Source of the DNA: Bodo saltans
Lineage: Eukaryota > Euglenozoa > Kinetoplastea > Eubodonida > Bodonidae
Reading direction: 5' to 3'
Assembly (NCBI GenBank): GCA_001460835.1
Contig: CYKH01000729.1
Span: forward strand, 1 to 37,622
Length of the DNA stretch: 37,622 bases
Positions within the stretch are counted from its first letter, which is position 1. The number at the start of each line of letters is the position of its first letter. The notes under the pieces were generated by a model. That model ran no database searches. It had not been told where the DNA came from and was given only the letters and a program-made list of their open reading frames with translations. The translations under genes were made by a program, and so were the position numbers. Shown one piece after another: positions 1-37,622 of the stretch.

Positions 1-360
1 ACGCGGCGCGGCTCTGGGACGTGTGCGCCGTATCTGCGCGCCGACGAGTGCTGCCTGAACGGGATGACGGCGTTCCACGTTGGCGGCGGCGAGGAGGGCC
101 GGCCGCTGTCGCGCGCCGCGTTTGGTGGCAAGTGGGAGGAGACGGCGGTGTACCTGCGCGTCACGCCAAGCGCCGGTGGCCACGAGCACCCATGCATATC
201 GATTGTGGACGGGCACCTGTCGTCGTTCGAGTTCCACGGCGTGGCTGTGTTCCCGTGGCTTGTTGTGCGGAACCGGTGCACGCCGCAGGAGATGGCGTCG
301 TACGCGCTGACGAACGACACCGGCGAGGTGCACTTTGAGCTGCGCAAGGTGCAGGGCAAC
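1..360 (+). repeat. Conserved block A, copy 1 (gene-conversion-like)
   Basis: Aligned with 3003-3362 at a constant offset of 3002, the two copies differ at one base only (C at 345 versus T at 3347, synonymous). Identity breaks sharply at 361/3363. The block begins before the window, so its true left end is unknown. Confidence 0.95.
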
Positions 361-1575
361 GTGTTCATTCCCAACGGCAGTGTTGCGCTCCCACTAAGCG
401 TTTTCGCTGACTGTGGGCGAGCAGGTGTGCTCGAAGACGAGCCGCTGATTAGTACCAGTGATTCGTTGCTGTACAATGGGCGCCCGGTGAAGCTGCTCAT
501 CTCGCTTGCCGTGCATGAGCATTATGAGGTTGTGGCTCAGCAGCTGTCCAACATTGCTGTGTTTGCGCCGTCGAGTGTCGTCGTGCTGCACATAGCGCCG
601 ACTTGGAACGTGGACATGGCGACGATCCTGCAGTTGAATGGGACGGCACACCCTCACATTGAAATCAATCCGCGGAGACACATCCACAGCAAGCAGAAGC
701 TTGCGCAGGTGCAGCTTGCAGGTGCCCGCTACGTGGCTGAGGCGCTGCCGTGGGTGGCGTGGACACATGTGATTCTGTTTGCGTCGAACGAGCTGTTTGT
801 GCGCGCAGGCGTGGAGGAGCATCTTCAGCACTACGACATTTCCTTTCCAGGCCGACCGAGGCCGCGCCAGGGAATCTCTGTGCTCCACTCGTTTTTCGGT
901 GGCCGTCCAGAGATGCGGTTCTTCGACCCAGAATACCACAATCGAGGCTACCACTACTGGGGCCAAAATAAAGGTGATGGTGGTCTGCACGGAGAATTTG
1001 CTTTCAATCGAATGATGAAGCTGCTAGGCCTCCAGACCTACAGTTCTCACCAACTGTACACGGAGGGGACATTTTTAAACCGGTCCATCGCAGTGAGGTT
1101 GTCGACCGTACTGGACACGCTATTTGACGAGGGGGACGGTGACTGCCTCGATTCATGGATGTCAGTGTCCGAAGCGTTTATTTTGCAAGTGCTGCAGAAT
1201 GCGTGTGGTCAACGACGCAGCCCATCTGCCTCCGACACTGGGGATATTCATCTCGTTTCTCAGCTTATGCCGCGCAGCTGGAATGCGACGGAGGCGAGGC
1301 AGTTGATGCTTGAGCTGGAGGTGGCTCGTTGCGGCGACAAGACGGGGTCTGTGTCGTGGCTTGGCCATGTGTGGTTTACGAACAAGCGTGACGTGTTTGC
1401 CGCCCGGTGCAGTCCGTTCGAGGGTCCTTTCTCCTTCAAGCGTTTCGAAAGGGACACGAACAACCCGGTCCGTGTGGAGGTGGATATTATTCAGTCCAAT
1501 GCCACCCTTGCCATGCAGCGTCGTGAACGCTTGGACACTGGTCGTTGCAGTCGGTTGGAATGGCACCAACCGTAA
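1..1575 (+). CDS. Mosaic-family glycoprotein, glycosyltransferase-like, 5' partial
   Basis: The reading frame is open from base 1 (Thr-Arg-Arg-Gly...) to TAA at 1573-1575. The start lies outside the window, because the same sequence sits about 426 codons into the full-length paralogue at 1725-4583. The ATG at 64 is internal. Visible parts are a Cys-containing region, the segment WNVDM followed by INPRR, the conserved HSKQKLAQVQLAGARYV block, the motif HVILFASNELFVRAGVE, and a C-terminal SPFEGPFSFKRFERD followed by NPVR. There are several N-glycosylation sequons (NGS, NGT, NRS, NAT). The order 'IHL...NP...ASNELFVR.G.E...KR..R...PVR' reminds me of core-2/I-branching-type glycosyltransferase-like proteins, but that is weak recognition by eye. 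It could equally be a lineage-specific surface or Golgi glycoprotein of unknown function. No transmembrane segment is seen in the part present. Confidence 0.8.
   Translation, partial: TRRGSGTCAPYLRADECCLNGMTAFHVGGGEEGRPLSRAAFGGKWEETAVYLRVTPSAGGHEHPCISIVDGHLSSFEFHGVAVFPWLVVRNRCTPQEMASYALTNDTGEVHFELRKVQGNVFIPNGSVALPLSVFADCGRAGVLEDEPLISTSDSLLYNGRPVKLLISLAVHEHYEVVAQQLSNIAVFAPSSVVVLHIAPTWNVDMATILQLNGTAHPHIEINPRRHIHSKQKLAQVQLAGARYVAEALPWVAWTHVILFASNELFVRAGVEEHLQHYDISFPGRPRPRQGISVLHSFFGGRPEMRFFDPEYHNRGYHYWGQNKGDGGLHGEFAFNRMMKLLGLQTYSSHQLYTEGTFLNRSIAVRLSTVLDTLFDEGDGDCLDSWMSVSEAFILQVLQNACGQRRSPSASDTGDIHLVSQLMPRSWNATEARQLMLELEVARCGDKTGSVSWLGHVWFTNKRDVFAARCSPFEGPFSFKRFERDTNNPVRVEVDIIQSNATLAMQRRERLDTGRCSRLEWHQP
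684..871 (+). repeat. Conserved block B, copy 1
   Basis: Aligned with 3692-3879 at an offset of 3008, I count three differences over 188 bases. Sequence on both sides (361-683 and from 882 on) is strongly diverged. The block encodes HSKQKLAQVQLAGARYV through ISFPGRPRPRQ. Confidence 0.95.
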
Positions 1576-1659
1576 CTTTGTTGATTTTCGTGAATCGGTC
1601 CAAGGCCGTGGCGCTCCCAATTTCATATTTCTTTACATTGTAATGGTTTTTATTGATGA

Positions 1660-1688
1660 TGTTTTTTGTTTGTTGCGAAAATCGTCAG
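1660..1688 (+). promoter_or_regulatory. Candidate spliced-leader acceptor for gene at 1725
   Basis: A T-rich run (TTTTTTGTTTGTTG) is followed by the first AG at 1687-1688, 36 bases before the ATG. Inferred from the usual kinetoplastid arrangement. Confidence 0.4.
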
Positions 1689-1724
1689 AAGGGTCAAACT
1701 TCCAAGTGGATTGATTAGTAGTAC

Positions 1725-4583
1725 ATGACAAGGTATACTGTGGCTCGAGTCGCATTGTTCTTGCTTCTAGCGGTGATGCTCAATGCGCCATGGAACGAGG
1801 TTGCAACCGTTGAGAAGCAGCGTAACTCCACAATACCCACACAATACACAAAGTCAAATGCACCACATTCTTCACCGCCACTTGCCCACAGTAGTAGGGA
1901 GCTCCAATCGAAGCGCACTTCGTGCAAAGGGAGCTGGAGATTACCGCCCAATCAAACCCGATTCTGTAGGGCGTACGATGCCACGTCAGCCATTGCCGCA
2001 TCGAGACTCCGCCGAATTCGAATTCCAACGACCCATCGTAAACTACTCTGCGACGCCTCATCACCAGCAGCTATGATGAAAAATTGTTCGTTAGCTCAAT
2101 GCCATGGCGCACCGGACTGTCTTTTGAGAATCCCATCACCCCACTGTCCGCACGCTGCGGTACTCCTTCCATTTTCCTTGCCAGTGCACATCAAAAGCCA
2201 CAGACGCTTAGCACAGGCACTAACTCAAACGCTTGCACCATCTCTCACGCTAGAGGAGCGTGCCCTCGGTACTTTTGATGGGTATCCCGTCGCGCGAATA
2301 CAGCAATGCGCCGACCTGGCCATGCAGTCGTACTGCGAGCACTTCTTCCAACTTCTTCCTCCTCACGACAACGTCTGCAGCGACCCTGCCGCGTGCCATA
2401 ATCGTACTCAAATGCTTCGATGTGTTGCGTTCCGCTACCACCACTATTCTCGTGGTACCTCAAAACCTATGCCAAATCAACCGATATTTGGCTTCCTGCA
2501 CCGCTCGGAGTGGCGGCCGTCGCTGCTGCGCGACGACCTGCGCCTGGCGGTGCTGCACGGGCCGGACACGACGTTCCGCGCGAACCGCGACGGGCACCAG
2601 ACGCCGCGCGTGAAGATCGGAGTGCGCGGGGTGTTCGGGGAGGTGGTGCCGCTTGGCCTCCGGGTGCACATCGTGGTGACGCTGTTCGTGTCGGAGTGCA
2701 TGGGCGACGCTGGTGCGGGGAACCGGACCGTGCTTGTGCAGCAGGCGCGCGAGTGGGTGTCGCCGCGGCGTGGGACGGCGGCGTCGCTTGACCCGGCGAG
2801 CAGCGAGGTGGAGTTCAACGTTGGGGTCGTGAACTTCGGGCCGTGGATTGGTTGCAAGCTGACGCTGCGTGCGGTTGGGGAGCCGCAGGAGCTTGCGTCT
2901 GGCGCGGAGCTGCCGCCGCTGGTGAAGGAGGTGCACTCGATGCTGCAGTACGACTCCGAGGCTGTGCGGCTTGCGCACGAGCTTGTGCCTGGCGAGGCTG
3001 CGACGCGGCGCGGCTCTGGGACGTGTGCGCCGTATCTGCGCGCCGACGAGTGCTGCCTGAACGGGATGACGGCGTTCCACGTTGGCGGCGGCGAGGAGGG
3101 CCGGCCGCTGTCGCGCGCCGCGTTTGGTGGCAAGTGGGAGGAGACGGCGGTGTACCTGCGCGTCACGCCAAGCGCCGGTGGCCACGAGCACCCATGCATA
3201 TCGATTGTGGACGGGCACCTGTCGTCGTTCGAGTTCCACGGCGTGGCTGTGTTCCCGTGGCTTGTTGTGCGGAACCGGTGCACGCCGCAGGAGATGGCGT
3301 CGTACGCGCTGACGAACGACACCGGCGAGGTGCACTTTGAGCTGCGTAAGGTGCAGGGCAACATCTTTGTTAGTGATGCACGCGCTGTGCTGAAGTTGAC
3401 TGTTTTTAACGATTGCGGTACCTCAACTTTGCCGCTGCGATCGTCGTTGATGTTTCAAAACGCCAGTAGTAGACCAATGTACAAGGGGATTGTCACGAGG
3501 CCACTTGTGTCGATAAGTGCTCATCAGAGCCTTGATGCACTGCGGGAGCAGCTGCAGAATATTGCAGCGTTTGTTCCTTCAAGTGTTGTGATCATTCACT
3601 TGTCCCCGAGCTGGAACGTTGACATGAAGGCGATAGTGAGGCTGAATGGAACCGCTCATCCATTTATCATTTTGAATCCCAACAGATATCGCCACAGCAA
3701 GCAAAAGCTTGCGCAGGTGCAGCTTGCAGGTGCCCGCTACGTGGCTGAGGCGCTGCCGTGGGTGGCGTGGACGCACGTGATTCTGTTTGCGTCGAACGAG
3801 CTGTTTGTGCGCGCAGGCGTGGAGGAGCATCTTCAGCACTACGACATTTCCTTTCCAGGCCGACCGAGGCCGCGCCAGGCAATCTCTGTGATGCATTCGT
3901 TTAACATGAGCAGGCCAGATATTCGATTTGTGGACCCTGGAGACTTTGAGAGGATGTTTGATTTTTGGGGGCTGGCTCGCGGTGAAGGCGATATTCATGG
4001 CGAATTTGCTTTTAACCGCATGCTTCGAACCTTGGGTTTGACGCGTTACGCAACTCATCAGCTTGTGACAGAAGGTACCTTCTACAATCGCTCGATTGCA
4101 GTGCGGTTATCAAGAGTTCTTGACGCTTTTTTCGACGAAGATGACGGCGATTGCATTGATTCGTTCCTTTCTGTATCAGAAGCGTTTTTGTTGCAGATTT
4201 TGCAGAGCAGTTGCGGTGTGCAGAATCGGTCGTTGTCGGATGACATCCAATACAACGTCCTTCGCGACCCAACTTTGGTTCCACCTAAGTTTGTCGCCAA
4301 CGAGGCGGCTCTGTTAATGCAAGAGTTGAGGACAGCACATTGCGGCGACAAAACTGGAACTGTCTCTTGGCTTAACAGCGACTGGATCATGAGCGAGAAC
4401 GATGTGATCGCCTCTCGATGCAGCCCCTTTGAAGGACCTTTCTCGTTCAAGCGCTTTTCGCGGCTGGTGAGCACACCAGTTCGGGCGTTTGTAGAGGCCA
4501 TTGGCCGTAATCCAAGGCAGGTGTCCCTTCTGCGAGAGGATTCCGAGATGTGTGGACAAGTTCGATGGTCACTCCAGCGCTAG
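1725..4583 (+). CDS. Mosaic-family glycoprotein, glycosyltransferase-like, full length
   Basis: This is a 952-residue protein. The ATG at 1725 follows a T-rich tract and an AG at 1687-1688. Residues about 5-20 are strongly hydrophobic (VALFLLLAVML), so this is a signal peptide or a type II signal anchor. No other membrane segment is evident, so it is secreted or Golgi-lumenal. Residues 25-250 are Cys-rich, with CX-type spacing and N-glycosylation sequons. Residues about 257-546 are encoded by very GC-rich DNA nearly identical to the neighbouring copy. Residues 656-719 hold the second shared block, with HVILFASNELFVRAGVE. The C-terminus carries SPFEGPFSFKRFSR followed by TPVR. Function is tentative: a glycosyltransferase-like fold is suggested by motif order only. 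It is a tandem paralogue of 1-1575, with a 149-base spacer. Confidence 0.85.
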   Translation: MTRYTVARVALFLLLAVMLNAPWNEVATVEKQRNSTIPTQYTKSNAPHSSPPLAHSSRELQSKRTSCKGSWRLPPNQTRFCRAYDATSAIAASRLRRIRIPTTHRKLLCDASSPAAMMKNCSLAQCHGAPDCLLRIPSPHCPHAAVLLPFSLPVHIKSHRRLAQALTQTLAPSLTLEERALGTFDGYPVARIQQCADLAMQSYCEHFFQLLPPHDNVCSDPAACHNRTQMLRCVAFRYHHYSRGTSKPMPNQPIFGFLHRSEWRPSLLRDDLRLAVLHGPDTTFRANRDGHQTPRVKIGVRGVFGEVVPLGLRVHIVVTLFVSECMGDAGAGNRTVLVQQAREWVSPRRGTAASLDPASSEVEFNVGVVNFGPWIGCKLTLRAVGEPQELASGAELPPLVKEVHSMLQYDSEAVRLAHELVPGEAATRRGSGTCAPYLRADECCLNGMTAFHVGGGEEGRPLSRAAFGGKWEETAVYLRVTPSAGGHEHPCISIVDGHLSSFEFHGVAVFPWLVVRNRCTPQEMASYALTNDTGEVHFELRKVQGNIFVSDARAVLKLTVFNDCGTSTLPLRSSLMFQNASSRPMYKGIVTRPLVSISAHQSLDALREQLQNIAAFVPSSVVIIHLSPSWNVDMKAIVRLNGTAHPFIILNPNRYRHSKQKLAQVQLAGARYVAEALPWVAWTHVILFASNELFVRAGVEEHLQHYDISFPGRPRPRQAISVMHSFNMSRPDIRFVDPGDFERMFDFWGLARGEGDIHGEFAFNRMLRTLGLTRYATHQLVTEGTFYNRSIAVRLSRVLDAFFDEDDGDCIDSFLSVSEAFLLQILQSSCGVQNRSLSDDIQYNVLRDPTLVPPKFVANEAALLMQELRTAHCGDKTGTVSWLNSDWIMSENDVIASRCSPFEGPFSFKRFSRLVSTPVRAFVEAIGRNPRQVSLLREDSEMCGQVRWSLQR
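3003..3362 (+). repeat. Conserved block A, copy 2
   Basis: This is the partner of 1-360. It lies at the end of a GC-rich coding tract that starts near 2495. Downstream of 3362 the two genes still encode related protein, but the DNA is heavily diverged. Confidence 0.95.
3692..3879 (+). repeat. Conserved block B, copy 2
   Basis: This is the partner of 684-871. The offset differs from that of block A (3008 versus 3002), so the diverged segment between the blocks has gained or lost two codons. Confidence 0.95.
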
Positions 4584-4742
4584 AAATCCCCTCGTGTTTA
4601 ATTCCCTGATTTTGGTTTTAAAGAAGAGCATTTTTGAGCACTTCTCACTTCCTTCTCATTCTTTGGATATCGTTTGCATCATGCGCCTCATTTTTGGGAA
4701 ATTGATTGGCCGCGGGACTAACAAAAAAGACCTTCGTCGCTG

Positions 4743-4797
4743 TGTGTCTTGTTTTTCTTTTCAATTGTTGCTAGTTTTTTTCCTGCTAATTTATTAG
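4743..4797 (+). promoter_or_regulatory. Candidate spliced-leader acceptor for gene at 4833
   Basis: A long pyrimidine-rich run (TGTCTTGTTTTTCTTTTC... TTTTTTTCCTGC) ends at AG 4796-4797, 35 bases before the ATG at 4833. The tract argues against any start upstream of it. Confidence 0.5.
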
Positions 4798-4832
4798 GTT
4801 TCAAAAGAGTTGCTCGTAGAAAAAAAAAGAAA

Positions 4833-5462
4833 ATGGACTTTGTTGATGAGAACATGACAACTATTTGTGGTGGTGTTATCGCTGGAACTTTTGTCTTGTG
4901 GGTTTCTGGACTCTTCTCCCCAACTGCCCGTGACGATGCGTCGGCGACAAACACGGCTTCCGAGAACAGATCCTCGTTCTGCTCGAAGCGTTGTACGTTA
5001 GCCACATACGAGCACGCCAGCATCACGGAATCAGAGTTATCAAAGCTCCAATCGACTCCGGCTTTTCTTAAATGGCTGCGAGACAATGAAGCCTCGATTA
5101 CTGAGCGCGACGAAGCGACGTCCCGTGACCGCTTGTGGCAGTCATTGGCGGTCTTGACGCTAGTGGTGGTAGCAACACTGATGTTGCCATTCCACTCCTT
5201 CTCTCTGTATGAGAAGGAGCCGAAGTCCTTGAACCAAATATTGATTGAAACTCAACCACTCACAAGAAAAATTGCTGCGTTGGTTGGGTTAGGTGCTATC
5301 GCCTGCAGTCTGTTTGTTCCTCGACACAATGCTGGCAGCGGAAGGACGGTGGCGGTCATTGGGCTAGTTGTGTGCCTTGTGGCAGCTGACGCGGTGCAAG
5401 TGGCCGGTGCAGGTTTCGTAACTCTCCTTGCGGCCGTCGCAGCGCGCGTTTTCTTGCTTTGA
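4833..5462 (+). CDS. Multi-pass membrane protein of unknown function
   Basis: This is a 209-residue protein. I chose the ATG at 4833 (MDFVDENMTT). The frame is open further upstream only through TTG codons, inside a pyrimidine tract that looks like the splice acceptor. Four hydrophobic stretches are visible: near residues 10-28 (ICGGVIAGTFVLWVSGLF), about 104-120 (LAVLTLVVVATLMLPF), about 153-170 (IAALVGLGAIACSLFV), and a C-terminal one (VAVIGLVVCLVAADAV through VTLLAAVAARVFLL). A soluble segment of about 75 residues with a possible NRS sequon separates the first two. I do not recognise the family. The last helix ends exactly at the C-terminus, so there is no cytoplasmic tail. Confidence 0.7.
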   Translation: MDFVDENMTTICGGVIAGTFVLWVSGLFSPTARDDASATNTASENRSSFCSKRCTLATYEHASITESELSKLQSTPAFLKWLRDNEASITERDEATSRDRLWQSLAVLTLVVVATLMLPFHSFSLYEKEPKSLNQILIETQPLTRKIAALVGLGAIACSLFVPRHNAGSGRTVAVIGLVVCLVAADAVQVAGAGFVTLLAAVAARVFLL

Positions 5463-5593
5463 GTTCACTGTTCATTTTCTGTTTTGCCGAAACGAATTTG
5501 AAGCTATTACGATTGATCACCTTACCGTCGTTTTTTGTACTGCGAAGATGTTTGTAGTTTTGCCACACGTCATTGCACAAAGGTGTCAGAACT

Positions 5594-5782
5594 ATGTTGT
5601 GTTGTGTGAATATTCTTGTTTTGTTGTACGTCGCTGAAGGATTAGACAGTATAATGCTAATTGGCCTCGCTGCACTTCTGACTCTGCTGTGCATCTTTTT
5701 GCCTTACGTGCTGATGGGCAGATTTGCCCCAGATCCACATGCTCAAAAGCGGCGTATGTTGTTTACAAGCACACGCGTATGA
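5594..5782 (+). CDS. Very small membrane protein, possible
   Basis: This ORF has 62 codons from the ATG at 5594. A second ATG at 5654 would give only 42 residues and follows a T-rich run ending at AG 5638-5639, so the short form may be the real product. The hydrophobic stretch MLIGLAALLTLLCIFLPYVL is followed by a basic tail (GRFAPDPHAQKRR). This single-helix, basic-tail layout is common among tiny subunits of ER or mitochondrial membrane complexes, but I cannot name a family. It lies in a short gap between two clear genes on the same strand. Confidence 0.4.
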   Translation: MLCCVNILVLLYVAEGLDSIMLIGLAALLTLLCIFLPYVLMGRFAPDPHAQKRRMLFTSTRV

Positions 5783-5855
5783 GAGCTCAAAGCTCCAACA
5801 ATGCCCTCACGTACACCGCAATTCGTTTGTATGTCTCCCTGTGAATGGTACCTTT

Positions 5856-5887
5856 GTGCCTTGTTTTTTCCCCCTGTTTGCTTGAAG
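5856..5887 (+). promoter_or_regulatory. Candidate spliced-leader acceptor for GPC1-like gene
   Basis: The pyrimidine run CCTTGTTTTTTCCCCCTGTTT is followed by AG at 5886-5887, 69 bases before the ATG at 5957. Confidence 0.45.
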
Positions 5888-5956
5888 GGAGGAAAGATCT
5901 ATTTCAAAATCACGTTCATCCGAGCCTTCTAAGAAAATAGAACCTGCTGAGGCAAG

Positions 5957-7264
5957 ATGGGAGATCACCGTTTTTCGAAAAGGCAATACGCTACCAGTTG
6001 CATGTTCACGTTACTGTTCACGATGCTAGTCTCCGCATCGTACTTCGACATCGCCACTTGCCCCTACAACTCACAAGGTGGTGCTGCTCTCAACCCAAAC
6101 AAATCTGCAGCAACGCCTTCCATTTTTGATGAGCACTTCTCCATCGTTCCGTGCCACACCATCGATGTCGTGATTTGGACATACGTTGCCCTCTTTGGGT
6201 TCTTTATGGTGTACAAGTGGTTTATGTATCGAGCGGACGGATACCACTATTTCATGTTGGATTATTGTTACTTTCACAACGCGTGTTTATGCGCGCTGAT
6301 CTTTCATTTGCTGGTGCGTGTGTCTTGGGTGCCGACTGGGCTCGCTTCTCTTGCCATTCCAGTTCCTGTGGACATCACTCCTGTTGCGACTGCTGTCGGA
6401 AGCTTGACCTCGGATCGACTCTCCATCGCAACGTTTCTATTTTTCGTGATTCTTGCCGGCACCTTCGGACCGATTCTTGGTGCGATCCTCATGTGGAAAA
6501 ATGCATTGCTGTACCACAGCTTTGACAAGATGATTTCGTGCTACTTGCATCTCGCTCCTGCCGCGGTGCAAGGATTGCTAGTGCACGCCGCTCTGTCGTC
6601 CGTTCGCCTGAGACCCAAGTCAAAACTCAGAGACCATTTGAAGTCAGACACTAATTTTACAAGTCTACTCATGATGCACACCCTCATGTTTATTGTGTGG
6701 CAAGTTGTGTACCATGCGGTGCATGAAATCCGCTTGTACCAACGACGACGTGCATTCCACGCAGCAATGATGCGCCGCGTCAAGGATGGTGTCAGTGCCA
6801 GCATGCCCCCCTTGGACCTCCTCTCTCCTAGCCCTGAAGTGAAGGAGCAGGTGAAATGGGGCACAGTGGAAGATCGTGAACTGTATCGATGCATGGTCCC
6901 AAGAACCACTGCCTACACATGGATGATGGAGTACCCTCCGATGGGGAAGAAGGGGCCGTTGTACAAACTAGTGGTACTGCTCGGTAAGAAGCGGCTTCCC
7001 TCGACCGTCATGTTTGCTGTGGCTCAATGGATCATTCATGCAGTGTTCTTTGTGCTTGGATTCATCCCGCTGTACCTATCCTTGATCCGTTACGATTCCG
7101 CTGGCCCTCTGCTGCTGTATACTTGTGGTTTTGTTCTCCTGTGCATCTACAATGCGGCGGCTGTGAATAAGAGCTGGATCAAGAAGCTCAAGGCGCAAGC
7201 TGATTCCGCTGAAAGCTTGAAGGCAGAATTAGAGGCGCTGAAGCGGGACATGAAGAAGCAATGA
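5957..7264 (+). CDS. GPC1: Glycerophosphocholine acyltransferase (GPC1, DUF2838 family)
   Basis: This is a 435-residue multi-pass protein, close to the length of yeast Gpc1. Family hallmarks are visible: FMLDYCYFHN at about residues 98-107, and an acyltransferase core with LLYHSFDKMISCYLHLAPA at about 184-202, then HTLMFIVWQVVYH at about 241-253. In the known family the enzyme acylates glycerophosphocholine with acyl-CoA to form lysophosphatidylcholine in the ER membrane, recycling choline lipid backbones. I see about eight hydrophobic segments. One lies near the N-terminus, and two follow a hydrophilic loop around residues 265-340. A charged coiled-coil-like tail (KKLKAQADSAESLKAELEAL) closes the protein. 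The start is supported by a pyrimidine tract plus AG upstream. Alternative identities are unlikely. Confidence 0.85.
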   Translation: MGDHRFSKRQYATSCMFTLLFTMLVSASYFDIATCPYNSQGGAALNPNKSAATPSIFDEHFSIVPCHTIDVVIWTYVALFGFFMVYKWFMYRADGYHYFMLDYCYFHNACLCALIFHLLVRVSWVPTGLASLAIPVPVDITPVATAVGSLTSDRLSIATFLFFVILAGTFGPILGAILMWKNALLYHSFDKMISCYLHLAPAAVQGLLVHAALSSVRLRPKSKLRDHLKSDTNFTSLLMMHTLMFIVWQVVYHAVHEIRLYQRRRAFHAAMMRRVKDGVSASMPPLDLLSPSPEVKEQVKWGTVEDRELYRCMVPRTTAYTWMMEYPPMGKKGPLYKLVVLLGKKRLPSTVMFAVAQWIIHAVFFVLGFIPLYLSLIRYDSAGPLLLYTCGFVLLCIYNAAAVNKSWIKKLKAQADSAESLKAELEALKRDMKKQ

Positions 7265-7421
7265 TGTTGTTTTTGATTTTTGCTCTTTTTTTCGTTCCGT
7301 ATTTTTTTTTCGTTACTACTTTCCTAACTCTGTGAGTAAATGATGCCACCTACTCACCTTTTGTCCAAGCATACATCGAAGTAAAAGCAATCAACAAAAA
7401 ACAAACCTTTCGCCCGCACAG
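7264..7421 (+). promoter_or_regulatory. Pyrimidine-rich intergenic tract with splice acceptors
   Basis: Repeated T runs lie between 7264 and 7325. Candidate acceptor AGs sit at about 7334-7335 and at 7420-7421 (GCCCGCACAG), upstream of the ATG at 7452. Which one is used cannot be decided from sequence. Confidence 0.35.
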
Positions 7422-7451
7422 TGCTGCTACTATTGACCCCCCTTCTCCAAT

Positions 7452-10055
7452 ATGAACGATGCCACCAAGATGACATCAGGTGCCCCCATCCACTGTTTGA
7501 TGCTGCCAGTGTATCATGGTATTGAGACAAAGAAGGGCAAGAAAGCGCACAACAAATTTTGCGAAGTGACTGCTGCCGTGGATGCTGTGATACGACAACT
7601 CTCGTTGGGGCATAAACGTGCCCTGGAAATCACCATGTGCCCAAGGCGGCCTCAAATTTGCTGCGCTCACATCGCTCCCAAGAAAAGAAGTGCGCCACAA
7701 CCAGGCGCATTAACGCTGCCCACCAACGATGTATATCTGTACGAGATTGGTTGCGGCGAGCTACGTCGAGCGGTGGTGGCTGCATCGCTTTTATCTATCA
7801 TCGACGTTGTGTTCTTGTATTGTCCAGACGATGAGGTTATGAAGGAGTTCAAGGCAGATACCGTCAAGGCCCATGTACAGCAGTACTTGATGCCGCTGTT
7901 ACTTGGTATGGGCGTACGGCGGATTGAATTTGTGGTCAGGAGCGAGTCAGCAAAGGAAGTATGGGAGCCTACTCTTGCTACCTGGAAAGAGCACACCAAG
8001 TGGAACCCACACCACACGTCCTTGGCGATGACAATTGCACCAGAACATGTTGACACCAGAGCCGCCGCCACTCCTGCTGACGATGCGCCCAACCCTGCGG
8101 GCTGGGTAGGTGCAGGAACCATCGCCTGCTTCACCAAGACGATATCCGAAATCTTGGCTAGCTCACAGCCACTGGCCACGGTGGAGGACAACGCACGCCG
8201 TCCGCTTCGCCTTTCTGTTCTCCGTCGATTCGATAAGATTGGTGTCCTCGTTTGCCAAGTGCTCCAAGGAACCTTAAAAGTAGGCGATCGTGTCATCTCA
8301 GTGCACGATCCCCTTCGAACCTGCACAGGGAACCGCGTCGTATCCATCCGTGTCTACCCCCTCAACTGTGACGTGACAGAGGCATTCCCAGGAGAGCAGG
8401 TAGGCATCTTGACAGAGGCCCAACTGACGTTCCAAAACGCACATAAAACGCAACTCTCACAGCTTCCCTTCCTGTCCCTCGGTCAGGGTGATATGATAGT
8501 CCGCTACGGGGAAGGGCCTCAAACGCAACCGTGCTGGTTGGTTGTCACCTCCGACGTGAAGGTGGAGGAGGGGAAAGATCTTACACTGTTTGGTCATGGA
8601 GGGAATGGGCTGATGCGTGTTGTGCAGCGCAAAGCCACATCACTTGCTCTTACGCACACTGAGTACACATGGGGCCAAGGTCTTTTCATTGAAGCCCCTG
8701 TTGCAAGTGACGTTGAAAGCGAAGCAGCCGCAGCTACAGAAGAGGTACGCTCTGATAACGATGATGGCTCCTTCCGCAAGGTATACACCACCGACACACT
8801 ACTCGCCGCCACACACAGCAATTGCCAGGAGGAGCGTGTGTTTTTCCCTGTCCGAGTGCGGGCGGTGAGGCATCGTATGTGGGTGCATCGCTTCATTGTG
8901 GGCCACGTGTTACCATTCTTTGATCCCCATGCATTGGACAAGCTGCCCAGCGACACTGTTCACGTGATGCTTCAAAAGTGGCGAACAACCCTCGAGCCGC
9001 CCACTGGCGTGAATGACGGCATGAAACTCAGATATACGGAAATGGTGTTCGACGAGTTGTCGCAATTGGTGCCCAAGGACCTCCTCCTCACGTGCTTCCC
9101 TGCAGCGGCATCTGCGACAACGAATGTGGCAGATTCGACTTCTAGGGAAGCAGCAGCGGCGCTGATGAGTGCACAGATGGATCTTCTCATGTTGGTGTCA
9201 CGGTTGCCTGTACGCGATGTCGCTGGACGCATTTGGGACTACCTTGCTAGTGTGTTGACGTCGGATGCAGCACCAAAGAAACGTCAGTACTTCGTGACGC
9301 CCACAGATCGCGGCCCTACAGCCCTTCACAACGTAGCGCTTCCTCCAAATTTCGTCAACAAGATTCTCATGCGCTCCGTTCGCTCTACGTTTTGGCTTAC
9401 ACGGGTGCGGAGGATCGTTGGCGGCACAGAGAAAGGACTTAGCGTCACAGAGCAATGGAAACTGCTTGAGCTGCAAGAAGGAAGCGGTGTCCTGAGAGAT
9501 ATGGTGGGCCCCAGCGTCCGTCGCCAACGGCCCCACGATGCGAACGCGAAACGAGGGGTAGCAGAGGGCATGAAAATATCGCTTGCTGATCGAGCTTCGT
9601 TGCTGCGTGCAGTGCTCGAGTCACCCAACGGGGTATCCGCCGCAACTCTTTACACTTCTCTTGCATGTCTAGCTGAGTCCTCGGCGTTTCCACAAAGACA
9701 ATCTTCACGTTGGGAGTGGACTGATGAGGAGCATGTCGTTGCTTGGCAGCAAGAGCGTTCCGCTCACACAAACTTTTATGTGAGCGCACTGTTGGTAGCT
9801 TCGAAAAGCTCAGAAACGGTGTCTCACTTATCTCGATGGTGCCTTGCAGCTGGAATATTGATTCCCAAGCTCACAGACATGGCCAAACAGCTGCCAACTC
9901 TGAAGTCCTTCCACATGCTTCAAAGGATGACGTTCGTGGACCTTGAGACGCTCTACGTGACTCAGTGGGCGCTGCTGCGGCGCCATGGTGTTTCACTTCA
10001 AGCGTCAATCATGCACAAGATCGCACACTATTTGCTGCTGATGATATCACCTTGA
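7452..10055 (+). CDS. eEF1A-derived pseudo-GTPase with long C-terminal extension
   Basis: This is an 867-residue protein. Residues about 12-370 are collinear with eEF1A. VYLYEIGCGELRR (94-106) sits where eEF1A has its DAPGH region. YLMPLLLGMGVRRIEFVV (145-162) matches the helix and strand before NKMD. RPLRLSVLRRFDKIGVLVCQ (250-269) and LQGTLKVGDRVISVHD (271-286) match domain II, and FPGEQVGILTE (312-322) its GDNVGF segment. None of the nucleotide-binding motifs survives. There is no GxxxxGK[ST], DxxG reads EIGCG, and NKxD reads VRSE. Domain III seems partly present (about 365-400), followed by about 450 residues I do not recognise. The likely role is a translation-factor-like scaffold without GTP hydrolysis; that is inference. 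The ATG at 7452 follows a pyrimidine-rich leader. Confidence 0.75.
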   Translation: MNDATKMTSGAPIHCLMLPVYHGIETKKGKKAHNKFCEVTAAVDAVIRQLSLGHKRALEITMCPRRPQICCAHIAPKKRSAPQPGALTLPTNDVYLYEIGCGELRRAVVAASLLSIIDVVFLYCPDDEVMKEFKADTVKAHVQQYLMPLLLGMGVRRIEFVVRSESAKEVWEPTLATWKEHTKWNPHHTSLAMTIAPEHVDTRAAATPADDAPNPAGWVGAGTIACFTKTISEILASSQPLATVEDNARRPLRLSVLRRFDKIGVLVCQVLQGTLKVGDRVISVHDPLRTCTGNRVVSIRVYPLNCDVTEAFPGEQVGILTEAQLTFQNAHKTQLSQLPFLSLGQGDMIVRYGEGPQTQPCWLVVTSDVKVEEGKDLTLFGHGGNGLMRVVQRKATSLALTHTEYTWGQGLFIEAPVASDVESEAAAATEEVRSDNDDGSFRKVYTTDTLLAATHSNCQEERVFFPVRVRAVRHRMWVHRFIVGHVLPFFDPHALDKLPSDTVHVMLQKWRTTLEPPTGVNDGMKLRYTEMVFDELSQLVPKDLLLTCFPAAASATTNVADSTSREAAAALMSAQMDLLMLVSRLPVRDVAGRIWDYLASVLTSDAAPKKRQYFVTPTDRGPTALHNVALPPNFVNKILMRSVRSTFWLTRVRRIVGGTEKGLSVTEQWKLLELQEGSGVLRDMVGPSVRRQRPHDANAKRGVAEGMKISLADRASLLRAVLESPNGVSAATLYTSLACLAESSAFPQRQSSRWEWTDEEHVVAWQQERSAHTNFYVSALLVASKSSETVSHLSRWCLAAGILIPKLTDMAKQLPTLKSFHMLQRMTFVDLETLYVTQWALLRRHGVSLQASIMHKIAHYLLLMISP

Positions 10056-10261
10056 AGGGCTTGTCTAGCGATATACGGATGTGATCGATATCAGCTGGAA
10101 GAGCGAAATCATTTCTTCCCTTCCCCGTCTTTTTCCAACCGATAATTTTGCTCTTGCATCGCACAAGAAGCAAAACTCATTGCACACAATTCTCTTTCAC
10201 CCGCGCCGTCGAAAACAAAACCCTGAAGTACAATTGGAAGATCTTGTGTCCGCCGTAGTTA

Positions 10262-10303
10262 CCGTCTTCATTCACTCTCTGTCATTTGTTTTGGTTGTAT
10301 GAG
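10262..10303 (+). promoter_or_regulatory. Candidate spliced-leader acceptor for TAN1-like gene
   Basis: A T/C-rich run is followed by AG at 10302-10303, about 30 bases before the ATG at 10334. It supports the downstream ATG, since the frame upstream has only a TTG. Confidence 0.4.
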
Positions 10304-10333
10304 TTCCGAATTTACCGAGTAAGATATACGAGC

Positions 10334-11338
10334 ATGCGTGAGGGGCAGCGCTTTCATGCAGGGCGACAACATGCGTTGGTTGCACCAGGCGTCACTGGAC
10401 TAGTGTTCACGGTGGACCCGAATCAAGTGGGAAAAGCGATTCGTGAGATGCAGCTTTACCTCGATCGATTTCAGACGATTTTTGCCGACGAGGTCGATCA
10501 ATCGGACAGTGACGATGATGATGAGGACATCAACGTGTCATCTGTGGATGCTCCAGAGGCACCGACGACTTCGATTTCATCGCTTCTCGCTGCAGAGTTG
10601 GCGCAGTTCCGCAAAGGTGATGCCGCTACTGTTGGTGACGATGGTACAACTGTTATCAAGCGACCGCCGAGAGTGAAGAAGAACCAAGTCATGTTCAGTG
10701 TTCTTGAGACTCATTGCAAAGGTTACCTGTTCATTAATGTTCCTCACGCAGTGACAGACAGAACGAGCAGCAACCACAACAACAAACGCCCCCGAGAGGA
10801 TGATGACGCCGAAGTACCGCTTGCAACAACAGTTGCTCCAGAGGCGTCTTCGAGCAGTGCGGCAACCAGAGCGTGCCGTGTCAACGATAGAGTGCCTCAG
10901 CTGGTGGATGCGTTGTTCAAAGAATTGGAGGAGCATCCCACCCGCCCAGTGTCGCGGTTTACTTACCGTTTGTTCCCCTGCTCCATTTCGTGTTGTCCCG
11001 TGTCAGCTGCCATGACCGCTGCGGTCCGGGAGCTTGCCTCGCGTATCCCTCCCATCCCAGGGAGATCGGCAATAAAAGTCGGTGTTCACTTCAACATCAA
11101 GAACAACTCTAACGTTGAGAAAGAAAAGATTTCACTCCGCTCAGATCTGGAAACCTGTCTCCCACAAAATCGATTCTTAGTTCTTCCTTGCGGCAGAAAA
11201 GGCATCGAGCTGGATGGTGTGTTTCAGGTGCATGTGCTGCACTCTACCTGCTGCGTAGGGTACGCTCCCGCCTACTCCCTGCGCAAAGACTACAACGTGC
11301 ATGACTTTGGTCGTGAGGATGAAAAGAAGGCTGAGTGA
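10334..11338 (+). CDS. TAN1: THUMP-domain tRNA cytidine acetylation adaptor (TAN1/THUMPD1-like)
   Basis: This is a 334-residue protein starting at the ATG at 10334 (MREGQRFHAG). The N-terminal part has GVTGLVFTVDPNQVGKAIRE, typical of the ferredoxin-like half of Tan1. It is followed by an acidic stretch (DSDDDDEDI) and a low-complexity region with a possible nuclear basic patch (NNKRPREDDD). The C-terminal THUMP domain carries RFTYRLFPCSISC, then VGVHFNIKNNSNVEKEK, and ends with HSTCCVGYAPAYSLRKDYNV, matching the family's 'CC..V..Y...RKYN' end. In yeast and animals this protein positions tRNA for NAT10/Kre33 to make N4-acetylcytidine at position 12. The adaptor itself has no catalytic motif, and none is seen here. 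Confidence in the family is high; the partner is inferred. Confidence 0.85.
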   Translation: MREGQRFHAGRQHALVAPGVTGLVFTVDPNQVGKAIREMQLYLDRFQTIFADEVDQSDSDDDDEDINVSSVDAPEAPTTSISSLLAAELAQFRKGDAATVGDDGTTVIKRPPRVKKNQVMFSVLETHCKGYLFINVPHAVTDRTSSNHNNKRPREDDDAEVPLATTVAPEASSSSAATRACRVNDRVPQLVDALFKELEEHPTRPVSRFTYRLFPCSISCCPVSAAMTAAVRELASRIPPIPGRSAIKVGVHFNIKNNSNVEKEKISLRSDLETCLPQNRFLVLPCGRKGIELDGVFQVHVLHSTCCVGYAPAYSLRKDYNVHDFGREDEKKAE

Positions 11339-11575
11339 TAATTTTTTTTTCTTTGCACTGATGGGGGAACATAATCTTTTAAGCTCAACACCGCTTTGTT
11401 GTGAGGTCAAGCACCAACTTTTGTCCGCAGTGGAACTCTAATTGCTACCTTTTCAAGAGAATAATATAAGAAGAGAAACAACAAACTGATATGGATCTGT
11501 GAGTGACGCATTACTTTCAGCCTGGTGTTTACTACAACAACAACGAAAAAAAATCGTGCTCCCAATTTGCAGAAA

Positions 11576-12568
11576 ATGGTGACGCTTTCAGGTTGCGTAA
11601 GCAATGCTCACTGTTGGGTGTACAATATCTTCATCGTCGTTGCTCTTCTGACAACGTCGATTACGGCCGAAGGTGGCAGCGGCGGTGACGGAAGCAGCGA
11701 GATCTTAGGGATGACCACAGGTGTCGCTATTCTGGTGCTCGTGCTCGTTGCATTTGTGGTGATAGGATGCCTCCTCTGCGTACTTCACCGACAACTTCAA
11801 ATCATGAAGGCAACTCGTCGACGGACGCACATTCAAGAGATGCGCAGAGCAAATAGATCTCACGATGATGATGACGACGATGAAGGGGAGTTATCTGCAT
11901 CCTCTGGTCCGGCGCCAACAGATACGTACAAAAGCCCAGCTATTCCAACCACAGACAAGGTTATCATCGTTAATGCGGAACTCTCCGTTTCGACGCCTCC
12001 CTCGGCTAGCGCTTTGCTGGCCGGGCGAGACGGCCCTTCTCAAGAGCAAGAAATCAACGATACCGATGATCACGTAAATGCACTGCCACTTCTTCAACAG
12101 CATTCACCGAAAGCAAGCTCAGCTGGAAAACCACTTCGGTTTGGTGGTGGGGGCGACGTAGAAGAGGGCACAGACAGCCACACTCTCCAGCACTCCGTTC
12201 GCAAAGTGGGAAGCTGGCTTTCTCACAGCGCACAACTGCTTCCACCTTTAGGCACACCTCAGTTTATGAACCTGCGCGCCAGCTCATTCCTTGGCATCCC
12301 CCCCGCACCTTCTGCTGCGACTTCTCAAGCAGATGATGGCTCCGCTGTTGTCTATGTACGCGTCAACAGCAGGCAGCGAAGAAGCAACACCATGCCCATC
12401 CGTGTTCCGCCAAGTGCAACAGGTGGCGTACCAGATCCTTTTGGTGATATTCCAATTGTTTCGATGGAGGAGACATACCCGCGACCAACGACAACTTCCG
12501 GCGGTGGTGGGCGAATGGTTCGCCGAAGTGTTTCGTTAGACTCACAAAATTCAGATCCATTTTCGTGA
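11576..12568 (+). CDS. Single-pass type I membrane protein, unknown
   Basis: This is a 330-residue protein from the ATG at 11576 (MVTLSGCVSN). A signal peptide with core VYNIFIVVALLTTSITA is followed by a very short ectodomain of about 17 residues (EGGSGGDGSSEILG), then a transmembrane helix, GVAILVLVLVAFVVIGCLLC. The basic stop-transfer RRRTHIQEMRRANR leads to a cytoplasmic tail of about 240 residues, rich in Ser, Pro and Asp (a DDDDDD run), with possible phosphosites near the end (RRSVSLDSQNSDPF). I do not recognise the family. The layout resembles the product at 21516-22253 but I see no sequence similarity. An upstream TTACTTTCAG at 11511-11520 is a plausible splice acceptor. Confidence 0.7.
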   Translation: MVTLSGCVSNAHCWVYNIFIVVALLTTSITAEGGSGGDGSSEILGMTTGVAILVLVLVAFVVIGCLLCVLHRQLQIMKATRRRTHIQEMRRANRSHDDDDDDEGELSASSGPAPTDTYKSPAIPTTDKVIIVNAELSVSTPPSASALLAGRDGPSQEQEINDTDDHVNALPLLQQHSPKASSAGKPLRFGGGGDVEEGTDSHTLQHSVRKVGSWLSHSAQLLPPLGTPQFMNLRASSFLGIPPAPSAATSQADDGSAVVYVRVNSRQRRSNTMPIRVPPSATGGVPDPFGDIPIVSMEETYPRPTTTSGGGGRMVRRSVSLDSQNSDPFS

Positions 12569-13308
12569 AAGTAAATTTTACGTGGAATGACTACAAAGAA
12601 GAAGCTAAAGTTTCAAGCAAAAAAAAAAAAAAAAATGAATGCTAAGAGTGCGACGAGCAAGTTAAACAAGGAAACTGTCTCTCGTGCCTCTTAAAGGACG
12701 TTTACAAAAGAAGCATTAAAAAAATTTTTTTAGGAAGAGCCGACGACGCCCAGTTGGCTTCGTAGTATGTCGGGTTAGTTTTTAACAACAGTGAGGCAGA
12801 GAGAGAACACTTGCAAATGACTCTCGCGCGTGTTGTGGTATCCAATTTTGGCAAATAGCTCGTTTTTCGGCACTTTTTGTTATTGTGTTTTTTCTTTATT
12901 GTCTCCCCGTTTGCGTGTTGTGTTACAATGGAAAATTTTGAGATGAAAACTTCTCTGGAGGCTACACCACACTATCTTTGATGCGTAGCAATCAACCCTT
13001 TTCAAATTTCGCTGCTTCCTTCCTAAAGAGAAAAGAAAAGAAAAAATCCTTCTGGTTGCACTTTTTTGTACATCCTCTCACTTATTAATGTGCCGGTTTG
13101 TATACAATGTGTTCCTTCACTTCATTGTTTCGCTTCAATTTCGCTGCGTCACTACACAACGTTTCACTTGCGCGTCGTCATTGCTCTTCAGTGGGAGTGG
13201 CGCTCAACCTCAGTCTTTGACATGTGTCTTCGGGGAAAACACCAACGAGTAAGGGTTTAGATTGAAATAACATAACTATAGGACAGTATAGAAACGATTT
13301 TTACTACG
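12569..13308 (+). other. Long intergenic region, A/T homopolymers, no supported gene
   Basis: This 740-base gap contains an A17 run at 12619-12635, an A7T7-type palindrome followed by AGG near 12717-12735, and a pyrimidine-rich stretch at about 13115-13191 (TTGCTCTTCAG) that is the best splice acceptor for the gene at 13309. The only longer frame (13066-13260) lacks an ATG at its start. I see no tRNA or other structured RNA. Confidence 0.6.
13115..13191 (+). promoter_or_regulatory. Candidate spliced-leader acceptor for giant ectodomain gene
   Basis: A pyrimidine-rich region ends in GCTCTTCAG with AG at 13190-13191, 117 bases before the ATG at 13309. Confidence 0.4.
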
Positions 13309-16300
13309 ATGGGGACTGATCGATGGCTCCCCCTAACGATATTTTTCATCTTGGTGACCTTGCTAACAGCAGTTACCGCGACCGTCTCAAATTGCTCAGT
13401 GGCATACAATGCGACGGACCCACTGATACTGAAGAGCAATGAGGACTATATGTTTGCTCACTGCCCTCAAGCCGTGTTCATTGCGCTGACCACAAACATT
13501 ACCAACGCAACCCTTCACATTCACTACACGGCGTTGGGCTCGCCTCTACAAATCCAGGCCCCACTCGAAAACATTTCGATCGAGCTTCGAGGAGTGATGC
13601 TGTCAACGTTACCTTCGACACCGATGACACTCATCGTAGCCGCCGTGAGCTCTGCATCGTCAACCCTTGCGCGTGTATCTGTTTTGGTGTTCAATGATGT
13701 GATGACATTTAGTGTCGCGCCTCCGTGGCCATCTCTCATTGTGTTTCCGGCTGGTCTCAGCTGCGTTCAATGTCGAATTGTGCTGCGTAACATGACGATT
13801 TCCGCAGGCAATGAATACTTCTTGACTCTGCAGGCAAATTTCACACGATTGTCGCTCATTTGGCTGACGGAGTTTGTATGGTACTCAGCGGCTAGGTCAG
13901 CGTTGTTGAATCCCTGTATTCACGTCAGTCAACTGACGGACGAAAGTGAACTGGTTATCAGCAATGCACTTGTAGTTGGGACTTACGATTCGTGGCTGAC
14001 CACTACCGCAGTTTCCAGTGGAAGCCGCGTCACTTTAGCCAACGCCACGACGCGGCAGTTTTCAGTTGTGTTGTTGAATCAAGCAGCTTCGATGACGGGC
14101 AGCGTTGTTGTGATTTCCAATGTGACAGACGATTCATCGTTCCAAGTACTGCTCGTGATCAACGCGATTCTTAGCGACATGACCATCGAGGTGAGTAACT
14201 GCACCTTCTCCGCATCGAACAACGCACCGATTTGCATTCAATCGTGCATCTTGACCAATCTTGCCATGGCCATGCTGCAACTGACTTGCATCAATTCTCT
14301 ATGCGTCTATTTGCGCAGCAACACCAACGCCATCAACACATCGCTTACCTTGCAAGACATCACCTTTTACGGTGGCAGCCGTGCAGTGGACTGGTTTGGT
14401 AGCACGTGGACAGGTCTGTCTGTAAGAGCGAAGCAGGTCATTGGGACAGATTGCGCGGGTGTTAGTTGGCTCCGTTGCCATGGGGTCGGTGAAGATACAC
14501 GCGTTGTCATCACTGACAGCATTGTTGCGTCGCAAACATTTGTTGCAAAGTCAGCAATGAATCACATAGAGCTGTACTCCATAAATACCACGTGGTGTGC
14601 GCCAAGCACGCAATCCGCAGGCGGCATTTCTTTTGGGGGGGACACGAGTGCAGCGCCACCAATCTTGTTCTCGGATGTGCTTGTCAGTCTTGAGGACTGC
14701 ATTCTCCAACCGAACTCGTTCTCCTCTCTCAGTCTCTCCGCTGACATTGCACGCAATGTGACGTTTCAACTCATTCGTGTCGATGCTTCAGCATGGCTAC
14801 CATTGGACAACGCTACAAGGGGAACTGTGATCGTCGGGGTAACTGCGTTTGGGACGGCAGTATCTAACGCTTCTATTGGGACAGCAATCGCCATCATTGA
14901 TTCTGTGATGGGCGGGCACGTCTCAATATTTAATATCTATCCTGTCGCGATTTCGATTGTCAACTCCATCGTGTTCTGCGGACCTGTCCACGCGTTTGAG
15001 GTATTTTACAACACCTCCAGCGCCGTGTCTCTGGACTCAAGCGGGTCCAATGCCCCAACAATCCCGCAACTCCGATGGGACGGCTCTCAACTAATGTCCG
15101 CATTATGGTTCCAACAAGTCACCGCGATTGGAGTGAGCACCGGAGTGTTACTCCGATTCGATGCGGATGTGGCTCTCAAGACGCAGCAGTGGAACGTTTC
15201 CGTCACATTCGGCAATGGCACGTCGAGGCTCGGAGACATCGCGATCTTTGTGATATTCTTTAAAGTCAGCATCTTTTCGTTTCAACTTGCGGTTCTTGGG
15301 ACCAATTCTCTGCATTATGATGGTGCAGTTGCTGTGTTGTTCGTCGACGTTGTGTTTTTCCTTCCAACGAGGAACATCTCATCACCGGCAGCACAGCCAG
15401 AAGATTCGCCATGGATTCTGGCCGAGGTACACAACGCCACGTCAACCAGTGGTAGCTGGTTGGCTTTCCATAACTCTACGTTTATTAGCTCGAGTGGCGA
15501 ACCAGCTGCGTTGATGGTCAGTATCGTAGTTCAAGAGTCCTCGATTGTCGGCTCCCTAGTGATCATCGAGCATTGCAACATCACAATGCTGCAAGTGGCG
15601 ATTCAGGTGGTAGACTGCACTTGGACATTAAAAGATATCGCAGTGGCTCTGCTTCACTCAGTCATCGACAGGCATGGAGCAACATCTATCAACATGACCA
15701 TTGTGAGGACTAATTTGACTTTGCTTGGTAGCCAGCCCCAGAGTTTGGTCACTCTTTCTGACGTTGCCGAAGGCACCTGGCTGCCACTGCCTACGAGTAA
15801 CACCACCACCACTCCACTATCATGGATGTATGTTGAGGTCACTCTAAGACGCTCCACATTGATGTGTGGCGCGCCAACCATTGTGTTTTGTGCATACAAT
15901 GTTGCCCCTGCGTGGACGACACAACTAACAAAAACACCACTTGAGGTCCACGTCAGGTTCATTGAGCAATCGTCTTGGATCCTGGTTCCAAGCTCTGCAC
16001 CCAAATTGCTGAACGTCAACTCACTCACAAACCTTTCAACCTTCGTCGTCGCCTCCATTTCTGTATTACAGAGCGTGCACATTGACATTGACGGAGCGTC
16101 GAACGTGACTGCAGACAATATCTTAGCAGTTTGGAGTTGTGATGTGCTAGGGGACATTCGCGTGTCGCTGCGTGGGGGTAGCGCCACTCACCTCACGACA
16201 CCCACAAGTTGGAACTTGGTAGATGTACGTTCCGCTCTCCAACGTGACGTGTCGCTCATCACCCAATTGAAAGCTTCTTGGTTAGTGCAGATTGACGGCG

Positions 16301-19300
16301 ACTCAACGTTATTTGTAGGTTTGCTTTTCTCTGCAGCAGTCCGCATCTATTTTTCGACATTACCATCACTAGGATCATTGATCATTTCCGTTTCAGGCGG
16401 TGCAACTGTTTCCGCGCCGAATGGTCTTGTTGACATCACCCGAACTGCTCTCACAGGTGTTGGAACTGCACCATCTGCACTCGTCCTCATCACCGTCAAC
16501 GAATCATCGTCAATTATCGGAAGTGGAATGCCTGTCGTGAGCACTTACAGGTCCAATTTGTTCAATTTGCTCATCAGCATTGGTGATTCATCATCAGGGC
16601 ATGCGAGCACATCAATTTTCAACTCATCTATCTTCTCAGCTGTGCTTTGTTATTGTCCTGGGATGCAATGGGCTTTGACGCTTCGCAACGCCGTCATTAT
16701 CCTCGAGAGAGACGTTACCGGAGGCACTACATACTACCTTTGCAATTTCGCGAGCAACAACTTTCCGAACAAAGGCGCACTGATTCCGTCACTACTGTGG
16801 GACGCAGAGTCATCGACCCTTCACACTTCCGGTGTGACGAGTTGGCTTTATGTTCGCAATGACAACGTATTGAGCTCCTCGGTGATTCCGCTTAACGTGA
16901 GCTTTCAACGATGTCACATGATCGCTACCGTGAGGCTGACCTTGACTCCCATTGACGAACTTGTACTGGCGTTGATATCGATTCATCCTACACTGATGAA
17001 TGTGAGCAGCACGATATTGTTTTTTGCCTCGAACGTCAGCCTAACAACAAATCTTGCAGCAGCCACGAGGAACATCACGTCAAACGCGAACATTTCTGTG
17101 ATTCTGTCGCTGCTCTACGTTGAGCGCGATGTCTGCCAAAGTTCCCCCATCGTGTCCGTGTCGCAGTGCACAATTTCAATCGCCACAGACATCAATGGAA
17201 CGAATGCGACGCCCCCGCGCCTAAACAGCATCTTGTCTCTTGTCGAAGCTCAGACAAATCTATGCAGTGATGATGGCAATGTGGCAAGCCCACCCGTCTA
17301 CGTCACGCTCGTCGGCACCGAGCTTGTCGTGCCGCCATCTTTTTATTCCGTCGTTGCTCTTACGTTACGTTCCACGACTGGATCGAGGGGCACCAATTAC
17401 TCAATTGATTTCGATGGAGGCGGCATTACATCCTCCGGCATGAAGCTGTTATCCGTTGTTGTCGATGGACCCTCAAATGCTTCAACAAACGCTACCATGG
17501 TGGTGAGATGCGTCGAGGAGCTACCTGCGAGTTCTCCCCGGCGCTACGTCAACGGTTCTGCAGCAGTACTCGGTGATGTCTCGGTTGAAATGTACGATCA
17601 CACGCTGCTTAGTGTGCCATCTACTCGATGTGGTTCACTGACTGCCGCAGTCTCAGAGTCGCAATCAGGCATAGAATCACCGTCAGCACTATCTCCAACA
17701 CCCTCAGGCGCGCAATCATTCTCGATCCCCACAGCTTCGTCGTTTCCATCAAACACAGAGAGTGTACCCAGCCCCTCGTTGTTGGCATCGAAAAGCGCTT
17801 CATTGTCATCAGTGTCTCTGGCGACGCTCTGGAAAACCCCCACGAAACTCACATCACAACTTTCTGTGTCAGTGAGCATCTCCACATCCAGCAGTCGCAG
17901 CGTTACGGGTGGGTGGTCAACGCAGACTCATACGCTGACTCCTACGAGATCAAGGGGACCCACGCACACACTCAGCCTCCACGCTACCCGCTCATCGTCC
18001 AGGAGCCCTTCACCACCAAGCAACAGTGACACCACATCGCTCAACAACTCTGCATCTTATGTGTTGGTAGAATCACCAACCCTCACTCAGCGCCCTCTTG
18101 TCAACGCTGGTGTCAGTATTCTGCCAAAGCCAGTTCGAGACTCCATCAGTGGTGCTTCGGTGGTGAGCGGTATGGTTGGTACAGGCGTGGTAGGCCCAGC
18201 AACGGCAATGAATGCGTACCGTGGCATGACGCAGTTGGCGCTGATTGCATGCCCGTCGCAAGATGATGCGCTGGAGAACTTTAATGGGGATTGGAGCTTG
18301 AATCCTCTGTTGCTCGCGATTGGCGTTGACCGGCTGCAGTTTGCCCGTGGGGCTGCTGTTGGAGACCTGATTCTCATGGGCGCCTTGACTGTCCTTGGGT
18401 TGTTATCGGTTGTCATTCGAAGACATTTCTTAGGGAGGTCGTCTGTGGCGACGTATTGGAGTGCTGCAGGTAGGTTGCAGTTCCCTGGATTGCTCCTCAT
18501 TCCGTACACAATGCTCCTACAGCCGCTGGTGATGATGAACCTCATTATCATCGGCCTGGGGGACGCTGGAGACGTGGTCTTGGGGGTTGCAACGTTGATG
18601 ATTTGTGTAGTGGTGCCATTGACTCTGTGCTGGTATTTGCTACTACTCAATTTCTCGGCCACTGCTCGCTTCGCCGCAGACCATGACGTGCAGTATGAGG
18701 AAGACAGCCTTCTTCGAACAAGACTAGGCTCGCTCATCTACTTCTGGTTTCATCAAGCCTACCACTGGGTAAGCCAAGATACCTTTCCCACGTTTGTGTC
18801 GTGCTTCGGGTTTTTGTTTGACCCGTACGTGGCGCATCGGCATTGGTTCCTACTCGTGGAGTTGGGAAGTGGTTGCATCACTGGCGCTGTTGGCGCCGCT
18901 CAAGTCCTCGGCATGTCGTGCAGCGCTCTCACAGAAGTTCTTGTTGGTTTTGCTGCATTGTACATTCTCCTCTTGATGTTTCTGAGACCCCTGGACTCCA
19001 ACTTAGAGGCCTTCCTCGCGCACGTGAACGGGTGGGCCACTCTCGTTTCATCGATATTAGCGCTGTTTGACGACACCGAAAGTGCTGCCGCGTGGATCAT
19101 TGCAGGGCAGCTATGGCTGTCCATGGCAATGATTGCTCTTGCCATCGTACAATATGCGCACGCTAAGTACTTAGATGGCGAAAAGCGCAAGCGGCAACGG
19201 CAGCATGGGCGAAGCGACTCCTTCGAGTCGCTGGGGGGAGCTGTCATGCTGCGTGATGTCAATTCTGACGACGACAACTTCGGTAATGGTGAAGTCGTGC

Positions 19301-19503
19301 ACGAATTGTTTCCTGCTGATCCAATGGCCAACGAGGCAACAGAAGCTGTGTGTGCCGATGAAGTTGGTCATCACTTTGATGAAGTGTTGGAAGAATGTAG
19401 CCCAACCCAAGTCCGCGCCACCAAACTCCTGTGGATGCCCAGCGATCCAACAGTGAGAATGCGGTATGAAAAGCTGAAGGGAGACCTATCCAACCTACTA
19501 TAA
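13309..19503 (+). CDS. Giant surface protein: beta-rich ectodomain, mucin-like stalk, 6-7 TM domain
   Basis: This is a 2064-residue protein. The signal peptide is residues 1-25 (LTIFFILVTLLTAVTA). Residues about 26-1440 are extracellular, dense in N-glycosylation sequons (NAT, NIT, NVT, NTS), with recurring short beta-strand units such as ISIVNSIVFCGPV and SLVIIEHCNITMLQ, which resemble right-handed beta-helix rungs. Residues about 1445-1610 are Ser/Thr/Pro-rich, a mucin-like O-glycosylated stalk. From about 1685 there are six or seven hydrophobic helices (for example LILMGALTVLGLLSVVI, MICVVVPLTLCWYLLLL, IIAGQLWLSMAMIALAIV). They are followed by a cytoplasmic tail of about 120 residues with a basic KRKRQRQHGR patch. 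The role is probably cell-surface adhesion or sensing; this is inference from architecture. No catalytic motif was found. The start is supported by the signal peptide. Confidence 0.85.
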   Translation: MGTDRWLPLTIFFILVTLLTAVTATVSNCSVAYNATDPLILKSNEDYMFAHCPQAVFIALTTNITNATLHIHYTALGSPLQIQAPLENISIELRGVMLSTLPSTPMTLIVAAVSSASSTLARVSVLVFNDVMTFSVAPPWPSLIVFPAGLSCVQCRIVLRNMTISAGNEYFLTLQANFTRLSLIWLTEFVWYSAARSALLNPCIHVSQLTDESELVISNALVVGTYDSWLTTTAVSSGSRVTLANATTRQFSVVLLNQAASMTGSVVVISNVTDDSSFQVLLVINAILSDMTIEVSNCTFSASNNAPICIQSCILTNLAMAMLQLTCINSLCVYLRSNTNAINTSLTLQDITFYGGSRAVDWFGSTWTGLSVRAKQVIGTDCAGVSWLRCHGVGEDTRVVITDSIVASQTFVAKSAMNHIELYSINTTWCAPSTQSAGGISFGGDTSAAPPILFSDVLVSLEDCILQPNSFSSLSLSADIARNVTFQLIRVDASAWLPLDNATRGTVIVGVTAFGTAVSNASIGTAIAIIDSVMGGHVSIFNIYPVAISIVNSIVFCGPVHAFEVFYNTSSAVSLDSSGSNAPTIPQLRWDGSQLMSALWFQQVTAIGVSTGVLLRFDADVALKTQQWNVSVTFGNGTSRLGDIAIFVIFFKVSIFSFQLAVLGTNSLHYDGAVAVLFVDVVFFLPTRNISSPAAQPEDSPWILAEVHNATSTSGSWLAFHNSTFISSSGEPAALMVSIVVQESSIVGSLVIIEHCNITMLQVAIQVVDCTWTLKDIAVALLHSVIDRHGATSINMTIVRTNLTLLGSQPQSLVTLSDVAEGTWLPLPTSNTTTTPLSWMYVEVTLRRSTLMCGAPTIVFCAYNVAPAWTTQLTKTPLEVHVRFIEQSSWILVPSSAPKLLNVNSLTNLSTFVVASISVLQSVHIDIDGASNVTADNILAVWSCDVLGDIRVSLRGGSATHLTTPTSWNLVDVRSALQRDVSLITQLKASWLVQIDGDSTLFVGLLFSAAVRIYFSTLPSLGSLIISVSGGATVSAPNGLVDITRTALTGVGTAPSALVLITVNESSSIIGSGMPVVSTYRSNLFNLLISIGDSSSGHASTSIFNSSIFSAVLCYCPGMQWALTLRNAVIILERDVTGGTTYYLCNFASNNFPNKGALIPSLLWDAESSTLHTSGVTSWLYVRNDNVLSSSVIPLNVSFQRCHMIATVRLTLTPIDELVLALISIHPTLMNVSSTILFFASNVSLTTNLAAATRNITSNANISVILSLLYVERDVCQSSPIVSVSQCTISIATDINGTNATPPRLNSILSLVEAQTNLCSDDGNVASPPVYVTLVGTELVVPPSFYSVVALTLRSTTGSRGTNYSIDFDGGGITSSGMKLLSVVVDGPSNASTNATMVVRCVEELPASSPRRYVNGSAAVLGDVSVEMYDHTLLSVPSTRCGSLTAAVSESQSGIESPSALSPTPSGAQSFSIPTASSFPSNTESVPSPSLLASKSASLSSVSLATLWKTPTKLTSQLSVSVSISTSSSRSVTGGWSTQTHTLTPTRSRGPTHTLSLHATRSSSRSPSPPSNSDTTSLNNSASYVLVESPTLTQRPLVNAGVSILPKPVRDSISGASVVSGMVGTGVVGPATAMNAYRGMTQLALIACPSQDDALENFNGDWSLNPLLLAIGVDRLQFARGAAVGDLILMGALTVLGLLSVVIRRHFLGRSSVATYWSAAGRLQFPGLLLIPYTMLLQPLVMMNLIIIGLGDAGDVVLGVATLMICVVVPLTLCWYLLLLNFSATARFAADHDVQYEEDSLLRTRLGSLIYFWFHQAYHWVSQDTFPTFVSCFGFLFDPYVAHRHWFLLVELGSGCITGAVGAAQVLGMSCSALTEVLVGFAALYILLLMFLRPLDSNLEAFLAHVNGWATLVSSILALFDDTESAAAWIIAGQLWLSMAMIALAIVQYAHAKYLDGEKRKRQRQHGRSDSFESLGGAVMLRDVNSDDDNFGNGEVVHELFPADPMANEATEAVCADEVGHHFDEVLEECSPTQVRATKLLWMPSDPTVRMRYEKLKGDLSNLL

Positions 19504-19741
19504 GGGTGACATACCGGTATTCATTCACATACTACCTCGGAAAAAGTCGACACCCTGAAAAAGTGACACCCTGCCTCTTGTTGCCTCTTTCGGCAATTAT
19601 TGCCGCTCCGTAAGACACTAGTTAATTTCATTCAATATAAGTATTTTTCCCGCTTTATTATTATTGAGAGTTGCTGCGTGTGAATACGCTGACCGTTAAT
19701 TGTTCCCTTTCCTTTGAAGTGGAGGAGAAAAGTGCTGCGAA

Positions 19742-21340
19742 ATGCGATGTCCTTCTTCTCGTGCGCGCACCATTGCCTCAGTCAACCTCGTTCTGTCGCA
19801 AAGATCGGTTCACACAACTTCCTTCTTGCGTTCCCCCAGCGAGGCCACTGAGCAAGGCTCGAGCGTACGTTTAGCCCCGTTGCGATGTCCCGGTGGCGCT
19901 CGTATGACGTCGCAGGACATCAAGTCGCTGTTTAATGTACCAAGTGGTGGATACTTGGCGAAGTATGATCAACGATTCATTCTCAACTTGAAACTCACCC
20001 ACCAAATCATGGCGCACCTTGCCAAGACGAACACTACGAATGACAAAGTCCTCGTGGAGCTCGGCCCAGGTGCTGGCGCTCTCACAAGAAGCCTTTTGAC
20101 GCGGCCCTCACAGGGTGTCCTTGGCATCGAAGTGGACCCGCGCTACAATTCCTTGCTGGAGCAAATTTCTACTCAAACCGACGGAAAGTTTCAATGGCGG
20201 AACGCTGACGTGCTGGCGGTGGATGAGTTCGAACTCATCCGCGAGGTCTTTCCGACGTTTACCAAGCAAAACGAGCGAACACCAACTGTTGGACCGTCAG
20301 GCAGTAGTGGTAGTGGTGGTGGTCCGATGGCGAATGCGTCACGAGCTGAGGCGCTGAGACAACGACGTCAGCGTTCCCAATCGAGTGGAGGAAACCGTAG
20401 CAGTAGTGAAGGCGGTGCCTCCTCGATGGAGGCGACCGAAGCGCCAAGGGACCTTCAGTGGTGGGCCAATGGTAGCGCTAAAGTGGAAGTCATTGGAAAT
20501 CTACCATTCTCCATCGCAACGGAGCTGCTCATGCGATACGCGGTGGATTGTAGTTTGCAGCGCGGATTGTACCGCTTTGGTCGTGTGCCGCTTCATTTCT
20601 TTGTGCAAAAGGAGATTGCGGAACGTTTGACTGCAACCCCGAACACGCCGCAATTTTCGCGGCTTTCAGTGTTAACTCAAAACTTTTTCCGCGTTGCAAT
20701 TCGGCAGACGTTTACAGAGATGACGTATTTTCCTCGGACGGAAGTACTCGGTTGCTTAGTCACCCTCGAGCCGCGTGTTGCACCACTCGTGGACGTCAAC
20801 GCGTCTGTCCTCATCAACTTCTTAGACCAACTCATGAAGCCTGGGATGCGTAATCAAATGATCAGCAAGTCGTTGAACCGCTGCATGCCTCAAGAAGTTG
20901 TCATGTACATTCTTCAAGAACTGCGCATGGATGGATCCGTCCTCCCTGCTCAACTTTCCGCAATGGAGGTGTCGAGCATGGCGAGGATGTGGGAGGTGTA
21001 CCTGACGAAAACAAACCAACGACAACATCACTCCACGCGCGTCTCTCAAGCGAATGATGACGACAACACTGAACCACGTCCTAATTGGCACGAAGAAGAC
21101 AATTCAGATGATTTCGCTCACTTACATTCGACAAAGAAGCCACCACCGCATCAAACGAAGAGCACCGATGCATTTCGCGTCGTACGAGAGTTTGTGTCAA
21201 GCGAGCAAGAGGCGCTTGATTATGATTGGGAGAAAGAGGCGCAATACGCCCGTCGCAAGCGTGATCAGGCGAATGAGCGCAGCAGTGCGGGTGAAAAACG
21301 TTCTGCTTCACGGCATCGTTCTGCGCAAGGACGAAAGTAA
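19742..21340 (+). CDS. Mitochondrial rRNA adenine dimethyltransferase (KsgA/TFB1M family)
   Basis: This is a 532-residue protein. The N-terminal 50 residues are Arg/Ser-rich without acids, fitting a mitochondrial presequence. SAM-dependent methyltransferase motifs appear in order: KYDQRFILN (74-82), LVELGPGAGALTRSLL (104-119), GIEVDPR (128-134), NADVL (154-158) and IGNLPFSIATELL (251-263). The last is the NLPF form of the family's catalytic NLPY/NIPY motif. Family members dimethylate two adjacent adenines at the 3' end of small-subunit rRNA; metazoan TFB1M does this in mitochondria. A Ser/Gly/Arg-rich insertion (about 175-245) separates the cofactor and catalytic motifs. A charged tail of about 110 residues follows the C-terminal domain. 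Whether it methylates or acts only in ribosome assembly cannot be told here. Confidence 0.88.
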   Translation: MRCPSSRARTIASVNLVLSQRSVHTTSFLRSPSEATEQGSSVRLAPLRCPGGARMTSQDIKSLFNVPSGGYLAKYDQRFILNLKLTHQIMAHLAKTNTTNDKVLVELGPGAGALTRSLLTRPSQGVLGIEVDPRYNSLLEQISTQTDGKFQWRNADVLAVDEFELIREVFPTFTKQNERTPTVGPSGSSGSGGGPMANASRAEALRQRRQRSQSSGGNRSSSEGGASSMEATEAPRDLQWWANGSAKVEVIGNLPFSIATELLMRYAVDCSLQRGLYRFGRVPLHFFVQKEIAERLTATPNTPQFSRLSVLTQNFFRVAIRQTFTEMTYFPRTEVLGCLVTLEPRVAPLVDVNASVLINFLDQLMKPGMRNQMISKSLNRCMPQEVVMYILQELRMDGSVLPAQLSAMEVSSMARMWEVYLTKTNQRQHHSTRVSQANDDDNTEPRPNWHEEDNSDDFAHLHSTKKPPPHQTKSTDAFRVVREFVSSEQEALDYDWEKEAQYARRKRDQANERSSAGEKRSASRHRSAQGRK

Positions 21341-21515
21341 CCACTCTCTTCTTCTTGTGACCGACAATGGTTTGAGCGAGTGATTGATCTCGTTGCACCG
21401 AAACAAACATTTTAAAAAAACACAAGCTTAATTTGTGTTGACGGAATTAACTTCCTTGATAAATGCGTCTGTGTACCTTTCATCCTCGCCAAAGAAAAAG
21501 ATGAACCGCGCCTAA

Positions 21516-22253
21516 ATGTCCGATACAAGCGCCCCAACCACGTTAGTTCCGATGACGTCGTGGGCGCCCATGCCACATCCAACGACGAACAGTACTGGTG
21601 AGGAAAGCGGCAATTCCAGCGGAGTGTCCATGTGGATCGTCGCCATAGCTGTCGCGATTGGAGCAATTGCGGTGTGTGCACTACTCCTGAACTGCGCCAC
21701 AGCGAAAATTCGAAGTCGCAGACAGGAAATGCGGAAGGTTGAGAACGAAATGATGATGGCAAGAACAGCCGCATTGGAGGACGTGCTTCTCAATTTTGAG
21801 CGAGAGGAAATGAGCGCACGAGTCGTGGGGGTACCGCGGCTCACTGACGACGCTCAATATGCCACGCGGCCACCGGCTGCGCTTCAGCCACGAGACATTG
21901 CCAAGAGGAAACGTGTCGCAACTGCTTCGCTGAATCGTCCATCTGTGGCGTCCGCGCGACACGTCGCGCCTCGACAAGATCGCGAACATACTTACGCCGA
22001 AGAGCCGGATCATTCTGAGTACCCCGCAGAAGTGCTCAACGACACATCGGTTGGGTGGGAGCGAAACGACTTGACGCATCCAAGTGCTTCACCACCTGAT
22101 CTGCTGTCCGACGACGGTGATGCTGCCAATGCTGAGCTCCTCCTGGTGTTTTCGCCACCAAGAGATGAACGGGATGAGCTGCCAGAGGAGAAGAATTTGT
22201 TGCACGGCAGCATCGGCCCAGTTCTGAGGAGATCAATTCCCTCCGCAACGTAA
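21516..22253 (+). CDS. Single-pass membrane protein without signal peptide, unknown
   Basis: This is a 245-residue protein from the ATG at 21516. A short Thr/Ser/Pro-rich N-terminus with sequons (NST, NSS) precedes one helix, MWIVAIAVAIGAIAVCALLL. A basic stop-transfer (KIRSRRQEMRK) then leads to a tail of about 180 residues with a coiled-coil-like start (VENEMMMARTAALEDVLLNF) and acidic Ser/Pro-rich remainder. This suggests an N-out, C-in topology with a glycosylated N-terminus. There is no recognisable family. An AG at 21493-21494 after a pyrimidine-rich run is a possible splice acceptor. Confidence 0.65.
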   Translation: MSDTSAPTTLVPMTSWAPMPHPTTNSTGEESGNSSGVSMWIVAIAVAIGAIAVCALLLNCATAKIRSRRQEMRKVENEMMMARTAALEDVLLNFEREEMSARVVGVPRLTDDAQYATRPPAALQPRDIAKRKRVATASLNRPSVASARHVAPRQDREHTYAEEPDHSEYPAEVLNDTSVGWERNDLTHPSASPPDLLSDDGDAANAELLLVFSPPRDERDELPEEKNLLHGSIGPVLRRSIPSAT

Positions 22254-22466
22254 TGGGGCTTGATCTTGACCGGGTTGTCTGTGTCCAAGGGTGATGTACT
22301 TTCGCCAACAGACAAAATGCAAACGAACAATCTCCCTCGCCTTCTTTGCTGCCTCCTTCAGGCAACAACACCTTGTACACTTCAGTTTTCCACCATGTTA
22401 CCTCCAGCCACAATTTCATTTTTTTACAATGACGATATTTTTTTTGTTTTATCTTGTCGTGTGATC

Positions 22467-22498
22467 AGGTCTCATTTTTTTTTTTTCTCACATAAAGT
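22467..22498 (+). promoter_or_regulatory. Candidate spliced-leader acceptors for Nudix gene
   Basis: Acceptor AGs sit at 22467-22468 (after TTTTTTTTGTTTTATCTTG) and at 22497-22498 (after a T12 run plus CTC). The latter leaves only a 14-base leader before the ATG at 22513. Confidence 0.4.
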
Positions 22499-22512
22499 GA
22501 ACAAGACCTTTT

Positions 22513-23283
22513 ATGGCGCACTATCTGCCGCATCATCAGCAAGGCGCGAGGTTTCCAGAGCGGCAAAGGCCATATGACGACAACAACACTCAACGCCCTA
22601 ATAGGCCAGAATTGTGGCGACGCAACGTAGTTGCTGTGATCTTCAACGAGGACGGGCATGTGTTGGGATGTAATCGCAAGGATCGAAAGGGTTGGCAGTG
22701 TGTCCAGGGTGGTGTTGAGGACGACGATAAAGAAATTCTCGCTGCCGCATGGCGTGAGATTGACGAGGAAATTGGTCTCTTAGAGAAGGAGCACCGCTTG
22801 GAGTTTGTGAGTGTGCTTCCTCCTCCCAACAACGACCCCACTGTGCTACGGTACAAATTTCCGAAGTTCGCCGCACCTGGGCTGCGCGCACAGGGCTACG
22901 TCGGTCAACAGCAGGAACTGCTGCTGTTCTTCGCACCAAAAGAGGCAATTAAGTTTGTTCGTCTCGTGCCCACGCCGCAGCACATCGCCGCGGGCGCAAA
23001 GCAAGAGTTCCGTGGCGTAAGTTGGCTATCATTTGAAGAATTCATCCCAAAGACGTCAGACTTCAAGCTGCATATTTTTTCGCACATGCATACCACCTCT
23101 TGGCCAATTATTGTGGATTTTCTTGACAAACGCTTTGGAAAAGTGGATCGTCCATTTCAAGGCGCACAAAATGGTGCGGCGACGAACTACGAAGAAGCCG
23201 CGTATGCGAAACCATCCGGCAACATGGCCAGAGTAAGAGAGCGTGAAGAAGAAGTTCCTCGCAAGCAACATGAGAAAGCGTGA
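22513..23283 (+). CDS. Nudix hydrolase, RppH/Ap4A-type
   Basis: This is a 256-residue protein. Residues 35-180 form the Nudix domain: RRNVVAVIFNEDGHVLGCNR, then WQCVQGGVEDDD, then AAWREIDEEIGL. The WQ..QGG lead-in is typical of the RppH and diadenosine-polyphosphate hydrolase branch, and REIDEEIG (81-88) carries the metal-binding glutamates. The box is one residue longer than GX5EX7REUXEEXGU, and its first Glu position reads Asp or Lys. The substrate is therefore a nucleoside or RNA 5'-polyphosphate in general terms. There is no clear presequence, so a cytosolic site is likely. The C-terminus is a charged tail of about 45 residues. The next gene's acceptor lies only about 120 bases beyond the stop. 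Confidence 0.85.
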   Translation: MAHYLPHHQQGARFPERQRPYDDNNTQRPNRPELWRRNVVAVIFNEDGHVLGCNRKDRKGWQCVQGGVEDDDKEILAAAWREIDEEIGLLEKEHRLEFVSVLPPPNNDPTVLRYKFPKFAAPGLRAQGYVGQQQELLLFFAPKEAIKFVRLVPTPQHIAAGAKQEFRGVSWLSFEEFIPKTSDFKLHIFSHMHTTSWPIIVDFLDKRFGKVDRPFQGAQNGAATNYEEAAYAKPSGNMARVREREEEVPRKQHEKA

Positions 23284-23391
23284 GCGCGCTGTGTGTCTCT
23301 TGATTTCATTGCAACTTCTCAATTTGTGGCCTGGGGCATCTAATTCATTGCTTCATTTTAACGAGAACACTGCACGAGCGACCTTCCGTTG

Positions 23392-23428
23392 GTTTTTTTG
23401 TCTCAGCTCCCTATTTGGGCTCAACATA
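23392..23428 (+). promoter_or_regulatory. Candidate spliced-leader acceptor for gene at 23450
   Basis: GGTTTTTTTGTCTCAG ends with AG at 23405-23406, and a second AG (ACATAG) lies at 23427-23428. Both are upstream of the ATG at 23450. Confidence 0.5.
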
Positions 23429-23449
23429 GATTCTTTCTTTGAAAATAAG

Positions 23450-25447
23450 ATGTCCGATGAAGATTGGTGGATGGATGATCCCACCGCAGACTACTCGCAA
23501 GCAAACGAGAAACTTTTCAAGAATCGTGTAAATGCTAGGCACTTGGCCAATGCAGCACTGGAAGAAATGAGTCAAGAAGGGGGGCACAACAGCACTACCT
23601 CTACGCTTCGCCAGGGCCAATCGCACCGAGCATCGCACGTCTCTCAAGACCCCCTTGACTTCAACAACGCATCACCACGTGCTCACACTGCAGGGGCGGT
23701 GGAGCGTAGCAACCCTTTCTACGACGGTCGAGTTGTGCCTTCTCAACCTGGGTGGCCATCGCAACACAGCAACCGAAGTGAGGAGCGACCACTATCAACT
23801 GCAAGATTCGATCTTTCTGTTTCGCAGCACAACAGCGCTATACAAGCACCTCAGACACTCCGACCAAAACGAGTTGTGGACTTTCAAGCATTTGACGACA
23901 CTGAGCTGCCCTCAGCAGCGCCGCTACCAACGACAACGTTTGTGCCCGCAGCGACAATGGGAATGGGACGCCCTCCACAATTCGCTATCCCCTCCCCTCC
24001 CTCGATGATGGTACCATCACTTCAGCCGACCGAGGTCCTTCTATCGAAGACCTATCACAATACACATCTGACATTGTCGCAGCCGCCGTCGACGGAAGAG
24101 GCCGCGTACACTCTCCAACAACAGCACAAAGATCAAATACAGCTCCGCCCCGGAGAGTCTATTTTTACCATGTTAGCGTTGCGTGGATTGTTGGCACCCA
24201 ATCACCCGCACTTTCCATTCAATATCCCAACCACCCTCCCCGCCGCTGCTCAAGCGATTCTGGACCGGCACCGTCCAGATCTCCAACATCTTGACACGAA
24301 GCCACTGTATCGACGACTCCGCTTGAAGGACGACGATGATGTCGAACAGAAATGGAACGGGTCACTACCTGGTCCTGCCATGCTGCGCCAAAGTGACAGG
24401 CCAACTCCTGTGTTGTTGGACGATGCGGAGCAAGATCGGCGTCTACAGGAGTCGCAACTACGTGGCGTGACCTCGTCGGGCGGTGACGCGAGTGCTGCTG
24501 TGGCACAAGGCACAACAAGCCGATTCGCAGAACTCGCGAAACAGCTACAACGAGACATTCCAAAGATCAATGGTCAATCCATCATTGAGTTGAGCAGGTC
24601 CCACGCACACTCGTTGTTATTCCCACCTCCACGAGTTCTTGAAGCCCGCCAACGACATCAAGACACGTTGACCACATCGGACCGTGTGATCTCGTTTCAA
24701 AACATACCGCCTCCTGCAGTTTCGTATATTCAACCAGCGGCAGTCGTGCAGCATCGCTCTGCTTTCTCTGCCTCGGCAGAGCAACTTATTCGAGTGGATC
24801 CACTCGGACGCCCACCCACCACGAACTCATCACTCCTACCAGAACCCCGCCTCCTACCGCAGCAAGATCATTCCCATGGGTACGCCTTGCCTGCGTCGAC
24901 GAATCTCGTGTCGCATGCGCACCCGTTCGCTCCTCAGCTCCCATCATCATCGGCAACACCCATCGCCACCACAACCATTCATCCTCAAGCCCTCAGCGCT
25001 AGTCATTACGTTCCTTTGGAAGTGGTCGCAGCACCGCCATCACAACCACCGCCACCGCCAATCCACGGGGGCGTGTTTATGCCGTCGTCGTCTCATTGTG
25101 GGTTGCCGCGCACATACGTCAACTCTTCACTGGAGACACCGCCACCGCTCCCAGCAACTAGTGCGTTGGTGATTCCAGCGGCGGCGCCATCATCCCCAAT
25201 TCCAACAACAGTCCCTCTCACCACAACCACTACCGGGATCAATGAAGAGACATACACTCTAACGAAGTCGGAATTGCTTGAGTATTGCAGAACCTTTGTG
25301 CAACAAATCATACAACAACAACATTTTTTTTTTTTCAGCAGCCGAACCCTTCGGAGCTTCGACTGCCAGAAAGCAATCATCTTGTGGCACCAGTTGGTGC
25401 ACCCACGTCGCAACTCACTGACATGGGTCTCAACTTCGCGCCGTTAA
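23450..25447 (+). CDS. Low-complexity Pro/Ser/Gln-rich protein, frame probably broken near its 3' end
   Basis: The ATG at 23450 (MSDEDWWMDDPTADYSQ) gives 665 residues. The frame extends upstream only via a GTG inside the previous gene, so I reject that start. The protein is rich in Pro, Ser, Gln, His and Thr, with a short ordered-looking part at about residues 220-310 (SIFTMLALRGLLAPNHPHF, then AAQAILDRHRPDLQHL). No catalytic motif or membrane segment was seen. After a T12 run at 25324-25335 the frame changes character (Arg/Trp-rich) and stops at 25447. The frame two bases over continues the Pro/Ala/Thr-rich style to 25854. One extra T in the run would join the two frames. I believe the last 36 or so codons here are out of frame. 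Confidence 0.6.
   Translation: MSDEDWWMDDPTADYSQANEKLFKNRVNARHLANAALEEMSQEGGHNSTTSTLRQGQSHRASHVSQDPLDFNNASPRAHTAGAVERSNPFYDGRVVPSQPGWPSQHSNRSEERPLSTARFDLSVSQHNSAIQAPQTLRPKRVVDFQAFDDTELPSAAPLPTTTFVPAATMGMGRPPQFAIPSPPSMMVPSLQPTEVLLSKTYHNTHLTLSQPPSTEEAAYTLQQQHKDQIQLRPGESIFTMLALRGLLAPNHPHFPFNIPTTLPAAAQAILDRHRPDLQHLDTKPLYRRLRLKDDDDVEQKWNGSLPGPAMLRQSDRPTPVLLDDAEQDRRLQESQLRGVTSSGGDASAAVAQGTTSRFAELAKQLQRDIPKINGQSIIELSRSHAHSLLFPPPRVLEARQRHQDTLTTSDRVISFQNIPPPAVSYIQPAAVVQHRSAFSASAEQLIRVDPLGRPPTTNSSLLPEPRLLPQQDHSHGYALPASTNLVSHAHPFAPQLPSSSATPIATTTIHPQALSASHYVPLEVVAAPPSQPPPPPIHGGVFMPSSSHCGLPRTYVNSSLETPPPLPATSALVIPAAAPSSPIPTTVPLTTTTTGINEETYTLTKSELLEYCRTFVQQIIQQQHFFFFSSRTLRSFDCQKAIILWHQLVHPRRNSLTWVSTSRR
25324..25338 (+). 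other. T12 run followed by CAG within coding sequence
   Basis: Twelve T residues at 25324-25335 are followed by CAG. This is at once the point where the two reading frames exchange and a textbook 3' splice-acceptor sequence. Confidence 0.7.
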
Positions 25448-25854
25448 AAGAAGCGACCATGAATGTTGGTTCCCTTCCTTACGCTCCCACAGAAGCACCG
25501 CCAGGCGTGCAAACAGGGGCAACGCCTGCGGTCCACACCACGCTGGTCGATCCAATTGTCACCACTGAGCATGGTGATGCACGCGCCGCGGCCATCGCAC
25601 GCCTGAAAAGCAAACACGCAGCTGCGGCGGTTGCTGATTCGCTGCACGCATCAAGTGGTACTTCGAACGCTCAAGCTTTCACCGGTATCCCGCTTGCGAC
25701 AGCATCGTCCTCAGCTGAAACAATGCGTCAACAAGCAATGGAACGACTCCTTTCGCGATTGAAGGAAGATCAAGCGGCACAACCTGGGCTATCTGAAGTA
25801 GGCGCACATGACATGCCGTCGCCCTCACCTCGCGCTCCCTCGTGTCAGTACTAA
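25423..25854 (+). CDS. C-terminal continuation of preceding gene, or a separate small gene
   Basis: This frame is open well before 25324 and ends at TAA 25852-25854. Read as a separate trans-spliced gene, the acceptor would be TTTTTTTTTTTTCAG (AG at 25337-25338) and the first in-frame ATG is at 25423, giving 143 residues. Read as a continuation, its in-frame part begins at 25336 (QQPNPSELRLPES). Composition (Ala, Thr, Pro, Ser) matches the upstream protein. Two related helical stretches occur, DARAAAIARLKSKHAAAAV and AETMRQQAMERLLSRLKED. I favour continuation after a one-base homopolymer error. Function is unknown. Confidence 0.5.
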   Translation: MGLNFAPLKEATMNVGSLPYAPTEAPPGVQTGATPAVHTTLVDPIVTTEHGDARAAAIARLKSKHAAAAVADSLHASSGTSNAQAFTGIPLATASSSAETMRQQAMERLLSRLKEDQAAQPGLSEVGAHDMPSPSPRAPSCQY

Positions 25855-25979
25855 AAACAAAAAAAAGTTCGAACTTGAATCGTGCCTCACATAAATTGTA
25901 TTCCTCTCCCCCACTCATCTGTTCCTCTTTTTTTTAAACTTTTTGAGAAAGTGTGTCTGTGTGCATTAGGCTGTAGTTC

Positions 25980-26498
25980 ATGCTGCGAAGACAGATTTTT
26001 CGGTTGAATGTGAAAGTTATCCCAGGAGGGGCAACTGCACAAACATCGTGGGACATGAGGCCGAATGATTTTCAACAACGGCATAACACAGTTCACAACG
26101 ACAACGGCACCATAAACCTCGACTCATTGCCCAACACAATCCCCGGGGTCAGTCGAGAGGAACTTGCCGAGAAGCTGCAAAAGATGGGAGCTGCACACAG
26201 ACAGAAAACGACAGATAAGCACCGTGAGAACATCGCGAGACAAATTGACACGATGCGCAGGGCAATGCCACCAGCTGAATTCAAAGATTTTTTAAGACAA
26301 CTGGAAGCCAAAGAGGCTCTAGCAATGGACGAGGCTGAGAAAGTGGATTCGATGACCCCAGCCGAGTTGTACAGATACCAACTCAAACGCCAGCGCAACC
26401 AAAACCTCTGGCAGTGGGTTTACGTGATCATGCTGGGTGGAGCATTTGTGATGGGCATCTTCTTCATGTTTTATTTCCTGCTGTTTCACTTCTACTGA
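25980..26498 (+). CDS. Small mitochondrial membrane protein, C-terminal anchor
   Basis: This is a 172-residue protein. The N-terminus MLRRQIFRLNVKVIPG is basic and amphipathic, like a mitochondrial presequence. Residues about 55-135 are highly charged and helical, probably coiled coil (SREELAEKLQKMG, then ARQIDTMRRAMPPAEFKDFL). One long C-terminal helix, WQWVYVIMLGGAFVMGIFFM followed by FYFLLFHFY, ends at the C-terminus. The layout fits an accessory subunit of an inner-membrane complex. I do not recognise the family. The T-rich run TCCTCTTTTTTTT followed by AG near 25950 lies just upstream. Confidence 0.7.
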   Translation: MLRRQIFRLNVKVIPGGATAQTSWDMRPNDFQQRHNTVHNDNGTINLDSLPNTIPGVSREELAEKLQKMGAAHRQKTTDKHRENIARQIDTMRRAMPPAEFKDFLRQLEAKEALAMDEAEKVDSMTPAELYRYQLKRQRNQNLWQWVYVIMLGGAFVMGIFFMFYFLLFHFY

Positions 26499-26718
26499 GG
26501 GAGAGGGAAGCAAGAGACGCGAAGACGGCAGAACCCAGCGCATTAGCACCCTTTTCTTGGTTGCTGGAGCAACCTTCACATCAAAAGTGAAGTTATATTC
26601 TTTAAAACTTTGACTCGCTTTTCTGAATTTGTGTGAATTGCGCTCGTATTGTTGTTCTTGATACACGATGAAAAGCTCTCACACGATACGATAGCGTACT
26701 GTAAAGGCGCACACGAAG

Positions 26719-28596
26719 ATGCGTTCATTGACCGCGACAACTGCTGGGCAACAAAAGGGACTTGCGATGCTTCGATACCGCGGCGCCACTTGGGTCGATT
26801 TCACAAGAACGACCACGCCGCTCACTCAGTCGCGGCGTTTCGCTGCCGCAGTCGTCTTTGATAGCTCCAGCAAGGCAAGCCCGCAAACAAATTATGTCAC
26901 GATGGGCGTCGAGGGTGTCCTGCACACCATTAAGTCGCTGCATCAAACCCATAGCAGCTCCGCTACGCAGCACTTGGGTGCTCGAGCGGTTGTCTCCGCT
27001 TCACAAAATGTCTACGAAAATCTCGCGGTTGAGGAAGCTCTTATGCGTGCGGTAGTGCTGGTGCCGGTTTCACATAACAACTACAACGACGGGTGCAAAC
27101 CAACAAATCCTCTAAACGTCAATAACAGCGATGCAACCGATCCACAGTTGCAGTTGCTGATGTTTTCGTACATAAACTCTCCGTGCGCAGTCATTGGCCG
27201 GAATCAGTGTGTGTTCACCGAGGTCAACGTCCCGTTATGCACACAGCGGGGGGCACTGGTGGCTCGCCGAAGCTCTGGTGGTGGCACAGTATTCCACGAT
27301 GCTGGAAACGTCAACTTTACGTTTTTCACCCACCGCCATAGCTACGACCCTGTTCGAACCATTGGAATTCTCATGAGGTTTCTGATTGAGCATTTTTCTA
27401 TTGATCCGCGTCGTCTCACCACCACCGGACGTCACGACATCTTCCTGGATGGGTGCAAGATTACTGGCAGTGCGATGCGAATCCAAAAAGACGTTGCTTT
27501 TCATCACTGCACACTTCTCGTGGCGTCAAATCGTGCTGCGTTGCGTGGCTCACTGGGCACCAGCGGAGACTATGTGAATGTGTCCACAAAGTCCACCACA
27601 TCCGTTCGCTCGCCAGTCACAACACTTCGGGATGCGGGTGTACTGGAACTTGTCGGGGGCGACGACAAGAAGGAGACTGAGCTTGATGCTGCGAAACGTA
27701 TCCAAGCTGCATTCCTCACATTTGTCTTGAACCATGGATTGGATGTGTACGCTGCGACCCGCTTGGGTAGCGATGCTGTCGCTGCTGCTGTGGCCAGTGG
27801 TCAAGAGACCCAGGTCCATCACAACATGTTGTGGCCTGGTTCCCCCCTCCTTCACCGCAGCGAAGTTTTCTCAACGCTGCTGGTCGCAAGCACTGATGAC
27901 ATTGCTAGCACACCATTTATTGAAGGCGAGGGTCGCAAAGTCCCACCGCGCAGTCATTCAAAGATCGCAGAAGAAATTGCGATGCTTTCAAGTCCAGAGT
28001 GGATCTACGGCGCGATGCCTTCCCTTGAGGTGACCGTTCGAGTGCACAAGTCCGACGTCAACCAATGTCTCAGCGAGCGGATGATGGGGTCCCTCGATGC
28101 CCCACGTATCAGCGGTTTCCTCAACGCAATGATCAAGTTCACCTTTGGCGGACCAACTGACGCCAACACGGCCATTCTGTGTCGTGTGATGCTTGAGCGG
28201 GGCATTGTCACCTCTGCTCACTGGTTTCCCATTGCGCCCAGCAGCGATGAAGAGCCGTCTACGAGCTCCAGCGACTGTTGTTGCTGTTGGTTCGATCCGT
28301 TGTTGTCTGCATACACAGCTGGAAGGGGTGTCAATGGCGTTCGTGACGGTCTTCCGTTGCAAGGGTTTGACGGCGTCATCGCTGAGTTGTATGCGATGGA
28401 TCCTACGGCCCTTTGGGATCAAGTCATCTTCGCCGCCGCGGACTCTTCGGCATCTAGAGAGCTTGAAGATGCGATGAACAACGTTCACGAAGTGCGCTCT
28501 GAGAGCGCCGGAACAAAGAACGCTTGGATGCCAATTCTCCCGCACTTTCTCCGAGCCATCATCCACTGCTCAATTGGTGCTGCAGGGCTAAAGTAG
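26719..28596 (+). CDS. lplA: Lipoate-protein ligase (LplA/LIPT1 family), mitochondrial
   Basis: This is a 625-residue protein. An Arg/Ser/Thr-rich N-terminus of about 45 residues fits a mitochondrial presequence. The ligase core has VYENLAVEEALMR (98-110), VIGRNQCVFTEVN (158-170), the lipoate/AMP-binding RRSSGGGTVFHDAGNVNFTF (183-202), and GRHDIFLDGCKITGSA (237-252) with the catalytic lysine at about 247. A C-terminal accessory domain begins near SSPEWIYGAMPSLEVTV (about 430-446). The family activates or transfers lipoate onto lysines of 2-oxoacid dehydrogenase E2 and glycine cleavage H proteins. At 625 residues it is nearly twice the usual length, owing to low-complexity inserts and a Cys-cluster loop (SSSDCCCCWF). 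Ligase versus transferase activity cannot be separated by eye. Confidence 0.88.
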   Translation: MRSLTATTAGQQKGLAMLRYRGATWVDFTRTTTPLTQSRRFAAAVVFDSSSKASPQTNYVTMGVEGVLHTIKSLHQTHSSSATQHLGARAVVSASQNVYENLAVEEALMRAVVLVPVSHNNYNDGCKPTNPLNVNNSDATDPQLQLLMFSYINSPCAVIGRNQCVFTEVNVPLCTQRGALVARRSSGGGTVFHDAGNVNFTFFTHRHSYDPVRTIGILMRFLIEHFSIDPRRLTTTGRHDIFLDGCKITGSAMRIQKDVAFHHCTLLVASNRAALRGSLGTSGDYVNVSTKSTTSVRSPVTTLRDAGVLELVGGDDKKETELDAAKRIQAAFLTFVLNHGLDVYAATRLGSDAVAAAVASGQETQVHHNMLWPGSPLLHRSEVFSTLLVASTDDIASTPFIEGEGRKVPPRSHSKIAEEIAMLSSPEWIYGAMPSLEVTVRVHKSDVNQCLSERMMGSLDAPRISGFLNAMIKFTFGGPTDANTAILCRVMLERGIVTSAHWFPIAPSSDEEPSTSSSDCCCCWFDPLLSAYTAGRGVNGVRDGLPLQGFDGVIAELYAMDPTALWDQVIFAAADSSASRELEDAMNNVHEVRSESAGTKNAWMPILPHFLRAIIHCSIGAAGLK

Positions 28597-29166
28597 TCAT
28601 GATCACATCGTGTTTTTTTTTCGTTCTCACAATTGCAATTCAGGTGAGGAACGAACGAGGAAACCCTGAGTCATATGTCATTCGTTGCTTCAAACACGAC
28701 ATGGTTGAGTCTCCCGCTTCTCTAAGGAACAAATGTGACCAACATCATCGTGTGCTTTTTTTATTTTCTTACTCACACATAGGGTGGCAAGCAATTGAGA
28801 TTGTTTTGCTCCTGAGAAAAGGATTTCATCATTTTTCCCCCGAGTCCGATCGTCAAACAGTGGAATTTTAGACAAACTTCATCTGAAAGCCCATTCACAA
28901 CATCCACATCAGGATTTGTTGAGAACACCAACCAGTCGAAGCAATTTCACTTTTCAGAAAAGGACTTCTCAAATTTCGAAGCGCAATATCCCCCCAGCCC
29001 TCCAGCCGTCCTGGTTTAGCAAGTACTCGTCACCGAAAAAAAAAAGTGGCGCCTTCAGTGAAGAACGAAAGTTATAACATCAGAAAACAATCAACCAGAC
29101 GAGTAAATTTGCGTTAGTACGCCTTCGGCACAAAATCAACAACGAATCGCAACGCACACACCATTT
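28597..29166 (+). other. Intergenic region, no supported gene
   Basis: This is a gap of 570 bases. A T9 run followed by a pyrimidine-rich stretch ends in CAATTCAG near 28644, and CCTGGTTTAG at 29010-29019 is a candidate acceptor for the gene at 29167. An ATG frame at 28599-28871 (91 codons) starts two bases after the ligase stop, leaving no room for its own leader, so I do not annotate it as a gene. Confidence 0.6.
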
Positions 29167-32100
29167 ATGTCTACTCTGTCACAGCAAAACGACGTGTCTT
29201 CATTTCACGGCGGCGATCTCGATGAGGAAGCGCCTGCAATTCGCGCCACCAGCCGCTTTGGAGACGAGGAAGACGTGGAGCAGTTGGTGGACATCAAAGG
29301 AAAAGAGGTTATGATGGGCACACTAGTCGTCAGCGATGTGTCGGCGTCACGCTCCCCGCACTCGCATAGCAACAACGAAGGTGTAGGAGGGGGGACTGCA
29401 AATCACCTCCCATCCATTCTGCTGAAGAACGATCATCATTCACAACGCAGCTCGCGGGGAAGGAGCCCTTCTGTGGAGACAGAGAGAATAGCGAGCACGT
29501 CCACTCGATTTCGTAGCGGCTACTTAGAAGATCATCCCTTTGAGCATCATGCAGGGGATGCCCTTGACCACTCCTCGCACATTGAGGTGGAGCTGGATGA
29601 TGATGACCACGGCCCTGAAGACCCGCATCGAGCGCTGCAAGTCTCTCCTTATGACGATTACAGCAATAATGATGTTGGCGTTGAGAATGGTCGCCGCCGT
29701 CGTCGGCCTCGATCGTGCCTCGTCTCGATGCGGCTCGGCGTGTTTCTCGTCGTTGCCGTCGTGATCGGTACAGCTGGTTTCACTCATCTCGCGACTCTCG
29801 CTCCCAACAGCGCACCCATCGAGGAGCAAGGTGTGCTGACGTACCGCACCACTCTTGCTGGTGCTGCGGAAACGATCTTGACAAAGATCTTAAATGAGTT
29901 GTCCATGGTGGTGCAGATTGCTGGCATTTCTTACATGAGCCCACGTGTGGGGTACAACATCACGCAAGATCCCTCTGCTGACCCCACTTGGGACATTGGA
30001 CTGCACAAGTGGTTCTTAGGGGAAGCGGAGCTGCATCCTGAGCGCCGATTTTGCTACATTGACGCCGGGTCATTTTCATGGACTTGCCAACATCTTCGGG
30101 ATTCTTCTGGCAGCGTACGCCGTGTTGTTGGGAACCGATCTAGCCTTGTGGGGTACACTTACACGCGCAACATCACCGGTGGAAGTCTGCCGCTGCGCTA
30201 CATCAACAGCGGGCCCATTGATATGCCAGTCAATCCCACAGACGTTGCTCTTCAATTTTTAGCAACGGGCACATCCCTCTTCTTCATGACTCCGTTTTTG
30301 GATTTCACTGGCTACGTCTCCTACGCCTACGCTATCACCGTTGTCACGCCGCAAGGATTTCAAGGCATCCTTATGGAGTACATTACCGTGGAGGACTTCA
30401 TCACGCCCACCTCTCTGGTGTACGCAAGAATCACAACATCGTGCGACGTAGGGCCTTGCTCAGCAACGTTTGACAATGGAGGGGGCCTTGTAACCACCAC
30501 TGTCCCCATCAGCACTGTGTACGTCAGCAACACCACTCCGGGTGCCGTTTGTCTGACATCACCGTGGACCGGGTTCTCACGATGCCGCCACTCCCGTCAC
30601 ACTCTTAGCACCATCTGGCCGCAGCTGCCCGCTGTGATCAGTGATCGACCAGACATCCTCACTTCGGAGTGGGTATCGTTTCAGTTCAAGTACCAAGGGG
30701 AGCATTACCTATCCACTTCCGGGATCGCGAATCTGTCGTATCAATCGTGGCTTTCTGTTGTGATCACACCGGCAGATCCCATTTTCGGTGCCTTTTTCAC
30801 TTCGCGCAATAAAATTATTATTGTCGTGGTTGCTGCGTGCGTAGCATCATGCGCGTTAGCCCTGTTGTTTATTCAGCTAGCCCTGTCGCGCATGACCACA
30901 ACGCTAGACGACATGACATCGGCACTTGCACTTCGATCCCGGACGCAAACGAAGGGTGAATTCACGAGCCGCAGGGAAGGTCGAACCCATCTCATAGGAC
31001 TCTCCGAAATTCAAGCGATTGATGATGCAATCGTTGCTCTAGACGGCTACCTTGATAACCTTGGTGCAATGCTACCATCCGCTGTACTGGCCGCAATGCG
31101 TTGGCATGTTGCGAAACTGCGACGAGATCAGAGACGAGCGAACCGTCAAAAGTGGGGTTCCTTTGCATGCTTATTCTCCTCTGCTCCTGTAGACGATAAC
31201 TCCAATAGTGAAGCCAGTGAATATGAGCAAAGCAGTGGAGAGCCGCAAGAGAATGTTCCACTTGCAGACGACATTTCTCAAAATGACAATTCATTCGATG
31301 AGGAAGCGTTCTTGATTGCAGCCATGCGCATTGGCACCCTTAGCAACACCGTCGGGAAACTTGCTGACGCGCCCAATGATTCCCTGTCTGGTTCTGGTCC
31401 CGCACCGTCGTCATCGATGTCAGCCACGCAGTCAAATACCAGCGGCATCGTCGTCGCAAAGCAGCCGCTCCCCCCATTGCAACAGCTACAAGTCGCTCAA
31501 CAGCTTGCGTTGCGCAACAACCGTGACAGCGAACTCTCCACGAAAGCACTGCCCGCCGAGACTCCCCATGAGGCAGCTCCTCACTCCAGCCTGCCAATGG
31601 ACTTGGAGTTTGCCACAGAGCCGGAGCTGTCTGGTGACATGTGCCCAGAGGGAAGTGGTGCCGTTGGGGCAATTGAGGTGCCATCGGGAATCCTTCAGCC
31701 ATCCAAGTTTCAATCGGTAGTCTTCCGACGAAAAGGAATATTTGCATCGGTTTCATTGAGTGCCGTGGAATGTGATTCCGCGGAAGATTTCCAACAACTC
31801 CTTAGCAACATCATGAGGCTGAACTGGTCCTACAAGGGAGAGTTCGAGGGATTCTCGTTTAAGCACTTTTTGTTTTCCTTTGGATGCTACGAGGACATCA
31901 AGGACCCTGAGGTCTGCGCCTGCAGCTGTGCGCTGAACATGTTGCGTGGGTTTCAACAATGGTGCCACACTTCTGAAGGACGAATCCGTGGGAAGATTTC
32001 CGTCGCCATTGACGCGGGTCGCTATGAAGATGTCACACTTGTTGCGTGTGCCAACACCGTTCGACCAATCCGCAACAAAATTATCACAACTGCCGCGCGG

Positions 32101-32676
32101 TACAGCGTCGAGCGATTGAACGTTCTGTGCGATATTCTGAACGAGCCGTTAGTGGTGACAGAAGAAGTCAAGAAAAATTTGAAGCTGGTCACAAGTGTGA
32201 TTGACAATGTTAGATTCGCGCCAACATGCATGCCGCGACTTTCACGTCGCGGCGATGTTCGCTTGTACCGTGTAGAAATGAAGAGCGCGTTGGCACCAAC
32301 TCCCCCAGTAACTCTTCAGTTCCTCAAAAACGACTTTCATGAAATCTTCAAACAGATGATGGTAGGAAACTTTATCGACGCTCATCGAAGCATCCTGCTT
32401 GGTCATCAACGATGTATGGTTCTGAATTATTCTGCGGCGTCGCGCCGATTCCTGCACTACTGCAGCATCATGATGGCGTGTGGAAAGGGCAGGCCGGGGA
32501 CTCCAGCGCGGAATGGAATTGCGGGACGTCAGCGAGTAGGCACCATCTACTACCGTGGCGAGATGCAAGAGTGGAATTTGCAAGCGAGTGAGGTGGAGCA
32601 CTACCGGTGCGTGTGGATTGAAGCGGACGGTGCAACTGCAAGGCAACACTTTGGTGCAGTCTTGATGACTGAGTAA
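29167..32676 (+). CDS. Receptor-type class III cyclase-like protein, catalytic Asp residues lost
   Basis: This is a 1169-residue protein. A disordered acidic cytoplasmic N-terminus (1-185) is followed by TM1 (about 188-208, LGVFLVVAVVIGTAGF) and an N-glycosylated ectodomain (about 210-545), with a double-Cache-like end (SWLSVVITPADPIFGAF) just before TM2 (about 548-572, IIIVVVAACVASCALALLFI). A HAMP-like linker and a conserved AMLPSAVLAAMR segment follow. Residues about 855-1020 resemble a class III nucleotidyl cyclase, including FKHFLFSFG and GKISVAIDAG. The first metal-binding Asp is replaced by Ser (S861) and the second by Lys (K899), so I expect no cyclase activity. A tail of about 140 residues follows. 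It is paralogous to the gene starting at 34416. The likely role is a surface sensor or a dimer partner. Confidence 0.75.
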   Translation: MSTLSQQNDVSSFHGGDLDEEAPAIRATSRFGDEEDVEQLVDIKGKEVMMGTLVVSDVSASRSPHSHSNNEGVGGGTANHLPSILLKNDHHSQRSSRGRSPSVETERIASTSTRFRSGYLEDHPFEHHAGDALDHSSHIEVELDDDDHGPEDPHRALQVSPYDDYSNNDVGVENGRRRRRPRSCLVSMRLGVFLVVAVVIGTAGFTHLATLAPNSAPIEEQGVLTYRTTLAGAAETILTKILNELSMVVQIAGISYMSPRVGYNITQDPSADPTWDIGLHKWFLGEAELHPERRFCYIDAGSFSWTCQHLRDSSGSVRRVVGNRSSLVGYTYTRNITGGSLPLRYINSGPIDMPVNPTDVALQFLATGTSLFFMTPFLDFTGYVSYAYAITVVTPQGFQGILMEYITVEDFITPTSLVYARITTSCDVGPCSATFDNGGGLVTTTVPISTVYVSNTTPGAVCLTSPWTGFSRCRHSRHTLSTIWPQLPAVISDRPDILTSEWVSFQFKYQGEHYLSTSGIANLSYQSWLSVVITPADPIFGAFFTSRNKIIIVVVAACVASCALALLFIQLALSRMTTTLDDMTSALALRSRTQTKGEFTSRREGRTHLIGLSEIQAIDDAIVALDGYLDNLGAMLPSAVLAAMRWHVAKLRRDQRRANRQKWGSFACLFSSAPVDDNSNSEASEYEQSSGEPQENVPLADDISQNDNSFDEEAFLIAAMRIGTLSNTVGKLADAPNDSLSGSGPAPSSSMSATQSNTSGIVVAKQPLPPLQQLQVAQQLALRNNRDSELSTKALPAETPHEAAPHSSLPMDLEFATEPELSGDMCPEGSGAVGAIEVPSGILQPSKFQSVVFRRKGIFASVSLSAVECDSAEDFQQLLSNIMRLNWSYKGEFEGFSFKHFLFSFGCYEDIKDPEVCACSCALNMLRGFQQWCHTSEGRIRGKISVAIDAGRYEDVTLVACANTVRPIRNKIITTAARYSVERLNVLCDILNEPLVVTEEVKKNLKLVTSVIDNVRFAPTCMPRLSRRGDVRLYRVEMKSALAPTPPVTLQFLKNDFHEIFKQMMVGNFIDAHRSILLGHQRCMVLNYSAASRRFLHYCSIMMACGKGRPGTPARNGIAGRQRVGTIYYRGEMQEWNLQASEVEHYRCVWIEADGATARQHFGAVLMTE

Positions 32677-33518
32677 GAAAAAAAGTTTTTAGATAGCAGC
32701 CTTTCAGGGCACTTCTTCATTTCGCGAAAGGTTTGAAAACGCACGCTTCGCCAAAAATCTAGAATCGTGTGCTTCGTTCTTTCCGAATGTGGTTTTTCTT
32801 TTCCCCGTTGTTCGTTTGTTGTTTCCCTCCATCGCTGGCAATGCAAGAGATACTTGTAGCTATCACACCATCTCTTGCTCTTGGCTCTCCAATTATTTGT
32901 TCCTCTTTGACCATCACAGGCGTTGCGTGCCGAGGCTCATCATATGTACATACGTTTGTGACAGTTCTTTCGATGCAATCGTGATGCTGATGCTCTTCTG
33001 CAACTACGTAGGAGCCAAAAAATGTGATGAGAGGAGAGTATTTAGTGAAGCAGCGATGAATTCGACAGTGAATTGCTTGCACTCCCCTTCCTACTTTTCT
33101 AAGAAAGAAGTCAAACCGCAGTGCAACGCGAACAAAAAATCTTGATTTCCCCCCCAGCGCATTGATTTCGGCAACATCAATCCCCATCATGGTGTTTTTA
33201 TTTCCTCTGGTGAGGAGGGCCGTTTCCTCCGTTTACCCAGAGCTCAGCTTGTTGAAGTATCACCCAAAAAAAGTGTCTGTGTTCGTAGAAATTTCGTGTA
33301 AGGTGTCTTTTTTTCTCTTTTTTGTTACCACCTTTCGCGGATTTTTCAGCCTCCACATCTATGTGTGCCCTTTTCTCCTGATTTTCGCCCATTACACACC
33401 GCTTTTCGTATTTCTTAAGACAGCACGCTGCCAGCAAAAAAAGGGAGATTTGCTCGTTTGCATCAACTGTTTTGCCTTTAAAATAAATTGAGAACACTTT
33501 GAAAGAACATAGACTCAC
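32677..33518 (+). other. T-rich intergenic region with two doubtful small ORFs
   Basis: This gap of 842 bases is strongly pyrimidine-rich. ATG frames at 32787-32984 (65 codons) and 33189-33491 (100 codons, hydrophobic, beginning MVFLFPLVRR) exist. However, their Phe/Val/Cys-rich composition is what T-rich DNA gives by chance, and the second runs through the best splice acceptor. I see no structured RNA. Confidence 0.5.
33302..33349 (+). promoter_or_regulatory. Candidate spliced-leader acceptor for gene at 33519
   Basis: The pyrimidine tract TGTCTTTTTTTCTCTTTTTT and then GGATTTTTCAG ends with AG at 33348-33349. A leader of 169 bases would precede the ATG at 33519. Confidence 0.5.
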
Positions 33519-34046
33519 ATGCTCAGACGGACGCTCCGACAATGTTTGCTGAAGCAAGCGGCTCATCAATCGCAGCCAGGGCAATTCGATCGGTCGTTCG
33601 AGAAAGTTGTGGATAGGATCGAGCATTCTTCTCCCCGCTTGAAATTAGTGAACGAGCTTTCAGGAGGTCCAAACGTGAAAGAGAAGGACCAGTGGTTTGG
33701 CGATATCCCTGAAAACGAAATGAAGGAGCAAGCGCAGCAAGATCTGTGGGGCAAAGAGGGTCCCTCCATAGCAGACCAAAAGCGTAGCATCATCTTTGAT
33801 GGAGAGCAATGGGGACAGCGCGTTTCGGACACACTTCGACGAGCAGAGAAAACACGCGCTTCACAACCCCCAATGGACCCGAAAATCTTGAAAACGACGA
33901 AAGAAACTGCAGAGTACTATTACCCGCAGCAGACTCTCGAAGAAAAGCGCACTCGACGAGCAATCGCTGGAACTTTGGCCTTTGCAATCTTACTGTTTTT
34001 CTTAAACTGGTTTAGAAAAGCCCTGAATGCAGCTCGATCTGACTGA
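33519..34046 (+). CDS. Small mitochondrial membrane protein, C-terminal anchor
   Basis: This is a 175-residue protein. The N-terminus MLRRTLRQCLLKQAAHQSQ is basic with no acid for 20 residues, a good mitochondrial presequence. A hydrophilic charged middle (about 25-145) contains DQWFGDIPENEMKEQAQQDL and YYYPQQTLEEKRTRR. One transmembrane helix near the C-terminus (AIAGTLAFAILLFFLNWF) is followed by a short basic tail. The size and layout match the product at 25980-26498, though I see no clear sequence similarity. It is possibly a lineage-specific subunit of a respiratory or import complex. The family is not recognised. Confidence 0.7.
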   Translation: MLRRTLRQCLLKQAAHQSQPGQFDRSFEKVVDRIEHSSPRLKLVNELSGGPNVKEKDQWFGDIPENEMKEQAQQDLWGKEGPSIADQKRSIIFDGEQWGQRVSDTLRRAEKTRASQPPMDPKILKTTKETAEYYYPQQTLEEKRTRRAIAGTLAFAILLFFLNWFRKALNAARSD

Positions 34047-34415
34047 GCATTCGCAACCAAGATACCCCTACCCCGGTTTTTTTCAATAGGGGAAAATACT
34101 TTGACTGCATGCATCAAGATACACCACTATTTTCTCATTTGAATATATTTCTTTTTGTTGTTGTTGTTTGGTTGATCTTTGAAAAGAGGATACAGGAGCA
34201 CTCAATAAGGAGGAAGTTTCTTTCTAGTCAACAAAACATCGCGCCTTCTCTATATTTCCTCCCTTAGGTTCAATTCGCTCATCAGCTTACCCCCTTAGTA
34301 GGGTCCGCCCCCTCCTCACTTCAAATACTCGAATTTTAACAACGCAATACAACCTCGTCGCCTCCCTCCATATCACCAATCTCCTTTTTTCACAACTACA
34401 CCAGCGCGTCAACCA
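34047..34415 (+). other. Intergenic region with splice-acceptor-like sites, no gene
   Basis: This 369-base gap has a TTTCTTTTTGTTGTTGTTG run near 34149, TTTCCTCCCTTAG (AG at 34266-34267), and CTCCTTTTTTCACAACTACACCAG (AG at 34403-34404), the last only 11 bases before the ATG at 34416. Confidence 0.5.
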
Positions 34416-37400
34416 ATGTCAACCCACTCGCAAGCTCCGCTCAACACCAGCACCCAGCTTGCCTCAGTGGTTCGTGTTCCTCCGTCTGCTGCCGCTTCAC
34501 CCTCCGCCGCGCCTTCGCCCAGGCGAACGTCACAAGAAGATGAGGGCGATCCAAGTGAATATGATGCTGAATACAAACTACCTCCCGTCATAGTTGGAGA
34601 CGCTAGTGAACTCGAAGAAATTTTATCGACCTCAAGGAAGAAGCCAAATAACAGCAGCCTGAGCGACGGCGATTTGGTCGGGGGGCTCATCCTAGAAAAC
34701 AATGATAGTGGTGATGTTGTAGAACGACGAAGGCTGATCCACTCAGATATTGTTCAAGAAGAGTTAGAGGGAGCTAAAAACAACACTATGACCCAGTCTT
34801 CCTCCTCTCTCCGCAATCAGAAGCGGCACCACGGCACGAAGCGATGCACCGTCACAATTCCGATGTGGTTTGGTTGCGCAGTCCTTTGCACCATTCTCGT
34901 TGGTGTCGTCGGATTTACTCCTTTTTTTGCTACGCAGTCAAACAATGAAATTGTTGTGGGTGCTGCCCGAGAGTCATACAACACAGCCGTTGGCAACACA
35001 GGTGTCAAGATATACTACAAGTTTATCAACGAGCTCATTACGCTTATTTTAGCATACAGCCAAGCAAACTTCAAGCCGTTTCAAATGACGTCCGTCAACT
35101 TCTCAAATCCGTTCTGGGATCGAGAGTGGCAGTTGTACTTTATTGGGGCAGCCGTTACCGTGCCCACCCGATACTTTTACTACATGGATCTTGCTACGGG
35201 CCATTTTACAGGACAATACCCCACTGGTCCAAACAGAACTGAGATGATGCGAATTGTAGGGAATGTCAATGATGTGAACTTTACCTTGTTCCGTCGCAAC
35301 ACCCTTCCTCCTCTCGAATTCCAGCCAGTGGGATCAGCGTCGCTGTTGTTCCCTCCTGCAGTAGCATTCAACGCATTCTTTGCGAAAAGTCAAGCAGCTG
35401 CTCTCGTCGCTCCAAGTCTCGATGTGCAGGGGGGAATGATGTATGGGTACGCGCGCTTTATCACTTCCCCGCTCACCACGCCACCCTACACAATTCCTGT
35501 CGGAGCTTTGCTTGAACTTTTGCCACTTCACGAAATGATTTCTGCCTCGGACACTGCGGTCACAAACGTTGCCCGCTTTAGCGGGGAGTCCGTCGTTCTT
35601 GACGACACCGGTGCTTTGGTGTCGTGCTCGCTTCCTGCACTAGCTGGGAACATCTTTGTTCCTGTTGGCACACCTGGAGCCATATGCACCACAATCGTGT
35701 ACAACAACGTCACCACCTCCAAATGTCGACACTCCCTTTCGACGCTTCGGCTTGTGTGGCCGCTGTTTGGTGCAGCACACGATGCATATTTTCTGCGCTC
35801 CAACGTCACCCTACCTGGTGCAGTCAATTTGAACGTCGCATTTCAATCGATGAATTTTAGTTACGTGACCTTTCAGTTTGAAGGTCAGGAGTACATGGTC
35901 TCGGCATCGTCTCCAAGCCTTGAGGCAGGATCTGGTTGGTGGGCTGCCGCTATTACACCCACTGCTCCCGTGTACGGGCCATACATCGCAAACAGGAAGC
36001 GCATCATATTAGTCGTTGCGTTGGTTTGTGCAGGTATGGCGCTGCTGGTCCTTGTCTTGACGTTTATTCTCATGCGTCCCCTAGGCGTGTTGATGAGCGA
36101 TATGATTGCCGCATTGCGGCTCCAGACGCAGAGTGATCGGTACGCAAAGACTCTGTCTAGAGCTTCTGGGCATCCACATCAGACAGGATCATCATCCTCT
36201 GTTACAATGTGCGATGGGTGGCGACTCCAAGTCAGCGAGCTTCACGACATTGGTCACGCCGTTGTCTGCCTTCATAAGCTGTTGGAAGAGGTTGCAACGA
36301 TGCTCCCACCCCCAGTCATTCTCATGATCCGCACCTCCTTGGCTCAGCGCACCACAGCCCACTACTTGTCTTCGAGCACCACGTCTTCAGAAGACGCGGG
36401 CACCATTGGATCCGGGAGCCTCTCGAGCAGTGATGCTCACGCACACCCTTCAGCCTTTGCCAGCATCGATTCTTCTCGTTCGTCAACACAGAGTAGATCG
36501 AACAAGACCAAACATGTCCACCCCCACGGCAGCAGCAGCAACAACAACCAGCACGGCATCCACCATGATCGCCAGGAGGACGAAAACGTTGTGCAAATGC
36601 TTGCGTGGTTCGAAGACTACTACCGCGTAAAGGGCTCCGTCCTCCCGCCGCCACTAGAGTACGCTGCGGCAGCACCGAAGGAAGTCCTTCAGTTAGATGA
36701 AGACGTCATTGAGGTCGTTGCCACAACACTGGAAGATATTCATCAAGTCGACGCCCCCATCAACATCGGCACGCTTGAAGTAACACAAGCAATAACGGAC
36801 AAATCATCCCCAGCCGATGATGTGGATGTTTCCCCGCCTGATCACCAGGCAGGTCTGGTGCCTCTGTCAAACCACGCTGTTGCTGCCAACAGTATCCTCA
36901 TGAACCCGACCGTTTCATTGCGACCGGCCCGTCGCCGTGGATTCTTCATGGCAGTGTCGCTAGTGGCGCTCAAATGCAGGCCTTCTCACTTTGCCGAGGC
37001 CATTGCGCCTCTTCTTTCACTTGTATGGCATCACGGCGGCGAGATCGAAATGATCGAGCGCAGCTTCATTCTGGCAACCTTTGGGTGCTACGTGGAAGGG
37101 GGAGATTCTGCTAGCCGGGCTGTGACGTGTGCGATCGCTATCGCTGAGCAGCGTGGGCGAATGAAACGATCGCTCAGCGTATCTAGAAATGATTGGGAGC
37201 ACGAAGAGGCTTCATTCGAAAGTGCTGCGAGGTGCACAATTGCCATCGACTGCGGGTGGTTCGAGACGTCAACATTTTCCTGTGTCCTCCCTGGTGGCCG
37301 CCTGATGCGCCGCCAGGTCGTTTCGTCGGTGGCGCGTGACGTTGCCGTGAAGATGCTCCCACTCGGCGAAGTGCTGAACGAGCGCCTGCTGATCACCGGT

Positions 37401-37622
37401 GATGCATTGCGTCACGTAGACCCAAAAACCTTTTTAGGTCGTGCTCCTTTGATTATGGACCACCTGCGATTTGATGTGAAAAGTTGGTCAAAGGTGTCGC
37501 GTAGGGGCTCTGTATTTATATTTTCAGTGCCGACGTTGATGACAATCACGTCAGCCTCAGAATTGCAGCAGCACACTGAACCCACTTCAATGCCACCAGC
37601 ATTGTCCGACAAGTTAAGCGAA
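34416..37622 (+). CDS. Receptor-type class III cyclase-like protein, paralogue, 3' partial
   Basis: I read this frame codon by codon. It is open from the ATG at 34416 (MSTHSQAPLNTSTQ) for 1069 codons to the window end with no stop. The layout matches 29167-32676: a Ser/acid-rich cytoplasmic N-terminus, TM1 (about 150-172, MWFGCAVLCTILVGVVGF), a glycosylated ectodomain ending in WWAAAITPTAPVYGPYI, TM2 (about 529-553, IILVVALVCAGMALLVLVL), and a linker with TMLPPPVILMIR. A His/Ser/Asn-rich spacer follows, then a cyclase-like domain from about 840 (GFFMAVSLVALKC, ERSFILATFGCYVEGG, CTIAIDCG). The metal-binding Asp positions read Ala (A846) and Arg (R882), so it is also predicted to be inactive. 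The C-terminus is missing. Confidence 0.75.
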   Translation, partial: MSTHSQAPLNTSTQLASVVRVPPSAAASPSAAPSPRRTSQEDEGDPSEYDAEYKLPPVIVGDASELEEILSTSRKKPNNSSLSDGDLVGGLILENNDSGDVVERRRLIHSDIVQEELEGAKNNTMTQSSSSLRNQKRHHGTKRCTVTIPMWFGCAVLCTILVGVVGFTPFFATQSNNEIVVGAARESYNTAVGNTGVKIYYKFINELITLILAYSQANFKPFQMTSVNFSNPFWDREWQLYFIGAAVTVPTRYFYYMDLATGHFTGQYPTGPNRTEMMRIVGNVNDVNFTLFRRNTLPPLEFQPVGSASLLFPPAVAFNAFFAKSQAAALVAPSLDVQGGMMYGYARFITSPLTTPPYTIPVGALLELLPLHEMISASDTAVTNVARFSGESVVLDDTGALVSCSLPALAGNIFVPVGTPGAICTTIVYNNVTTSKCRHSLSTLRLVWPLFGAAHDAYFLRSNVTLPGAVNLNVAFQSMNFSYVTFQFEGQEYMVSASSPSLEAGSGWWAAAITPTAPVYGPYIANRKRIILVVALVCAGMALLVLVLTFILMRPLGVLMSDMIAALRLQTQSDRYAKTLSRASGHPHQTGSSSSVTMCDGWRLQVSELHDIGHAVVCLHKLLEEVATMLPPPVILMIRTSLAQRTTAHYLSSSTTSSEDAGTIGSGSLSSSDAHAHPSAFASIDSSRSSTQSRSNKTKHVHPHGSSSNNNQHGIHHDRQEDENVVQMLAWFEDYYRVKGSVLPPPLEYAAAAPKEVLQLDEDVIEVVATTLEDIHQVDAPINIGTLEVTQAITDKSSPADDVDVSPPDHQAGLVPLSNHAVAANSILMNPTVSLRPARRRGFFMAVSLVALKCRPSHFAEAIAPLLSLVWHHGGEIEMIERSFILATFGCYVEGGDSASRAVTCAIAIAEQRGRMKRSLSVSRNDWEHEEASFESAARCTIAIDCGWFETSTFSCVLPGGRLMRRQVVSSVARDVAVKMLPLGEVLNERLLITGDALRHVDPKTFLGRAPLIMDHLRFDVKSWSKVSRRGSVFIFSVPTLMTITSASELQQHTEPTSMPPALSDKLSE

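Follow-up and report, generated by a model that had tools for sequence, protein, structure and literature searches.

A pair of paralogous receptor genes

The window, i.e., the whole 37,622-nucleotide stretch of Bodo saltans DNA analyzed here (contig CYKH01000729.1), carries two long forward-strand open reading frames (ORFs), P0001 and P0002, which an initial annotation described as tandem paralogues with a two-TM receptor layout and a class III cyclase-like C-terminal domain. The features are as follows.

29167..32676, +, P0001, putative receptor pseudo-cyclase, divergent family member, 1169 aa (ORF; paralogues in own genome)
29707..29805, +, P0001 TM1 region, aa 181-213 (hydropathy)
29800..30801, +, P0001 ectodomain, possibly dCache-like (location between TM1 and TM2)
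30802..30897, +, P0001 TM2, aa 546-577 (hydropathy)
31003..31101, +, P0001 helical linker of the SEIxxI...MLPxxVL type (phmmer; hhalign with family profile)
31726..32301, +, P0001 class III cyclase-like domain (profile comparisons; fold via homology to P0002)
31753..31755, +, P0001 Ser863, first strand, approximate location of the first metal aspartate, register uncertain (family alignment)
31861..31863, +, P0001 Lys899, replacing the second metal aspartate (PDB profile match; family alignment)
32113..32115, +, P0001 Arg983, transition-state arginine position, YxxxR versus NxxxR (family alignment)
32302..32673, +, P0001 C-terminal tail; YYRGE motif common to other copies (alignment)
33519..34046, +, 175-aa ORF between both receptors (ORF)
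34416..37622, +, P0002, putative receptor pseudo-cyclase, main clade, 1069 aa shown, truncated by the contig end (ORF; paralogues)
34845..34937, +, P0002 TM1 region, aa 144-174 (hydropathy)
34938..35993, +, P0002 ectodomain (location between TM regions)
35994..36110, +, P0002 TM2 region, aa 527-565 (hydropathy)
36234..36332, +, P0002 helical linker (hhalign with family profile)
36930..37535, +, P0002 class III cyclase-like domain (profile comparisons; AlphaFold model; Foldseek)
36957..36959, +, P0002 Ser848, first strand, approximate location of the first metal aspartate, register uncertain (family alignment)
37062..37064, +, P0002 Ser883, replacing the second metal aspartate; the preceding Arg882 replaces Gly (family alignment)
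37350..37352, +, P0002 Lys979, transition-state arginine position, DxxxK versus NxxxR (family alignment)

The ORF list and phmmer comparisons confirmed paralogy (E = 4.9e-34 over the receptor half and 5.4e-14 over the C-terminal half), with an overall identity of 24% in the alignment that marks P0001 and P0002 as diverged paralogues. P0002 is incomplete because the contig stops at position 37622. Both genes lie on the forward strand but are not strictly tandem, since the 175-aa ORF intervenes; it has no Pfam match and is not a member of the receptor family. This ORF has a single hydrophobic stretch, located C-terminally. The two-TM layout was likewise borne out by two hydrophobic regions of TM strength in each receptor (hydropathy), and both proteins run from an N-tail through TM1, ectodomain, TM2, helical linker, and low-complexity stretch to the conserved C-terminal domain. 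The family comprises at least 11 gene copies across five contigs of the same genome, with identical part order in the eight aligned copies and 47 to 55% identity between P0002 and six paralogues along long stretches. Layout and paralogy thus place P0001 and P0002 in a multi-copy family of predicted two-TM receptors.

Resemblance of the C-terminal domain to class III cyclases

Pfam and NCBIfam scans of P0001 and P0002 revealed no domain. PF00211 was absent from both whole proteins at E ≤ 1 (Pfam), and 0/10 family C-terminal domains matched it at E ≤ 10, HMMER filters discarding most matches above an E of ~0.1. A profile search of the PDB returned three matches at E ≤ 10, with cyclases at ranks 1 (2w01; E = 0.13) and 3 (6fht; E = 0.65), neither of them significant alone. 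The PDB search with P0001 alone yielded four ketol-acid reductoisomerase entries (E of ~1), which we judged to be chance matches. Comparison of the domain with 17 cyclases and 11 related domains by hhalign produced scores of 24.8 to 27.3 in four comparisons, exceeding 100/100 column-permuted controls in each (best control, 20.4) as well as the reversed profile; column permutation is a lenient control for these scores, and the hhalign probability against cyclases was only 4 to 5%. In hmmsearch, P0002 and P0001 scored 12.0 and 6.7 bits, respectively, versus 1.6 bits for the top of 200 shuffles. Four of the 10 family domains were clearly above the best shuffle in the forward direction, and 3/25 cyclases were above the best of 400 in the reverse direction. 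Separate comparisons of the domain with cyclases gave a similar register. Searches of a bacterial and archaeal genome collection and of viral contigs recovered no relatives of the C-terminal domain; 47 and 386 stretches, respectively, fit a peptide pattern, and tblastn confirmed none.

The AlphaFold model of the P0002 domain, built from an alignment of the two window sequences only and of low confidence (mean pLDDT 37.7; pTM 0.34), shows the order strand-helix-strand-strand-helix-strand-strand-helix, which fits that of class III elements. Foldseek searches with this model placed class III cyclases at ranks 1 to 22, including 5/5 matches at E ≤ 0.001 (best, 2w01; E = 7e-5), with TM-scores (query length) of 0.23 to 0.36 in these ranks; a model of the ectodomain with similar confidence gave no match at E ≤ 0.001. 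Taken together, the profile comparisons with their controls and Foldseek on the low-confidence model suggest that the domain has a diverged form of the class III fold. The cyclase-like domain of the initial annotation, for which PF00211 and structural comparison had been suggested as checks, is therefore retained in part: Pfam is blind to it and PF00211 gave no sequence match, but several weak profile lines and the Foldseek match of the model to class III cyclases speak for it. Counts based on PF00211 can overlook such family members.

Replacement of catalytic residues

Class III cyclases (PF00211; e.g., Cya2 2w01, CyaB 3r5g, and CyaC 1wc0) resemble the family in the order of strands and helices and provide its top PDB profile and Foldseek matches, whereas the family has neither a PF00211 match nor the metal aspartates nor the Asn of NxxxR. 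In the family alignment, the second metal aspartate is missing from 10/10 covered copies, which have S, K, S, F, E, C, S, G, C, and C at this site. The first-strand position, whose register is uncertain, lacks aspartate in all eight covering copies and is occupied by Ser-Leu in every one of them; a Glu lies three positions past this Ser in 3/8. No acidic residue is common to the family at either metal site, and the usual Gly-Asp is altered in 10/10 copies. At the NxxxR motif, Asn occurs in 0/10 copies and Arg or Lys takes the arginine position in 10/10, mostly as DxxxK. The base-recognising lysine position, taken as the fourth residue ahead of the second aspartate, carries Met, Leu, or Gly in the eight covering rows.

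These data corrected the initial annotation, which had assigned Ser/Lys to the first protein and Ala/Arg to the second as independent, charge-reversing substitutions. The former pair holds for P0001 (Ser863/Lys899), but P0002 has Ser848/Ser883, Arg882 being one column off, at the cyclase Gly. Among the 10 copies in the family table, P0001 alone is basic at the second metal site and another has Glu there, which gives no support to independent charge reversal; selection for it was rejected on the variability of this site across the 10 copies. The losses are most simply explained by descent from a common loss, followed by drift at a site that would no longer be needed. Judging from the alignment, the family has lost the second metal-binding aspartate and the NxxxR Asn, and probably the first aspartate as well, leaving an enzyme site that is predicted to be non-catalytic.

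Relationship to dCache-type receptors of the same genome

Residues 505 to 646 of P0001 matched C737, a dCache-type receptor cyclase from this genome (phmmer; E = 1.3e-5), and the family TM2-linker profile matched the dCache-cyclase receptors in hhalign (E = 3.7e-5; probability, 71%; a comparison without shuffled control). C115 (two copies) and C737 have PF00211 above and dCache_1 below the cut-off. Like the family, these receptors combine the TM2-linker motif with a C-terminal cyclase-like domain, and one of them, P0007 (C115), also shows two TM segments. Unlike the family, they match PF00211, and the related set of 11 domains retains the second aspartate (11/11); the first is Asn in 10/11 and Thr in 1/11, and the transition-state arginine is lost too. 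Intact sites were present in 6/17 sampled cyclase domains.

The P0001 ectodomain has five N-glycosylation sequons within the aligned region. A Pfam match to PF02743 (dCache_1) was absent from P0001, P0002, and two paralogues, and the profile of the two window ectodomains recovered only a phage protein from the PDB set (E = 0.29). The best Foldseek matches of the ectodomain model were TlpA ligand-binding domains (E = 0.018), which we take to be dCache domains. Profile comparison did not link the family ectodomain to three dCache ectodomains from this genome: the score of 18.7 was lower than that of the top column-permuted control (23.2; 50 controls). For the C-terminal domain, indirect evidence supports a diverged class III nucleotidyl cyclase fold and a common origin with this genome's dCache-type receptor cyclases.

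Constraint and alternative explanations

The C-terminal domain of P0002 shares 49 to 64% identity with five clade members and its ectodomain 45 to 54% with six, the cyclase-like domain being conserved about as much as the ectodomain, or more. Comparison of the C914 and C341 copies (194 codons) gave a dN/dS of 0.138 at a dS of 0.98; it is the sole reported pair with dS < 1 and involves an interrupted copy, and the other 15 pairs had dS > 1.8 or were saturated. Constraint on the C-terminal domain is thus supported, in agreement with the earlier proposal that a non-catalytic-looking cyclase-like domain has been kept. These values argue against receptor cyclases under relaxation or decay, in which catalysis was lost and a now functionless domain is heading to loss. 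Such decay would accommodate the free variation of the second metal site and the stop-interrupted C341 copy (1/11; positions 2007-3113 contain TGA and TAG, and only its downstream open frame entered the analyses, unaltered). However, 6/11 copies have full open frames of 838 to 1169 aa and contig ends cut four more, and we regard decay as improbable.

We also give little credence to an unrelated alpha-beta domain that merely resembles one strand-strand-helix unit. The missing Pfam match and low hhalign probability would fit it, but not the similar register across separate comparisons, the location of the domain behind a homologous TM2-linker, in the same place as in the dCache-type receptors, or the Foldseek ranking. 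Continued catalysis via migrated or unconventional residues, e.g., with a first-strand or second-site Glu or other side chains holding the metal, could draw on the Glu residues found in the first strand and at the second site (3/8 and 1/10 copies, respectively) and on the conserved Lys or Arg at the arginine position; it is highly improbable given that neither site has a common acidic residue and that both the NxxxR Asn and Gly-Asp are changed throughout. The same basic residue, retained at the transition-state position in 10/10 copies, might instead serve nucleotide sensing, in which the domain would bind ATP, GTP, or a cyclic nucleotide in a metal-free manner and signal this to the receptor. 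The Met, Leu, or Gly at the presumed base-recognising lysine position renders this unlikely.

Proposed function and implications

We favor, with a probability of roughly 0.6, non-catalytic receptor pseudo-cyclases that act by dimerisation, either with competent cyclases or as a docking platform. The ectodomain would bind an extracellular cue, and TM2 and the helical linker would relay the signal to a dimer of cyclase folds. Unable to hold catalytic metal ions, this dimer would make no cAMP or cGMP. Dimers with catalytically competent receptor cyclases may tune or block them, as dominant-negative or allosteric partners, whereas dimers with self or other pseudo-cyclases may dock cytosolic partners. 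Heterodimers would probably not restore catalysis because both halves of the composite active site appear damaged (metal aspartates and N of NxxxR gone).

Trypanosomatid receptor adenylate cyclases (ESAG4/GRESAG4 type), which have an active cyclase domain, are likewise kinetoplastid receptors encoded by multiple gene copies, with the cyclase domain at the cytosolic C terminus, but the family differs from them in its two hydrophobic segments versus one TM and in its missing catalytic residues. These cyclases have one TM and function as dimers, according to PMC6337498. Chytrid NeoR, from heterodimeric rhodopsin guanylyl cyclases, is reminiscent of the family in joining a membrane sensor to a non-catalytic class III site. 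Its NxxxR is changed to TxxxK (mostly DxxxK in the family), and in its heterodimers one site is active and the other putatively regulatory (PMC12264004). NeoR is, however, a rhodopsin with a known partner, and the family additionally lacks the second metal aspartate. By analogy, the family perhaps regulates partner cyclases through heterodimers; for trypanosome cyclases, heterodimers have been proposed to be activating or dominant-negative (PMC9481589).

No paper on this receptor pseudo-cyclase family was found among titles and abstract openings on Bodo saltans, kinetoplastid receptors, and Cache-linked or degenerate cyclases, a search covering few subscription journals, and the term "pseudocyclase" did not occur in the literature searched. 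Pseudo-enzymes are well known in kinases and less studied in cyclases. The main text of Jackson et al. 2016 has no occurrence of "cyclase" (PMC4728078).

More tentatively, the genome of this possibly free-living kinetoplastid may hold a receptor repertoire with variously dead cyclase domains, from the present family lacking metal aspartates to the related set with Asn for the first aspartate and no transition-state arginine, in which cyclase-fold dimerisation rather than messenger synthesis would be the output of much of the sensory set and the few intact cyclases would serve as common catalytic partners. If the proposed function is correct, a constrained, multi-copy pseudo-cyclase family in this relative of trypanosomes would bear on why kinetoplastids keep many receptor cyclases, and it would offer a natural setting in which to ask whether inactive subunits modulate active ones, in line with the trypanosome heterodimer proposal (PMC9481589).

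Receptor architecture and family copies

The window encodes the two receptor proteins P0001 and P0002, and Pfam matches were obtained for other open reading frames (ORFs):

29167-32676: P0001, 1169 aa
34416 to contig end: P0002, 1069 aa visible
5957-7264: ORF matching DUF2838 (PF10998)
19742-21340: ORF matching rRNA adenine dimethylase (PF00398)
22513-23283: ORF matching NUDIX (PF00293)
26719-28596: ORF matching lipoate ligase (PF21948)

Small ORFs at 25980-26498 (172 aa) and 33519-34046 (175 aa) both begin with MLRR and have one C-terminal hydrophobic stretch each; we infer that they are perhaps mitochondrial membrane proteins. The searched genome is a 29.3-Mb assembly of 934 contigs, of which the window (C342; 37,622 bases) is one entire contig. 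The kinetoplastid spliced-leader end had two matches in this genome and its backwards control none, in favour of a kinetoplastid origin; the two-TM cyclase receptors and the base composition would possibly fit Bodo saltans or a relative.

P0001 and P0002 are paralogous in both halves (E = 4.9e-34 and 5.4e-14) and share one order of parts: N-terminal tail, first transmembrane segment (TM1), ectodomain of ~340 residues, TM2, and a helical linker terminating in MLPxxVI or MLPxxVL, followed by low-complexity sequence and the conserved C-terminal domain. P0001 ends in a YYRGE-bearing tail common to other family copies. Genome searches with P0001 or P0002, the counts from which are lower bounds, together with reading of frames yielded at least 11 family copies on five contigs (C342, two; C341, five; C844, two; C186 and C914, one each). 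Six have full open frames of 838-1169 aa. Contig ends truncate four others: P0002, the two outermost copies of C341, and the leading copy of C844. A further C341 copy (L046 2007-4573) is broken by stop codons. A short inverted family fragment lies additionally at C341:1371-1619. Contigs C341 (L046 3-956) and C844 (L048 3-899) both open inside a family gene at identical codons (RCLLLATFGCYEAVDDAADRA), pointing to repeated sequence as the likely place where the assembly broke. P0002 is a main-clade member, with 47-55% identity to six paralogues across long stretches, and P0001 is the family outlier (24-26% identity with seven other copies). No relative was confirmed in a bacterial and archaeal genome collection or in a viral collection.

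The TM2-linker region of the receptors resembles that of dCache-cyclase receptors from the same genome. Residues 505-646 of P0001 match a receptor on contig C737 (E = 1.3e-5). This receptor itself matches Guanylate_cyc above that model's cut-off (E = 9e-6), whereas its match to dCache_1 (E = 2.3e-9) falls short of the dCache_1 cut-off (37.6 versus 45 bits). TM2-linker profiles of the family and of three Guanylate_cyc/dCache_1 receptors matched at E = 3.7e-5 with 71% probability in an uncontrolled comparison. A sequence link between the family ectodomain and the dCache domains of those three receptors was looked for and not found, and the best Foldseek matches of the ectodomain model, TlpA ligand-binding domains, were not significant (E = 0.018); a dCache-like ectodomain is therefore a guess.

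Probable relationship of the C-terminal domain to class III cyclases

Methods more sensitive than Pfam indicate that the family C-terminal domain is probably a cyclase, and we place the probability of a cyclase origin at about 0.85. A Pfam scan of whole P0001 and P0002 returned no family at E<=1, and PF00211 matched none of the 10 family domains at E<=10, a threshold to be read with the HMMER filters, which discard most matches above E ~0.1. At E<=10, the 10-domain family profile retrieved three PDB chains. Two are cyclases (2w01, E = 0.13; 6fht, E = 0.65), matches that are insignificant alone; the 2w01 alignment spans cyclase strands 2 and 3 and the following helix. Set against 17 class III domains or 11 related domains of the same genome in profile-profile comparisons, the family domain gave P = 0.007-0.011 at a reported probability of 4-5%. 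In four comparisons with 100 column-permuted controls each, no control scored as high as the real profile. Real sequences also ranked first in forward and reverse HMM searches (P0002, 12.0 bits; highest of 200 shuffles, 1.6 bits). In the forward direction, no more than four of the 10 family members stood clearly above the shuffles, and in the reverse 3 of 25 cyclases exceeded the highest of 400 shuffles.

The AlphaFold model of the P0002 domain, built from the two window sequences, is of low confidence (pLDDT 37.7; pTM 0.34) and has its elements in the expected order. Among the best 50 of 533 Foldseek matches of this model in the PDB, all five at E<=0.001 were class III cyclases (best, Cya2, 7e-5), as were ranks 1 to 22; TM-scores on query length were 0.23-0.36 over these ranks, and the overlay is therefore poor. 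The ectodomain model, of comparably low confidence (pLDDT 38.3), had no Foldseek match at E<=0.001; this speaks against low model quality as the sole source of the cyclase matches.

Active-site residue loss in a conserved domain

Class III catalysis relies on two metal aspartates and on the Asn and Arg of NxxxR. Across the 10 family rows, the residue at the second metal site is S (P0002), K (P0001), S, F, E, C, S, G, C, and C, and the preceding Gly is replaced by Arg in nine rows and by Phe in P0001. The first strand carries Ser-Leu, without an aspartate at the metal position, in all eight covering rows, its exact register being uncertain; three of the eight have a Glu three positions beyond the site. 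The Asn of NxxxR is missing from all 10 rows, each with Lys or Arg at the final position. The Ser/Lys pair that the initial annotation assigned to the P0001 metal sites agrees with these residues; its Ala/Arg pair for P0002 did not hold at the second site, where the row reads S and the Arg lies one column off. It had also taken charge-reversing substitutions as a sign of selection for a non-catalytic domain; the second site is too variable across the 10 rows for a selected reversal of charge. Because of this variability, the data favour a metal site freed from constraint. Given a cyclase origin, a loss of catalysis is very likely.

The family C-terminal domain is nevertheless kept despite the change at the metal site. 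P0002 shares 49-64% identity with its own clade in this domain (five comparisons) and 45-54% in the ectodomain (six comparisons); for P0001, the domain (27-31%) is about as similar as the ectodomain (26-31%). Among the C-terminal pairs listed, the only one with dS <1, C914 versus the interrupted C341 copy, gave a dN/dS of 0.138 (dS 0.98; 194 codons), and the remaining 15 had dS >1.8 or were saturated, hence no firm dN/dS. Upstream, six of seven pairs tested showed 0.147-0.179 or saturation; the C914-C341 pair gave 0.466, from just 46 codons of which some may be out of frame. The pseudo-cyclase feature is real, constrained, and family-wide.

Degenerate cyclase domains in the genome and a putative dimerization role

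Intact D, D, N, and R residues occurred in 6 of 17 class III domains hand-chosen, not randomly, from 29 genome matches; the other 12 were partial, second domains of a used gene, N-containing, or not aligned. Even L001, the locus that matches PF00211 most strongly (E = 6e-48), carries Ala where the first metal aspartate is expected. A second set comprised 11 domains (L052, L051, and L064-L071) out of 33 matches to the C115 receptor P0007, with three rows common to the first set and the cyclase region alone taken for eight domains. These are clearly class III (hhalign probability 99.3% against the 17-domain set; best PDB profile E = 2.6e-19). Their first metal site is Asn in 10 and Thr in one, the second Asp is retained in all 11, and the NxxxR Arg is missing from all 11. 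Residues 161-414 of P0007 (L052 619-2925) match the NCBIfam phosphodiesterase GepA model at E = 7.4e-6, far under the model cut-off. Because of the 6 intact domains of 17 and the residue losses in the 11-domain set, partly dead cyclase domains, as predicted from these residues, are common in this genome, with the window family as the extreme case.

On the best reading, the receptor cyclase fold would no longer produce messenger and the receptor would act via dimerization. Regulation through heterodimers is a tentative proposal by analogy. NeoR, a rhodopsin with TxxxK for NxxxR, is reported to assemble into heterodimers in which one site is active and the other putatively regulatory (PMC12264004), and another report proposes trypanosome receptor cyclase heterodimers as activating or dominant-negative inhibitory (PMC9481589). 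Rescue of catalysis in a mixed dimer seems unlikely for the family, because the metal side and the opposite-side Asn are both lost; an inhibitory, allosteric, or docking role would be more in keeping with these losses. Candidate partners would be intact cyclases, the family itself, or the related 11-domain set.
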